Shown here piece after piece: positions 1-59,826 of a stretch of 59,826 bases of DNA. Location of the stretch: the NCBI GenBank assembly GCA_009841005.1, contig VXMR01000103.1, positions 1-59,826 of the forward strand. Direction: 5' to 3'. The notes under the pieces were generated by a model that searched no databases, was not told where the DNA came from, and was given only the letters and a program-made list of their open reading frames with translations. This DNA comes from Gemmatimonadales bacterium. Lineage in GTDB: Bacteria > Gemmatimonadota > Gemmatimonadetes > Palauibacterales > Palauibacteraceae. The stretch's first letter is position 1, and every line of letters starts with the position of its first letter. The position numbers and the translations under genes are program-made.

Positions 1-79
1 CCCATGCCCCGAATGCGCCGCCCCCCTGACTGGCGACGAAGCCTTCTGCCCCACCTGCGGATTCGACCTCCAAGACTGA
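1..79 (+). CDS. C-terminal fragment of a zinc-ribbon protein
   Basis: Only the last 25 codons are inside the window, in the frame that ends at TGA 77-79. The peptide holds CPEC near its start and FCPTCGFDLQD at its end, so two CxxC knuckles spaced like a zinc ribbon. Such ribbons sit at the ends of many unrelated bacterial proteins, so the function of the missing part cannot be told. The gene is cut by the window edge. Confidence 0.6.
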   Translation, partial: PCPECAAPLTGDEAFCPTCGFDLQD

Positions 80-159
80 GTTTCCAGCGTCTCTCTTCGG
101 CCGGGGTCGCAGGTCTCGGCCGTCAGCCACAGCCTCAAGCGGGCCCGCCGACCGCTAGC

Positions 160-199
160 TATATTATGTAGTGTCGGCCACTTGGCGATTGTCCGACAC
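160..199 (+). promoter_or_regulatory. Possible -10 box and inverted repeat before the small membrane ORF
   Basis: TATATT at 160-165 looks like a sigma-70 -10 element in otherwise GC-rich sequence, with no clear -35. Just downstream GTGTCGG (171-177) and CCGACAC (193-199) form a 7-bp perfect inverted repeat with a 15-base spacer, which could be an operator or an mRNA hairpin. Between the zinc-ribbon stop at 79 and the next start at 315 nothing else was seen. Confidence 0.3.
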
Positions 200-314
200 C
201 GTCGGTCGCGCAACGCGCAGGGTCTCCGATGAGGGAGTGATGATCCCGTCCCGGATCATCGCGGGTGTACACGTTGGGATGAGCAGGCGGTTCCGAATCA
301 GGAGGTTTGTCGTC

Positions 315-488
315 GTGATCAGCGTAGACACGGTTGCCGTGATCCTCACCGTCGCCCTCGCGGTCGGCGGAGCCTACGTCGGGCTTTCCCGGAACCTGGC
401 GCAGCTCGGGGAACGGCTGGCGAGGGTCGAAGGGATCATCGAGGGCTGGCTGAACCCGCCGCCGAAAACGACCGGTGACGGCTCCTAG
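315..488 (+). CDS. 57-residue single-pass membrane peptide
   Basis: A small protein of unknown function. The GTG start at 315 is preferred because AGGAGG lies at 300-305, nine bases upstream; an in-frame extension back to 171 has no ribosome site. Residues 1-25 are a hydrophobic segment ending in GGAYVGLSR. Residues 26-43 (LAQLGERLARVEGIIEGW) are an amphipathic helix with heptad spacing, followed by a short polar tail NPPPKTTGDGS. It stands alone between a zinc-ribbon gene and recA. The membrane segment plus coiled-coil layout would fit a small membrane scaffold or regulator, but no family was recognised. Confidence 0.5.
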   Translation: MISVDTVAVILTVALAVGGAYVGLSRNLAQLGERLARVEGIIEGWLNPPPKTTGDGS

Positions 489-494
489 GAACGA

Positions 495-510
495 CGGCGC
501 CCCCGCGCCG
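495..510 (+). terminator. Hairpin after the small membrane ORF
   Basis: CGGCGC (495-500), loop CCCC, GCGCCG (505-510) form a perfect 6-bp hairpin just after the stop at 488. There is no T run, so it is at best a weak or factor-assisted terminator. Confidence 0.3.
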
Positions 511-668
511 CGGCTGCTGCCAGGAAACGTCACAGTAGACCGGCTCATCCTCTGACGCGCAGGCTCGCGCGAGCGGCACCCGATCCGCGCTCTTGAAGCC
601 CCGTTGAGATGTCGTTCCATCCTGGTTTTGGAAGGCCGGATTTCGCGGTTGGAGCAAAACCGAAGAAA

Positions 669-697
669 TTGCGAAAGGTCATCCGGCGTGGTATCGT
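669..697 (+). promoter_or_regulatory. Candidate recA promoter
   Basis: TTGCGA (669-674), a 17-base spacer and TATCGT (692-697) match the sigma-70 pattern at four of six positions each. It lies about 75 bases before the recA start. A small inverted repeat, TTCCA (615-619) and TGGAA (629-633), sits upstream and could be a repressor site; no standard LexA box was recognised. The remaining bases from 489 to 772 show no gene. Confidence 0.4.
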
Positions 698-772
698 CAA
701 TTTCCGTCGCGGCGGGTGACCGACATCCCCGGCATCGGCCCTGCGGACCCTTCGGAATCGGGAGAGCGTGAA

Positions 773-1875
<1,103 letters not shown>

Positions 1876-1879
<4 letters not shown>

Positions 1880-2526
1880 ATAGCGAGATCACCGGCCTCG
1901 TCCCGGTCAAACGCCGTTCCGGCTGGACCGAAGTCCAGTTGGACGGCGTTTTCCTCTGCCGGCTTCCGGACGAGGAGGTCCACAGACTTCGGCTCGATGT
2001 CGGGCTCCGGCTCGGGTCCGCGGAACTTGAGGCGGTCCAGGCCGCGGGCGGCCGCGCCGAAGCGATGTCGGTCGGGCTGCGCTACCTTTCCGTGCGCCCG
2101 AGGAGTCGCCGGGAAGTGGAACGCCGGCTGCGGCGGGACCGGATCGACCCGGCGGCGATTCAACACGCACTGGAACGTCTCGCGGCGCTGGGGTATCTCG
2201 ACGACGCGCAGTTCGCTGCCAGCTTCGCGCGGGACCGTATCCGGCTCCGGCCCTGTGGAACCCGTCGCATGCAGTCCGACCTTCTCTCCCGGGGTGTCTC
2301 GCGGGAGGATGCGAATCGCGGCATCCGCGAAGCGATGGCGGAGGAGGGCGCGACGGACGAGGAGTTGCTCCAGCGCGTCGCGACGGCCCGGGCGCGGAGG
2401 CTGACGGGGGCGGACCCGGCAAAGGCGCGACGACGGCTGTTCGACTACCTGGCCAGACGCGGGTTCGCCGCGGGCAGCATCCGCGCCTGGATCGAGGTCA
2501 ACTGGCAGGCTGAGGATACAGGATGA
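1876..2526 (+). CDS. recX: RecX regulatory protein
   Basis: RecX binds RecA filaments and usually inhibits them. The segment [20 protein letters not shown] is the typical RecX opening, and [21 protein letters not shown] with [13 protein letters not shown] are the helical repeats of the family. About 216 residues. There is no ATG, GTG or TTG ahead of the conserved N-terminus outside recA; the only well placed initiator is CTG 1876-1878, which overlaps the recA stop as CTGA. An in-frame TTG at 1939 would remove conserved residues. The end overlaps the alaS start (ATGA). Confidence 0.85.
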
Positions 2527-5207
2527 AGGCGGACGAACTCCGACGGAGTTTCATCTCCTGCTTCGAGCGGCAGGGGCACAAGCATCTGCCCAGCGGCCCG
2601 CTCGTCCCGGCGGATGACCCGACCCTCATGTTCACGAACGCCGGGATGGTGCAGTTCAAGGGCATCTTCACCGGGGAGACGGAGCGCCCGAGCCCTCCGC
2701 GCGCCGTCACGTCGCAGAAATGCCTCCGCGTGAGCGGCAAGCACAACGATCTCGAGGAAGTGGGGCGGACCGCGCGCCACCACACCTTCTTCGAGATGCT
2801 CGGGAACTTCTCCTTCGGCGACTACTTCAAGCGCGATGCGATCGACTTCGCCTGGGAGTGGGTGACCGGCGATCTCGGCCTGGAGCCCGACCGCCTGTGG
2901 GCCACGGTCCACCACGACGACGACGACGCGTTCAAGCTCTGGCTGAAGCGGACCTCGATCCCGGAGTCGCGGATCCGGCGCATGGGGGACAAGGACAACT
3001 TCTGGCAGATGGGCGACACGGGTCCGTGCGGTCCCTGTTCGGAACTGCACTACGACCTGCGGACGGACCGCGACGACCGCATCACTGACGCGCAGTTCGA
3101 GGCAGCGGGCGAGGCGGACGCGATCATCGAGTTCTGGAATCTGGTCTTCATGCAGTTCGACCGCGCGCCGGACGGCACGGACACGCCGCTCCCCGCGCCC
3201 TCGATCGACACGGGCGCCGGACTCGAGCGCATCGCGGCGCTGCTGCAGGGCGTGGGAACGAACTACCACACGGACCTCTTCCTCCCGATCATCGAAGCGG
3301 CGGAGGAGGGGCTCGGGATCGAGTATTCGCGGGCGCCGGAAGACTGGGAGGAGGGTGTCGCCTTCCGCGTCCTCGCGGATCACGCCCGGGCCGTCGCGTT
3401 CCTGCTCGCCGACGGCGTCTTCCCCTCGAACGAGAAGCGGGGATACGTGCTGCGGCGGATCCTGCGCCGGGCGGTCAGGCACTACTGGCTGCTCGGCCGG
3501 CGCGACCCGCTCCTGCACGATCTCGTCGGCGTCGTGGCGGATCGCATGTCGGCCACCTTCCCCGAACTTGAGGCGCGGCGCGAGCACCTGCTCTCCACGA
3601 CGCGGGCGGAGGAGGAACTCTTCCTCTCCACGATCGAGGGCGGCATGCGCGAGATCGACCGCGCGATGCCGGAGGGAGGCTCGGGCACCGTCGCCGGCGA
3701 TGTCGCCTTCAAGCTCAAGGACACATACGGCATCCCCGAGGACCTCACCGGCCTCATCGCCCGCGAACGCGGCTACGACGTCGACTGGAGGGGCTTCAAC
3801 GAGGCGCTGGAGGCGCAGCGCACTCGTTCGCGCAGCGTCGTGGAGTTGAAGGGCGGTGTCACCGCCGGCGCGGGATTCGGGGGCGATCTCACGGTCATCC
3901 CGTCCAGCGGGGACGCGAAACAGGAGTTCGTGGGCTACTCGGACCTCGAAATCGAAACCGACTGCCGGCGCTGGTCGGGCGACGGGCAGCACGCGTTCCT
4001 GCTGGAGCGGAATCCCTTCTACCCGGAGAGCGGGGGGCAGGTCTCCGATACCGGGCGCGTCGTCGGGGACGGCTGGGCGGTCGACATCTCCACGGTTTTG
4101 GACGCGGATGGGCGGACCGTTGTCGCCGGGTCGCTGGCCGAAGGCTCGCTTCTCGAGGCCGACAGCGTGGTCGAGGACTACGTGTCCGCGCAGGTAGATC
4201 CGTCGCGGCGCGAGACGGAGCGGAATCACACGGCGACGCACCTCTTGCACGCCGCGCTCCGCAACCGGCTGGGCGAGCACGTGCAGCAGGCCGGATCGCT
4301 CGTGGCTCCGGACCGGCTGCGCTTCGATTTTAGCCACCGGGGTCCGCTGACCCCGGAGGAACGGGCGGACATCGAAGCGGACGTGACGGAGGCGATCCTC
4401 GGAAACCACGACGTCGACGCGTCTGAGCGGGGCTACGACGAGGCGATCGCGGCCGGGGCGATGGCCCTGTTCGGCGAGAAGTACGGGGACATCGTGCGCG
4501 TGATCGAGGTTCCGGGGCTCAGCCTGGAGCTGTGCGGCGGCACGCATGTCCGCACGACGGGACAGATCGGGACGTTCCGGATCGTGTCCGAGACGGGCGT
4601 CGCGGCGGGGATCCGGCGCGTCGAAGCGGTGACGGGGCAGGGGGCCTACCGGCGCGAACTCGAGCGGGATCGGCTCCTGACGGAGCTTGCGGTGCGGCTG
4701 CGCTGCCAGCCGGCGGATCTGGCGGCCCGCATGGACCGGCTCCTCGAAGAACACGACGCCCTCGCCGAAGAGGTTCGGGGGCGGAGAGGGGACGCGGCGG
4801 AGCAACAGTTGGAGACGCTGCTCGCCGGCACCGGTGCGACGGGTGCAGCGGACGCGAACGGGGCCCGCTTCGTGTCGGGGCGCCTGGAGGTGCCGGCGGG
4901 CACGGACCTCGGGGTGCTCGGCGACCGCCTGCGCGGCGGGATGGGATCGGGCGCCGCCGTCGTTCACGTCGTGTTCCCGGACGAAGACCGGCACGCGTTC
5001 ATCTCGGTCGTCTCGGACGACCTCATCCGACTCGGCGTGAAGGCGGGCGACCTCGTCCGCGTCTCGAGCCGGGCGACGGGTTCCGGCGGCGGCGGCGGCG
5101 CGCGCTTCGCGCAGGGCGGCGTGGGCGATCCGTCGCGGACGGAAGACGGGCTTGGAGCGGCGAGGGCCTGGGCCTCCGAGCGGGTTCCCGCCCTGGCCGG
5201 TGGCTGA
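2523..5207 (+). CDS. alaS: Alanyl-tRNA synthetase
   Basis: Charges tRNA-Ala in the cytoplasm. At 894 residues it is full length. The class II catalytic core covers roughly residues 1-430, opening with [23 protein letters not shown], of which the [11 protein letters not shown] stretch is typical. The editing domain carries [12 protein letters not shown] and CGGTHV, the four metal ligands. The C-terminal domain holds the Gly-rich segment [14 protein letters not shown]. The ATG overlaps the recX stop. Position after recA-recX matches several phyla. Confidence 0.97.
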
Positions 5208-5574
5208 CGTGCCGGCCGACAGCGGCGCCCTCACGCTCGAGACGTGGCTCGCGCGGCGGCTCGAGAGCGCGCCGCGGGAGCTGGCGGAAGCGGTGTGGCC
5301 GCTGGTTCGGGCGCGTCTGGCGGAGGGCGAAGATGGGCTTGTCCAAGCGTCACTCGACGCGCTGGCGGCGGCGACCGAGGGCGAGGCCACCCGCGCCGAG
5401 GCGGTGACCCTGCTCGCCGCAGACGCAATTCTCACCTACGCGCTCGAAGCCTCCGCGGATCCGGCCCTGGGAGGGAGCGCCGCGCAGGCAAGCGAACTCG
5501 CTGCGAGGATCGGTCCGGGTGGGCTGATCGGCGAACGATTCAATGAAGAAAACCAGGAGGAGATGACGGAATGA
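5200..5574 (+). CDS. Small alpha-helical protein of unknown function
   Basis: About 124 residues from GTG 5200 (overlapping the end of alaS) or 115 residues or so from GTG 5209. The sequence is Ala- and Leu-rich and predicted to be mostly helical (ETWLARRLESAPRELAEAVWPLV, given here in part), without signal peptide, membrane segment or recognised motif. It ends in a polar acidic tail and its TGA overlaps the ATG of the dehydrogenase downstream. The overlaps on both sides support that it is a real gene in the alaS operon. Function unknown. Confidence 0.6.
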   Translation: MADVPADSGALTLETWLARRLESAPRELAEAVWPLVRARLAEGEDGLVQASLDALAAATEGEATRAEAVTLLAADAILTYALEASADPALGGSAAQASELAARIGPGGLIGERFNEENQEEMTE

Positions 5575-6353
5575 CATTCACGGTGCCGGGGTTGCCCGGT
5601 CTCGCGGGCAAGCGCGTGCTCGTCACCGGAGGTTCGCGCGGCATCGGACGCGCCGCCGTGCGGTGCCTCGCGGCGTCGGGCGCGTCCGTCGGCGTCGCCT
5701 ACCACCGAGCGGAGGCCGAGGGGCGGAGCGCGGTCGAAGAGGCGTATTCGCTCGCCCCGGACGGGCGCCACTGGTGCGCCGGTGCGGACCTGGCCGACCC
5801 CGCGGAGTGTCGGCCGCTGTTCGAGCGCGCCGACGCCGAGTTCGGCGGACTCGATGGGTTCGTGGGCAACGCCGGCATCTGGAACGTTGACGCGCGGCCC
5901 CTCGAGTCGCTTGAGGCGGACGAGTGGCGACGGATGATCGAGACGAACCTCACGTCGATCTACGCGAGCACGCGGGAAGCGGCGCTGCGCCTGCAGGCGG
6001 GTGGGAGAATCGTCCTCGTCTCCTCGACGGCGTCGCAGCGGGGAGAGGCGGAGCACAGCCACTACGCCGCGTCGAAGGGCGCGATCAACGCCTTCTGCAA
6101 GTCGGTGGCGACCGAACTCGGTCCGAGGTCGATCAACGTGAACGCCGTCGCCCCCGGCTGGGTCGACACGGACATGTCTTCGCCGGCGCTCCAGGGAGAG
6201 GCCGGGCAGGCCGCGCTGGCCCTCATTCCGCTCGGGCGGGTCGCCACGGCTGAGGACATCGCCGGGCCCATCTGCTTCCTCCTCTCCGACGCGGCCCGGC
6301 ACATCACGGGAGAGATCCTCAACGTGAACGGCGGCAGCGTGCTGTGCGGCTGA
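5571..6353 (+). CDS. Short-chain dehydrogenase/reductase, FabG-like
   Basis: A 260-residue NAD(P)-dependent oxidoreductase. The nucleotide loop TGGSRGIG is at 19-26, the structural NAG at 100-102, catalytic Ser152 in VLVSSTAS, and Tyr165 and Lys169 in YAASK. The end, ITGEILNVNGGSVLCG, is the usual family close. It may be a 3-oxoacyl-ACP reductase, but the many related SDRs cannot be told apart from motifs alone, and no other fatty acid genes are near. The start overlaps the previous stop. Confidence 0.85.
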   Translation: MTFTVPGLPGLAGKRVLVTGGSRGIGRAAVRCLAASGASVGVAYHRAEAEGRSAVEEAYSLAPDGRHWCAGADLADPAECRPLFERADAEFGGLDGFVGNAGIWNVDARPLESLEADEWRRMIETNLTSIYASTREAALRLQAGGRIVLVSSTASQRGEAEHSHYAASKGAINAFCKSVATELGPRSINVNAVAPGWVDTDMSSPALQGEAGQAALALIPLGRVATAEDIAGPICFLLSDAARHITGEILNVNGGSVLCG

Positions 6354-6360
6354 GAATGCC

Positions 6361-7746
6361 GTGAGCGCGATCGATCCGGGCCGATTCTCCCCGTCGCCCG
6401 GGTTCTCCCGCACCGCGGAACGGCTCGAAGCCGCGGGTTTCGAGGCTTGGGCCGTGGGCGGTGCGATCCGCGACGCCTACGTCCGTCAGATCGGCCGGGT
6501 GCCCGAGCTGCCCGAGCCGGATGACTGGGAGGACCTCACGACGGACGCGCGGCCGGAGGACGTCATGCGCCTCTTTCCGAGGACCGTGCCGGTCGGCGTG
6601 TCGCACGGGACCGTGAAGGTGCTCGACGGGGACGACGGCTACGAGGTGACGACCTTCCGGCGCGATGTCGAGACGGATGGCCGCCACGCGCGGGTGGCCT
6701 TCGCCGACTCCATCGGGGAGGACCTGAGCCGCCGGGACTTCACAGCGAACGCGATCGCCTGGCGGCCCGCCTCCGGCGAGGTGCGCGACGACTGGGACGG
6801 CGCGGAGGACATCGAGGACGGGATCCTGCGCGCCGTGGGAGAACCCGAGGCGCGCTTCCGCGAGGACTACCTGCGCGTCCTGCGCGGCTTCCGGTTCGCG
6901 GGGCGCTTCGAGTGGGCGATCGAGGCCCGCACGGACGAGGCGATGCGGGAGGCCGTGGACGGCCTGTCCGGGCTGTCGGCCGAGCGCGTGCGCGAAGAGC
7001 TGCTCAAGGTCATGGCAGATCCGAAGCCCTCGGCCGCCCTGGAGCTGTACGCGGACTGCGGGGCGCTGGGCCACTGGTACCCGGAGTTCGTGGGGCTGGC
7101 GGCCCCCGGCGACGCGTGGAAGTCTGCGCTCGGCGCCGTCGATGCGGCCCCGGCGCACGCCGCGAACGTACGCCTCGCGAGTCTGCTCGTATCCGCGTCG
7201 GAAACGCCCGAGGGGCGGGCCGAAGCCGCCGAGTCGCTCCTCTCACGCCTGAAGTTCTCCAACGCGGACCGCCGCTACATCGCGCGGCTTGCCAAGCTGT
7301 ACCTCCCCTTCGTGGGCGCATTGGACTCCGCGGCGGAGCACCGTCGCTGGCTCGCATCGGTCGGCGACGCCTGGGAGGACCTGTTCGAACTACACTTCGC
7401 CGTCGCTCGCGCCGCGGGAGAGACGCGGGCGGAGCGTTACCTGGAGGCGACCCGGGAGCGCGTCCGGGAGGAGCGCGAGGGAGATCCGGCCCTCGACCTG
7501 GCAGGTCTCGCGGTAAAGGGAGACGACCTCCTCGCGCTCGGCATGTCGCCGGGCCCGATCGTTCGGATGCTGCTCGAAGAGTTGCTCGAACAGGTCATTG
7601 AGGACCCCAGCCGCAACGAGCGAGAGTTGCTGCTCGAAGAGGCCCGCCGGCTGATCGAGATCGGCTCGCTCGCCGAGGCGTCGCGCCCCCCCGACGCGCA
7701 CGCCGCCGGCAACGGGCTGCCCGACGCCGATGACGGACGCCGATGA
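6361..7746 (+). CDS. cca: CCA-adding tRNA nucleotidyltransferase / poly(A) polymerase family
   Basis: Adds or repairs the CCA end of tRNAs. 461 residues from GTG 6361. The nucleotidyltransferase signature GGAIRD is at 33-38, followed by SRRDFTANAIAW in form LSRRDFTANAIAW and FREDYLRVLRGFRFAGRF, both diagnostic. The usual metal-binding DxD segment before TTDARPEDV reads DDWED (54-58), with an extra stretch of about ten residues before it, so the acidic pair is spaced differently. The C-terminal half is helical. The tRNA-Gln gene in this window lacks an encoded CCA, so the activity would be needed. Confidence 0.85.
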   Translation: MSAIDPGRFSPSPGFSRTAERLEAAGFEAWAVGGAIRDAYVRQIGRVPELPEPDDWEDLTTDARPEDVMRLFPRTVPVGVSHGTVKVLDGDDGYEVTTFRRDVETDGRHARVAFADSIGEDLSRRDFTANAIAWRPASGEVRDDWDGAEDIEDGILRAVGEPEARFREDYLRVLRGFRFAGRFEWAIEARTDEAMREAVDGLSGLSAERVREELLKVMADPKPSAALELYADCGALGHWYPEFVGLAAPGDAWKSALGAVDAAPAHAANVRLASLLVSASETPEGRAEAAESLLSRLKFSNADRRYIARLAKLYLPFVGALDSAAEHRRWLASVGDAWEDLFELHFAVARAAGETRAERYLEATRERVREEREGDPALDLAGLAVKGDDLLALGMSPGPIVRMLLEELLEQVIEDPSRNERELLLEEARRLIEIGSLAEASRPPDAHAAGNGLPDADDGRR

Positions 7747-9221
7747 CAGACGAGCCGAGCCTGTTCCCCGAGGCGGAACCGCGCGAGGCGGAACCGCACG
7801 CCGCGCCGGCGGACGCCGGTGGGCCGGGGGCCGCCCGGTCCCGGGACGCGGGCCTGGCCGACTCGCCGCTCGCCGCCCGCATGCGCCCGCGCACGCTGGC
7901 GGAGTTCGTTGGACAGCCGAAGCTCGTCGGCGAGAGCCGGCCCCTGCGCCAGCTCATCGAGAGCGGGCGCGTCCCGAGCCTCATCTTCTGGGGTCCGCCC
8001 GGCACGGGTAAGACCACCCTCGCCGGGCTGCTCGCCAGCCGGATGGAGGCCACGTTCATCCCCTTCTCCGCCGTGACCGATGGGATCCCCCGCGTCCGCC
8101 GCGTCCTGGAGGAAGCGAAGGCGCGCCGCGCCGCGACCGGCCGGGGCACCGTCCTCTTCGTCGATGAGATCCACCGCTTCAACCGGGCGCAGCAGGATGC
8201 CCTCCTCCCGCACGTCGAGCGCGGCGCCATCACCCTCATCGGGGCCACGACGGAGAACCCCAGCTTCGAGGTCGTCGGCCCGCTCCTCTCCCGCACGCGG
8301 GTCTTCGTCCTCGAACCGCTGGCGCCGGAAGACGTCGCGGAGATCTGCGCCCGCGCGCTGCGCGACCGGGAGCGTGGACTCGGAGACGCGGGCCTCTCCA
8401 TCGACGAGGACGCCCTGGCCCGGCTCGGGACCGAATCGGACGGGGACGCCCGCCGCGCCCTGAACGCCCTCGAGACGGCGGCGGACCTGGCCGGCGTGGA
8501 CGGTGTCCCCGCGGTCTCCGAGGATCACGTGGCGGCGGCGCTCCAGAAACGGTTCGCGCGGTACGACAAGTCGGGCGAGGAGCACTTCAACCTCATCTCC
8601 GCCCTGCACAAGGCCGTGCGCGGCTCGGACGCGGACGCCGCGCTCTACTGGCTCGCGCGGATGCTCGACGGCGGCGAGGATCCCATGTACCTCGCCCGCC
8701 GCATCGTGCGCATGGCCGCCGAGGACATTGGACTCGCGGATCCCGGCGCGCTGGCGGTCACGATCGCGGCGCGGGACGCGTACCACTTTCTCGGCAGCCC
8801 CGAGGGAGATCTGGCGCTGGCCCAGGCGGTCACGTACCTGGCCATCGCCCCGAAATCGAACGCGGTCTACCAGGCCTTCGGCGGTGCCGCCCGCGCGGCG
8901 CGCGAAACGCCGGCCGAGCCCGTCCCGTTCCATATCCGGAACGCGCCCACGCGGCTCATGAAGGAACTCGGATACGGATCGGGGTATCGCTACGATCACA
9001 ACGAGGAAGACGGCGTGGCCGCCCAGTCCTACCTTCCCGAGTCGCTGCGCGGACGCCGCTGGTACGATCCGGTCGAGCGCGGCTGGGAGGTGAACGCGAG
9101 GCGCCGGCTCGAAGCGATTCGCGGCAGCCGGGCGCGGGCCGCGGCGGAAGCGCGTCCCGGGGGAGAGGCGGGAACCGGGACGGACACCGAGACGATGGAG
9201 GAGCATCGATCGACAGAGTGA
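7743..9221 (+). CDS. rarA: Replication-associated recombination protein RarA (MgsA), AAA+ ATPase
   Basis: A clamp-loader-like AAA+ ATPase that acts at stalled forks and gaps. 492 residues: Walker A GPPGTGKTT begins at 84, Walker B is in VLFVDEIHRFNRAQQDALL, sensor 1 is in IGATTENPSFEV. The C-terminal part includes KSGEEHFNLISALHKAVRGSD and PMYLARRIVRMAAEDIGLADP, which mark RarA rather than RuvB. The N-terminus has a short tandem repeat EAEPR/EAEPH. ATG 7743 overlaps the cca stop and its own stop overlaps hflX. Confidence 0.93.
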   Translation: MTDEPSLFPEAEPREAEPHAAPADAGGPGAARSRDAGLADSPLAARMRPRTLAEFVGQPKLVGESRPLRQLIESGRVPSLIFWGPPGTGKTTLAGLLASRMEATFIPFSAVTDGIPRVRRVLEEAKARRAATGRGTVLFVDEIHRFNRAQQDALLPHVERGAITLIGATTENPSFEVVGPLLSRTRVFVLEPLAPEDVAEICARALRDRERGLGDAGLSIDEDALARLGTESDGDARRALNALETAADLAGVDGVPAVSEDHVAAALQKRFARYDKSGEEHFNLISALHKAVRGSDADAALYWLARMLDGGEDPMYLARRIVRMAAEDIGLADPGALAVTIAARDAYHFLGSPEGDLALAQAVTYLAIAPKSNAVYQAFGGAARAARETPAEPVPFHIRNAPTRLMKELGYGSGYRYDHNEEDGVAAQSYLPESLRGRRWYDPVERGWEVNARRRLEAIRGSRARAAAEARPGGEAGTGTDTETMEEHRSTE

Positions 9222-10504
9222 CGTCGGACCGGGTGGCGGAACGCGCGATTCTCGTGGGCGCGCCGCCCCTCGATATGCCCCAGGAGACGGTGGACGAACA
9301 CCTCGAGGAACTCGCCCGCCTCGCGGGCACGGCGGGAGCCGATGTCCGGGGCGCGGTCATCCAGCGCCTGCGCAAGCCGAACGCCTCGACCTTCATCGGC
9401 AAGGGGAAGGTCGAACGCCTGGGGCGGACGCTCCGGGAGCACGACGCGACGCTCGCCATCTTCGACGAGGAACTCACGCCCGCCCAGGGCGCGAATCTCG
9501 AAGCGGCGCTCGGCGTGCGCGCGCTCGACCGGACCGAACTCATCCTCGACATCTTCGCGCTCCGGGCCAGGACCTCGGAGGCGAAGCTCCAGGTCGAACT
9601 CGCCCAGCTCCAGTACCTGCGGACGCGGTTGAAGCGGATGTGGACCCACCTCTCGCGGGAGGGCGGCGGCATCGGCGCGCGTGGGCCCGGAGAGCAGCAG
9701 ATTGAGACGGACCGCCGGCTGATCGACCGGCGCCTCGCCCGTCTGCGGCGCAAGCTCGACCACATTGCCCGGGCGCGCGTCACGCAGCGCCGGGCGCGAA
9801 GCGAGCAGTTCACCGTGGCGCTCACGGGTTATACGAACGCGGGTAAATCCTCCATCCTGCGCGCGCTCTCGGGCTCGGACGTCTTCGTGGAGGACCGGCT
9901 GTTCGCGACGGTGGACTCGGCGACCCGGGTTTGCGATCTCGAAGGTCCCGGTCCGATCCTCCTCACCGACACGGTCGGGTTCATCCGGAAGCTGCCGCAT
10001 CATCTCGTGGCGTCCTTCCGGGCGACGATGGAGGAACTCGCGGAGGCCGACCTCCTGCTGCACGTGATCGACGCCTCGTCGCCGAGCAGAGACGCGCAGC
10101 GCGAGGCCGTGGAGGGCGTGCTGGCGGAGGCCGGCGTGGCGAACCGTCCGGTGATCGAGGTCTTCAACAAGGTCGACCGGCTCACGCACGAGGAGGAGCG
10201 GGCGCTGCGCGAGCGGGCGGCGGCGGACGGCCGGCCGCACGTACTGACCTCGATCGTGGAGCGGGACGGGCTGCAGCCCTTGCGCGAGGCTCTTCAGGCC
10301 GCGATGCGGGCCCGCCTCGAGACCGTACGGGTGAGCCTCCCCGCCGGGGACGGCGCGCGGCTCGCCGAGGCGTACCGCGAGGGCGAAGTGCTGGAGCGCG
10401 CGTACGAAGCCGGGTGCGTGGTCATCGTGGCCCGCGTGCCCGCCGGGGTGGCCGGCCGCTGGCGCGAGAGCGGCCTGGCCGTGGAGCGGGCCGACGCCGC
10501 CTGA
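9218..10504 (+). CDS. hflX: GTPase HflX
   Basis: A ribosome-binding GTPase that splits stalled or heat-damaged 70S ribosomes. 428 residues. The HflX domain carries GKGKVERL and the signature GGGIGARGPGEQQIETDRR (149-167). The G domain has G1 GYTNAGKSS from 204, G3 DTVGFI and G4 NKVD. GTG 9218 overlaps the rarA stop. Confidence 0.95.
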   Translation: MTSDRVAERAILVGAPPLDMPQETVDEHLEELARLAGTAGADVRGAVIQRLRKPNASTFIGKGKVERLGRTLREHDATLAIFDEELTPAQGANLEAALGVRALDRTELILDIFALRARTSEAKLQVELAQLQYLRTRLKRMWTHLSREGGGIGARGPGEQQIETDRRLIDRRLARLRRKLDHIARARVTQRRARSEQFTVALTGYTNAGKSSILRALSGSDVFVEDRLFATVDSATRVCDLEGPGPILLTDTVGFIRKLPHHLVASFRATMEELAEADLLLHVIDASSPSRDAQREAVEGVLAEAGVANRPVIEVFNKVDRLTHEEERALRERAAADGRPHVLTSIVERDGLQPLREALQAAMRARLETVRVSLPAGDGARLAEAYREGEVLERAYEAGCVVIVARVPAGVAGRWRESGLAVERADAA

Positions 10505-10540
10505 CGCGGCGGCCGGTCGAGTCGAAAACGGGAGCACATC

Positions 10541-11296
10541 ATGGCGAACAGCAGCTTCTCGCATCTGGTCGACTGCCGGCTCTGCGTGAACATCGATCAC
10601 GTGGCGACGGTCCGGCAGGCGCGCGGCACGGACGAACCCGACCCGGTGCGGGCCGCCGTGCTCGCCGAACTGGGCGGAGCGAACGGGATCACCGTGCACC
10701 TCCGCGAGGACCGCCGGCACATCCAGGACCGCGACGTGGAACTGCTGCTGCAGACCGTCCGCACGTTCGTGAACCTCGAACTCGCGGCCGAGGAGGAGGT
10801 GCTTGCCCTCGCCGAACGGTGGCGGCCGGCCCAGGCCACGCTCGTCCCCGAGAAGAGGGAGGAACTCACGACGGAGGGCGGACTGGACCTGTCCGCCGAT
10901 CCGGCCCGCATCGCCGCCGCCGTGGCGCGGCTGCAGGGCGCCGGGATCCGCACGTCGCTCTTCATTGACCCCGACCCCGCGGCCGTCGACGGCTCGGCCG
11001 AGGCGGGCGCCGCCGCGATCGAACTCCACACCGGCGAGTACGCCAACGCCCCGGACCAGGCGAACGCCGATCGCGAACTCGCGCGGCTGGAGGATGCCGC
11101 GGCCCGGGCCGAGGCCGCCGGCCTCGGCGTGCACGCCGGACACGGGCTCACCTATGAGAACGTGCAGCCGGTGGCGGCGATCGCCGAGTGCGAGGAACTG
11201 AACATCGGCCACTCGATCGTGAGCCGCTCGGTGCTCGTGGGGCTGGAGCGCGCGGTGCTCGAGATGTCGGAACTCGTGCGCGAGGCGCGCGGGTGA
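10541..11296 (+). CDS. pdxJ: Pyridoxine 5'-phosphate synthase
   Basis: Condenses 1-deoxyxylulose 5-phosphate with aminoacetone phosphate to make pyridoxine phosphate (DXP-dependent vitamin B6 route). 251 residues, normal length. [33 protein letters not shown] and the C-terminal [22 protein letters not shown] are diagnostic. The stop overlaps the GTG start of the membrane protein that follows. Confidence 0.95.
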
Positions 11297-12327
11297 GAGG
11301 CCGTCTCACAGTCCTCATCGGCGTCCTCGTCTCCGTCGCGCTCCTCGTCTGGGCGCTGCGGGACGTCTCGGCCGCCGAACTCCTGAGGCACCTGGGCGAG
11401 GCGAACGTCTGGCTCCTGATCGCCGCGACGGTCGTCGCCACGCTCACCTTCAACCTCCGGGCGATCCGGTGGGATATCCTCCTCCGCGCCTCGAACGGAC
11501 ACCTGCCGTTCGGTTCGCGCTACGCGGCCGTGTGCATCGGCTTTATGGCGAACAACGTCCTGCCCGGCCGGCTCGGAGAGTTCGCCCGCGCCTACTCGCT
11601 GTCGCGGATCACCCCCGTGCCCCTGAGCGCCGCGCTCGCCTCGCTCGTCGTGGAGCGCCTGCTCGACGCGATCGTGCTCATGGTGTTTCTCGTCCCCGCC
11701 TTCTTCATCGTCGGGGTCGACGAAGCCGCTTCCGGGACGCTGCGGGACCTGTTCACAGTGGGCGTCATCCTCGTCTCCGCGAGCCTGCTTGCGCTCGCGC
11801 TGCTCGTCCGCTCTCCGGATCGCTTCCTCCGGCTCGCGGCCACATGGTTCCACCGGGTCGCGCCCGACCGCGTCGCCGACCGGGTCATGGACGTGCTTTC
11901 CGCGTTCGTGGACGGCCTCGGGGCGCTGCGCCACGCGCACGTCTTCGCCCGCGCGATGCTGTGGTCGTTCGCCGTGTGGGCCTGGAACGCCTTCTCGTTC
12001 TTCCTCGGCTTCCTCGCCTTCGGGATCCTCACGCCCGGGTTCCTCGGCGCGCTCGTCCTCCAGACGACGATCAGCTTCGCCGTCGCGATCCCGTCGACGC
12101 CGGGGTTCTTCGGACCGTTCGAGACCGCGGCCCGCGTCGCGCTCGAACTCCACCACATCGAGCCCGCGAGAATCATCAGCTTCGCCGCGGGATACCACAT
12201 CCTCACCTTCCTGCCGATCACGGTGCTGGGGATCTGGTACATGCGACGCCTGGGGATCAGCCGGAAGGAATTCGGGCGGGGCAAGCCGCCGGCCCCGGAG
12301 CCCTCGCCCCCGGAGACCTCGGCGTGA
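11293..12327 (+). CDS. Lysylphosphatidylglycerol synthase/UPF0104-family membrane protein
   Basis: A 344-residue integral membrane protein with about eight hydrophobic segments. [18 protein letters not shown] and [13 protein letters not shown] are hallmarks of the family that includes the flippase half of MprF and related lipid or glycolipid transporters. It lacks the aminoacyltransferase half of MprF, so lipid lysinylation is not expected; a lipid-flipping role is likelier but unproved. GTG 11293 overlaps pdxJ and its stop overlaps ispE. Confidence 0.75.
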
Positions 12328-13280
12328 CGAGGGCTGGAGAGGCGGCGGGCGCCGGAGAGATCGGGACGGCCGAGGCGCACGCGAAGGTCAACCTGCGCCT
12401 GCGCGTGTTCGCCCGCGACGAAACGGGCTTTCACGGCGTCGAGACCGTGCTCGCGCGCACGAGCCTCTCCGACACCGTGACGCTCTCGGAGTCCGACACC
12501 CGCGAAGCCCGCCCGAAAGGAGCCGCGTCGAGGGGGGCCGGACGGGGCGTCACCCTCTCCGTCGATGGACCGCTGGCGGACGGCGTACCCGACGGCTCCG
12601 ACAACCTGTGCTGGCAGGCCGCCGGGGCGTTTCTCGACCGTGCCTTCCGGAGACGGGCGCGGCCCGCCGTGCACATCCACCTCACGAAACGCATCCCGAT
12701 GGGGAGCGGACTCGGGGGCGGAAGCGCGGACGCGGGCGCGACACTCCGCCTCCTCGCGGACCGCTGGCCCCGCCTGGAGACGCGGGAACTCATCGACATC
12801 GCCGGCGAGATCGGCAGCGACGTGCCCTTCGCCCTTCTCGACGTCCCGATGGCGCTGGGCTGGGAGCGCGGCCGCCGGCTGCTCCCGCTCCGACCGCCGC
12901 GGCCCCGTCCCGCGCTGCTGGTCTGCGGCGGCATCCACGTTTCCACGCCGGAGGCGTACGGCTGGCTCGGGAGGACGGAGGCGGACGCCGGAGGCGCCTC
13001 GGTGTTTCCCGGCGCGACGCGGCTGGCGGAGTGGGAATCGCTCGAGCGCCTGGCCCGGAACGACCTCGAGGCGCCCGTCCTCGCCAGGCACCCCGAACTG
13101 TCGGAACTCCTCGATCAACTTCGGTCGTGCGACCCGGCGGTGGCCGCACTGACGGGATCGGGCTCGGCGCTGTTCGCGATCTTCCGCGACGAGACGGAAC
13201 GCGCCCGCGCCCGCCGCGCGCTGGCCGCCCGCGGGGGTGCCGACGGCCTCCGAATTCTGGACGTCACACTCCCCGTCTGA
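12324..13280 (+). CDS. ispE: 4-diphosphocytidyl-2-C-methyl-D-erythritol kinase
   Basis: GHMP kinase of the non-mevalonate isoprenoid pathway. 318 residues from GTG 12324. The family opening EAHAKVNLRLRVFARDETGFH, the ATP loop PMGSGLGGGSADAGA and the C-terminal LTGSGSALFAIF are all present. IGSDVPF is the substrate-binding motif. A Gly/Arg-rich insert near residues 55-70 is not conserved in the family. Confidence 0.93.
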   Translation: MTRAGEAAGAGEIGTAEAHAKVNLRLRVFARDETGFHGVETVLARTSLSDTVTLSESDTREARPKGAASRGAGRGVTLSVDGPLADGVPDGSDNLCWQAAGAFLDRAFRRRARPAVHIHLTKRIPMGSGLGGGSADAGATLRLLADRWPRLETRELIDIAGEIGSDVPFALLDVPMALGWERGRRLLPLRPPRPRPALLVCGGIHVSTPEAYGWLGRTEADAGGASVFPGATRLAEWESLERLARNDLEAPVLARHPELSELLDQLRSCDPAVAALTGSGSALFAIFRDETERARARRALAARGGADGLRILDVTLPV

Positions 13281-13299
13281 GCCCCATCGGGGGCCAATT

Positions 13300-13365
13300 C
13301 CGAGGCCAATCCGAGGCCAATCCGAGGCCAACCCGAGGCCTGTCCGAGGCCCATCCGGGGCGTCG
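13300..13365 (+). repeat. Six-copy 11-bp tandem repeat
   Basis: Units of CCGAGGCCAAT and close variants run head to tail at 13300, 13311, 13322, 13333, 13344 and 13355, the last two degenerate. The array fills the gap between the ispE stop and the tRNA-Gln gene. No protein role is likely; it may be simple slippage expansion or a set of binding sites. Confidence 0.75.
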
Positions 13366-13372
13366 GCGCGGT

Positions 13373-13402
13373 TTGACGCCGCTGGCCGGATCGCGCCATC
13401 TT
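13373..13402 (+). promoter_or_regulatory. Possible tRNA-Gln promoter
   Basis: TTGACG (13373-13378), an 18-base spacer and CATCTT (13397-13402) would place transcription start a few bases before the tRNA at 13412. The -35 is good, the -10 weak. Confidence 0.35.
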
Positions 13403-13411
13403 CGGCGCCTC

Positions 13412-13482
13412 TGGCCCCTCGTCTAATGGCAAGACACCGGCCTTTGGAGCCGATGATCCAGGTTCGACCCCTGGGGGGCCAA
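13412..13482 (+). tRNA. tRNA-Gln (anticodon UUG)
   Basis: A full cloverleaf: acceptor TGGCCCC pairs with GGGGCCA (13475-13481), D stem GTCT/AGAC, anticodon loop CTTTGGA with UUG at 13444-13446, T stem CCAGG/CCTGG with loop TTCGACC, discriminator A at 13482. The top pair of the anticodon stem is a C-A mismatch. CCA is not encoded. The next start codon lies only four bases downstream, so tRNA and mRNA may share one transcript that must be cut. Confidence 0.92.
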
Positions 13483-13486
13483 TCCC

Positions 13487-15652
13487 ATGCCTGATACCCG
13501 TTCCCGCCCCGCCGGCCGGGCAAACCGACTCGCGCAGGAGAAGAGTCCCTACCTTCTCCAGCACGCCTTCAATCCCGTGGACTGGGTTCCGTGGGGCGAG
13601 GAGGCCTTCGCGCGCGCCCGGGCCGAGGACCGTCCGATCTTCCTCTCCATCGGCTACGCGACCTGCCACTGGTGTCACGTCATGGAGCGCGAGTCCTTCG
13701 AGGACGAGGACGTGGCGGCGCTCCTCAACCGCGACTTCGTGTCGATCAAGGTGGACCGGGAGGAACGTCCCGACATCGACGGCGTCTACATGACGGCATG
13801 CCAGCTCATGACGGGGCAGGGGGGATGGCCTCTCACGATCGTGATGACGCCGGACAAGCAGCCCTTCTTCGCCGGAACCTATTTCCCGCGCGAGAGCATG
13901 GCCGGGCGGGCGGGGATGCTGGAACTGCTGCCCCGGCTCGCGGAGCTGTGGCGGGAGCGGCGTGAGGATGTCGAGGCGGCGGGGGCCTCGGCGCTGGCGG
14001 CCATCCGGGAGGTCGAGGTCCGCGGGCTGGGTTCCGGGGCGGGCGCGCTCGACGAAGAGGCGCTCCGCCGCGGTTTCGGCGAGCTGCGGGCCCGGTTCGA
14101 CCCCCACCAGGGAGGGTTCTCCCGGGCCCCGAAGTTTCCGGCGCCGCACCAGCTCCTCTTCCTCCTGCGCTGGAGCGACCGCACCGGCGACAGGCGCGGC
14201 GTGGAGATGGTGGAGAAGACGCTCGTCTCCATGAGGCGGGGAGGCGTCTTCGACCACGTCGGGTACGGATTCCACCGCTACTCGACGGACGCCCGCTGGC
14301 TCGTCCCGCACTTCGAGAAGATGCTGTACGACCAGGCGCTGCTCGCCATGGCCTACACGGAGCTGTGGCAGATGACGGGCGACGACGCGCACCGGACGGT
14401 GGCCCGCGAGATCTACGAATACGTGGCGCGCGACCTCACGGACGCGGAGGGCGGCTTCTATTCCGCAGAAGACGCGGACAGCGAGGGGCGCGAAGGGGCG
14501 TTCTACGTGTGGACGCGGGATGAGTTCGACGAGGTGCTGTCGGCGGCGCTGGGGGAGGACGTGGCCGGCCTTGCGCGGCGCGCCTTCCGGATCGAGGCGC
14601 GCGGCAACTTCGCGGACGAGGCGTCGGGGCTCCGGACCGGCGAGAACATCCTGCACGCCGGTGAGACGCCCGCCGAGATCGCGGCGGCACTCGGGGAGGA
14701 CGCCGACTACGTCGAGAAACGCCTGGAGGAGGCGCGCCGCGTCCTGTTCGAGAAGCGAACGACGCGGGAGCGCCCGCTGCTCGACGACAAGATTCTGACG
14801 GACTGGAACGGGCTCATGATCGCGGCGCTGGCGCGGAGCGGCCTCGCCTTCGGCGACGAATCGCTCGTCGGGGCGGCGGCGCGGGCGGCGGACTTCGTCC
14901 TCGGGCGGCTGCGCGACGGGGAGGGGCAGTTGCTGCACCGCTACCGGGACGGGGAATCGGCCATCTCCGCGGGCGCGGCAGACCACGCCTGCCTGATCTG
15001 GGGGCTGATCGAACTGTACGGGGCGACGTTCGACCCGCGCTGGCTTCGGGCGGCGCGCGATCTGCTGGACCCGCTCCTGGAGCGCTTCTGGGACCCCGAC
15101 CGGCACGGCGTGTTCAACGTGGACGCGACGCAGACCGACGTGCCCGTCCGGCAGAAGGAGTTGTATGACGGGGCCACGCCCTCGGCCAACGCGACGACGT
15201 GGTACGTGCTCCTCCGGCTCGGGCGGCTCACGGGCGACCTCGAACTCCTGGACCGGGCGGAGGCGCTGCGCGGGGCGCTCGCCGGTCCCGTCGGCGGCGC
15301 GCCCTCCGCCCACACGATGTCGCTCGTCGCGCTCGATCTCGCCCTGGGCCCGGCGCAGGAAGTCGTAGTGACGGGAGACCCCGGCGACCCCGGCACGCGG
15401 CGCATGCTCGCCGCGCTCGCCGACCGCTACGGGCCCCGCACGGCCGTCCTCTTCAAGCCGGCGGGCACCCCGCCGGCGTCCGGCGGGCCGGTGGCGGAAG
15501 CGCTCGCGGAGATCGCGCCCTTCAGCGCCCCGCACGATCTCCTGGACGGGAAGGCGACGGCGTACGTTTGCACCGGCTTCGCGTGCCGGCGTCCCACGAC
15601 CGACGTCGCGGAGATTCTGGAGCAACTCGCCGGATCGCCCCAGGACAACTGA
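13487..15652 (+). CDS. YyaL/Spermatogenesis-associated-20-type thioredoxin-domain protein (DUF255)
   Basis: 721 residues. The N-terminal thioredoxin-like domain has the CxxC in [16 protein letters not shown] (Cys60, Cys63), followed by [22 protein letters not shown] in shorter quoted parts such as [12 protein letters not shown] and PFFAGTYFP. The rest is a six-hairpin glycosidase-like helical barrel. The family is widespread, but its substrate is not firmly known; a redox or sugar-related role is proposed for relatives. No signal peptide is seen. The start at 13487 follows the tRNA directly with no clear ribosome site. Confidence 0.88.
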
Positions 15653-15701
15653 CCGCCCCAACGCAACCGACCACCCCGGGACAGACACTGGAGTTCGAGG
15701 C

Positions 15702-16763
15702 ATGGGCCTGGACCAGACGATCTACGGAAACACGCTGTCGGCCTGGCTGATCGCCGCCGGCATCTACGCCGTCACGACCCTCGCGCTGTGGCTGCTCGAA
15801 CGCTACGCGCTGCGGGCGTTCGCGCGTTTCGCGAGCCAGACGCGGACGTCGATCGACGATCTCGTCGCGGACCTGCTCGGCGAGACGAAGTTCGGCCTCA
15901 TCCTCTTCGTCGCGCTCTTCGCCGCCTCGCTCGTGCTCGACCTCGATCCCGTCGTGGCGCTCGTGATTCGCCGCGCCGCGGTCATCGCCTTCGTCGTCCA
16001 GGGCGGCATCTGGGCCAGCGCCGCGATCGCCTTCTGCGTGCGGCGGTTCGTGGATGCGACGGCGGGCGAGGATGCGGAGGCCGTGACCATGGTCGCCGCG
16101 CTCTCCTTCGTGGGCCGGCTCGGCGTGTGGTCGGTCGTCCTCCTCCTCATCCTCGACAACCTCGGGGTCGAAGTCGCGGCTCTGCTCGCGGGCCTCGGCA
16201 TCGGAGGCATCGCCGTGGCCCTGGCAGCGCAGAACGTCCTTGGAGACCTGCTCGCGTCGCTCTCCATCATCCTCGACAAACCCTTCGTCATCGGCGACTT
16301 CCTCGTCATCGGCGAGTTCCAGGGGTCGGTGGAGCACATCGGCCTCAAGACGACCCGGCTCCGGAGCCTGGGGGGCGAGCAACTCATCCTCGGAAACAGC
16401 GACGTGATCAACACCCGGATCCGGAACCTCGGGCGCATGGCGGACCGGCGCGGGGCGCTGAAGATCGGCGTGACGTACGACACGCCGCGCGAGCTCCTCA
16501 CGCAGATCCCCGGCTGGATCGAGGAGATCGTCGAGGCCCAGGAGGAGACCCGCTTCGACCGCTGCCACCTCTCGGGCTTCGCGGACTCCGCGATCGAGTT
16601 CGACACCATCTTCTACATGACCGTCCCCGAGTACGACCGCTTCATGGACGCGAAGCAGGCAGTGCTGCTCGCGCTTCACGAGCGGTTCGACCGGCACGGC
16701 GTCGAAATCGCCTACCCGACGCAGGTCGTCTACACGATCCCGGCGGCGCCGGCGGCTCGTTGA
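15702..16763 (+). CDS. Small-conductance mechanosensitive channel (MscS family)
   Basis: 353-residue channel that releases solutes on osmotic downshock. Four or five hydrophobic segments precede the pore helix GLGIGGIAVALAAQNVLGD in the part GIGGIAVALAAQ and the beta domain opening DKPFVIGDF. The C-terminal alpha/beta domain follows, with no long extension. Gene lies between yyaL-type gene and prs; its stop codon overlaps the -35 box proposed for prs. Confidence 0.9.
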   Translation: MGLDQTIYGNTLSAWLIAAGIYAVTTLALWLLERYALRAFARFASQTRTSIDDLVADLLGETKFGLILFVALFAASLVLDLDPVVALVIRRAAVIAFVVQGGIWASAAIAFCVRRFVDATAGEDAEAVTMVAALSFVGRLGVWSVVLLLILDNLGVEVAALLAGLGIGGIAVALAAQNVLGDLLASLSIILDKPFVIGDFLVIGEFQGSVEHIGLKTTRLRSLGGEQLILGNSDVINTRIRNLGRMADRRGALKIGVTYDTPRELLTQIPGWIEEIVEAQEETRFDRCHLSGFADSAIEFDTIFYMTVPEYDRFMDAKQAVLLALHERFDRHGVEIAYPTQVVYTIPAAPAAR

Positions 16764-16787
16764 CAGGAACCCGCGTGAACCGATAGT
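16760..16787 (+). promoter_or_regulatory. Candidate prs promoter
   Basis: A perfect TTGACA (16760-16765), a 16-base spacer and GATAGT (16782-16787, four of six) form a good sigma-70 promoter at the end of the mscS gene. It would give a leader of about 140 bases before prs. Confidence 0.55.
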
Positions 16788-16806
16788 CTGGGCGGCTGTC
16801 GCCGTG

Positions 16807-16840
16807 GGGTCCGTCCCTGTGGCACACGGGTTCGGGACCC
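16807..16840 (+). promoter_or_regulatory. Structured leader element upstream of prs
   Basis: GGGTCC (16807-16812) pairs with GGACCC (16835-16840) and encloses a second hairpin, CCTGTG (16816-16821) with CACGGG (16825-16830) around a GCA loop. A TTTT run lies at 16847-16850. It could be an attenuator for prs. No known riboswitch class was recognised. Confidence 0.35.
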
Positions 16841-16936
16841 ACACAGTTTTCTCTCCATTCCGGTACGGTTTCTGCGTGCGGTATGCGCGCCGAAGCGACG
16901 AGCGCCGGAACCAGACCAGCGAGCCAGTCGACACGC

Positions 16937-17902
16937 ATGGACACCACGGACTTCTCGTTCCACACGAGTCCGATCATGCTGCTTTCGGGTACGGCGAATC
17001 CCGCCCTCGCGCAGGGGATTGCCGAGGTGCTCGGAGAGCGGCTGTGCGACGTCACGATCAAGCGCTTCGCCGACGGCGAGATCTTCGTGCGCATCGACGA
17101 GAACGTCCGCGGGCGCGACGTCTTCCTCATCCAGCCCACGAACCCGCCGGCGGAGAACGTGCTCGAACTCCTCATCCTCATCGACGCGGCGAAGCGCGCC
17201 TCGGCGGCGAGGGTCACGGCGGTCGTCCCCTACTACGGGTACGGGCGCTCGGACCGGAAGGACCAGCCGCGCGTGGCGATCGCGGCGAAGCTGCTCGCGA
17301 ACCTGATGACGGCCGCGGGGGCGGACCGGGTTCTCTCGATCGACTTCCACCAGCACCAGATCCAGGGCTTCTTCGACATCCCGGTGGACCACCTGTATGC
17401 GGCTCCGGTCTTCCGGCGCTACTACGAGATGAAGAAGCTGGACAACCTGGTCGTCGTCGCGACGGATGTGAGCGCGGCGAAGATGGCGCGCGGCTACGCC
17501 CGCCGTCTCGGTGGAGACCTCGCGATCATCGACAAGCGGCGTCCGGCGCCGAACGAGGCGGAGGTCTCGAACATCGTGGGCGAGGTCGAGGGGAAGCACT
17601 GCATCGTGCCCGACGACATGATCGACACGGCGGGGACGATGGTGTCGGCCATCGAGGTGCTCAAGGAGCGCGGCGCGCTGGACGTCTACGTCCTCGCCAC
17701 GCACCCCCTCTTCTCCGGTCCGGCGCTCGAGCGCCTCGGGTCGGCCGATGTGAAGGAGATCACGGTGACGGACACCGTGCCGCTCGCTCCGGGAGTGCAG
17801 GACGCGCTCCCCAACCTGACCGTGCTTTCCGTGGCGAGCCTGCTCGCGCAGGCCATCGAGAGCACGCACACGAACAGTTCCGTGAGCATGTTGTTCAAGT
17901 AG
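16937..17902 (+). CDS. prs: Ribose-phosphate pyrophosphokinase
   Basis: Makes PRPP from ribose 5-phosphate and ATP for nucleotide, His and Trp synthesis. About 321 residues from ATG 16937. Family motifs: RFADGEIFVRIDENVRG, SIDFHQHQIQGFFDIPVDHL with the metal-binding His, and the PRPP loop VPDDMIDTAGTMVSA. The true start could instead be ATG 16976 (MLLSGTANPALAQ); neither has a strong ribosome site, and the upstream in-frame codons to 16883 look non-conserved. rplY follows after eight bases. Confidence 0.95.
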   Translation: MDTTDFSFHTSPIMLLSGTANPALAQGIAEVLGERLCDVTIKRFADGEIFVRIDENVRGRDVFLIQPTNPPAENVLELLILIDAAKRASAARVTAVVPYYGYGRSDRKDQPRVAIAAKLLANLMTAAGADRVLSIDFHQHQIQGFFDIPVDHLYAAPVFRRYYEMKKLDNLVVVATDVSAAKMARGYARRLGGDLAIIDKRRPAPNEAEVSNIVGEVEGKHCIVPDDMIDTAGTMVSAIEVLKERGALDVYVLATHPLFSGPALERLGSADVKEITVTDTVPLAPGVQDALPNLTVLSVASLLAQAIESTHTNSSVSMLFK

Positions 17903-17910
17903 GAGACAAG

Positions 17911-18567
17911 ATGACGAACGAATCCGTCAGACTGACGGCGCGGGCGCGGACGACGTCCGGAAAGGGCGCCGCGAGGCAGCTTCGCCGGAGCGGCGAGTTG
18001 CCCGCCGTCGTGTACGGGCGCCGCGATGAGACCGAGTCGCTGGCGCTGGACACGCATGAGCTTACGCGCCTTCTGAGCCGGATCCATGCGGCCACGACGG
18101 TGATCGACCTCGAGATCGACGGCAGCAAGCCGCGCCCGGTCCTGATCCGCGAGATCCAGCGACACCCGTATCGACCCCAGCTTCTGCACGTGGACTTCTT
18201 CGAGATTCGCGCGGACGTGAAGATCCGCGTGCAGGTGCCGGTCCACCTCGTGGAGACGCCAGCCGGCGTTGAGATGGGCGGCATGTTGCAGTTCCTCCGG
18301 CACGAACTCGAAGTCGAGTGTCTGCCGAACGAGATCCCATCCGGATTCGAAGTCGACGTCTCGGCCCTCGAAATCGGCGACTCGCTTCACGTCTCGGACG
18401 TGGATGCGGGCGGGGTCGCGATCCTCGAAGATGAGGCGGTCACGATCTGCACGGTCGTGCCGCCGGCCCTTGAGGAAGAAGAGGAAGTGGACGAGGAACT
18501 GGACGAGGAAGTGGAAGGCGAAGGGGAGGAGGCCGAGGCCGCGGGCGACGAACCGGAGGAGGACTGA
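17911..18567 (+). CDS. rplY: Ribosomal protein bL25, long CTC form
   Basis: Binds 5S rRNA in the large subunit. 218 residues: the L25 domain is residues 1-95 with QLRRSGELPAVVYG and LLHVDFFEI, then the CTC-type beta domain to about 185. The last 30 or so residues are almost all Glu, Asp, Ala and Gly. AGGAGA at 17901-17906 gives the start at 17911. The prs-rplY-pth order is common in bacteria. Confidence 0.94.
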   Translation: MTNESVRLTARARTTSGKGAARQLRRSGELPAVVYGRRDETESLALDTHELTRLLSRIHAATTVIDLEIDGSKPRPVLIREIQRHPYRPQLLHVDFFEIRADVKIRVQVPVHLVETPAGVEMGGMLQFLRHELEVECLPNEIPSGFEVDVSALEIGDSLHVSDVDAGGVAILEDEAVTICTVVPPALEEEEEVDEELDEEVEGEGEEAEAAGDEPEED

Positions 18568-18600
18568 GCCGGACGGCGGGATCCGGTCTGCGCCGGCACC

Positions 18601-19170
18601 GTGCGTCTGCTTCTCGCGCTGGGAAACCCCGGCGCGAAGTACCGGGATACGCGGCACAACATCGGTTGGTGGCTCGCGGATCGCCTGGCGCTCCGGTGGG
18701 GCGGCGGACCGTTTCGCGCGGCCGGCGCCACGGCCTGGACGACGGGAGCGGGACGGCCCGGAGTCGAGATCCACAAGCCGCTGACGTACATGAACCGAAG
18801 CGGCGAATCGCTGGCCGCGCTGCTCGCCGCGCGGAGGTTCGACCCCGCGGCCGATCTGCTCGTCCTCGTCGACGATGTCGCGCTGCCGGCGGGTCGCTTT
18901 CGCTTGAGGGCGAGGGGGTCGCCGGGCGGGCACAACGGCCTCGCCTCGATATCGGCGAGTCTCGGTTCCGACGGTTACGGCCGCCTCCGGCTCGGCGTCG
19001 GACGGCCGCCGGACGAACGCATCGACCTCGCGGGCTGGGTGTTGTCAGGGATGCCGCGAGCGGAGGAAGAGGAAGCGCTGGGGGGCTTCCTCCGGGCCGT
19101 GGAAGCGGTGGAATACTGGCTGGAACATGGCGTGGAAGCGGCGATGAACCGCTTCAACCGTCCGGGGTGA
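18601..19170 (+). CDS. pth: Peptidyl-tRNA hydrolase
   Basis: Frees tRNA from abortive peptidyl-tRNA. 189 residues from GTG 18601. LALGNPGAKYRDTRHNIGWW has the catalytic His in HNIGW; KPLTYMNRSGE, LVLVDDVALPAGRFRL and GGHNGLASI are the other conserved blocks. Confidence 0.96.
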   Translation: MRLLLALGNPGAKYRDTRHNIGWWLADRLALRWGGGPFRAAGATAWTTGAGRPGVEIHKPLTYMNRSGESLAALLAARRFDPAADLLVLVDDVALPAGRFRLRARGSPGGHNGLASISASLGSDGYGRLRLGVGRPPDERIDLAGWVLSGMPRAEEEEALGGFLRAVEAVEYWLEHGVEAAMNRFNRPG

Positions 19171-19232
19171 GCCCCGCGGATCAGGCGACAATCACAGGAT
19201 AGTCAAAGGGACAGGCAAGGGAGTACGGCAAC

Positions 19233-21380
19233 GTGGGCGGAAACTTGGTCGGAAACATCGATTTTGCGATCGGGCTCGGCGTGATCGGGCTCGTCTTCTC
19301 CTTCGCGCTCTTCATGTACGTGAAGGCGCAGCCCGTCGGAAACGATAAGATGGCCGAGCTGGCGGAGGCGATCCACTCGGGCGCGATGGCGTTCCTGCGG
19401 CGGGAATACACGGTGCTGCTGCCGTTCATCGTCGTCGTCGCGGCCCTCCTGTTCTGGCTCGTGGGCCCGCACACGGCGGTGGCCTACGCGCTGGGCGCGG
19501 CGTGCTCGATCCTGGCGGGCTTCTTCGGCATGAAGGCGGCGACGGCGGCCAACGTCCGGACCTCCGAGGCGGCGCGCGCGGACGGCCAGGCCAAGGCACT
19601 CCGGGTCGCCTTCTCCGGCGGGGCCGTAATGGGCATCGCCGTAGCGGCGCTCGGCCTGCTCGGGATCGGCGCCGTGATCATGATCTACGATCCCCAGGCG
19701 ACCGGCTTCCGCCCCTTCGGCGAGATCATCTCGGGCTTCGCGATGGGCGCCTCGTCGATCGCGCTCTTCGCGCGCGTGGGCGGCGGCATCTACACGAAGG
19801 CGGCCGACGTCGGCGCGGACCTGGTGGGCAAGGTCGAGGCGGGCATCCCGGAGGACGATCCCCGCAACCCGGCGACGATCGCGGACAACGTGGGCGACAA
19901 CGTGGGCGACGTGGCGGGGATGGGCGCGGACATTTTCGAGTCGTACGTCGGCTCCGTCATCGCCACGATCGTCATCGGCGTGACGAGCGCGATGATCCTC
20001 GACGGGGCCCGGCTCCAGGCCGTGGCGCTCCCGGTCCTCTACATCATGGCAGGCTTCCTCGCGAGCGCCGTCGGCGTCCTCGCCATCCGCGTCCTCGAGC
20101 GCATGAGTCCCGCGGCGGCCCTCCGCTGGGCGCCGATCATCGGGGCCGTGATCTTCTGGGTCGTGGCGTACGCGATCACGGTGAACCTCCAGATCTTCGA
20201 CGCCGCGGCGCAGGGCAAGTGGGTCTTCATCCACCCGAACGCCGGTCCCTTCTGGGCCATGCTCTTCGGCTCCCTCGTCGGGATCGCGATCGGCCTCGTG
20301 ACGGAGTACTACACGGCGGAGAAGCCGATCCGGCGCATCGCCTCGGCCTCCGAGACCGGCTCAGCGACGAACATCATCACGGGACTCGCGGTCGGGATGG
20401 AGTCCACCGCGATCCCCATGCTCCTGATCTCCGCCGCGATCTTCCTCGCCTTCAACTTCGCGGGACTGTACGGGATCGGGATCGCCGCCGTGGGGATGCT
20501 GGCCACGGTCGGCGTGACGATGTCCGTGGACGCGTACGGCCCGGTGGCGGACAACGCGGGCGGGATCTCGGAGATGGCGGAACTGGGGCCCGAGGTTCGC
20601 TCGGTGACCGACTCGCTCGACTCGCTCGGCAACACGACGGCGGCGATCGGGAAGGGCTTCGCGGTCGGCTCCGCCGCGCTCACGGCGCTGGCCCTGTTCT
20701 CCGCCTACGCGAACGCGGTGGGTCTGCGCGAGACCGGGATCAACCTCATCGATCCGCTCGTCGTGATGGGGCTCTTCATCGGCGGCGTGACGCCCTTCTT
20801 CATCGCCGCGCTCACGATGACGGCGGTGGGACGGGCGGCGGCCGGCATGGTGGCGGAGGTCCGTCGCCAGTTCCGCGAGATCCCGGGCATCATGGAGGGG
20901 ACGGCGAAGCCGGATTCGGCGCGCTGCGTGGACATCTCCACGAAGGCGGCGCTCCGCGAGATGATCGTGCCGGGCCTCGTGGCCATCATCGTCCCCATCA
21001 TGGTCGGCCGCTTTCTGGGCGTCGCGGCGCTCGGCGGCTCGCTGGCCGGCGCGACCGTGAGCGGCGTGCTGCTCGCGCTCTTCATGGCGAACTCCGGGGG
21101 CGCGTGGGACAACGCCAAGAAGTACATCGAGACCGGAGCCCACGGGGGGAAGGGTTCCGACCCGCACAAGGCGGCCGTGGTCGGCGACACGGTGGGCGAT
21201 CCCTTCAAGGACACGTCCGGGCCATCGATGAACATCGTCGTGAAGCTGATGAGCGTCGTCTCGCTCGTCCTCGCACCCTGGTTCGTGGACGTGCACGGGA
21301 TGGCCGCCGCCGCGCCGGAGGTCGTGGAGACCGCCCTCGCCGCCGTCGGCGGAGTACTGCGGACGCTCGGATTGTTCTAG
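19233..21380 (+). CDS. hppA: Membrane-bound ion-translocating pyrophosphatase
   Basis: Couples pyrophosphate hydrolysis to H+ (or Na+) export across the cytoplasmic membrane. 715 residues with about 16 membrane segments. The substrate motif [25 protein letters not shown] is intact (quoted parts: [18 protein letters not shown]). [11 protein letters not shown] has Ala where K+-independent enzymes have Lys, so this should be a K+-dependent type. Whether it moves H+ or Na+ was not settled. GTG 19233 follows AAGGGAG at 19217-19223. Confidence 0.95.
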
Positions 21381-21391
21381 CCGTTGGTACG

Positions 21392-21414
21392 GCCGCCGGA
21401 TGCGGGCCGGCGGC
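21392..21414 (+). terminator. Hairpin after hppA
   Basis: GCCGCCGG (21392-21399) and CCGGCGGC (21407-21414) pair perfectly over eight bases with a 7-base loop, 12 bases past the hppA stop. The following bases GCCTTGACA are not a T run, so termination would be weak or Rho-assisted. Confidence 0.45.
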
Positions 21415-21417
21415 GCC

Positions 21418-21542
21418 TTGACAGCGGCGCTACATTAGCTGCGCTGCCTCCACATACGGCTTCGCCGCCCCGCGGCGCGCCGACGAACACAGACTCCTGC
21501 TCCGACCGCGGGTCGGGGCCGACCAGACCGAGGGAGTTCTTC
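21418..21542 (+). promoter_or_regulatory. rpsF leader with promoter box and competing hairpins
   Basis: A perfect TTGACA is at 21418-21423; a -10 at normal spacing is not evident, though TACATT (21431-21436) is nearby. Near the end, GACC-GCG-GGTC (21504-21514) and GGTCGG-GG-CCGACC (21511-21524) overlap and exclude each other, a layout suited to ribosomal-protein feedback. GAGGGAG at 21530-21536 is the ribosome site for rpsF. Known bS6:bS18 leader motifs were not confirmed. Confidence 0.35.
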
Positions 21543-22268
21543 ATGCGCGATTACGAAATCGTGTACATCTTCCGTGTGAGCCTGACCTCCGAGGAGATCG
21601 AGGCGAAGCTCAAGCGGTACCAGGCCATCATCACGGCCGACGGTTCGGGCGAAGTCACCGCCTCCGTCCACTGGGGCAAGCGTCAACTCGCCTACCCCAT
21701 CCAGAAGCAGCCGAACGGCTACTACGTCGTGGCCCGGTTCACTTCGTCGCCCGATCCGCTCCAGGAGTTGGAGCGCGCGCTGAAGCTCGAGGACGACGTC
21801 CTCCGGTATCTGATCGTGATCCAGGAACATCCGTGGCCGCTTCCCGATCCGGCGCCGACCGCCCCCAAGCCGGAGGAAGACGGCGCAGAGGGAGCCGACG
21901 CGGAGGACGCGTCCGAAGCCGAGGAGACGGAGAAGGCGGACGGCGCCGAAGCGGACGGCGCTGACGACGCGGCGGACGGCGCTGACGACGCGGCGGACGA
22001 GGCTGACGACGCGGCGGACGAGGCTGACGACGCGGCCGACGCTGCGGACGAGGCCGAAGAAGCCGCCGACGCCGACGAAGCTCCCGACGAGACCGACGCT
22101 GAGGCTGAGGCTGAAGCCGCGGACGACGCCGACGACGCAACCGACGAGGCTCCCGCCGAGGCCGAAGCCGCAGCCGAGGCGCCGGCCGACGATGCGGATA
22201 CCGAGCAGGACGGTGCGGACGCGGACGCCGGGGAACCGGAAGAGTCCGCCGACGCGAAGGAGGAATAG
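21543..22268 (+). CDS. rpsF: Ribosomal protein bS6 with very long acidic tail
   Basis: Small-subunit protein that pairs with bS18. Residues 1-95 are the ordinary bS6 fold (MRDYEIVYIFRVSL, HWGKRQLAYPIQKQPNGYYV). The remaining about 140 residues are almost only Ala, Asp, Glu and Gly, giving 241 residues where 95-135 is usual. Inside the tail a 21-bp DNA unit encoding (G/E)ADDAAD repeats four times from 21957 to 22040. The tail keeps reading frame to its stop, and rpsR starts at the next base. Confidence 0.93.
   Translation: MRDYEIVYIFRVSLTSEEIEAKLKRYQAIITADGSGEVTASVHWGKRQLAYPIQKQPNGYYVVARFTSSPDPLQELERALKLEDDVLRYLIVIQEHPWPLPDPAPTAPKPEEDGAEGADAEDASEAEETEKADGAEADGADDAADGADDAADEADDAADEADDAADAADEAEEAADADEAPDETDAEAEAEAADDADDATDEAPAEAEAAAEAPADDADTEQDGADADAGEPEESADAKEE
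21957..22040 (+). repeat. Four 21-bp coding repeats in rpsF
   Basis: Units start at 21957, 21978, 21999 and 22020 and differ by only a few bases. Each encodes seven residues, GADDAAD or EADDAAD. This points to recent slippage or unequal exchange inside the acidic tail. Confidence 0.85.
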
Positions 22269-22487
22269 ATGGCCTTTCGAAAGGCGTGCCGGTGCTGTGA
22301 GACCCGGATCGTCGGCGTGGACTACAAGGATGAACGCGCGCTGGATCGCTATATCTCGGATCGCGGCAAGATCCTGCCGCGGCGAGCCACGGGGTCGTGC
22401 GCACGGCACCAGCGGGCGGTGACGGTGGCGATCAAGCGGGCGAGATATCTCGCGTTACTGCCGTACATCCGCGGCTACCACGACTAG
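22269..22487 (+). CDS. rpsR: Ribosomal protein bS18
   Basis: 72 residues, binds 16S rRNA with bS6. [22 protein letters not shown] and [13 protein letters not shown] are diagnostic. Four potential zinc ligands, CRCC near the N-terminus and CARH at about residues 44-47, suggest the Cys-rich (zinc-binding) form, an inference from ligand spacing. The ATG follows the rpsF stop with no gap. Confidence 0.95.
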
Positions 22488-22499
22488 TACGACCCCGGC

Positions 22500-23435
22500 A
22501 TGGGGCCGCTGAGGGAACGCTGGAGCGGCCTCTGGCCGGCCGCGGGTCTCCTCCTGCTGGTCATGCTGCTGTCGCCGCTGAGTTCGTCGCCGCTCGGGCT
22601 CATGGCCATCGTCGGCGTGCCCACAGCCGTGGCGATTCTGACCTTCGAACCGCCCCAGTCCGGGTCGGCCGCCCTGGCGCTGCTCCTTCTGGCCGGGGCG
22701 GGGCTCGGGTTTCAGGAGGCAGGGCCGCCGTGGTTCATCGAACGTGGCTGGGCAGTGCTGCTGGCTGGCGGATTCGCCTTCGGCACGGCGCTGGGGCCGG
22801 ATCGGCCAGTGTTCGACCGGTCGCTGGCGGCGGTCGCGATCGCGGGAGCCACGGTGGCGGCTCTCGCCGTGCTGCGACCCGGACTGCCCGCGGATCTCGA
22901 CTGGCAGATCACGGCGCAGTTCAGCCGGGCGCTGGCCGTGGTTGATTTCAATGCATGGGGCGGTCGACCGGTGGAAGCGACGGTGCGCGGCATCGTGAGC
23001 GCGTGGGAGGCTGTTTACCCGGCCCTGCTCGCGCTCGCTTCGATCTCGGCCCTGGGGGTCGCCGCCTACATCCTCGGGCGAATCCGGGGAGAACGGAGAC
23101 CGCTTCCGCCGCTGCGGGAGTTCCGGTTCGGCGATCACCTGGTCTGGGTGCTCGTGCTGGGGCTCGCGCTCCTCGTCCTCCCCGCGGGGGCGTGGGCGGA
23201 GCGCACGGGCGGCAACATGGTGACGGTGATGGGCGGCCTCTATCTGCTCCGAGGTCTTGCGGTGCTCGTGTGGCTGGGGGCTTCCGTGCTAAGCTCGGGC
23301 TGGGCGATCGGCGCGTGGGTGCTCGCGGCGCTGGTCCTCTACCCGGTGACGGCGGGTGCGGCCCTCGTCATGGGAATCAGCGATACGTGGCTGGACCTGC
23401 GGTCGCGTCCGGGGATGAAGACGGACGGCGCGTGA
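22500..23435 (+). CDS. DUF2232-type membrane protein
   Basis: 311 residues, eight or so hydrophobic segments, no soluble domain. Proteins of this kind (YybS-like) are often encoded between rpsR and rplI, and that position is the main support. Function is unknown; relatives are thought to be membrane proteins possibly linked to transport or envelope. Start at ATG 22500, 12 bases past rpsR. Confidence 0.7.
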   Translation: MGPLRERWSGLWPAAGLLLLVMLLSPLSSSPLGLMAIVGVPTAVAILTFEPPQSGSAALALLLLAGAGLGFQEAGPPWFIERGWAVLLAGGFAFGTALGPDRPVFDRSLAAVAIAGATVAALAVLRPGLPADLDWQITAQFSRALAVVDFNAWGGRPVEATVRGIVSAWEAVYPALLALASISALGVAAYILGRIRGERRPLPPLREFRFGDHLVWVLVLGLALLVLPAGAWAERTGGNMVTVMGGLYLLRGLAVLVWLGASVLSSGWAIGAWVLAALVLYPVTAGAALVMGISDTWLDLRSRPGMKTDGA

Positions 23436-23454
23436 GATAAAACTGGAGGGACCG

Positions 23455-23904
23455 ATGGTGGAAGTGATTCTGAGAAAGGACGTCGCGGATCTCGGCCTCG
23501 CCGGCGAGATGGTGAACGTGCGGCCGGGGTATGCGCGCAACTACCTGATTCCGCAGGGGATCGCGCTCGTGGCGACGGAGGGGAACCGGAAGCGGTTCGA
23601 GGAGGAGCGGCGCCAGATCGAGCAGTCCGCCGAGCGGGAGCGCGAAGCGGCCCAGCAACTGGCGGGCGAACTGGAGGGCAGGGCGGTGAGTTTCGTCCGC
23701 AGGGCGAGCGAGGGCGGGCGCCTGTTCGGCTCCGTCACGGCCGCGGACATCGCGGACGAACTGGAGAAGGAGGGCGTCGCCGTGGACCGTCGCGCGATCC
23801 GGCTCGAAGATCCGATCAAGGACCTCGGCGAACACGAGGTCCCGGTGAGAGTCCACATGGACATCGAGCCGACGCTCAAGGTGTCCGTGGTCGCCGAGGA
23901 ATAG
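23455..23904 (+). CDS. rplI: Ribosomal protein bL9
   Basis: 149 residues, two globular domains on a long helix, bound to 23S rRNA. MVEVILRKDVADLGLAGEMVNVRPGYARNYLIP contains the family signature GYARNYLIP. The C-terminal domain has LFGSVTAADIADELEKEG. GGAGGG at 23444-23449 is the ribosome site. Confidence 0.97.
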   Translation: MVEVILRKDVADLGLAGEMVNVRPGYARNYLIPQGIALVATEGNRKRFEEERRQIEQSAEREREAAQQLAGELEGRAVSFVRRASEGGRLFGSVTAADIADELEKEGVAVDRRAIRLEDPIKDLGEHEVPVRVHMDIEPTLKVSVVAEE

Positions 23905-23917
23905 CGGGCCGCAACCG

Positions 23918-24313
23918 ATGACGCACGGTCCGCTCCCGCTGGAAGAAGTGTGGCGCCGGCTCTCTGAAAGGGGAGACCCTTCCCCGGAACTCCGCAGCGT
24001 GGCGGAGGCCGCGCTCGAGAGAAACGCGCGCCTCCCGACGATCCTCGATCTGCGGGGGCTGTCCGACGTCACCGACTTCTTCGTCATCGCGACGGGTGAC
24101 TCCGACACGCACGCCCGAGCGATCAGCGAGAACATCCTCGATCGAACGCGCGAGGACGGGTTCCGTCCCGTCGGCGTGGAAGGGCTGAACAAGGGTCGCT
24201 GGGTGCTGATGGACTACGTGGGTCTCATCGTACACGTCTTCCTGGGCGAGGTCAGGGAGTTCTATCGGCTCGAGCGGCTGTGGGGCGACGCCCCTCTCTT
24301 TGAACTGGAGTGA
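23918..24313 (+). CDS. rsfS: Ribosomal silencing factor RsfS
   Basis: Binds uL14 and blocks subunit joining in starvation. 131 residues. ILDLRGLSDVTDFFVIATGDSDTHARAI (key parts LSDVTDFFVIATG) and WVLMDYVGLIVHVF, EVREFYRLERLWGDAP are the family blocks. It has an N-terminal addition of about 20 residues. It ends the ribosomal-protein cluster. Confidence 0.93.
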   Translation: MTHGPLPLEEVWRRLSERGDPSPELRSVAEAALERNARLPTILDLRGLSDVTDFFVIATGDSDTHARAISENILDRTREDGFRPVGVEGLNKGRWVLMDYVGLIVHVFLGEVREFYRLERLWGDAPLFELE

Positions 24314-24366
24314 ACCGGGCTCGTGGCCGTTCCGTGACCGGAGGTACGGCGCTAGCTTGGAGGGCC

Positions 24367-25950
24367 ATGAATCGTTCTTCCTCTCGCTTCGTCGTGTGCG
24401 GGGCGAAGTTGCCGGCTGCGCTCCTTCTCGTGCTGGGTGTCGGGGGTGCGTCGGGCGCCTGCGGAAGCCCCCCGGAAGATCAGCCCGCCCCCCTCGAAGG
24501 CCCGACTCTCGTCTCCGGCACGTCGTTCGAGCGGTACGGACTTCTCGTCATTCCGCGCGGCGGCGGAGTCGCGGAGTTCCGTTCGATCGAGAGCCCGTCC
24601 ACCGTGCGCTGGACCGGACGCCTGTCGCTTGAAGGCGTCACGGCGGCCCATTCGCTCGGTTCGGCCGCCGTGCTGCGGCGGGGGAGGCAGCTTCGCCTCT
24701 ACACGACCTCGCCGGTGGAGGCCGAGACCCCGCTTCCCGACGTATCCGCCGAGGCGCGCTGGATCCCGTCTCCCGCCGGGGGCGCCTTCGTGTCCGGGGA
24801 CCGGATCCTCGCCGTCACCCTCACCGGCACCGCGGAGGTCACGGCCGACGGTGCCGTGCACTGGGCGGCCCCCGCCGCCGGAGATCGGGTCGTCGCCCTC
24901 GTCGAAGGGGCGAACGGAGCTGAACTCGCGGTATGGGAAGCCGGGGAATCGCGGCCCGCGACGACGCGGGAGGTCGGTACGAGAGGCCCCGTCGCGCTCG
25001 CGGGCTGGGGTCGGACGATCGTGACGGCGTCCGGGGATGGCCGGGGACTCACGGAGTGGTCGATACCCGGGCTCGAGCCGGCCGAAGGGGCGGAGATCGG
25101 CGGCGCGCCGTCGGCTCTGGCCATCTCCCCCTCGCAGCACCGCGTGTTCGCGGCGTCGGTCGACCGGCCGCGCTTCACGGTCATCGATCGCTACGACTGG
25201 CGCGAACTCGGGTCGTCGCGGCTGGAGGCGCCCCTCGAGGCGTTGCGGCCGGGCATGACGGGAGACCGGCTCGTCGCCTGGGATGGCTCGAACGCGTGGT
25301 CCGCGAGGGCGGGGGAAGCCGGTTTGGACGCAGTGCCGGGACAGTGGCGGGCGGACCTGCCGCTCGCGCTTCCGGGTGGAGCGGTCCTGGTGTCCGCGGA
25401 GAGCGGCCTCGGCCTCCTTCGCCCGGACGGCGGAGTCGCCGCCGTGGAGGGCCCCGCCGACGCCTGGTGGCTCCCGTTCCGCTGGGGGCGTCGCCTGCCC
25501 GTCGCGTCCGCCGCCGTCGTGCCGGAGGACACGCTGGAAGATGCCGAGGAGGCACTGGACGCACTTGCCGACAGTGTTCCGCCCGGCCGCCGCATCGGAC
25601 TGTTGACGGTGGGGAGAGTCGGGAGGACGACGGACGGGAGCCCGGCACTTCTCGATGATCTCGCGCCTGCTCCGCTGCCGGAGCTTCCCGGCGGCTTCTA
25701 CGCCGTCGCGCTCTCCTCGCGGCAGGCGGCGGCGCTCGGGCAGATGCGCGAACTCCTCGACGCCTCGGGCTACTCGACGCACGTACTGCGGCGGGTGGAT
25801 GAGGCGGGCGACATGTGGCATCGGCTCCTCGTCGGCCCGTACGAGACGCAGTCCGACGCGGAGGGCGCGGCACTCGAGTTGCGGCGGGAGAGAGGGATCG
25901 ACGCGTGGATTCACGAGGAGGGAGATGAGGCGATGAGGCGAGGCCCGTGA
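24367..25950 (+). CDS. Exported SPOR-domain protein with propeller-like repeats
   Basis: 527 residues from ATG 24367. Residues 1-35 are a signal sequence (hydrophobic LPAALLLVLGVGGASG then AC), possibly lipidated, though the lipobox SGAC is poor. The middle 400 residues hold repeated short beta segments with GRxLRLY- and GxxVAL-like strands, resembling a beta propeller. The last 80 residues (GGFYAVALSSRQ to IDAWIHEE) are a SPOR domain, which binds denuded septal peptidoglycan. The stop overlaps the next SPOR gene. A septum-linked envelope role is inferred. Confidence 0.65.
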   Translation: MNRSSSRFVVCGAKLPAALLLVLGVGGASGACGSPPEDQPAPLEGPTLVSGTSFERYGLLVIPRGGGVAEFRSIESPSTVRWTGRLSLEGVTAAHSLGSAAVLRRGRQLRLYTTSPVEAETPLPDVSAEARWIPSPAGGAFVSGDRILAVTLTGTAEVTADGAVHWAAPAAGDRVVALVEGANGAELAVWEAGESRPATTREVGTRGPVALAGWGRTIVTASGDGRGLTEWSIPGLEPAEGAEIGGAPSALAISPSQHRVFAASVDRPRFTVIDRYDWRELGSSRLEAPLEALRPGMTGDRLVAWDGSNAWSARAGEAGLDAVPGQWRADLPLALPGGAVLVSAESGLGLLRPDGGVAAVEGPADAWWLPFRWGRRLPVASAAVVPEDTLEDAEEALDALADSVPPGRRIGLLTVGRVGRTTDGSPALLDDLAPAPLPELPGGFYAVALSSRQAAALGQMRELLDASGYSTHVLRRVDEAGDMWHRLLVGPYETQSDAEGAALELRRERGIDAWIHEEGDEAMRRGP

Positions 25951-27530
25951 GCGCCGCCGCCGTCCCGTTCACGTGGGAACTGCCCGCGGATGCGCGGATC
26001 GTGGCGCTCGTCTTCGAGCATTCGGAGGCCGGGCGGAGCGCGACGGTCGTCGATACGATCGCGACCTCCATCGCCCGCCGCCGGGGGCGGACGCTCGTAC
26101 TGAATTCCGAATCCGCGCCGTCGCCCCTCGATGAGCTGGCCGGCGCGCCCGAACGGGCCGAGTCCCGCGGCATGGCGGAGTTCCTCGCGGGCCAGTCCCG
26201 GCTTGCCCGCGTGGCCGTGCGGCGCGCGGACTGCCCCTACGTATACCTGCCGGCGGGACAGGTGCCGGAAGGCGTCGTCGGTCTGCTGGAATCGCCCGCG
26301 CTCGCGCGCTTCGTTTCCCGCGTTAAGGAGGAGGACGGGACGCTCTTCATCGTCATGTCCGAACGCGGGCAGCCCTCCCCCGGCCTGATCGATCTCATCG
26401 ACGGGTACATCGCCGTGGGAAGCGTTCCCCTCGAGGACCACGGCATGCCGTGTTACGGCCACGTACCCTTCGAGTCGAGCGTGGCGCCCACACCAGCTCC
26501 GGGGTCCGAGCCGGCGCCCGCGGAAGACGCGGCCAAGCCCCGGCCGGAGCCCGCGCCCGCGCGGGAGTCCGTGAAAGACGTCGCCGAACCCCTGCCGGAG
26601 CCCGCGCCCACGGCGGCCGCCGAGGCCGATCCGGAGTCCGGGCCCGACCCGGCGCCGGTGGACTCTCCACCGACACCCGGGAAAGCCCGGCACCGCCGCC
26701 CGCGTGGGCCGCTCGTCGCGGCGCTGGCGATCGCGGCGTTGGCGGTCGGGAACTTGTGGGCGTACAGGAACGGGTGGTTCGACAACGCGATCTCCCGTGT
26801 CGGGTCGATGATCGCGGCCCGGAATGAGGCTCCGGCGGCGGCTCCGGCGGAGGTTCCGGCGGCGGAGACGACGCCCGTGGAGGACGGCCCGGCCGCCGAA
26901 GACCCGGGCACGCCGACGGACCTGCCGGAGGGCGCCGCGCTGACGGCTCCGCCGGAGATCGCGGCGCCGGCCTCCATTCCGCCGCCGCCGGACGAGTCTG
27001 CGGTCGCAGCCGCCTTCCAGTCGGCCGCCGAACGGCCCTACTCCGTCCTCCTCGGGAGCTTCAGCGATCCGGCCGAGGCGGCGGAGCGCGTGGCGGAAAT
27101 CCGGACACTTCACGGAGGCGTGCTGTACTTCATGGCCCCCACCACGATCCGGGAGGTCCGGTATCAGCGGATTCTCGCCGGGGCCGTCGCGAGCGAGGCG
27201 GAGGCTTCCGCCCTCATGGACGAACTCGCGGCGGTGGGCGTGGCCCAGGAGGCGAGTGCATGGCTCCTCCGCCCCGTGCGACTCGCGTACGATCTCGGCG
27301 TGTTCACGGATCGCGCGGGGATGGAGGCGCGGATTGCCCAACTCGCGTCGGTCGGCATCCCCGCGTACAGCCTGGAGACGGCACTCGACGGCATGCCGGT
27401 CTTCAGGGTGTACGGCGGCGCGTACGAGAACGAGGCGGCGGCCACCCCCATGAGCGATGCACTCGACGCCGCCGGCGAAAGCGCGCCACTCATCGTGAGA
27501 CGCGGCGCCGCCACTCCTTCAACCCCCTGA
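25947..27530 (+). CDS. Membrane SPOR protein with degenerate BY-kinase/MinD-like domain
   Basis: 527 residues from GTG 25947. Residues 15-175 resemble the P-loop domain of CpsD/CapB tyrosine kinases (order: strand, loop, helix, RTLVLNSE, GMAEFLAG, YVYLPAGQVPEG, LLESPALARF), but the P-loop reads EAGRSAT and the Walker A' and B aspartates are gone, so catalysis is unlikely. A Pro/Ala/Glu linker leads to a membrane helix at 254-272. Outside are a second low-complexity linker and two SPOR-like units, about 364-438 and 446-500. smc begins six bases later. Confidence 0.6.
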   Translation: MSAAAVPFTWELPADARIVALVFEHSEAGRSATVVDTIATSIARRRGRTLVLNSESAPSPLDELAGAPERAESRGMAEFLAGQSRLARVAVRRADCPYVYLPAGQVPEGVVGLLESPALARFVSRVKEEDGTLFIVMSERGQPSPGLIDLIDGYIAVGSVPLEDHGMPCYGHVPFESSVAPTPAPGSEPAPAEDAAKPRPEPAPARESVKDVAEPLPEPAPTAAAEADPESGPDPAPVDSPPTPGKARHRRPRGPLVAALAIAALAVGNLWAYRNGWFDNAISRVGSMIAARNEAPAAAPAEVPAAETTPVEDGPAAEDPGTPTDLPEGAALTAPPEIAAPASIPPPPDESAVAAAFQSAAERPYSVLLGSFSDPAEAAERVAEIRTLHGGVLYFMAPTTIREVRYQRILAGAVASEAEASALMDELAAVGVAQEASAWLLRPVRLAYDLGVFTDRAGMEARIAQLASVGIPAYSLETALDGMPVFRVYGGAYENEAAATPMSDALDAAGESAPLIVRRGAATPSTP

Positions 27531-27536
27531 GCGCGC

Positions 27537-30500
27537 TTGAAGATCAAGGCCCTGACGCTGCGCGGATTCAAGTCGTTCGCCGACCGGACGCGGATCGAGC
27601 TGCACCAGGGCATCACCGCTGTCGTCGGCCCGAACGGCTGCGGAAAATCGAACCTCTCCGACGCGCTGCGCTGGGTTCTGGGGGAACAGCGTCCCACCGC
27701 CATCCGAGGGTCCCGCATGGAGGAGGCGATCTTCGGAGGCACGGAGGCGCGCCAGCCCATCCACCGGGCGGAAGTCCTGCTCGAACTCTCGAACGAGGAC
27801 GGCGTGCTTCCGGTGCCGTATGCCGACGTCGCGATCGGCCGCACGGTCTACCGCGGAGGCGAGAGCGAATACACGCTCAACGGAACGGCCTGCCGGCTCA
27901 AGGACATCCTGGACCTGTGCCGGGACACCGGGCTGGGCTCGAACGCCTACGCGATGATCGAGGGCCGCATGGTCGACGCGATCCTCTCGGACCGCGCCGA
28001 GGAGCGCCGGACGCTGTTCGAGGAAGCGGCGGGGATCGGGCGCTACAAGGACCGCCGCCGGATCGCGATCCGGCGGCTCGAGCAGGCGGACAGCGATCTG
28101 CAGCGGCTCGAGGACGTGCTGATCGAGGTGGGGTCCAAGGTCCGCTCGCTCGCGCAACAGCGCGGACGGGCTGAGCGCCACGCGAAGCTGCGGGCCCGGC
28201 TCCTGCAACTCGAGGTCGCCGTCGCGGACGCCCGACTTGAGGAGACGACGCGGCGGCTGGCCGAGGCACGCGCGGAACTCGAGCGCCTTGAGCCGGATAC
28301 GGGGCCGGACCATGTGGATCTGGGTACGGCGGAGACCCGGGCGGAAACGCTTCGCCTGGAGTACACGGACATGGAGCGGGAACGGGCCGGTGTCGCACGG
28401 CGCCTTGAGGAGGCCAGGCGCGCCGTGGAGGAGCTGGAGCGTACCCGCCTCCTCGCCGGGGCGAGAGCTTCGAGCGCGCGCGACCGGCTGGCGACGCTCG
28501 AGGAGGAAGTGCGCCGGAACGAGCGCCGGCGCGAGGACCTCCGGGAACGGGTGGGGCAGGCGCGATCCGCCCTGAAGGAGGGGCAGTCGCTCGCCGCCGA
28601 GGGCGCCGCTGAAGCGGCTCAACTGGAGCTTCGGGCGGAGGCTCTGGCCGAGACGGCCCGCGACGCCGCGCGCGCGCGCGGTGCCGCGAGGGAAGCGGTC
28701 GAAGAGGCGCGCCGCGAGGTGGAACGCTGGCGCCTCGAACTCAGCGTGAAGGAGGTGCGGGCCCGCGACCGCAGCGAGGAACTCGAGCGGCGACGGCCCG
28801 CCCTCGACGCGCTTGCGGCCCAGGAGGACGGACTTCGGGCGGAGGCGGAGCGTGCGTCGGGACGCGAGGCGCAGGCGGGCCGGGCTCAGGAGGAGGCGCG
28901 CGACCGGCTGCGAACGGCGCGTGAGGCCGCGTCCTCCGCGGACGGGGCGCTGAGCCGGGGCCGCGAGGAAGCGGCCGACCTCGAGGGACGCCTCGCCGCC
29001 GCGCGCGCCCGCGCCTCGAGTCTCGGGTCTCTGGTGGGGTCGAGCGCGCTGCTCCCCGAAGCCGTGGCCCAACTGCTGAAGGACCGGAGCGCGATCCCCG
29101 GGCTCCACGGCGCACTGTCGGAGTTCATGGAAGTGTCCGCTCCCTGGGCGGCGGCGGTCGAGTCTCAGCTCGGCCCGTACCTGCACGGCGTCGTCGTGCG
29201 CGACGTGGCCGCGGTCCGGGCGGTCGAGGCGTGGCTCGAACGCCGGGACGGAGAGGAAGGCCTCCTCGTGCTCCCGCTCGATCCGGGCCCGCTCCCGGGG
29301 CCGGCTGAGGCCGCCGCGCCGCTCATGCGACACGTCGACGCGAAGGGGGCCGGCGCGGTCTGGGTGAAGGCGCTCCTCGCCGGCATCGAGGTCGCGTCGA
29401 GCGGTGACCTCACGCCGCGCCCGCACCCCTGGGTGGATTCCGAGGGGCGGCGCCAGGATCGGTTGGGCGGCGTCTACGTGGGAGGCCCGACCTCGGAGGG
29501 GCTCCTGAGCCGGCGAGCCGAACTTCAGGCACTCCGCGCGGAAGTGGAGGCGCTGGAAGCGGACCGCGTGCGGTCGCGGGAGGCGGTGGAGGCGTCGGGG
29601 GCCGGAGCCGCCGAGGCGCTCGCGCAGGTGAACGCGCTGCAGCGCTCGGTGTCCGATGCCGAGGCGGCGCGCCGCGAAGCCGAAGCCGACCGGACCTCCG
29701 CCGAGGCGCGGCTCGTCCGGCTGGAAGATGAGCGTCGCGAACTCGCCGGCCGGATCGAACAACTGGAAGCGTTCAGCGACGATGAGGTGTCGCTCTCGGC
29801 GGACGACGACGCCCGCGGCGGGGAACTCGACGGGAAGGTTTCGCGACTGTCCTCCGCATACGCGGATGCGCGAGAGAAGGCCGATGCCGCCCGTGCCGCC
29901 GCCGACACGGGGAAGGCCGAACTGCACGACGCGGAGCTTGCGCAGGCGCGGCGGGAGGCCGAGGTCGAGAACCGCCGCGGAGTGGAGGGCCGCCTCGCGG
30001 AGGCCGCCGACGACGCGGAGGAGCGGTCGCGGACGCTGGCGCGGGAGGTGGATGGGCTCCACGTCCTGATCGCGGAGAGTCAGGCGCAGTCGGAGGAGGT
30101 GGAGGCGTCCATCGGTGCCGCGCTCGAAACCAGGACCCGGCGTGAAGCGAATCTCGCCGCGCTGGAGCGCCGAATCGCCGAACGCCGCGCACGGCTGGAC
30201 AGACTCGAATCGGAGCTGAGCGAGGCGCGTCGGCTCGAGCGCGAGCGCGTGAACGCCCGGCATCGGCTCGAACTGGAAGTCACGCAGCTCGAGGCCGGGG
30301 AGTCCGCGATTCGGGGCCGCGTGGAAGCGGAGTGGGACGCGCCGCTCGCGGAACTCCGGGAACGCGTCGACCCGGTCGACGATGCCGAGCCCGCCGAGTG
30401 GGAACCGGAGCTCGAGCGCGTGCGGCGCTCCATCGCCCGCATCGGCCCGGTGAATCTCCTCGCGCAGCAGGAATACGAGGAAGAACAGAAGCGTCTCGAA

Positions 30501-31052
30501 TTCCTGACGGGACAGCGCGACGACCTGACCCGCGCGCGAGACGACCTCCGCACCTCGATCCGACGCATCAACCGGGAGGCGACCTCCGCGCTCATGGAGA
30601 CGTTCGAGCAGGTCAGGACGAACTTCCACCGCACCTTCGATTCCCTCTTCGAGGGCGGACAGTGCGACCTCAAGTTCGAGAATCCCGACGATGCCCTGGA
30701 TTCCCCGATCGAGATCTCGGCCAGCCCCCGCGGCAAGAAGACGCAACGGATTCACCTGCTCTCCGGCGGTGAACGGGCCCTGACCGCGCTCGCCCTGCTG
30801 TTCGCGATCTACCTCGCGAAGCCGAGCCCGTTCTGTCTGCTTGACGAGGTCGACGCGCCGCTCGACGAGACGAACATCCTCCGGTTCGTCGGCATGTTGA
30901 AGGAATTCAAGGAGGAGACGCAGTTCATCGTCATCACGCACAATCCGCGGACCATCGAGAACGCCGACTGGATCTACGGCGTGACGATGCAGGAGGCGGG
31001 CGTCTCGTCGATCGTCGGCGTGGAGTTCAACTCCGCCACGCAGGTGGCGTGA
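27537..31052 (+). CDS. smc: Chromosome partition protein SMC
   Basis: Condensin ATPase that organises and segregates the chromosome. 1171 residues. Walker A GPNGCGKSN at 31-39, long coiled coil, hinge around 480-640, second coil, signature LLSGGERALTA from 1074 and Walker B CLLDEVDAPLDE at 1100. The start is TTG 27537, giving MKIKALTLRGFKSFADR, the standard opening. No good ribosome site precedes it, so coupling to the SPOR gene six bases upstream is likely. Confidence 0.97.
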   Translation: MKIKALTLRGFKSFADRTRIELHQGITAVVGPNGCGKSNLSDALRWVLGEQRPTAIRGSRMEEAIFGGTEARQPIHRAEVLLELSNEDGVLPVPYADVAIGRTVYRGGESEYTLNGTACRLKDILDLCRDTGLGSNAYAMIEGRMVDAILSDRAEERRTLFEEAAGIGRYKDRRRIAIRRLEQADSDLQRLEDVLIEVGSKVRSLAQQRGRAERHAKLRARLLQLEVAVADARLEETTRRLAEARAELERLEPDTGPDHVDLGTAETRAETLRLEYTDMERERAGVARRLEEARRAVEELERTRLLAGARASSARDRLATLEEEVRRNERRREDLRERVGQARSALKEGQSLAAEGAAEAAQLELRAEALAETARDAARARGAAREAVEEARREVERWRLELSVKEVRARDRSEELERRRPALDALAAQEDGLRAEAERASGREAQAGRAQEEARDRLRTAREAASSADGALSRGREEAADLEGRLAAARARASSLGSLVGSSALLPEAVAQLLKDRSAIPGLHGALSEFMEVSAPWAAAVESQLGPYLHGVVVRDVAAVRAVEAWLERRDGEEGLLVLPLDPGPLPGPAEAAAPLMRHVDAKGAGAVWVKALLAGIEVASSGDLTPRPHPWVDSEGRRQDRLGGVYVGGPTSEGLLSRRAELQALRAEVEALEADRVRSREAVEASGAGAAEALAQVNALQRSVSDAEAARREAEADRTSAEARLVRLEDERRELAGRIEQLEAFSDDEVSLSADDDARGGELDGKVSRLSSAYADAREKADAARAAADTGKAELHDAELAQARREAEVENRRGVEGRLAEAADDAEERSRTLAREVDGLHVLIAESQAQSEEVEASIGAALETRTRREANLAALERRIAERRARLDRLESELSEARRLERERVNARHRLELEVTQLEAGESAIRGRVEAEWDAPLAELRERVDPVDDAEPAEWEPELERVRRSIARIGPVNLLAQQEYEEEQKRLEFLTGQRDDLTRARDDLRTSIRRINREATSALMETFEQVRTNFHRTFDSLFEGGQCDLKFENPDDALDSPIEISASPRGKKTQRIHLLSGGERALTALALLFAIYLAKPSPFCLLDEVDAPLDETNILRFVGMLKEFKEETQFIVITHNPRTIENADWIYGVTMQEAGVSSIVGVEFNSATQVA

Positions 31053-31888
31053 ACGAGGCGGAACCCGCGCGAGACGCGCCGGACGGCGCGGCGGCGGATG
31101 AACTCATCGTCGTCGGGTGCGGGACCGTCGTCCCGGAAGCGGACCGGGCGGCCTCCTCCTACTGGGTCTCGTCCGCTGACCCGGAATCCGCGGCACGCAT
31201 GCGCGTCCTCTTCGACTGCGGCCCCGGAGCACTGCAGGCGCTGGCCCGGCTCGGCCTCCCGTGGGGGAAGATCACCGACCTCGCGATCACCCACTTTCAC
31301 GCGGATCACGTCGGCGCGCTCCCGGGACTCTTCTTCGCGCTGAAACACGGTCTCGCCCACCCCCGCACCCGGCCGCTCACGGTGTGGGGGCCCGCGGGCA
31401 CGCGCGGGTTCCTCGAGAAGCTTGCCGGCGCCTGCGGGGACTTCGTCCTGGATCCCGGCTTCCCCGTCCTCGTCGAGGAACTCCCGCCGGGGGAGGTGCG
31501 CGAGCTGAGCGGAGGTCCGCGGCTCGAAGCCCACAAGACGCCGCACACCGCGGAGAGCGTCGCGTGGCGCCTCGATGGCGGGGCGTTCAGCTTCGGCTAC
31601 ACGGGCGATACGGGGCCGTCCACGGAACTGGGGTCGTTCATGCGCGGCGTGAACGCCCTCGTCTGCGAGTGCTCGCTCCCCGATTCGCAGGCGACGGACA
31701 ACCACCTGTCGCCCGCGCGCGTCGCCGAGCTGGCGGCCGTCGCGCGCCCGCGTCTTCTCGTGCTCACGCACATCTACCCGCACCTCCGCACGGGTCACGA
31801 CGTTCCCCGTCTCGTGGCCGAGGCCGGATACGCCGGCGCTACGTGCGTCGCGAGGGAGGGACTCGGCGTCTCGTTGACGAACGGGTGA
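31049..31888 (+). CDS. Metallo-beta-lactamase-fold hydrolase, RNase Z-like
   Basis: 279 residues from GTG 31049, overlapping the smc stop. [16 protein letters not shown] at 81-96 is the zinc motif HxHx[12 protein letters not shown] gives the bridging Asp and [10 protein letters not shown] the last His. The layout [12 protein letters not shown] and [10 protein letters not shown] fits the RNase Z/ElaC or arylsulfatase-like branch. The exosite of true tRNase Z was not recognised, so the substrate is open. Confidence 0.8.
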
Positions 31889-32000
31889 CGCCTGTGGAGT
31901 ATCCTGCTCCTGCCGGCGCCGCGGGGAGCGGACCGGGGAGTCACGGCCCTGCCGCGCCGGGAGCGTGCGCAACGGGCGAAATCCACCCACAGGGGGACCA

Positions 32001-33044
32001 ATGCTGGTGGTCATGAAGCACGGCGCCACGGACGGGCAGGTCGAGGACGTGGTCCGCGCGATAGAGGATATGGGATATCGGGCCCGGCCCATGCCGGGCG
32101 CCCAGCGCACGACCGTGGGTCTGGTCGGCAACGATGGGCGCGTCGAGGAGAGCCGGCTCGTGGGGATCGAGGGCGTGCTCCGCGTCATCCACGTGTCGCC
32201 CCCGTACAAGCAGGTCAGCCGGGAGTGGTGGCCCGAGGACACGATCGTCGAACTGTCCAACGGCGTGCGGCTCGGCGAGGAGGACGTCGTCGTCATGGCC
32301 GGTCCGTGCTCCGTGGAATCGCGCGAACAGATTCTGGAGACCGCGCACCGGGTCGCGGAAGCCGGGGCGACCGCGCTACGCGGCGGAGCCTTCAAGCCGC
32401 GGACCTCGCCCTATTCGTTCCAGGGGCTGGGGGAGGAGGGACTGCAGTTGCTCGCCCGCGCGCGGGAGGAGACCGGCCTCGCCGTCGTCACCGAGGCGCT
32501 GGACACGGAGAGCATGGGCCTCGTCGCGGAATACGCCGACGTCATCCAGATCGGCGCGCGGAACATGCAGAACTACTCGCTGCTGCGGGCGGCGGGCCGC
32601 GCCGGCAAGCCGGTCCTCCTCAAGCGGGGGATGTCCGCGACGATCAAGGAGTTGCTGCTCGCTGCGGAGTACATCGTGGCCGAGGGCGAATCGCGCGTGA
32701 TGCTGTGCGAGCGCGGCGTCCGCAACTTCGACACGCACGCGCGGAACCTCTTCGACCTCACCGCCATCGTGACGATCCACGAGTTGTCGCACCTCCCGAT
32801 CGTCGCGGACCCCAGCCACGGCACGGGGGCCCGGTCGAAGGTCGGACCGATGGCCCGCGCCGCCGTCGCGGCGGGCGCGGACGCGCTCATCCTCGAAGTC
32901 CATCCCGATCCCCCGACGGCGGCATCGGACGGCCAGCAGTCTCTCACGTTCGAGCAGTTCGACGCGCTGATGGTCGAGCTTCACGCCATCGCGGACGCCA
33001 TCGGCCGGCGGATCGCGCGCGCTCCGGTCCCCGCCCACGGCTGA
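32001..33044 (+). CDS. aroF: 3-deoxy-7-phosphoheptulonate (DAHP) synthase, type I-beta with N-terminal regulatory domain
   Basis: First step of the shikimate pathway: PEP plus erythrose 4-phosphate. 347 residues. Residues 1-85 are a ferredoxin-like domain of the Thermotoga type ([21 protein letters not shown] in part), which mediates Tyr/Phe feedback in relatives. The barrel has [25 protein letters not shown] and [14 protein letters not shown] at 31991-31996 sets the start. The 112 bases upstream contain TTGACG at 31874 but no clear matching -10. Confidence 0.95.
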
Positions 33045-33069
33045 AGGGGCCCGGGGCGCCCGGCCCCCG

Positions 33070-33432
33070 ACGAAGCGCGGCCTCGGCAGCCTCGGCGAGC
33101 GAATCGCCGCGCGCCACCTGGCGGACGCGGGATATGAGATCCTCGACCGCAACTGGCGCGTGGGACGGCTGGAGATCGATCTCGTGATCCGGGACGGGGA
33201 CACGGTGGCCTTCGTCGAAGTGAAGACCCGCCGCCCCGGCGTGCAGGCGCCCGAGGAGGCGCTCTCCCGCGCCCAGCGCGGCAGGATCCGCCGCGCGGCC
33301 GGAGCGTGGCTCAGCCGCCATCCGGGCGCCGCCGCGGAGGCCCGCTTCGACATCGTCGCGGTGGAGGTCGATCGCCGGGGAACGTCCCGGGTCCAACACA
33401 TCCCGGAAGCCTTCTATGGCGACGATACATGA
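33070..33432 (+). CDS. YraN/UPF0102 nuclease-fold protein, start codon unclear
   Basis: About 120 residues. LGSLGERIAARHLADAGYEILDRNWRVG (parts GERIAARHL, ILDRNWR) and LEIDLVIRDGDTVAFVEVKTRR (parts EIDLVI, AFVEVKTR) match the family with its D-ExK nuclease-like core. No ATG, GTG or TTG exists in this frame between the stop at 32968-32970 and GTG 33160, which is inside the conserved core. ACG at 33070 would give the usual N-terminus (M)KRGLGSLGE. Position given is that guess. Role in the family is not settled. Confidence 0.7.
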   Translation, partial: TKRGLGSLGERIAARHLADAGYEILDRNWRVGRLEIDLVIRDGDTVAFVEVKTRRPGVQAPEEALSRAQRGRIRRAAGAWLSRHPGAAAEARFDIVAVEVDRRGTSRVQHIPEAFYGDDT

Positions 33433-33463
33433 CGGTTTTTTCTGGCCGCTGCTCCTGCGGGCC

Positions 33464-33474
33464 GATAAGATAAT
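33464..33474 (+). promoter_or_regulatory. Possible -10 region of the SRP RNA
   Basis: GATAAT (33469-33474) matches TATAAT at five of six bases and lies just before the SRP RNA. No convincing -35 was seen; a T6 run at 33435-33440 lies further upstream. Confidence 0.4.
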
Positions 33475-33574
33475 GGTGCCCCAGGCCCGTGGGGCCGGAG
33501 CGCGTAAATCCCGTCAGGACCGTGAAGGTAGCAGCGGTAAGCGTGTGACGGTCGCCACGGCCCGCCTGGGGTCG
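33475..33574 (+). ncRNA. ffs: Signal recognition particle RNA, small bacterial (4.5S) type
   Basis: The conserved apical loop is present as GTCAGGACCGTGAAGG followed by TAGCAGCGGTAAGCG (33513-33543). The flanks pair: CCCCAGG (33479-33485) with CCTGGGG (33565-33571) and CCGTGG with CCACGG. Ends are approximate to a few bases. Location just before dnaX-ybaB-recR is the same as in Bacillus and many other bacteria. Confidence 0.92.
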
Positions 33575-33595
33575 TTCGCCCGATGTCGGCGGTGT

Positions 33596-33610
33596 CCCCG
33601 CGTCGCGGGG
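33596..33610 (+). terminator. Hairpin between SRP RNA and dnaX
   Basis: CCCCG-CGTCG-CGGGG forms a tight hairpin 20 bases past the SRP RNA, without a T run. It may help end or process the SRP RNA while allowing read-through into dnaX. Confidence 0.3.
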
Positions 33611-33672
33611 CGCGGGCGCCCTCAGACCCGAAGGAGTCGAAGCCGGCCGGGGCCGTGACCCGGTCGACCCAG

Positions 33673-35409
33673 ATGGCTCACGAGCCCTTGTACCGCACCG
33701 CGCTGGCCAGAACCTACCGGCCCCGACGCTTCTCGGAGCTGGTCGGACAGGACCACACCGGGTCCACGCTGAAGGCCGCCATCGAGTCCGGGCGCGTCGG
33801 CCACGCGTATCTTTTCTGCGGCCCGCGCGGGGTCGGGAAGACGACGACGGCGCGCATTCTCGCGATGGCCCTGAACTGCCCCGACCGCTCCGGCGGCGAA
33901 CCGTGCGGCACGTGTCCCTCGTGCGAGCGGATCTGGTCCGGCGGCGCCTCGCTCGATGTCGTGGAGATCGACGCGGCGAGCCACCGGGGCGTCGAGGACG
34001 CGCGGGACCTCCGCCGCCGGGCCGCCTACGCGCCCACGAGCGAGGAGCGCTACAAGGTCTACATCCTCGACGAGGCGCACATGCTCACGCGCGATGCGTG
34101 GAATGCGCTTCTGAAGATCCTCGAGGAACCGCCGCCACGCGTGATCTTCGCCTTCGCCACCACCGAGCCGCAGAAGATCGAGCGCGGCGCGGCTCCCGTC
34201 ATGTCCCGGTGCCAGCGATTCGACTTCCGGCGGGTCTCCGTCCGCGACATCGCGGGCCGGCTGGAGACGGTGCTCGAGGCGGAGGGCATCGCGGCCGAGT
34301 CGGCGGCGTTGCGGGCGATCGCGCGCCGGGCCGAAGGCGGCGTCCGCGACGCGCTTTCGTCCCTCGACCAGGTGCTCTCCTTCCGTGGCGACGCGGTGGA
34401 ACTCGCGGACGTCGGCCGCATGCTCGGGCTCGTCGACGAAGATCGATACCTGGCGTTCTTCGAGATTGCGGCGAACGGGGATCGGGCCGGGGTGTTCGCC
34501 TTCGTCCAGGACCTCCTCGACGATGGGCACGACCCCGCGGAGTTTCTGCGCGGACTCGGCGACGCGCTGCGCACCCTCCTGGTGCTGAGGCTCGATCCGG
34601 ACGCCGAGGCGGTCGAACTCCTGCCCGAGTCGCGGGGGCGTTTCCTCGCCGCCGCCGAGGCCCTGGTGCCGGCGGACCTGCTTAGGATGCTCGCCGCCCT
34701 CAGCGAATTCGAGGCCTCCGGCATGCTCCACCGGTCCTCCCAGCCGCGCATCCAGCTCGAGGTCCTGCTCCTGCGTCTCGTCCGCATGGAATCGACCGTC
34801 GAACTCGAGGAACTCCTGGCGGCCCTCGGCGCCCCCGACGGCGAGCCCGCGTCCCGGACGCGAACGCCGAACCCGCCCCGGCACCAGCGCGAGAAACGTC
34901 CTTCTCGGCCCGCTCCCGCTTCCGCGGACCGGTCGCCGGCCCCGCAGCCCGCGCCCTCCGCGGCAGATCGGCGGCAGCGTCAGATGTGTATACCCGACCG
35001 GCCCCCGCCGCCGCCCGCCGACGCCGGAGAGACGGCGCCGTCATCCCCCGTCCGCGATGCGTGGGCGGCGGCGGTCGCCGAGACGCAGGGGCTGGGCGGC
35101 ATGTCCGGGCTGGCTCTGCGCGGCACCGAGGTCGCCGGCCTCGTGAAGGACGAGCTTCGGCTCCGGGTCCAGGCCGGGTGGCGCGAGGAGCTTGAGGAAC
35201 TGCTGAAGGACGATTCGCGTTCCGGCGCCCTCCGCGCGAATCTCGCGGAACGCCTGGGACTGCCGACCGTCAGATTCGCGATCGTCGACCACAAGGGCGG
35301 CCGCATGACCGCCGGGGAAGCGGCCCGGACGCGGGTCGAGCGGCTGCTGGACGGAAACCCGCAGCTGCGGGAAGCCGTGAAGGAACTCGACCTCACCCTG
35401 AAGGAGTAG
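33673..35409 (+). CDS. dnaX: DNA polymerase III subunit gamma/tau
   Basis: Clamp-loader ATPase. 578 residues from ATG 33673 (homology begins at EPLYRTALARTYRPRRFSELVGQ in parts); in-frame GTG 33655 and ATG 33583 are alternatives, the former with AAGGAG at 33631-33636. Walker A GPRGVGKTT from 50, zinc knuckle Cys69, 78, 81, 84, Walker B VYILDEAHML. A Pro/Ala linker (about 390-455) leads to a C-terminal domain. In this linker residues 434-440 (RQRQMCI) are encoded by Nextera adapter sequence, so this stretch is suspect. Confidence 0.93.
   Translation: MAHEPLYRTALARTYRPRRFSELVGQDHTGSTLKAAIESGRVGHAYLFCGPRGVGKTTTARILAMALNCPDRSGGEPCGTCPSCERIWSGGASLDVVEIDAASHRGVEDARDLRRRAAYAPTSEERYKVYILDEAHMLTRDAWNALLKILEEPPPRVIFAFATTEPQKIERGAAPVMSRCQRFDFRRVSVRDIAGRLETVLEAEGIAAESAALRAIARRAEGGVRDALSSLDQVLSFRGDAVELADVGRMLGLVDEDRYLAFFEIAANGDRAGVFAFVQDLLDDGHDPAEFLRGLGDALRTLLVLRLDPDAEAVELLPESRGRFLAAAEALVPADLLRMLAALSEFEASGMLHRSSQPRIQLEVLLLRLVRMESTVELEELLAALGAPDGEPASRTRTPNPPRHQREKRPSRPAPASADRSPAPQPAPSAADRRQRQMCIPDRPPPPPADAGETAPSSPVRDAWAAAVAETQGLGGMSGLALRGTEVAGLVKDELRLRVQAGWREELEELLKDDSRSGALRANLAERLGLPTVRFAIVDHKGGRMTAGEAARTRVERLLDGNPQLREAVKELDLTLKE
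34968..35000 (+). other. Nextera adapter-like sequence inside dnaX (probable artefact)
   Basis: Bases 34972-34992 are identical to 21 consecutive bases of the Illumina Nextera read-1 transposase adapter, including CAGCGTCAGATGTGTATA. Over the full 33-base adapter (34968-35000) 28 positions agree by my alignment; the mismatches are one base near the 5' end and four in the last eight. It encodes RQRQMCIPDR, close to the RQRQMCIRDR peptide that adapter read-through produces. A natural origin is very unlikely. Confidence 0.9.
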
Positions 35410-35427
35410 GAGAACAGGAGAATCGGA

Positions 35428-35763
35428 GTGGACGGCGTAAACATCCAGCAGTTGATTCAGCTCAGTCAGCAAATGCAGTCGCGCATGAGCGAGATGCAGG
35501 AGAAGCTCGAGCGCGAGACGATGGTCGCGGCTTCCGGCGGCGGGATGGTGGAGGTGACGGTGGATGGCCAGGGGAACATCAAGGGCGTCTCCATCGACCC
35601 CGCCGTCGTGGACCCGGAAGAGGTCGAGATGCTCGAGGACCTCATCGTCGCCGCGGCCTCCGCGGCGCAGCGGCGGGCGAAGGACCGAATGGAGAGTGAA
35701 ATGCGTCAGGCTGCGGGAGGCCTGCCGCTGCCGGGTCTGGGCAACATCCTCGGCGGTCCGTGA
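35428..35763 (+). CDS. YbaB/EbfC nucleoid-associated protein
   Basis: 111 residues from GTG 35428. A helical QQLIQLSQQMQSRMSEMQEKL start (quoted in part), then VEVTVDGQGNIKGVSIDP and LEDLIVAAASAAQRRAKD are the family core; it dimerises and binds DNA. Gene order dnaX-ybaB-recR is widely conserved. AACAGGAGAA at 35411-35420 gives the ribosome site. The stop overlaps recR. Confidence 0.93.
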   Translation: MDGVNIQQLIQLSQQMQSRMSEMQEKLERETMVAASGGGMVEVTVDGQGNIKGVSIDPAVVDPEEVEMLEDLIVAAASAAQRRAKDRMESEMRQAAGGLPLPGLGNILGGP

Positions 35764-36347
35764 ACGCCATCGAAGCGCTCGTGGGCGAATTCGGCCGGCT
35801 CCCCGGGATCGGTCGCAAGACCGCGCGGCGCCTCACGTATCACCTTCTCAGGAATTCGAAGGACGATACCCGGCGCCTGGCACGGGCCCTGGAACGGATC
35901 GCGGCCGAGGTCCGCGTGTGCGGCATCTGCGGCAACCTCAGCGACATGGACCCGTGCGAATACTGCAGCAGTCCGAGGCGCGACCCGGCGCAGGTGTGCG
36001 TCGTGGAGGAGGCCTCGGACATTCCGGCGATCGAGAACTCGGGGAACTTCGCGGGGCAGTATCATGTACTTGGCGGACGGTTGTCCCCTCTCGATGGGGT
36101 GGGGCCCGATGACCTGAATATCCGGGCCCTGCTTCGGCGTCTCGACACCCCGATCCGGGAGGTGATCATCGCGACGAACGCGAGCGTCGAGGGAGAGGCG
36201 ACGGCGACGTACCTGCAGCGCCTGCTCGCCTCGGCCGCCGATGTCACGGTCACACGCCTCGCGCGCGGGCTGCCCGTGGGGGGGGACCTCGAGTACGCCG
36301 ACGGAGTGACGATCGCCGAAGCCTTCGCCGGCCGACGGGAGATGTAG
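35760..36347 (+). CDS. recR: Recombination protein RecR
   Basis: Works with RecF/RecO to load RecA on gaps. 195 residues from GTG 35760. N-terminal helix-hairpin-helix LPGIGRKTARRL, zinc finger CGICGNLSDMDPCEYC (Cys x4), Toprim domain with VVEEASDIPAIE, and C-terminal GLPVGGDLEYADG. All standard. Confidence 0.97.
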   Translation: MNAIEALVGEFGRLPGIGRKTARRLTYHLLRNSKDDTRRLARALERIAAEVRVCGICGNLSDMDPCEYCSSPRRDPAQVCVVEEASDIPAIENSGNFAGQYHVLGGRLSPLDGVGPDDLNIRALLRRLDTPIREVIIATNASVEGEATATYLQRLLASAADVTVTRLARGLPVGGDLEYADGVTIAEAFAGRREM

Positions 36348-36352
36348 CAGCG

Positions 36353-36703
36353 ATGACGACTCGAATCGAATACGAAGATGCGGACCGCCGTTCCGCGACG
36401 GGCTGGAAGATCGCGGCCGCGGCCCTGCTGGGCGCCGCCGCGGCCGTCGGCCTCGGGATCTATCTCGCGCGGGATCAGATGCGCCGCCACCGGCGCGAAC
36501 TGTTCAGTCCGCATCCGCTCCGGCGCCTGGCCGCCCTCGGATACCTGAAGTCGCACCCGTCCGTGGACGATCTGCCGCTGTTGAGAGATTATCTGGCATG
36601 GGAGGAGCGACCGCTCCTCCGCAAGCGCGCGACGGCGGTTCTGGAGAGTCTCGAGAGCGTGCTCGCGAGCGACGAGGTCCTGGAGAGCGGAGACCCACAC
36701 TGA
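36353..36703 (+). CDS. Small membrane-anchored protein, HEAT-like tail
   Basis: 116 residues. A membrane helix at about 18-40 (GWKIAAAALLGAAAAVGL) is followed by a basic patch and a helical pair [16 protein letters not shown] / LLRDYLAWEERPLLRKRA that resembles one or two HEAT units. No known family. Located five bases after recR; its TGA overlaps the CTG proposed as the pgsA start. Confidence 0.6.
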   Translation: MTTRIEYEDADRRSATGWKIAAAALLGAAAAVGLGIYLARDQMRRHRRELFSPHPLRRLAALGYLKSHPSVDDLPLLRDYLAWEERPLLRKRATAVLESLESVLASDEVLESGDPH

Positions 36704-37329
36704 ATCTCCCGAACACGATTACCACGGGCCGGATTCTCGCGGCTCCCGTCGTGACGGCGCTGCTCCTGCAACCTCGTCCGGCGCCGCGCATGATCGCGTT
36801 CGTCGTGTTCGTCCTCGCCGCGCTCTCGGATCTGTGGGACGGACACCTGGCCCGAGCCCGCGGCGAGGTGACCTCCTTCGGCAAGATCGTCGACCCGCTG
36901 GCGGACAAACTGCTGCTCGTCGCCGCCCTCATCCCCGTCTACAGCATCAATCTCGGGCAGGCGGGAAGCCCGTCTCTCCCCCTGTTCCGCGTCATTCCGC
37001 TCTGGGCCATTGTCATCTTCCTGGGGCGCGAGGCGCTGATCACGCTGCTCCGCTCCTTCGCCGCGCGGCGCGGGCGGATCGTCGCGGCGCAGATCCTGGG
37101 AAAGAGGAAGGCGCTCGCGCAGAACATCTTCATCGGCTCCGCGATCCTCTGGGTCGCGTTCCTGACGCCCGGCTTCGTGGCCCCCGGCGGCCGGGCGTGG
37201 CAGTGGTTCTCCGCCTTCCACGGATGGTTCACGACGACCTTTCTCACCCTCGCCGTGTTGCTCACCCTGGCCTCCGCCGTGACCTATCTGGGCACGTTTT
37301 CGCGCCTCATGGCGGGTCGCCATTCGTAA
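36700..37329 (+). CDS. pgsA: CDP-alcohol phosphatidyltransferase, probable PgsA
   Basis: Makes phosphatidylglycerophosphate from CDP-diacylglycerol. About 209 residues with five or six membrane helices. The motif D-x2-DG-x2-AR-x8-G-x3-D-x3-D is complete in DLWDGHLARARGEVTSFG KIVDPLAD. CTG 36700 overlaps the upstream stop as CTGA and would give (M)NLPNTITTGR, exactly the normal PgsA opening. The nearest canonical start, ATG 36598, would add 34 non-conserved residues deep inside the previous gene. Confidence 0.88.
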   Translation: MNLPNTITTGRILAAPVVTALLLQPRPAPRMIAFVVFVLAALSDLWDGHLARARGEVTSFGKIVDPLADKLLLVAALIPVYSINLGQAGSPSLPLFRVIPLWAIVIFLGREALITLLRSFAARRGRIVAAQILGKRKALAQNIFIGSAILWVAFLTPGFVAPGGRAWQWFSAFHGWFTTTFLTLAVLLTLASAVTYLGTFSRLMAGRHS

Positions 37330-37342
37330 GGGCGGTCCGTCG

Positions 37343-37807
37343 CTGGTCGAGGCCGCCGCGACGCTCATCGAAGGCCTGCGGGAGAGGGGTCACACCCTGG
37401 TGCTCGCCGAGAGTTGCACGGGCGGCCTGATCGGCGCCGCCCTCACGGCTGTACCCGGAGCGTCGAAGGTTTTGTGGGGTGGGCTGATAAGCTACGATGA
37501 CGACGCCAAAAGGGAGCTGCTGAAGGTGTCGGAGGCGTCGCTCCACCGGTACGGCGCCGTTTCGCGGGCGGTGGCGGAGGAGATGGCCGCCGGGGCGCGG
37601 CGCGTGGCGGAGAGCACCTGGTCCATCGCCGTCACGGGAATCGCCGGGCCCTCGGGGGGATCCGCCGAGAAGCCCGTGGGCACGGTGTGGATCGCCCACG
37701 ACGGCCCCTCCCGCGACGCGCGGTGCCACCGCTTCGGGGGGAGCCGGGACGAGATCCGGGAAGCTGCCGCGCTGGAAGCGATGCGCTGGCTGGATTCGCG
37801 GCTTTGA
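37343..37807 (+). CDS. CinA C-terminal domain protein (nicotinamide-nucleotide amidase type)
   Basis: About 154 residues; PncC-like enzymes deamidate NMN. TLVLAESCTGGLIGAALTAVPGAS (core AESCTGG with catalytic Ser) and VTGIAGPSGGSAEKPVGTVWIA (core GIAGPSGG) are diagnostic. The conserved first helix (VEAAATLIEGLRERG) has no ATG, GTG or TTG before it: the frame is open from 37283 and the first canonical start is GTG 37400, inside the beta strand. CTG 37343 with AAGGG at 37328-37332 is the best initiator. Confidence 0.85.
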   Translation: MVEAAATLIEGLRERGHTLVLAESCTGGLIGAALTAVPGASKVLWGGLISYDDDAKRELLKVSEASLHRYGAVSRAVAEEMAAGARRVAESTWSIAVTGIAGPSGGSAEKPVGTVWIAHDGPSRDARCHRFGGSRDEIREAAALEAMRWLDSRL

Positions 37808-37829
37808 CGAGCACACTCGAGGATATTCG

Positions 37830-38456
37830 ATGGGAACGAGGGATCTGGAACAGGAAATGGAGAGCGCGCCGCCGGAGGATACCGCTCCGGAGGACGTCGC
37901 TCCGGAGGCCGCCGGCGACGCCGCCGAGCCCGATGCGCCTGCGCCGGAGACTCCCGGGCACGTGGACGAGGTCGGTCCGCCCGAGTCCGGCGAGGATCTC
38001 GGGCCGGCGGAGGAACTCGCGGCGCTGCAGGACCGCCACCTCCGGCTCGCGGCGGAGTTCGACAACTTCCGGCGCCGGACGAGGGGCGAGTTGGGCGATG
38101 CGGGGGAGCGGGCGCGCGCGGAACTCGCCGGCAAGCTGCTCGAAACGATGGATGACCTGCAGCGCGTGGCCGACACGCCGCTCGAGGGCACGACGACGGA
38201 GGCCCTGCACGAGGGGATCGGGCTCGTGGCCCGGAAGTTCGCGAAGGTCCTCTCCGACAACGGCGTGGAACCGGTGAACCCCGTAGGCGAGCGCTTCGAT
38301 CCCAACCTCCACGACGCTCTGATGATGACCCCGACGGACGACCCGGAGCAGGACGAACTCGTGTCGCACGTCGTCCTGATCGGATACCGGCTCGGCGACC
38401 GGCTGCTTCGCCCCGCGCGCGTCACGGTCTACCGCCACGAAGCGGAAGCTTCCTGA
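37830..38456 (+). CDS. grpE: Nucleotide exchange factor GrpE
   Basis: Releases ADP from DnaK. 208 residues: an acidic Pro/Ala/Glu N-terminal tail (about 65 residues), then the coiled coil [20 protein letters not shown] (DNFRRR is diagnostic), and the beta domain [17 protein letters not shown] and RPARVTVYR. No dnaK or hrcA is adjacent, and no CIRCE operator was seen upstream. Confidence 0.93.
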
Positions 38457-38460
38457 TCCG

Positions 38461-39561
38461 ATGGCGACGCAGGCGAAGGATTACTACAAGATTCTCGGGG
38501 TCGCGGAGAACGCGAGCGAGGACGAGATCCGGAAGGCCTACCGCAAGCTCGCGAAGGAGCACCACCCGGACGCGAACGCGGGCGATCCGAGGTCGACGGA
38601 GAAGTTCAAGGAGGTATCGGAGGCGCACGGCGTCCTCTCCGATCCCGACAAGCGCAAGAAGTACGACCGCGTGCGGAAGTACGGCGGCCTCGGCGCATTC
38701 GGGCCCGGCCAGCCGGGCGGAGCCCCCGGCGGCGCGGGCAACTTCAAGTTCGAGGATCTGTCCGACCTGGGCGGCATCGGCGGCATCTTTTCCTCGATCT
38801 TCGATTTCGGGAAGAAGGCGAAGCCGGAGAGCAAGGGGCCGAAGCGGGGCCGCAACGTCGAATACCTGGTCACGGTGCCGCTCCGCACGGCGGCGCGGGG
38901 CGGCCGGGTCGCGGTCACGGTGCCGATCAACGAGGAGTGCGCGACGTGCGACGGGGATGGCGCCGCTCCCGGCACGTCGCTGGTACGCTGCGCCGAGTGC
39001 GATGGCAAGGGCGAGGTCACGTTCGGGCAGGGCGGGTTCTCCGTCACGCGCCCGTGCCCGGTGTGCATGCGCCGAGGGATGGTGCCGGAGACGCCGTGCT
39101 CGAGCTGTTCCGGGCGCGGCCAGGTGAACACGCGGCGCAAGCTCAGCGTCAAGGTGCCCGCGGGGGTGGAGAGCGGCTCGCGCGTCCGCATCTCCGGCAA
39201 GGGCGAACGCGGTCCGGGCGGCGGCCCCGCAGGCGACCTCATCATCAAGTTCCAGGTCGACCCCGACCGCTTCTTCACCCGCGACGGGCTCGACCTCGCC
39301 TGCGAGGTGCCGATCAACGTGGCGCAGGCGATCCTCGGCTCGAAGGTGAAGGTGAGGACGATCGGCGGGAACAAGGTCGTGCTCAGAATCCCGCCGGGCA
39401 CGCAGAGCGGCACCACGTTCCGGATAAGGGGCCAGGGCATCCGGCGCGGCGACAACCGGGGCGACCAGCTCGTCAAGGTCGTCGTGGAAACGCCCGACCT
39501 CTCCGGCGAGGGCCTGAAGACGGTCCAGGATCTCGCGAAACAGGAGGGCCTCTCCTACTGA
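38461..39561 (+). CDS. dnaJ: Chaperone DnaJ
   Basis: Hsp40 co-chaperone. 366 residues: J domain with HHPDAN, G/F-rich linker with [12 protein letters not shown], zinc domain with four CxxC repeats ([32 protein letters not shown]; the third lacks its second Gly), and C-terminal peptide-binding domains with GDLIIKFQV and [14 protein letters not shown] 38461 is four bases past the grpE stop. Confidence 0.94.
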
Positions 39562-39578
39562 CCCGCGCCCCGCGCCTT

Positions 39579-39597
39579 GGCGCTGGCCGCCAGCGCC
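39579..39597. terminator. Bidirectional hairpin between dnaJ and mnmA
   Basis: GGCGCTGG (39579-39586), CCG loop, CCAGCGCC (39590-39597): a perfect 8-bp stem between two convergent genes, followed by TT. Likely serves both strands. Confidence 0.6.
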
Positions 39598-39609
39598 TTG
39601 CGCCGGCCG

Positions 39610-40707
39610 TCAGTTTGAGACGATGACGCCGCCGCCGAGGACGAGATCGTCCCGGTAGAGCACGGCGCTCTGGCCCGGCGTGATGGCCGACTGCGGCACG
39701 GGCAGCTCCAGCGAGAAGCCCGTCGGCGTCGCCTCGATGACCTCCGCCTCGACGATCGCGGCACCATGCCGGATCCGCACCCCGATGCGCTCGCCCCCGT
39801 CGGGAGGCTCGGCCAGCCAGTTCGCACCCTCGGCGCCGATGCGCGAGCGGGCCAGGGAGGCCCGCGGCCCGATGATGACGTCGCGCGACTCCGGCCGGAT
39901 CTCGAGCACGAACATCGGTTCGGGAAGGCCGCCCGGGAGCCCCTTGCGCTGTCCCACGGTGTAGTGTGCGTAGCCCGGGTGCTCGCCCGCATCGGAGCCG
40001 TCCTCGAAGCGGATGGCGCCGGGTGAGAGGGCAGGGTGGTCCTCCGGCAGGTACCGGCGCAGGACCCCGGCGTAGTCGTTGTCGGGGACGAAGCAGATCT
40101 CGAACGACTCCGGCTTGTCCGCCGTGTCGAGGCCGAGCCGCCGCGCCTCCGCGCGGACCTGTGGCTTCGTCAGCTCGCCGACCGGCAGGAGCAGACGGTC
40201 GAGCGCCTCGCGGGGCATCCCCCACAGGAAGTACGTCTGATCCTTGTGGTCATCCGCGCCGAGGTGGAGTTCCGGAGGGCCGGAGCGGGGTCGGACCACG
40301 CGCGCGTAGTGCCCCGTCGCCAGCCAGCGGCAGTCCAGCGCGTCCGCCCGCACGAGGAGGTCCCGGAACTTCGTGAAGCTGTTGCAGCGGACGCACGGGA
40401 TCGGTGTGCGGCCGGCCGCGTACTCCGACACGAAGTCGTCGATCACGTCGCGCGTGAACTCCTCCTCCACGTCGAACACGTGGTGCGGCATGTCGAGCTG
40501 GGCGGCGACGGACTTGGCGTCCGCGATCCCGTCGAGGCCGCAGCAGGTGCGCGTGGGGCCCTCGCTGCCGGTGTAGCAGAAGGTCTTCATCGTCACGCCG
40601 ATGATCGGTCGGCCTTCGCGCGCCAGCAGCGCCGCGGTGAGCGACGAGTCCACGCCGCCGGACATGGCGACGAGCACGGCGTCCGCGAGGCGGCTCGGGG
40701 CGATCAT
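39610..40707 (-). CDS. mnmA: tRNA-specific 2-thiouridylase MnmA
   Basis: Thiolates U34 of Lys, Glu and Gln tRNAs. 365 residues. PP-loop SGGVDSS at 16-22, catalytic Cys in TPIPCVRCNSFTKF, second Cys in SFEICFVPDND, and GHYARV with DQTYFLWG. The usual nucleotide-binding segment contains TRTCCGLDGIADA. The cysteine desulfurase encoded 12 bases upstream is the probable sulfur donor. The tRNA-Gln(UUG) of this window is a natural substrate. Confidence 0.93.
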   Translation of the reverse strand: MIAPSRLADAVLVAMSGGVDSSLTAALLAREGRPIIGVTMKTFCYTGSEGPTRTCCGLDGIADAKSVAAQLDMPHHVFDVEEEFTRDVIDDFVSEYAAGRTPIPCVRCNSFTKFRDLLVRADALDCRWLATGHYARVVRPRSGPPELHLGADDHKDQTYFLWGMPREALDRLLLPVGELTKPQVRAEARRLGLDTADKPESFEICFVPDNDYAGVLRRYLPEDHPALSPGAIRFEDGSDAGEHPGYAHYTVGQRKGLPGGLPEPMFVLEIRPESRDVIIGPRASLARSRIGAEGANWLAEPPDGGERIGVRIRHGAAIVEAEVIEATPTGFSLELPVPQSAITPGQSAVLYRDDLVLGGGVIVSN

Positions 40708-40719
40708 GGATGCGCGATC

Positions 40720-41892
40720 TCAGGCCGTGATGGCGACGACCCGCGCCGCCACCCGCGCAAGCGCGTCCGCCGCCTTGTCGACGTCCGCCCGGGACGTGTC
40801 GTGGCCGAAGCTGAAGCGCACGGCCGCGTACGGGACGTCGCTGGTGATCCCGATCGCGTCCAGCACGTCGGAGCCGACGCTCGAGTCGGAGCCGCAGGCC
40901 GATCCGCCCGAGGCCGCGATCCCCTCGAAATCGAGGGAGACGAGCACGGCTCCGCTGTCACACCCCGGGATCCCGATGCTGACGAGATTCGGCATCCGCA
41001 GCGGCGCGTCGCCGGCATGGATCCGGGCGTCGGGGATCTCCGCGCGGATCCGCGCCTCGAGGTGATCCCGCAGCGCGATCCAGCGTGCGACCTCTGCCTC
41101 GCGGTCCTCGAGCGCGAGCGCGAGTGCGGCCGCGAAACCCGTCGCGCCGATCGGGTTCTGCGTGCCCGGCCACATGGACCGTTCCTGGCCGCCCCCGTAG
41201 CTCAGCGGCTCCAGCGTCACCCCCGGGCGCAGGTAGAGGAGGCCGATCCCCACGGGCCCGCCGAGCTTGTGCGCCGTAGCCGAGAGGAGATCGACCGGCG
41301 TCCGCTCCAGATCGCAGTCCACCTTCCCCAGGGCCTGCACGGCGTCCGTGTGTACGACCGCCCCGTACTCGTGGCCCAGCTCCACGATCTCCCCCATCGC
41401 CTGGACCGTGCCGATCTCGTTGTTCGCCCACATCACCGAAATCAGCGTCGGCGCGTCCGGGTCCGCCGCGAGTTCCCGCCACAGCCATCCGAGGTCGATC
41501 GTCCCCGACCCGTCCACGGGAATCCGCGCCACGCGGGCTCCCTCCACCGCGCCGCGATCCCCCGCCTCGAGGCATGCCTTGTGCTCGATCTCGGACACGA
41601 ACACGCGCGGACTCCGCCCCGGATTCGACCGCACGAAGCCGAGGATCGCGAGGTTGTCGGACTGTGTGCCACCGCCCGTGAAGTAGATGGATGACCGCGC
41701 GCACCCGAGCAGATCCGCGATCCGCCCGCGCGCGACCTCGAGGCAGCGATGGGCCCGCCGTCCCGGGGCATGGGCGCTCGCGGGATTGAAGCCGTGCCGC
41801 AGCTCCGCCCCCATCGCCTCCCATACCTCCGGCCGCATGGGCCAGGTCGCCGCGTAGTCGAGGTAGAGTCTCTCTTCTTCCCGCTGTGTCAT
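40720..41892 (-). CDS. Cysteine desulfurase (NifS/IscS family)
   Basis: PLP enzyme that moves sulfur from cysteine to a protein persulfide. 390 residues. LYLDYAATWPMRPEVWEAM opens the fold, SATAHKLGGPVGIG carries the PLP lysine, and GGSACGSDSS carries the active Cys. Pairing with mnmA suggests dedication to tRNA thiolation; general Fe-S supply is also possible since no isc or suf genes are visible here. Confidence 0.9.
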   Translation of the reverse strand: MTQREEERLYLDYAATWPMRPEVWEAMGAELRHGFNPASAHAPGRRAHRCLEVARGRIADLLGCARSSIYFTGGGTQSDNLAILGFVRSNPGRSPRVFVSEIEHKACLEAGDRGAVEGARVARIPVDGSGTIDLGWLWRELAADPDAPTLISVMWANNEIGTVQAMGEIVELGHEYGAVVHTDAVQALGKVDCDLERTPVDLLSATAHKLGGPVGIGLLYLRPGVTLEPLSYGGGQERSMWPGTQNPIGATGFAAALALALEDREAEVARWIALRDHLEARIRAEIPDARIHAGDAPLRMPNLVSIGIPGCDSGAVLVSLDFEGIAASGGSACGSDSSVGSDVLDAIGITSDVPYAAVRFSFGHDTSRADVDKAADALARVAARVVAITA

Positions 41893-41938
41893 TGTCGTTT
41901 TCGGTCCGGATTCGCCCGTCGAGCAGAGAGCGTCTATT

Positions 41939-42373
41939 GTGTCGAAGCTTCAAACGACGCCGCAACTCGGGATGGAGTACATGGAGCCACCACGTTCCGC
42001 GCCGGGGCCGACCCCCCCGGCGCCAAGCCCCACAGGGCCCACGTCCGACGAGCAGAGCATACCACCGCTCGGGGCCCCGGTGTTCCGCACCACCGTACAC
42101 GGACTCGCTTTCGAAGACCGCGCCCGCCACCTCGACACGGTAAGCCCGCAGGAGGAACTCCTCCTCATCCCCGACCCGCCCGGAGGCGAACCCGACGATG
42201 TCTGGGTCCACATCCGCGATGGCGATCCGGTCGGCCACCTCCCGAGGGAAATCGGCGCCTGGCTCGCCCCCTGGATGCGGCGCGGCGGCGCGGCACGCGT
42301 GCAGGTGATCAAGGTGGGTGCCGAGTCGGTCCCGAGCTGGAAGCGTCTCCTCGTCGAGGTTCGCTGCGGCTGA
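41939..42373 (+). CDS. Stand-alone HIRAN-like domain protein
   Basis: About 144 residues from GTG 41939 (111 or so from ATG 41972 is possible, with no strong ribosome site for either). After a Pro-rich N-terminal stretch, residues 50-140 (VHGLAFEDR, ELLLIPDPPGGEPDDVWVHI, PVGHLPREIGAWLAPWM) resemble the HIRAN domain found in helicase-like SMARCA3/Rad5 proteins and in small bacterial proteins. A DNA-end or stalled-fork binding role is suggested by that family. It is divergent from the desulfurase with 46 bases between starts. Confidence 0.6.
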   Translation: MSKLQTTPQLGMEYMEPPRSAPGPTPPAPSPTGPTSDEQSIPPLGAPVFRTTVHGLAFEDRARHLDTVSPQEELLLIPDPPGGEPDDVWVHIRDGDPVGHLPREIGAWLAPWMRRGGAARVQVIKVGAESVPSWKRLLVEVRCG

Positions 42374-42389
42374 CGGCTCCAGCGCCTTC

Positions 42390-43115
42390 TTATAACGAGC
42401 GGACTCCGAGGCGTGTGACATCGCTCACGCGCATTGTCTCATCCGTATGGAACGGTTCCCCGTGCGGCGCCCGGACCAGCGAGCCGTAGTGCCGCGACGC
42501 TGTCTCGATGCGTTCGACGAGCGGCTGTCCGGTGGGGAAGATCTCGCCCGCCGCCGTCGAGCCCTCGAACTGTGACGCGTAGCACCGCACCGCCTCGACC
42601 TTGCGCTGGAACTGCTCTTCGGTGAGCGGGACGACGAAGGTCGGTTTCACCGCGTCCTCCCGATACGCCATGGCGTAGAGGATCTTCTCCGGCCGCCGCC
42701 CCGGGCCGCCTTCGTACTCCCGCAGTCCCGCGAGGAAACAGGCATCGCGGGCGAGCTCGGAGGCGACCCGATGATCCGGATGACGGCCGCGCGGATACGG
42801 CAGGATCACGGTCGCCGGAGCGAGGTCCCGCAGGTGTCCGACGACGATCCGCCGCGCCTCCTGCGAGTTCTCGAGTCGCGCATCCGGGAGCCCGGCGTTG
42901 ACCCGGACCCCGACGCCCAGCGCCGCCGCCGCCTGGTCCGCCTCCTCCGCCCGCAACTCCGGAGTCCCGCGCGAGGCCATCTCGCCCCGGGTCAGGTCCA
43001 GGATCCCCGTCCGGTATCCCTGTTCCGCGGCACGGGCCAGCGTCCCGCCGCAGGTGAGTTCCGCATCGTCCGGATGCGCCGCGATCGCAAGGAGGTCCAG
43101 AGATTGTTCGGTCAT
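42390..43115 (-). CDS. bshB1: PIG-L family deacetylase, BshB1-like
   Basis: Zinc deacetylase of 241 residues. AHPDDAEL (13-20) and YPRGRHPDHRVASELARDA (HPDH) hold the zinc ligands; LTRGEMASRGTPELRAEEA is typical of the bacillithiol enzymes BshB1, which act on GlcNAc-malate. No bshA or bshC is in the window, so the substrate is inferred. It lies 30 bases after the last efflux permease on the same strand and may share its transcript. Confidence 0.8.
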   Translation of the reverse strand: MTEQSLDLLAIAAHPDDAELTCGGTLARAAEQGYRTGILDLTRGEMASRGTPELRAEEADQAAAALGVGVRVNAGLPDARLENSQEARRIVVGHLRDLAPATVILPYPRGRHPDHRVASELARDACFLAGLREYEGGPGRRPEKILYAMAYREDAVKPTFVVPLTEEQFQRKVEAVRCYASQFEGSTAAGEIFPTGQPLVERIETASRHYGSLVRAPHGEPFHTDETMRVSDVTRLGVRSL

Positions 43116-43145
43116 CGGGCGGTCAGCCGCTCGCCTTTCGGTCGC

Positions 43146-44444
43146 CTACTCGTAGCGCAGCGCTTCGATCGGATCCAGCGCTGCGGCCCGCGAAGCCGGG
43201 TAGAGTCCGAAACCGATCCCGGTGAGCACCGATGCCGCAAGGGCCGCCACGATGGACCACAGTGGCACGACGGCCGGGAGCGGCGTGAGCGCGTTCACGA
43301 CCCAAACGATTGCGCCGCCCATCAGCATCCCGGTCGCTCCGCCCAGCAGCGTGAGCGTGGCCGCCTCGACCAGGAATTGCCACATGATGTCCCGCCGCCG
43401 TCCGCCCATCGCCTTCCGCAACCCGATCTCCCGCGTCCGCTCCGTCACGGAAATCATCATGATCCCGATCACGCCGACCCCCCCCACCATGAGCCCGATG
43501 CTCGACAACCCGAGCATCGCCGCAAACAGGACGTTTGTCAGTTGACCCCAGAGATTCAGCAATTGCTCCTGGGTCAGCACCGCGAAGTCGTCCTCCTCGG
43601 CTGGCTCCAGTTGGCGAAGCTGCCGCATCCGCGCGTGCGTCGCGTCGCGCGCCATCTGAAGGTCGGCTTCGGGTTCCGGCCGCACGATGATGCTGACGGC
43701 CCGGTCCCAGACGGGCAGCAGCTTGTCCGCGCTCGCGAACGGTACCCACACGTAGTGCGACGCGAGGCCGGCGAACAGGTTGGCCGGCACGCGGTACACG
43801 CCGACCACGCGGAACATGGCTCCGCGGCTGCCTTCGCCGATCCGGATCTCGCGGCCGAGCGGATTGAGCGACCCGAACAGGTCGGCCGCCACGGTGGAAT
43901 CGATCACGGCGACGGGCGCCCGCCGCTCGGCCTCGGGGTGCGTGAACCAGCGGCCCGAGATGAAGTCGCCGCTGTAGATCTCGAGATAGTCGGCCCCGAC
44001 CCCGTAGAACGAGATCTCGACACGATCCGATCCGACGCTCGCCTCGAAGGCCCCCGGACCGAAATCGCCGGTGAGTTCGACGAACGGAGATGCGCTCCGG
44101 ATGCCCGGGATGCGTCCGAGGTCCCTGGCCCACCGCGGATCGAGGGGTTTGTTCCGGAACAGGTCCGGCTCCTCCTCGCCCAGAGGGCCGCCACCGAAGC
44201 CCCCCGACGTGAAGTCCCAGTGCGCCACGTAGAACGTCTCGACGCCGTTCGGAGACATCGCGTCTTCGAAGCTCTTGTTGATGCCGGTGATCGCGGCCGC
44301 CATCACCATGACGACGAGCACGCCGATGGTGACGCCCAGGATCGTGAGGCCGCTCCGAACCTTGTTGGCGCCGATCGAGTCGAAGGCGACCGCGATCCCT
44401 TCGGTGACCGTTGACAAGAAGCCCATGCCGCCACGAGCGGTCAT
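43146..44444 (-). CDS. MacB-type ABC permease (copy 3 of the cluster)
   Basis: 432 residues: N-terminal membrane helix, large periplasmic MacB-like domain (about 50-280), then three membrane helices with the FtsX-type motif SVTERTREIGLRKAMGGRR and end ASRAAALDPIEALRYE. It exports by mechanotransmission with an ATPase and adaptor. Very similar to the neighbour at 44519-45811, especially at both ends; the periplasmic part differs more. Confidence 0.9.
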   Translation of the reverse strand: MTARGGMGFLSTVTEGIAVAFDSIGANKVRSGLTILGVTIGVLVVMVMAAAITGINKSFEDAMSPNGVETFYVAHWDFTSGGFGGGPLGEEEPDLFRNKPLDPRWARDLGRIPGIRSASPFVELTGDFGPGAFEASVGSDRVEISFYGVGADYLEIYSGDFISGRWFTHPEAERRAPVAVIDSTVAADLFGSLNPLGREIRIGEGSRGAMFRVVGVYRVPANLFAGLASHYVWVPFASADKLLPVWDRAVSIIVRPEPEADLQMARDATHARMRQLRQLEPAEEDDFAVLTQEQLLNLWGQLTNVLFAAMLGLSSIGLMVGGVGVIGIMMISVTERTREIGLRKAMGGRRRDIMWQFLVEAATLTLLGGATGMLMGGAIVWVVNALTPLPAVVPLWSIVAALAASVLTGIGFGLYPASRAAALDPIEALRYE

Positions 44445-44518
44445 ACGCGCCTCCCCATCGCCCGCGGCTTCCGTCGCGTGCCGGAGTCAGGTCGCGCGTT
44501 TAACGCCGCGGGAGAGGA

Positions 44519-45811
44519 CTACTCGTAACGCAACGCGTCGATGGGGTCCAGACCCGCGGCCCGGGAGGCCGGGTAGAGTCCGAAGCCGATACCGGTCAGA
44601 ATCGAGGCCGCCAGCGCGGCCACGATCGACCACATCGGCACGACGGCGGTGAGCGGCGTGGCCTGGTTCACGATCCACACGAGCCCGCCTCCGAGCACCA
44701 TCCCCGTCGCCCCGCCGAGCAGCGTGAGCGTGGCCGCTTCCACGAGGAATTGCCACATGATGTCCCGGCGGCGTCCGCCCATCGCCTTGCGGAGCCCGAT
44801 CTCGCGGGTCCGCTCCGTGACGGAGATCATCATGATGCCGATGACGCCGACACCACCGACCATGAGCCCGATGCTCGACAGGCCGACCATGGCGGCGAAG
44901 AGCACGTTCGTCAGCTGGCCCCAAAGCGCCATCATCTGATCGGGAGTCATGATGGCGAAGTCGTCTTCCTCGCCGATCTGCAATCCCCGCAACTGCCGCA
45001 TACGGGCGCGGGTCGCGTCGAGCGCGGTTTGCAGCTCCGTCTCCGGTTCCGGCCGCACGACGAAGCTGATCTGCCGATCCCATACCCGCAGCAGCTTGTC
45101 GGCCGTCGCAAAGGGCATCCACACGTAGTGCGAAACCAGGCCGGCGAAGAGATTGGCGGGCACCCTGTAGATGCCGACCACGCGGACCCTCGCGTTCTCG
45201 CTGCCCCGGCCGACCCGGATGTCCCGTCCGATCGGATCCCGCGTGCCGAACAGCTCCACCGCCGTGGCCGAGTCGATCACGGTGACCGCAGCGCGCCGGT
45301 CGGCCTCCGACTGCGTGAACCAGCGGCCCGCGATGATATCTCCGCCCGAGATCTCGATGTAGTCGGCGCCAACTCCGTAGAGTCCGATCTCGACCCGGTC
45401 GCCGCCGGAGGAGGCCTCGTATCCCGACCCCGCGAGGTCCACGATCGGCGCCGCGCTCCGGATCCCCTCGATCCGGCCCAGTTCCTTCGTCCATTCAGGC
45501 TCGAGCGGAGGGTTCTTGAAGAAGGCGTCCTCGCCTTCCTCCAGCGGACCGCTGATCTGCATGGAGGAAAAGTCGAAGTGCGCCACCCAGAAGGTCGTGA
45601 CCCCCTCAGGGGCCATCAACTCCGAGAAGCTCCGGTTGATCCCGGTGATCACCGCCGCCATGACCATGACGACGAGGACTCCGATCGTCACCCCGAGGAT
45701 CGTGAGACCGCTCCGTACCTTGTTCGCCCCGAGCGAGTCGAAGGCGACGGCGATCCCCTCGGTGACCGTCGCGATGAACCCCATGCCGCGCCCGCGCCCG
45801 CGCCCGCTCAT
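44519..45811 (-). CDS. MacB-type ABC permease (copy 2 of the cluster)
   Basis: About 430 residues from the ATG at 45811, seven bases after the previous permease's stop; an upstream extension to 45901 is less likely. Same layout as copy 3 (MGFIATVTEGIAVAFDS start, SVTERTREIGLRKAMGGRR, DPIDALRYE end). The pair looks like a tandem duplication that has diverged in the periplasmic domain (MAPEGVTTFWVAHFDFSS against MSPNGVETFYVAHWDFTS). Confidence 0.9.
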   Translation of the reverse strand: MSGRGRGRGMGFIATVTEGIAVAFDSLGANKVRSGLTILGVTIGVLVVMVMAAVITGINRSFSELMAPEGVTTFWVAHFDFSSMQISGPLEEGEDAFFKNPPLEPEWTKELGRIEGIRSAAPIVDLAGSGYEASSGGDRVEIGLYGVGADYIEISGGDIIAGRWFTQSEADRRAAVTVIDSATAVELFGTRDPIGRDIRVGRGSENARVRVVGIYRVPANLFAGLVSHYVWMPFATADKLLRVWDRQISFVVRPEPETELQTALDATRARMRQLRGLQIGEEDDFAIMTPDQMMALWGQLTNVLFAAMVGLSSIGLMVGGVGVIGIMMISVTERTREIGLRKAMGGRRRDIMWQFLVEAATLTLLGGATGMVLGGGLVWIVNQATPLTAVVPMWSIVAALAASILTGIGFGLYPASRAAGLDPIDALRYE

Positions 45812-45818
45812 CGCAGCC

Positions 45819-47063
45819 TCACTCGAACCTGAGGGCTTCGATCGGGTCGAGCCGCGCCGCCCGATACGCGGGATAGAGGCCGGAGGCGATCCCAACCCCA
45901 AGCCCGAGAATGAGGGAGATGATCATCGCGGGCACCGATATCGCGGCCGGCAGCGGCGTAAGCCGTTCGACGATCAGCGCCATCCCGAATCCGGATCCGA
46001 TACCCAGAGCTGCGCCCAGGATCGAGAGTGTCGATGCTTCGGTCAGGAACTGGAAGAGGACGTCGCGGCGCCGGGCTCCGAGAGACTTGCGGAGTCCGAT
46101 CTCGCGCGTCCGGTCCGTGACCGAGAGCAGCATGATGTTCATGATCACGATGCCGCCCACCACCAGCGAGATCCCGACCAGCCCGGGGAGCGCCGTCATC
46201 AGCACCCGGTTGATCGTCTCCCACGCGTCGAGAAGCCCGCTCGACGTGTCGATGCCGAAAGTGTTCGGTTCGGAGGGCCGCAGGCGCCGGTTGGAGCGCA
46301 TCGCGCCCTCCACCTCCGCCATGGCCGGCTCGAGTTCGTCGATCGATCCCATCTTGACGGTGATCCCGTCGACCTCCAGCCGCCGGCGCGCCACCGTGCG
46401 CTGAAACGTCTCGAAGGGAACGAGTACGGCCGCATCGCGCAGGTTCCCGGCGAAGCCGCCCTGGGCCTCCAGCACGCCGACGACCCTGAAACCGTGCCCG
46501 CCCGCCCGGATGCGCTTGTCGATGGGCGAGGTCGTGGGGAAGAGCCGTTCGGCGATCTGGGAACCGATGACGGCGACGGCGAGCGCCTGCTGATCATCGA
46601 TCGGCGTCAGGCCGCGCCCATCCACCACCTTCCACCCCTGGACGGCCTCGTACTCCGGCGAGCCCCCGACCATGAGGACATTGCGCCGCTCGTACTGCCC
46701 GTAGCGAACCGAGCCCGCGACGTCCCGCGCATAGTAGCCCAGGTACTGGGCGTCGGGCGCCGCGGCCTGCACGACCGCCACGTCCTCCATGGTGAGCTGG
46801 GGATTGCGACGCTGCCGGCGGCGCTCGGCCTCATCGATGCGCCCCGTTACGATCTGAGGACGCCGGACGACGGTGAAGGTGTTCACGCCGAAGAGCGAAC
46901 CCGCGAAGTCGTCGCGCACATAGCTGTTCATGCCCTCGACGATCGTGATCACCGCAATGAGGAACGTGATCCCGATGATGATGCCGAGGAGCGCGAAGAA
47001 CGACTTCAGCTTCTGCGTCCATACCTGTTGCAGCGACAGGCGAATGCCCTCCCAGAATCTCAT
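45819..47063 (-). CDS. MacB-type ABC permease (copy 1 of the cluster)
   Basis: 414 residues with the same architecture, but only distantly similar to the other two. N-terminus MRFWEGIRLSLQQVWTQKLKS, motif SVTDRTREIGLRKSLGARRRD, end ARLDPIEALRFE. It is the permease closest to the ATPase (21 bases). Confidence 0.9.
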   Translation of the reverse strand: MRFWEGIRLSLQQVWTQKLKSFFALLGIIIGITFLIAVITIVEGMNSYVRDDFAGSLFGVNTFTVVRRPQIVTGRIDEAERRRQRRNPQLTMEDVAVVQAAAPDAQYLGYYARDVAGSVRYGQYERRNVLMVGGSPEYEAVQGWKVVDGRGLTPIDDQQALAVAVIGSQIAERLFPTTSPIDKRIRAGGHGFRVVGVLEAQGGFAGNLRDAAVLVPFETFQRTVARRRLEVDGITVKMGSIDELEPAMAEVEGAMRSNRRLRPSEPNTFGIDTSSGLLDAWETINRVLMTALPGLVGISLVVGGIVIMNIMLLSVTDRTREIGLRKSLGARRRDVLFQFLTEASTLSILGAALGIGSGFGMALIVERLTPLPAAISVPAMIISLILGLGVGIASGLYPAYRAARLDPIEALRFE

Positions 47064-47084
47064 CGGCGGAGCGTCGCGCGGCCG

Positions 47085-48085
<1,001 letters not shown>

Positions 48086-48089
<4 letters not shown>

Positions 48090-49396
48090 CGTCCGTCCTC
48101 TCCGTTGATCGCGGCGTCGCTTCCTCCGCTGCCGTCGCCGTTGACGGCGGCCCCGGGCCCCGGCCCGTCGATCTGGATCCGGCTCCCGTCGCCGAGTTCG
48201 CGGATCGCCTGGAACGAGCCGGAGACCACGGTCGTGCCGAGTTCGATCCCCGAGACGACCTCGAAGTAGTTCTCTCCGGCGATACCGATCTCGACGGGCC
48301 GGAAGCGGACGATGTCCCCCTCCACGACGAAGACGCCCTCGATATCCCGCGCCGCGTCGGAGCCCGGAGCGCTCGGCAGATTCTCGTTCGGGATCTCCTC
48401 GTATTCGTCCGCATCCATCAGCGTCAGCGCCGTGATGGGGATGCTGGGCACCTGGTCGCGGGTGGCCGTGATCACGTCCGCCGTGGCGGACAGGTCCGGC
48501 CGGATCCCTTCGGGCGGCTCACGAAGCTCGATGCGCACCTCGAAGTCGATCGCCTGGGCCGAACCTCCGGACGTGGCGGGATTCAGGGGAACGATCGAGC
48601 TGTTGCCGATCTCGGTGACGGTCCCCACGAAACGCCGGTTCGGAAAAGCGTCGATCTCGACGTAGGCGGAATCGCCGATGGAGATATCGGGTACGTCCGT
48701 TTCGTCCACCTCGATCACGGCCTCCATGACGGAAAGGTCCGCGACGGTGAGGAGCAGGCTTCCCGGATTGTTCATCGTCCCGACGATCGCGGTCTCGCCG
48801 CGCTCGACGTTGAGCCGCGTGATCCGGCCGGACATGGGCGCCCGGATCGTCGTCTTCCCGAGCCGGTCACGCTCCTGGTCGAGGTTCGCCTCCGCCTGCT
48901 GCACGGAATGTTCCGAAGCCTCGAAGAGCCGGTGCTGGACCTCGGCGTTTGTCACCGCCTGTTCAACCTCCGCCTCGGTCACGAAGTCGGTCCCTCGCGC
49001 CTGCAACGCCGTGAGACGATCCGCGTCCCGCTGCGCCTGCTCGTATGCCGCCCGCTGCTGGGCGAGGGTGGCCTGCGCCTGCGCCACCCCGGCCTCCGCC
49101 CGGTTGACCGCCGCGCGGAAGAGGGCCGGGTCGATCTGAAGCAGGAGGTCTCCCTCCTCCACGTCCTGCCCTTCCTCCACCGGGAGTTCGATGATCCGCC
49201 CGGCGACGTCGGTCGTGATGTCCACGTGCGTCTTGGGTTCTATATGGCCTGTCGCGGAGACGTCGTCGATGAGATCCCGCAGCCCTACGGCCTCTACGCG
49301 GACTTCGACGGCGCCACGCCCTTCCCGCTGCATGGCGAGGAATCCCATGGTCGCGAGAAGCCCAACCACGACGACCGCGATGATCGCTTTCTTCAT
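48086..49396 (-). CDS. HlyD/MacA-type periplasmic adaptor
   Basis: About 436 residues from ATG 49396 (a TTG at 49405 would add three). Signal anchor [21 protein letters not shown], lipoyl-like halves [28 protein letters not shown] (parts) and [21 protein letters not shown], a coiled-coil hairpin between them, then beta-barrel and membrane-proximal domains. It links the MacB-type permeases to an outer-membrane duct; no TolC gene is present here. Confidence 0.9.
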
Positions 49397-49425
49397 CCTG
49401 TACAACGACCTTTATTTCGAGATTC

Positions 49426-49461
49426 AAAGGGCTGCCTATACGACATGGGCTGCCTATGCGA
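49426..49461. repeat. Two 18-bp direct repeats upstream of the efflux operon
   Basis: AAAGGGCTGCCTATACGA (49426-49443) and CATGGGCTGCCTATGCGA (49444-49461) are tandem and share 14 of 18 bases, including GGGCTGCCTAT. On the minus strand they read TCG(C/T)ATAGGCAGCCC and lie 30-65 bases before the adaptor start. A second pair, CCTCCGAGA and ACTCCGAGA, adjoins at 49462-49480. They look like repressor or activator sites, or doubled promoter elements. Confidence 0.6.
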
Positions 49462-49566
49462 CCTCCGAGATACTCCGAGACTCGAGTCGCGCCCAAGGGT
49501 ACGTCCGCACCGCCCGCTCAGTTTCATCTCCTTCTTGGAGAAGCTCAGCTGCACGGGGCCCGCTGT

Positions 49567-50292
49567 TCACCCTCCCAGGCCCGCCGCGGCTGCGCCCAGT
49601 GAGATCATCAGAAAATAGAGCACGAGCAGGTAGGTTGTGCCTGCCACCACGGAGCGCCCCGGATAGATGCGGCTGACCGCGACCCCGAGCACCACGCACG
49701 TCCAAACAGCGAAGATGTTGATTCCGTTTACGAACCTGCCAACGAATCCCCCCATCTCGGGCAGGAAGAGACCCGGCGTCAGGACCGGATTCTCCGAACC
49801 GAGCACCATGAGGACGATTACGACGAGTCCTCCGGCCAGGTTGATATAGAAGGCATGGGCGCCCGCGCTGAAGAGTTGCCGGAACGTACCCTCGCCGCCA
49901 AGAAACACGTTGAAGGCGAGCAGCAGGAGCCCTGCAACGAGGCTGAGCGCGATCGGCGTGACGAAGACGGCGCCGGCGCCGAACACGACTGGAGACCACT
50001 GGAGCCAGAACTCGATCTGTTGCTCGGCTATCGCGGGATCGGAGCCCGCAGCGACGAACTGGGTCTCAAACATCGTCCGCCGGACCTCCTCGGGCACGAT
50101 GACCGGCGTGAGGAATTGAAGCGCGAGGCTGAGGCCGATGAGCCCCAGGACAGCGCCCATCCAGGCGGGGCGGTGGCGGAGGGCGTCAAAAAGCTTCGCC
50201 GGCGAGACGAAGACCTGCACGATGCGTGCGGGCAGGGAGGGGATCGCGTGCTCCTCCGCCGATGCGTCGGACGATTCCGGATGGTGTTCCAT
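49567..50292 (-). CDS. Yip1-family membrane protein
   Basis: 241 residues with about five membrane helices after a cytosolic N-terminus. RIVQVFVSPAKLFDALRHRPAWMGAVL is the family entry pattern (SPAKLFDALR and W). Bacterial Yip1-domain proteins have no firm role. It lies 39 bases after the exported protein and 170 bases before the efflux adaptor; the intervening bases have a small hairpin (CTCC TTCTT GGAG near 49530) and the direct repeats. Confidence 0.75.
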   Translation of the reverse strand: MEHHPESSDASAEEHAIPSLPARIVQVFVSPAKLFDALRHRPAWMGAVLGLIGLSLALQFLTPVIVPEEVRRTMFETQFVAAGSDPAIAEQQIEFWLQWSPVVFGAGAVFVTPIALSLVAGLLLLAFNVFLGGEGTFRQLFSAGAHAFYINLAGGLVVIVLMVLGSENPVLTPGLFLPEMGGFVGRFVNGINIFAVWTCVVLGVAVSRIYPGRSVVAGTTYLLVLYFLMISLGAAAAGLGG

Positions 50293-50307
50293 CTTCTCCT
50301 CCAGTCT

Positions 50308-50341
50308 GTCTCAGCCCTCGTCTGGTCCGTCTCAGCCCTCG
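50308..50341. repeat. 13-bp direct repeat with 21-bp period at a stop codon
   Basis: GTCTCAGCCCTCG occurs at 50308-50320 and 50329-50341. The second copy contains the stop codon of the exported-protein gene (minus strand CGAGGGCTGAGAC), and the first is a duplicate just after it. Confidence 0.7.
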
Positions 50342-51030
50342 GCCGGGGCGCGCAGGGCCTCGCGGCCCGCGGCGTCCACGACGCGGAGCAGCCGGTCGTC
50401 CGCGTCGAGCCACACCCGGTGCCGGGCGCCTTCCACGTCCACCTCGTAAAGGGTCGCGTCCACCGACTCCTCGCCGAGCGAAACGCTCTCCTCGGTCCGG
50501 GCGGCCAGCCGCATCGTCACGGTCCGGCCCTCGAGGGGCAGGATCGCCTTCAACCGCCCGTCCGGCGCTTCTCTGAGCGCCCGCACGAGGACGAGATGGT
50601 GATGCGCGATCCCCGGCTCGAAGATCGCGGCCGCATCCTGGACCGGGTACTGCTTCCAGCGCTCGCCCTCCGGGGTCGCGAAGTGGAAGCGGACCCGGTC
50701 CGGGAAGCGCTCCCCGCTCACAACAGCCGATACACCTTCGCGAACCTCGTATTTCACCGGCAGCAGGTCGAGGTCCATCTGGAGCCGCACCTGCCAGGCG
50801 GGCCGCTGCACCCTCTCGACGCTGGCGAACGCGTTCACGGTGGATCCGGTCTGCCAGACCCGGAAGCGCTCCGTCCCCACGCGGCGCCCCGCTTCGCGCA
50901 GATACAGATGGCCGGCGTCGAGTTCCTGCGCGGCCAGCGGAAGGGGGTCCGGAAGGCCGGCGAGGAGCGAACTCAGCAGGAGCGCTCCGAGCGCCCGCGC
51001 CCTGCGCGATGACCTTACTCTCTTCTCCAC
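50332..51030 (-). CDS. Exported protein of unknown function (DUF3108-like)
   Basis: 232 residues from GTG 51030. Signal peptide RARALGALLLSSLLAG with cleavage expected after LPLAAQ. The mature part is all-beta (GHLYLREAGRRVGTERFRVW, VRLQMDLDLLPVKYEV), resembling the beta-sheet lipid-binding-like DUF3108 group in its V-G-T-E-R pattern, but that link is weak. A 21-bp tandem repeat overlaps its stop codon. Divergent from comM. Confidence 0.6.
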   Translation of the reverse strand: MEKRVRSSRRARALGALLLSSLLAGLPDPLPLAAQELDAGHLYLREAGRRVGTERFRVWQTGSTVNAFASVERVQRPAWQVRLQMDLDLLPVKYEVREGVSAVVSGERFPDRVRFHFATPEGERWKQYPVQDAAAIFEPGIAHHHLVLVRALREAPDGRLKAILPLEGRTVTMRLAARTEESVSLGEESVDATLYEVDVEGARHRVWLDADDRLLRVVDAAGREALRAPAEG

Positions 51031-51132
51031 TCTTCGCCTCGTTCCCGGGCCGCTTTGAGAACCGGTTGAGACCGATGCCGATCCTCGACTCACGGTGAAG
51101 TTACAAGGCTGCGCGGACGGGAGCGACGAAGA

Positions 51133-52668
51133 ATGCCGGAGTGGGTGGGGTCGGCCTCGGTGATGTCGGCGGCGGTGGTGGGGCTCGACGTGCGGGCGGT
51201 GAGCGTCGAGGTGTCGCTGATCAGGGGGACGCCGATGATGCAGATCGTCGGTCTCGCGCAGAGCGCCGTCCGCGAGGGCCGCGAACGAATCCGGGCCGCC
51301 GCGGCGCAGCTGGGCCTTCACGTTCCCGGGCTGCGAATCACGGTGAATCTGGCGCCGGCGGACCTTCCCAAGACGGGAGCCGCCCTGGATCTGCCGATCA
51401 TGCTCGGGATCCTGTGCGCGAAGGGGGACCTCCCCCGGGAGGCCCTCGAGGGGACGCTGGCCGTGGGCGAACTCGGGCTCGACGGTTCCCTGCGCTCCGT
51501 CCGGGGCGCCCTTCCGATCGCCCTCTTCGCGGCGGCGAACGCTCGCGTCACACGCCTCCTTCTGCCGGCGGCGAATCTGCGCGAAGCGTCGGCCGCGAAA
51601 GGGGTCGCCGTGGGCGGCGCGGAGTCGCTCCGTCAGATCCTCGCCGCGCTGAAGGGCGAAGCCGGGTTGCGTGCCCCTGCGGCGCTGCTGTCCCCTGCCG
51701 TGCGGGCGAGGAACGGCCCGGGATCGGAGGACGACGCGTTCGACCTGTCGGCCGTAAAGGGGCAGCCGGTCGCCAAGCGGGCGCTGGAGATCGCGGCCGC
51801 CGGAGGGCACAACCTCCTCCTCTCGGGCTGCCCGGGCTCCGGAAAGACGAGTCTCGCGCGCTGTCTCCCCGGTCTCCTCCCCGTCCTCGACGTAAGGGAG
51901 GCGGTGGACGTGACGGCGATCCACAGCATCGCCGGCCTCCTGGCCGACGGTTCCGGACTCAAGCGCGCCCGACCCTTCCGGGCGCCGCACCACTCGATCA
52001 GCGAGGCCGGGCTCATCGGCGGCGGGAGCCGTCCGCGGCCGGGCGAAGCATCGCTCGCGCATCACGGCGTGCTCTTTCTCGATGAACTCCCGGAGTTCGG
52101 ACGGCGTACGCTGGAGGCGCTGCGCCAGCCGATCGAGGAGGGGCAGGTGCGGATCGTCCGCGCGGCCGGGTCGGCCTGCTTTCCCGCCGAGTTCACGCTC
52201 GTGGCCGCGATGAACCCTTGCCCGTGCGGCTTCCTGGGTGCGCCGGGCCGCTGCCGCTGCCTCGAGGATGCCGTGCGGCGCTACCGCCGCCGGGTAAGCG
52301 GACCGCTCCTCGACCGGATCGACATGCTCGTCGACGTTCCGGCCGTGCGCTGGGAGCAACTCGCGGAGGCGGCGCGCGGCGAGACGAGCGCGACCGTGCG
52401 CGCCCGGGTGTCGAAGGCCCGTGCCCGCGCCGCCCGCCGCCACGGAACGACGAATGCGCGGATCCCGCCCGTCCGTCTCGAAGAGGCGTGCGGGATCGAC
52501 CGCGGCGGTCGATCGCTCCTGAAGAAGGCCGTGACCCATCTCGGCCTGACGGCCCGTGGCTACCACCGCGCGCTTCGCGTCTCCCGCACCATCGCGGATC
52601 TGGAGGGGCGGGACCGCGTATCCGAGGACCACGTCGCCGAGGCGATTCGTTTCCGCGGACCCTGCTGA
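51133..52668 (+). CDS. comM: ComM/YifB family Mg-chelatase-like AAA+ protein
   Basis: 511 residues. N-terminal Lon-like domain (GLDVRAVSVEVSL, TVNLAPADLPKTGAALDLPI), then AAA+ with Walker A GCPGSGKTS at 232-240, Walker B GVLFLDELPEF, and CPCGFLGAPGRCRC zinc-like motif. In transforming bacteria ComM is a branch-migration helicase that widens D-loops; here that role is inferred. Walker A has Cys for the usual Pro. Confidence 0.93.
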   Translation: MPEWVGSASVMSAAVVGLDVRAVSVEVSLIRGTPMMQIVGLAQSAVREGRERIRAAAAQLGLHVPGLRITVNLAPADLPKTGAALDLPIMLGILCAKGDLPREALEGTLAVGELGLDGSLRSVRGALPIALFAAANARVTRLLLPAANLREASAAKGVAVGGAESLRQILAALKGEAGLRAPAALLSPAVRARNGPGSEDDAFDLSAVKGQPVAKRALEIAAAGGHNLLLSGCPGSGKTSLARCLPGLLPVLDVREAVDVTAIHSIAGLLADGSGLKRARPFRAPHHSISEAGLIGGGSRPRPGEASLAHHGVLFLDELPEFGRRTLEALRQPIEEGQVRIVRAAGSACFPAEFTLVAAMNPCPCGFLGAPGRCRCLEDAVRRYRRRVSGPLLDRIDMLVDVPAVRWEQLAEAARGETSATVRARVSKARARAARRHGTTNARIPPVRLEEACGIDRGGRSLLKKAVTHLGLTARGYHRALRVSRTIADLEGRDRVSEDHVAEAIRFRGPC

Positions 52669-52708
52669 CGATGCCGCCGGTGTAGCGCGGCGTTGGCGTT
52701 GTGCGGCG

Positions 52709-53347
52709 TCAGCGGAGGGCGTCGGCCGGGAGCTCCGCGCAGAGGCCGGCTTCCACGGGCTCGGAAGCGGGAACCTCCCCCCTTCCGAGCGCGAGGAAGT
52801 TCCCGAGCAGGCGGCGTCCGCCTGCGGTGAGTACGGCTTCCGGATGGAACTGGACGCCCCACAGCGGCCGCGACTCGTGTTCGAGGGCCATGACTTCGCC
52901 CTCCTCCGTGCGGGCCGTGACCCGGAGGCCGTCCCCGGGTTCGCCGGGATCCACGATCAGCGAATGGTAGCGGGTGACCTCGAGCGGCGAGGGGAGGCCC
53001 GCGAACAGCCCGCTCCCTTCGTGCCGGATCGCCGACAGGCGACCGTGCATCGGACGCGCGGCCCGGGCGACGCGTCCGCCGGTCGCCGCGGCGATACACT
53101 GGTGTCCGAGACAAACGCCGAGAATCGGGATCTCCGCGCCCACCACCCGGATCACCTCGACGGAAGCGCCGGCTTCGGCGGGCGTGCAGGGACCGGGCGA
53201 GATGACGATGTGCGAGAAGCCTTCGTCCTCGAGGGTCCCCGGATCGACGTCATCGTTGCGCCGCACCCGCACGGTCTCCCCAAGTTCCTCCAGATACCGC
53301 GCGAGGTTGAAGGCGAACGAATCGTAGTTGTCGATGAGGAGGATCAT
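52709..53347 (-). CDS. trpG: Anthranilate/aminodeoxychorismate synthase glutamine amidotransferase
   Basis: Supplies ammonia from glutamine to TrpE or PabB. 212 residues from ATG 53347. MILLIDNYDSFAFNL start, oxyanion SPGPCTPAEAG, Cys79 in GVCLGHQ and His168/Glu170 in QFHPE complete the triad. There is no trpE or pabB nearby, so it may serve both pathways. Its start codon overlaps the divergent thpR start. Confidence 0.92.
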   Translation of the reverse strand: MILLIDNYDSFAFNLARYLEELGETVRVRRNDDVDPGTLEDEGFSHIVISPGPCTPAEAGASVEVIRVVGAEIPILGVCLGHQCIAAATGGRVARAARPMHGRLSAIRHEGSGLFAGLPSPLEVTRYHSLIVDPGEPGDGLRVTARTEEGEVMALEHESRPLWGVQFHPEAVLTAGGRRLLGNFLALGRGEVPASEPVEAGLCAELPADALR

Positions 53348-53960
53348 GGCAGCCGCAGGATATGTCGCCCCCGACGCCCGGTCGAGGCTCTTCGTCGCCG
53401 TCCTCCTCCCCTCCGCGATCCGCGCGGAGCTGACGCGCGCGACCGCGGCCCTGCGGGCGCTGGAGGGGGTGCGGCCGGTGCGTGCGGAGCAAATGCACCT
53501 CACGCTGCGCTTCATCGGAGAGGTCGACCGCCGCCTCGAGGCGCCGCTTGCACGGGCGATCTCCGCGGCGACCGCGGAGCTGCCGCGCTTCCCGATCCGG
53601 CTGCGCGCCGCCGGCGTCTTCCCCTCCCACCGGCGTGCCCGCGTTCTGTGGGTCGGTGTCGAGGAGGCTCCGCCGCTCTCCGCGCTGCGGCGATCCGCGG
53701 AAGAGGCCGTGGTCGGCGTCGGCGTCGCCCCCGACCCGCGTCCCTTCCGCCCGCACGTAACGGTGGGACGAATCCGCCGCCCCCGACCACCCGTAGGTCT
53801 GGCGGGCGCCGTCGCGGGTGTCCGCTTCGAGGCCACGGTTGACGTCCGGTGCGTGTCACTGATGCGGAGCGAACTTCTCCCCCGCGGAGCACGGCACACC
53901 GAAGTCGCCGCCTGCCAGCTGGCGGGCGGCACCGATGACGTCCGGCGCGCACGACGCTAG
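53346..53960 (+). CDS. thpR: RNA 2',3'-cyclic phosphodiesterase (2H family)
   Basis: About 204 residues. Two HxTx motifs, HLTLRFIG (from 51) and HVTVGRI (from 137), define the 2H family; FPSHRRARVLWVGV is typical of ThpR. ATG 53346 shares two bases with the divergent trpG ATG; in-frame ATG 53334 or TTG 53328 are alternatives. AGGAGG at 53337-53342 is close to 53346 (three bases). Confidence 0.9.
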   Translation: MAAAGYVAPDARSRLFVAVLLPSAIRAELTRATAALRALEGVRPVRAEQMHLTLRFIGEVDRRLEAPLARAISAATAELPRFPIRLRAAGVFPSHRRARVLWVGVEEAPPLSALRRSAEEAVVGVGVAPDPRPFRPHVTVGRIRRPRPPVGLAGAVAGVRFEATVDVRCVSLMRSELLPRGARHTEVAACQLAGGTDDVRRARR

Positions 53961-53963
53961 CTT
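53935..53963 (+). promoter_or_regulatory. Candidate promoter for the membrane-anchored protein gene
   Basis: ATGACG (53935-53940), a 17-base spacer and TAGCTT (53958-53963). The -10 has the same sequence as the one proposed before rplM. Confidence 0.4.
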
Positions 53964-53999
53964 TTCCTCTTTACCCGATTCCGGTCGGAGGCGGTTGAC

Positions 54000-54647
54000 A
54001 TGGGATTCTTCCGGAAGCTCTTCACAGGCTTGGGTTTTCTCATTTTCCTCCTGATTCTGCTGCTCGCCGGCTGGATCTTCCGGGAGGACATCGAGGCGTG
54101 GCTCTCGAACGTCGGCGCGGATGAGATCGTCGTCGTCGAGTCCGCGCCCGAATTCGGCCCCGAGGCGGCCGCGGACGTGGACGCGGCGCTGCAGGAACTG
54201 GCGGGCGGCGGCGGGGCGGCCGAGACGCGGTTCACCGAGACGGAACTCCAGAGCTACGTTCGCTACGAGTTGACCCCCCGGCTGCCGGCGGGCGTCGGCG
54301 AGCCCGCCGTCGAACTGCGCGACTCGACCGTCGCCTTTTCCGTTGTGCTCGACTTCACGCAACTCCCGATCGCCGCGGACATGGCGGAGAGCCTGGCGAC
54401 GATGCTCGGGGATTCCGCCCGGGTCGCCGGAGAGGTCCTCCCGCGGGTGGGGGAGAGCGGCGAGGGGGGGCTTCACGTCGTGAATCTCCAGGCGGGCGTC
54501 CTCCCGGTGCCCCCGATGATGCTCGGCATGGCCGCGCAGCAGCTGGGGTTGCGTGCGGACGGACGAACCGTGCTCTTCGACATCCCCGCGACCGTCGTCG
54601 ACGTCCGGGTGGAAAACGAGGAGATCATCCTCCTGATGAATCGCTAA
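54000..54647 (+). CDS. Membrane-anchored protein of unknown function
   Basis: 215 residues. The N-terminal helix (LFTGLGFLIFLLILLLAGW) looks like an uncleaved anchor; the rest is an acidic, mainly beta extracytoplasmic domain with paired strands TELQSYVRYELTPRL and VVDVRVENEEIILLM. No recognised family. It is preceded by a possible promoter and followed 19 bases later by the aldehyde dehydrogenase. Confidence 0.65.
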   Translation: MGFFRKLFTGLGFLIFLLILLLAGWIFREDIEAWLSNVGADEIVVVESAPEFGPEAAADVDAALQELAGGGGAAETRFTETELQSYVRYELTPRLPAGVGEPAVELRDSTVAFSVVLDFTQLPIAADMAESLATMLGDSARVAGEVLPRVGESGEGGLHVVNLQAGVLPVPPMMLGMAAQQLGLRADGRTVLFDIPATVVDVRVENEEIILLMNR

Positions 54648-54666
54648 CAGCGGAGTTCCTCCGGCA

Positions 54667-56157
54667 ATGGCTGAGAAGTTCCTCAACTACGTCGCGGGCG
54701 AGTGGGTCGCGCCCGCCACCGGCGAGTACATCGAGAACCGGAATCCGGCGCGCACGTCGGACCTCATCGGCCTCTTTCCGGACACCGGCGCAGCGGAACT
54801 GGACGCGGCCGTGGCCTCCGCGCAGCGCGGCTTCGAGCGGTGGTCCAGGACGCCGGCCCCGGAGCGGGGTCTCGTGCTGAAAGCGGCGGGGGACCTCCTC
54901 ACGCGGCACAAGGAGGATCTCGCGCGCACGGCCACGCGCGAGATGGGAAAGGTGCTCGACGAAACGCGCGGCGACGTTCAGGAGGCCATCGACACGGCCT
55001 ACTACGCGGCGGTCGAGGGCCGGCGCCTGTTCGGACGCACGGCGCCCTCCGAGCTGCGAAGCAAGTGGGCGATGTCGTTCCGGCGCCCGATCGGCGTGTT
55101 CGGGATCATCACCCCCTTCAACTTCCCGGTCGCGGTCCCGAGCTGGAAGATCTTCCCCGCGCTGCTGTGCGGGAACAGCATCATCTACAAGCCCTCCGAA
55201 GACGTGCCCCATAGCGCGCATCGGTTCGTGGAAATCCTGCTCGAGGCCGGCCTGCCGCCCGAGTGCGTGCAGTTGCTGCACGGCCGCGGCGAGACGATCG
55301 GCCGCGCCATTGTCGAACACCCCGGCATCCCCGGGCTCTCCTTCACCGGATCCACCGAGACGGGCAGCCGGATCGGCGAGGTCGCGGGGCGCCTGCACAA
55401 GCGCCTCTCCCTCGAGATGGGCGGCAAGAACGCACAGATCGTCATGTCGGACGCGGATCTCGACCTCGCCCTCGAGGGCGTGCTATGGGGCGCCTTCGGC
55501 ACGACCGGGCAGCGCTGCACCGCGACGAGCCGGCTCCTCGTGCAGAAGGAGGTCCACGACGAGTTCGTGGAGAAACTGTGCTACGAAGCGCGCTCCCTCC
55601 GCCTCGGCGACGGGCAGGAGGCCGGCGTCGACGTGGGTCCGCTCATCCACGAGGCGGCTCGCGAGAAGTGCGAGCGCTACATCGCGATCGCCCGCGAGGA
55701 GGGGGCGACGGTCGCGACGGGGGGCGGGCGGCCGGCGGAGAGCGGCCTCGCCGACGGCTGGTTCTTCGAGCCGACGGTTCTCGCGGGCGTCGAACGGGAA
55801 CACCGGGCCGCGCGCGAGGAGATCTTCGGGCCGGTGCTCTCCGTGATCCGCTTCGACACGATCGACGAAGCCTTCGATATCAACAACGAAGTTCCATACG
55901 GGCTCTCGTCGTCGATCTACACGCGGGACGTGACCGCGTCCTTCCGCGCCGTGGAGGAACTCGACAACGGCATCACCTATGTGAACGCGCCCACCATCGG
56001 CGCGGAGGCGCACCTCCCCTTCGGCGGCGTCAAAAACACGGGCAACGGGCACCGTGAAGGGGGGTGGGAAGTCTACGAGTTCTACACGGAAACGAAGGTG
56101 GCGTACGTCGATTACAGCGGCACGCTGCAGCGCGCGCAGATCGATGTCGATTGGTGA
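54667..56157 (+). CDS. NAD(P)-dependent aldehyde dehydrogenase
   Basis: 496 residues, full length. Catalytic Cys284 in GTTGQRCTATSR, Glu250 in LEMGGKNAQIV, cofactor segment ITPFNFPVAVPSWK and FTGSTETG. The active-site block resembles the ALDH7-like and related bacterial groups, but substrate cannot be assigned. No partner pathway genes are adjacent. Confidence 0.9.
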   Translation: MAEKFLNYVAGEWVAPATGEYIENRNPARTSDLIGLFPDTGAAELDAAVASAQRGFERWSRTPAPERGLVLKAAGDLLTRHKEDLARTATREMGKVLDETRGDVQEAIDTAYYAAVEGRRLFGRTAPSELRSKWAMSFRRPIGVFGIITPFNFPVAVPSWKIFPALLCGNSIIYKPSEDVPHSAHRFVEILLEAGLPPECVQLLHGRGETIGRAIVEHPGIPGLSFTGSTETGSRIGEVAGRLHKRLSLEMGGKNAQIVMSDADLDLALEGVLWGAFGTTGQRCTATSRLLVQKEVHDEFVEKLCYEARSLRLGDGQEAGVDVGPLIHEAAREKCERYIAIAREEGATVATGGGRPAESGLADGWFFEPTVLAGVEREHRAAREEIFGPVLSVIRFDTIDEAFDINNEVPYGLSSSIYTRDVTASFRAVEELDNGITYVNAPTIGAEAHLPFGGVKNTGNGHREGGWEVYEFYTETKVAYVDYSGTLQRAQIDVDW

Positions 56158-56286
56158 GCCCGGGCGGTGAGACCGCGTTGAGGTTCCCCCGTACATCACA
56201 GAGTGCGGCCGGCCCGGATTCGGGACGTGAAACCGGACCGCGCACGGGACCGCCAATCACCGGCTTGTGGAACAGGGAAGGGTGGG

Positions 56287-57087
56287 ATGGAGGAACGACC
56301 GACTGAGGGAATCGAAGAGGGCGCCGAGGGGCGTCGGCGAGTCCGCAGGTTCCGGGCTCCCTCGATCCGGGCGCGGAGGGGACGCGACGCGTCCGTCGGC
56401 CGGTGGATGTGGGAATGGACGAAGTCCATCTTCGTCGCCCTCGTCCTGTTCCTCTTCATCCGGACCTTCGTCGTGGAGGCCTTCCAGATCCCGACCGCCT
56501 CGATGGAGAACACGCTTCTGATCGGCGACTTCCTCCTCGTCAACAAGATGGTGTACGGAGCCGAAATCCCCGGCACCGACCTCGAGCTTCCCGCCTTCGG
56601 TGAGCCCTCGCGCGGCGACGTCATCGTGTTCGCGCCGCCCGAGTCCGCCGAACAGCCCCCGCGCACGAACTACGTGAAGCGGATCGTCGGGATGCCGGGA
56701 GATACGCTGCGCATGCGGCGGGCGCGGCTCTTCGTGAACGGGGTTCCGTTCGAGGAGCCCTACGTGAAGGCCGCGTCGAACTTCCCCGACGCCCCGAGCC
56801 CGAAGTTCGCGTGGCAGCGCCGGTTCCTGACCGATGGCGCGCGCCGCTCCGGGGCGGTGACGACGCGAAACAACTGGGGTCCTCTCGTGGTGCCCGGAGA
56901 CAGCTACTTCGTCATGGGCGACAACCGGTCGAACTCCGAAGACTCCCGCTACTGGGGCTTCGTGCCCAGGGATGCGATCCGGGGGACGCCCTTCCTGGTG
57001 TACTATTCGTACGCTCGCGAGCCGAGGGGCCCCTGGTCCTGGCTCACCGAGATCCGCTGGGGCCGGATTCTGCGCGGCGTCGACTGA
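56287..57087 (+). CDS. lepB: Signal peptidase I
   Basis: Cleaves Sec and Tat signal peptides at the outer face of the membrane. 266 residues from ATG 56287. Basic N-terminus, one membrane helix (SIFVALVLFLFIRTFVVEAF), catalytic Ser72 in IPTASMENTLL, Lys131 in YVKRIVGMPGD, and GDNRSNSEDSRYWGFV. Has a long polar insert before the last box. An in-frame extension to 56203 lacks support. Confidence 0.95.
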   Translation: MEERPTEGIEEGAEGRRRVRRFRAPSIRARRGRDASVGRWMWEWTKSIFVALVLFLFIRTFVVEAFQIPTASMENTLLIGDFLLVNKMVYGAEIPGTDLELPAFGEPSRGDVIVFAPPESAEQPPRTNYVKRIVGMPGDTLRMRRARLFVNGVPFEEPYVKAASNFPDAPSPKFAWQRRFLTDGARRSGAVTTRNNWGPLVVPGDSYFVMGDNRSNSEDSRYWGFVPRDAIRGTPFLVYYSYAREPRGPWSWLTEIRWGRILRGVD

Positions 57088-57099
57088 GTTCGACCCGGA

Positions 57100-57870
57100 A
57101 TGGTCCGCATCTTCGAACGCTACCTGACGGACATCGGTCGCGAGACCCTGCTCGACGCGGAAGCCGAAGTGGAACTGGCGCGGCGAAGTCGGGCCGGCGA
57201 CCAGGCGGCGCGGGTACGGCTCGTCAGCGCGAATCTCCGCTTCGTCGTGTCGGTCGCGCGCGGCTACCGGGGCCGCGGGGTTCCGCTGGCCGACCTCGTG
57301 AACGAGGGGAATCTGGGACTCGTGCGCGCCGCCGACCGGTTCGACCCGGAGCGCGGCGTCCGTTTCATCAGCTACGCGCATTACTGGGTGCGGCGGGCCA
57401 TGACGCAGGCCATCGCCGACTACGGCGATCATCGGCCGCGCGGCGAACCCGCCCCGCACCGCTTTTCTCTCGACGAGATGGCCCCCGGGGGCACCTGCAC
57501 CTTCGAGGAACTGCTGGCAGACGAACAGGCGCCCGAGCCCGGAGCCGGACTGATTCGGGAGCGGCTGCAGGACGCCATCGAGGCGAGTCTGGCCGACCTC
57601 CCGCCGCTCGAATCGGAGGTCGTGCGCCGATACTTCGGTCTGGGCTTCGAGCGGCCGCAGACGCCAGCCGAGATCTCGGCTGCCCTCGACGTGTCCCGGG
57701 AGCGGACGCGCCAACTCAAGGAGCGCGGCCTTTCGCGGCTGCGCGCGGGCGCCGAGCGGTCCGGGCTCGTTCGCCATGTCGGCGACGGCGCGCCCCGGGC
57801 CGGAAACGTCCCGCGTCGGGACGCGTCGCCCTCTCGTCCCGTCCGAAGATGCGCCTCCACCCGCGATTGA
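57100..57870 (+). CDS. Sigma-70 family factor lacking most of region 3
   Basis: 256 residues. Region 1.2-2.1 spans about 3-55, region 2.2-2.4 is 55-108 (NEGNLGLVRAADRFDPERG, YAHYWVRRAMTQAI), region 4 is about 155-220 (TPAEISAALDVSRERTRQLKERGLSRLR in parts). Between them only about 46 residues remain, holding SLDEMAPGG and FEELLADEQAPEP; the sigma-3 helices are missing. The -10 reading helix has Arg where RpoD has Gln. A C-terminal tail of 35 residues is basic. It is probably an alternative sigma; targets unknown. Confidence 0.8.
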   Translation: MVRIFERYLTDIGRETLLDAEAEVELARRSRAGDQAARVRLVSANLRFVVSVARGYRGRGVPLADLVNEGNLGLVRAADRFDPERGVRFISYAHYWVRRAMTQAIADYGDHRPRGEPAPHRFSLDEMAPGGTCTFEELLADEQAPEPGAGLIRERLQDAIEASLADLPPLESEVVRRYFGLGFERPQTPAEISAALDVSRERTRQLKERGLSRLRAGAERSGLVRHVGDGAPRAGNVPRRDASPSRPVRRCASTRD

Positions 57871-57880
57871 CCCGCGATTG
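57859..57880 (+). repeat. Two-copy 11-bp tandem repeat at the sigma gene stop
   Basis: ACCCGCGATTG occurs twice in a row (57859-57869, 57870-57880). The first copy contains part of the sigma factor stop; both copies create TTGAC boxes (57867 and 57878). Confidence 0.75.
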
Positions 57881-57906
57881 ACTTCATGCGAAGCGCTGAA
57901 TAGCTT
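57878..57906 (+). promoter_or_regulatory. Candidate rplM operon promoter
   Basis: TTGACT (57878-57883), a 17-base spacer and TAGCTT (57901-57906). It lies 70 bases before rplM. The -35 was created by the 11-bp duplication. Confidence 0.55.
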
Positions 57907-57941
57907 CACGGGCTATCATTTTCACGCGCTCGGCATCCGTC

Positions 57942-57959
57942 CCGCCGGGCGGTTTTTTT
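57942..57959 (+). terminator. Intrinsic-terminator-like hairpin in the rplM leader
   Basis: CCGC (57942-57945), CGG loop, GCGG (57949-57952), then seven T (57953-57959). It lies between the proposed rplM promoter and the start codon, so it could stop read-through from the sigma gene or act as an attenuator of ribosomal protein expression. Confidence 0.5.
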
Positions 57960-57975
57960 GAGGTGGGCAGAACGA

Positions 57976-58413
57976 ATGAAGACGTACTCGGTGAAGGCGG
58001 GGGAGATTGAACGGGACTGGTACGTGGTCGACGCCGCGGATCAGGTTCTCGGCCGGCTCGCGACGAGGATCGCGACCGTCCTTCGCGGAAAGCACAAGCC
58101 GATCTACAGCACGCACCTCGACACCGGCGACTACGTCGTCGTGGTCAACGCGGAGCGTGTCCGGCTGACCGGGAACAAGGCGGATCAGAAGGAATACTTC
58201 CGGCATTCCGGCTACATGGGCGGAGAGCGCTTCATCCCCTTCCGGCGCATGCTCGATCGGCACCCCGACCGGGTGATCAAGCTGGCCGTGAAGGGCATGC
58301 TGCCGAAGAACACGCTCGGGCGGCAGATGCTCGGAAAGTTGAGAGTGTACGCGGGGCCGGAGCATCCTCACGCGCCTCAGCGCCCCCGCCCCTTCGACGC
58401 GATCGCGGAATAG
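57976..58413 (+). CDS. rplM: Ribosomal protein uL13
   Basis: 145 residues from ATG 57976. [20 protein letters not shown] start, [18 protein letters not shown] and [20 protein letters not shown] (parts) are diagnostic. AGGTGGG at 57961-57967 gives the ribosome site. First gene of the uL13-uS9-uS2 cluster. Confidence 0.96.
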
Positions 58414-58467
58414 CGGCAGCGCGCACAGGGACGACAGAGCGCACACGGACGGCCAGGGAGACGAGAG

Positions 58468-58863
58468 TTGGCGGAATCGGAACAGGTCCAGTCGGTCGGA
58501 CGCCGGAAGAAGTCGGTGTCCCGCATCACGATGAAGCGTGGCGTGGGCGTCGTGAACGTGAATGGCCGGCCGTTCGAGGAGTATTTCACGATCCCGCGAC
58601 ACCGTTCGGTCGTCGCGGCGCCCCTCGACGTCACCGGGACGCGAGCGTCGTACGACATCGCCGTCCGGGTCCGCGGGGGGGGCATCACCGGCCAGGCGGA
58701 GGCCACGCGCCTGGGCATCGCGCGCGCCCTCCTCGCGATGGATGAGGACCGCCGGCGCACGTTGCGGTCCCACGGCATGCTGACCCGCGATCCCCGCATC
58801 GTCGAGCGGAAAAAGCCGGGTCGTCCCAAGGCGCGCAAGCGCTTCCAGTTCTCCAAACGATAG
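58468..58863 (+). CDS. rpsI: Ribosomal protein uS9
   Basis: 131 residues from TTG 58468. SVGRRKKSVSRITMKRG, VRGGGITGQAEATRLGIARAL (parts) and the basic end RKKPGRPKARKRFQFSKR with the P-site tail KR are standard. The 54-base gap before it contains an imperfect 18-bp repeat (GCGCACAGGGACGACAGA, GCGCACACGGACGGCCAG). Confidence 0.95.
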   Translation: MAESEQVQSVGRRKKSVSRITMKRGVGVVNVNGRPFEEYFTIPRHRSVVAAPLDVTGTRASYDIAVRVRGGGITGQAEATRLGIARALLAMDEDRRRTLRSHGMLTRDPRIVERKKPGRPKARKRFQFSKR

Positions 58864-58886
58864 CGGGAAGGCGGAAAGCCGAGCGC

Positions 58887-59826
58887 ATGGGCGTCGAGTT
58901 GCAGGACCTCCTGAAGGCGGGCGTACACTTCGGACACCAGACACACCGCTGGAATCCGAAGATGCGGAAGTACATCTTCGCCGAGTGCGGCGGGATCTAC
59001 CTCATCGATCTCAAGAAGACGCAGCGGGAGCTCGAACGGGCTCACGAACTCGTGCGCGAGACGATCGTCGGGGGCAAGTCCGTGCTCTTCGTCTGCACGA
59101 AGCCCCAACTCGCCCGCGTCGTGCGGGGAGAGGCCGAGCGGTGCGGTTCCTTCTACGTCACGGAACGCTGGCTCGGCGGGATGCTCACCAACTTCCAGAC
59201 GATCAAGAAGAACATCGCACGCCTGAAGGAACTCGAGCGCGGCGTCGAGGAGGGGGCGTTCGAGTTCTATACGAAGAAGGAACGGCTGCTCCTTGAGCGG
59301 GAGCGCCAGAAGCTCGACCGTTATCTGTCGGGCATCAAGGAGATGTCACGGCTTCCGGGGCTCGTGTTCGTGGTGGATTCGACCCGCGAGGACATCGCGG
59401 TGCGCGAGGCGAACCGCCTCGGCATCCCGGTCGTCGCGATCGCGGACACGAATGCGGATCCCGATCTCCTCACGATCGCCATCGCGGGCAACGATGACGC
59501 GATTCGCTCCGTCTCCCTGATCACCTGCTCGGTCGCGGATGTCGTGGAAGCGGCGCGTCGCGAGATTCCGGAGGCGGGACGGGAAGAGGCCGAGTCGCAG
59601 GCGTACACGTATTCGAGCGACGCCGGAGGGGTCGCCGACGCCGCCGGCAGTTCGCGCCGCCGGAGGCCGAGGCGAAAGCCACGCCCGGAGGTCATTGCGC
59701 AGCGGCTGCACCATCCGGCCGTGATAGAGAGTGCGGACGAGGGAGCCGAGCCGGCCGAGAGCGATGCGAAGGCCGAAGCGGCCGACAAGCCGGAGCCCGC
59801 GGTGGCCGACAACCCGGAGCCCGCGG
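58887..59826 (+). CDS. rpsB: Ribosomal protein uS2, partial, with long C-terminal extension
   Basis: 313 residues to the window edge, no stop seen. GVELQDLLKAGVHFGHQTHRWNPKMRKYIF (parts), RWLGGMLTNFQTIKKNI and VVDSTREDIAVREANRLGIPVVAIADTNADP (parts) are conserved. After about residue 250 the protein adds a basic stretch (RRRRPRRKPRP) and an acidic Pro/Ala/Glu tail with repeated ADxPEPA units, already longer than most uS2 proteins. Confidence 0.95.
   Translation, partial: MGVELQDLLKAGVHFGHQTHRWNPKMRKYIFAECGGIYLIDLKKTQRELERAHELVRETIVGGKSVLFVCTKPQLARVVRGEAERCGSFYVTERWLGGMLTNFQTIKKNIARLKELERGVEEGAFEFYTKKERLLLERERQKLDRYLSGIKEMSRLPGLVFVVDSTREDIAVREANRLGIPVVAIADTNADPDLLTIAIAGNDDAIRSVSLITCSVADVVEAARREIPEAGREEAESQAYTYSSDAGGVADAAGSSRRRRPRRKPRPEVIAQRLHHPAVIESADEGAEPAESDAKAEAADKPEPAVADNPEPA

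Follow-up and report, generated by a model that had tools for sequence, protein, structure and literature searches.

Positions 34965-35000 of the window, the stretch of 59,826 nucleotides analysed here, which is the entire contig C116 of a bacterial genome assembly of 3.16 Mb in 158 contigs, are almost certainly an artefact of reading through into the Nextera library adapter, whatever the step that joined it to its flanks. Compared with G004, the sole other genome marked as the same species and separately assembled, the change reads as a same-length replacement, neither an insertion nor a visible gap, within an ordinary dnaX gene. The kind of assembly artefact is known; what is unusual is where it lies, deep inside a contig, and that it replaces sequence in frame at unchanged length. 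Being an assembly error, the adapter remnant is uninformative on biology, and its relevance is one of data quality only: the annotated DnaX has 12 false residues.

The adapter match and its order

A preliminary description of this DNA, made from the sequence alone, had recognized 21 bases of the Nextera read-1 adapter in the dnaX linker. An exact copy of CGGCAGCGTCAGATGTGTATA is indeed present on the forward strand at 34972-34992; it is the single match in the whole window when up to 3 mismatches are allowed, none of 100 dinucleotide shuffles of the window contains one, and the expected count of such an exact 21-mer is about 7e-9. The agreement claimed over the whole 33-base adapter was also reproduced: in an ungapped comparison the best match in the window starts at 34968, with 28 of 33 bases identical over 34968-35000, and the match never exceeded 22 in 200 mononucleotide shuffles. 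Neither the whole 33-mer nor the 19-base mosaic end has a match in the window at 3 mismatches or fewer, because the mismatches are clustered. BLAST with a 70-base query made of adapter, index and P5 aligns on the minus strand to 34959-34992 (query 9-42, 91%, E = 3.7e-7), extending the match 9 bases upstream of what had been claimed and into the i5 index TCTTACGC, which we take to be one of Illumina's S5xx set. Read along the minus strand, genuine sequence runs to 35001 and is followed by an error-laden CTGTCTCT, by TATACACATCTGACGCTGCCG, by (A to C)CGA and by the TCT of the index; the order of a read-through (insert, mosaic end, read-1 adapter, i5 index) is thus the order found at 34965-35000 (Table 1). 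Searches of viral contigs with the error-laden 24-mer, and of phage records by megablast with 34600-35409, gave no match.

Table 1. Features of the altered dnaX gene and adapter tails at contig ends of the same assembly
Feature	Position	Strand	Basis or remark
dnaX (DNA polymerase III subunit gamma/tau)	33583..35409	+	608-aa ORF; TIGR02397; relatives
Overwritten segment, 36 bases foreign to the genome	34965..35000	-	G004 comparison and adapter/index match
First three i5 index bases, TCT of TCTTACGC	34965..34967	-	full index at C141 and C52 ends
Exact 21 bases of Nextera read-1 adapter, read direction TATACACATCTGACGCTGCCG	34972..34992	-	second exact copy near C141 end
Error-laden first eight adapter bases, CGGTCGGG for CTGTCTCT, read direction	34993..35000	-	same string at a G006 contig end, near variants in G002 and G003
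Read-1 tail, read direction	C52 end (L003)		adapter, TCTTACGC, P5-like bases, poly-A, G-rich end
Read-1 tail	C141 end (L002)		adapter, TCTTACGC, P5-like bases, poly-A, G-rich end; second exact 21-mer copy
Degraded copy	C42 end (L175)		BLAST E 0.03, 76%; kept for its poly-A and poly-G tail
Read-2 version of adapter	C27, C83, C132 ends (L006, L008, L009)

The host gene is an ordinary dnaX, its ORF matching TIGR02397 above the threshold of this curated model (E = 1.6e-114, 382.9 bits, cut-off 250). As had been stated, the frame stays open through the adapter, where the translation reads ...AADRRQRQMCIPDRPPPPP...; the altered segment corresponds to ORF residues 462-473 in the Pro/Ala-rich interdomain linker, so that an otherwise ordinary gamma/tau linker carries adapter-encoded residues at this place. 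The peptide RQRQMCIRDR, to which this translation had been likened as a well-known product of read-through, was not found in the literature text searched.

The 5' end of the ORF is uncertain between 33583 and 33672, with an alternative start at ATG 33673 (MAHEPLYRTALARTY). The first 30 codons are in frame in three relatives (G007, G008 and G009), and the reading frame is lost just upstream of residue 30 in three others (G004, through a 2-base indel at 33658, G012 and G014). As these last genomes leave the upstream frame, ATG 33673 may be the true start.

What was replaced

Aligned with the window over 34501-35409 (an item listed at 34500 is the alignment edge), G004 differs at 25 of the 36 bases of 34965-35000, with a net length change of zero, and at none of the 873 flanking bases (34501-34964 and 35001-35409). 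Local BLAST places one insertion and one deletion inside the segment, again with a net change of zero, and the sequence identical to G004 ends on the left at 34964, not 34967, and restarts on the right at 35001. Given this divergence at equal length, 36 bases, or 12 linker residues, were overwritten in frame rather than inserted. Most of the segment (31 of 36 bases) matches the adapter followed by three index bases, 11 bases match G004, 7 match both and one, at 34993, matches neither; at 4 of the 36 positions the base is that of G004 and not that of the adapter. At the protein level, the window reads DRRQRQMCIPDR and G004 PPQRASARQSAP, residues 462-473 differing at all 12 positions. The 21-mer has no match in the G004 assembly at up to 2 mismatches.

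Alignment of the linker with other relatives gives the same picture. Three further members of the genus (G012, G013 and G014) carry the G004-type sequence at the site, an ordinary linker and not adapter, and five more distant ones (G001, G005, G007, G008 and G009) have linkers of other sequence and length, none adapter-like there; because the linkers of these distant members differ in both respects, the exact bases can be tested only against the closest genomes. Judging from these sequences, a Pro/Ala-rich linker like that of its relatives is very probably what the organism really has. The suspicions of an adapter origin, of a local mis-assembly and of a partial loss of the true linker are all supported by the separately assembled same-species G004 and by other Nextera tails in the window's own assembly.

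G004 is a different strain, as seen from its other differences in the compared part of the window (21803-58728, with 1-21802 and 58729-59826 left out). The bins at 34000-34500 and 35500-38000 hold no difference and, outside a strongly diverged stretch at 45.5-52.7 kb, the differences are single bases, one 2-base indel and one 12-base indel. Four places considered as further patches (23570-23733, 33584-33664, 40609-40776 and 55014-55212) were rejected, as they consist of scattered single-base differences and the 2-base indel at 33658. The 12-base indel, at 26832-26843, is clean: the window has a GC-rich stretch there that G004 lacks.

An error-laden adapter start

The bases at 34993-35000 had been proposed to mark where real sequence resumes, a proposal that has to be given up. 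In the read direction they are CGGTCGGG, against CTGTCTCT in the adapter (three T to G changes and one C to G), they differ from G004 at four of eight positions (34993, 34997, 34998 and 35000), and as an error-laden adapter start they recur elsewhere in the genus: G006 has the same 29-base string CGGTCGGGTATACACATCTGACGCTGCCG at the end of its contig C81, its dnaX being on contigs C15 and C27. Near variants of CGGTCGGG also stand at contig ends in G003 (CGGTCGGT) and G002 (CGGTCGCG). The preliminary description had held that the same sequence in independent isolates would speak against an artefact; the 29-base string is indeed found again in G006, but at a contig end without dnaX, which is exactly what a library artefact predicts.

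All 11 read-1 tails examined in the genus (four in the window's own genome, the window included, and seven in four other genomes) have 2-8 mismatches to the 19-base mosaic end, the figure of 8, for G003:C21, being inflated by an indel, and the substitution seen most often is T to G, with 21 of 47 in 10 tails (the window included and G003:C21 left out). By comparison, in a sample of public genome contigs the first eight adapter bases are perfect in 118 of 126 cases, and never have more than 2 mismatches in the 126, among the matches listed. This sample of at least 119 stretches was chosen by the exact 21-mer and is biased to copies clean in those 21 bases, the eight bases compared lying outside the selecting 21-mer. 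From the contrast between these mostly clean starts and the tails of the genus, we infer that clean adapters were trimmed in the project and only error-laden copies survived.

A mosaic of adapter and genome, column by column, was considered as the sole cause of the mismatches, as 35 of the 36 bases match one or the other, which suggested a vote. It was dropped, since CGGTCGGG precedes the adapter at the G006 contig end, with near variants in G002 and G003; given this recurrence, the first eight bases are explicable by base-call errors without a contribution of the genome. A consensus vote at the left edge of the segment is possible.

The seven error-laden read-1 tails of the other genomes are at contig ends of G002, G003, G006 and G009 (L178, L179-L184); some of the G003 tails carry the i5 index of the window's own genome, and the G006 tail carries another.

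Adapter tails at contig ends and one inside a contig

Two BLAST queries, of read-1 and read-2 type, find seven adapter places in the own assembly (remaining read-1-query matches with E > 0.3 being left out): the window, which is the only internal one, and six whose matches stop no more than 43 bases short of a contig end (C52, C141, C42, C27, C132 and C83; Table 1). These six copies are read-through tails of short inserts, and the adapter together with the complete index recurs in two of them (C52 and C141). Poly-G is typical of two-colour instruments. All six error-laden tails are still present in the public record of the assembly. Two matches to the P5 part (C78:5921 and C154:3747) are internal and have no adapter beside them; they were taken to be chance matches.

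The copy in the window does not share this contig-end location, being 34.9 kb away from one end of C116 and 24.8 kb from the other. None of the 126 matches listed from the public contig sample is more than 500 bases from a contig end (the farthest at 470), and the seven places in other genomes of the genus, which were searched for the read-1 adapter only, are all within 71 bases of one. The window copy is thus the internal exception to the listed sample matches, to the seven places of its own genome and to the seven of its relatives.

Moeller et al. (2024, BMC Genomics 25:1033, PMC11536531) report that microbial assemblies are widely contaminated with adapters, mainly at the extremities of contigs, and describe a removal of 450 bases if an adapter is within 300 bases of an end. 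The present case resembles the one described there in that an Illumina adapter was kept in a published assembly and is tied to breaks in contiguity, six of the seven places of the own genome being at contig ends. Unlike that pattern, the window copy is 24.8 kb from the nearest end and has errors in its first eight bases, and it derives from Nextera, a word absent from the main text of that paper. Owing to the internal position and these errors, exact-match screening of contig ends would miss it.

The linker as a probable weak spot, and possible routes of joining

In G004 the 221 bases of the linker have a GC content of 83%, and the richest 100 bases reach 91%, more than any 100-base stretch of the window (sampled every 10 bases). 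In four of 16 other genomes of the genus (G002, G003, G006 and G013), dnaX is on two contigs that both end at the linker. In G015 only a weak C-terminal piece is found, at a contig start, and in G010 only the N-terminal part was matched, away from a contig end. With this extreme composition and these splits, the linker seems to be a fragile place in short-read assembly: an adapter-bearing read that had survived could determine the sequence there. The adapter was considered as the cause of the breaks in the relatives and rejected: nine contig ends in the linker or close to it (in G002, G003, G006, G013 and G015) show no clear adapter, matching read-1 or read-2 at no more than 12 of 20 bases, in an ungapped comparison that is blind to tails of fewer than 20 bases. 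A reservation applies to G002:C77, which ends in strikingly AT-rich bases.

The following course of events would account for the segment. A short library insert ended near 35001 on the minus strand, the read running on into the adapter and the i5 index, as the match and its order show. Several base-call errors at the adapter start, mostly T to G, would have let the tail escape trimming. The linker, GC-extreme in G004, was probably poorly covered, and the surviving read tail would have given the contig its sequence over 36 positions, genuine sequence presumably resuming from 34964. The outcome is a same-length, in-frame replacement that kept the ORF open. For the join itself, the adapter tail may have been adopted in 36 columns by a consensus or bubble step; this route accounts for a length equal to that in G004.

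Could the two sides have been joined otherwise? The adapter tail may have overlapped the GC-rich left flank spuriously, a linker of unknown length being dropped; we hold this route possible but rather doubtful. Three errors (T to G, A to C and T to G) turn the index and following bases, CTTACGCGT, into the left flank CTGCCGCGG, the BLAST match to adapter and index reaches as far as 34959, with two index mismatches that are T to G and A to C in the read direction, and the splits of dnaX at contig ends in the linker fit such a join. However, the shared string is only 9 bases long, and the stretch is replaced 36 for 36 relative to G004, which a random overlap would rarely give: a simple chance overlap leaves the equal length unexplained. 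The consensus and overlap routes give the same artefact.

A physical chimera of library preparation, in which an insert-adapter-insert molecule was sequenced and assembled, is very improbable: an internal adapter between two genuine stretches would give the picture seen here, but the two flanks follow G004 in order and at the expected distance, and a joined molecule would rather be expected to bring unrelated or shifted pieces. That the segment is a genuine strain-specific linker resembling the adapter by chance or descent is scarcely conceivable since, although the frame is open and DnaX linkers diverge fast between species, the exact 21-mer is not expected by chance, its match continues into a library index, the same error-laden string ends another contig in G006, and the divergence from G004 is confined to the segment between flanks without a single difference.

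Consequences for data use

Users of linker, low-complexity or k-mer data need to mask 34965-35000 and the contig ends listed above. The own genome and four others of the genus hold error-laden contig-end tails that a search for a clean adapter start would let pass, and internal positions call for error-tolerant adapter screening. We tentatively raise the possibility that adapter tails with T to G starts silently overwrite GC-extreme linkers inside high-GC metagenome contigs. If so, the case in the window would belong to a broader class, in which false residues in an open frame are missed by adapter screens of contig ends, and whose mark would be TATACACATCTGACGC-like strings, with up to 4 mismatches, more than 1 kb from contig ends.

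Other features of the window

On the minus strand, 43146-47063 holds three consecutive genes for MacB/FtsX-type permeases, followed by an ABC ATPase (47085-48089) and an HlyD-like membrane-fusion gene (48086-49405). A 766-aa ORF at 50332-52632 (minus strand), in the diverged stretch, has no Pfam or NCBIfam match at E 0.001, and may not be the coding strand, given a 511-aa ORF (51133-52668) opposite. Each of the first two permease genes matches the G004 counterpart of the other, with a DNA identity of about 75%. The stretch at 45500-52715 is strongly diverged from G004, with up to 161 differences per 500 bases between nearly identical flanks, and the 49 bases at 52667-52715 are replaced in G004 by about 1.16 kb; 45500-52715 may be a locally exchanged segment.
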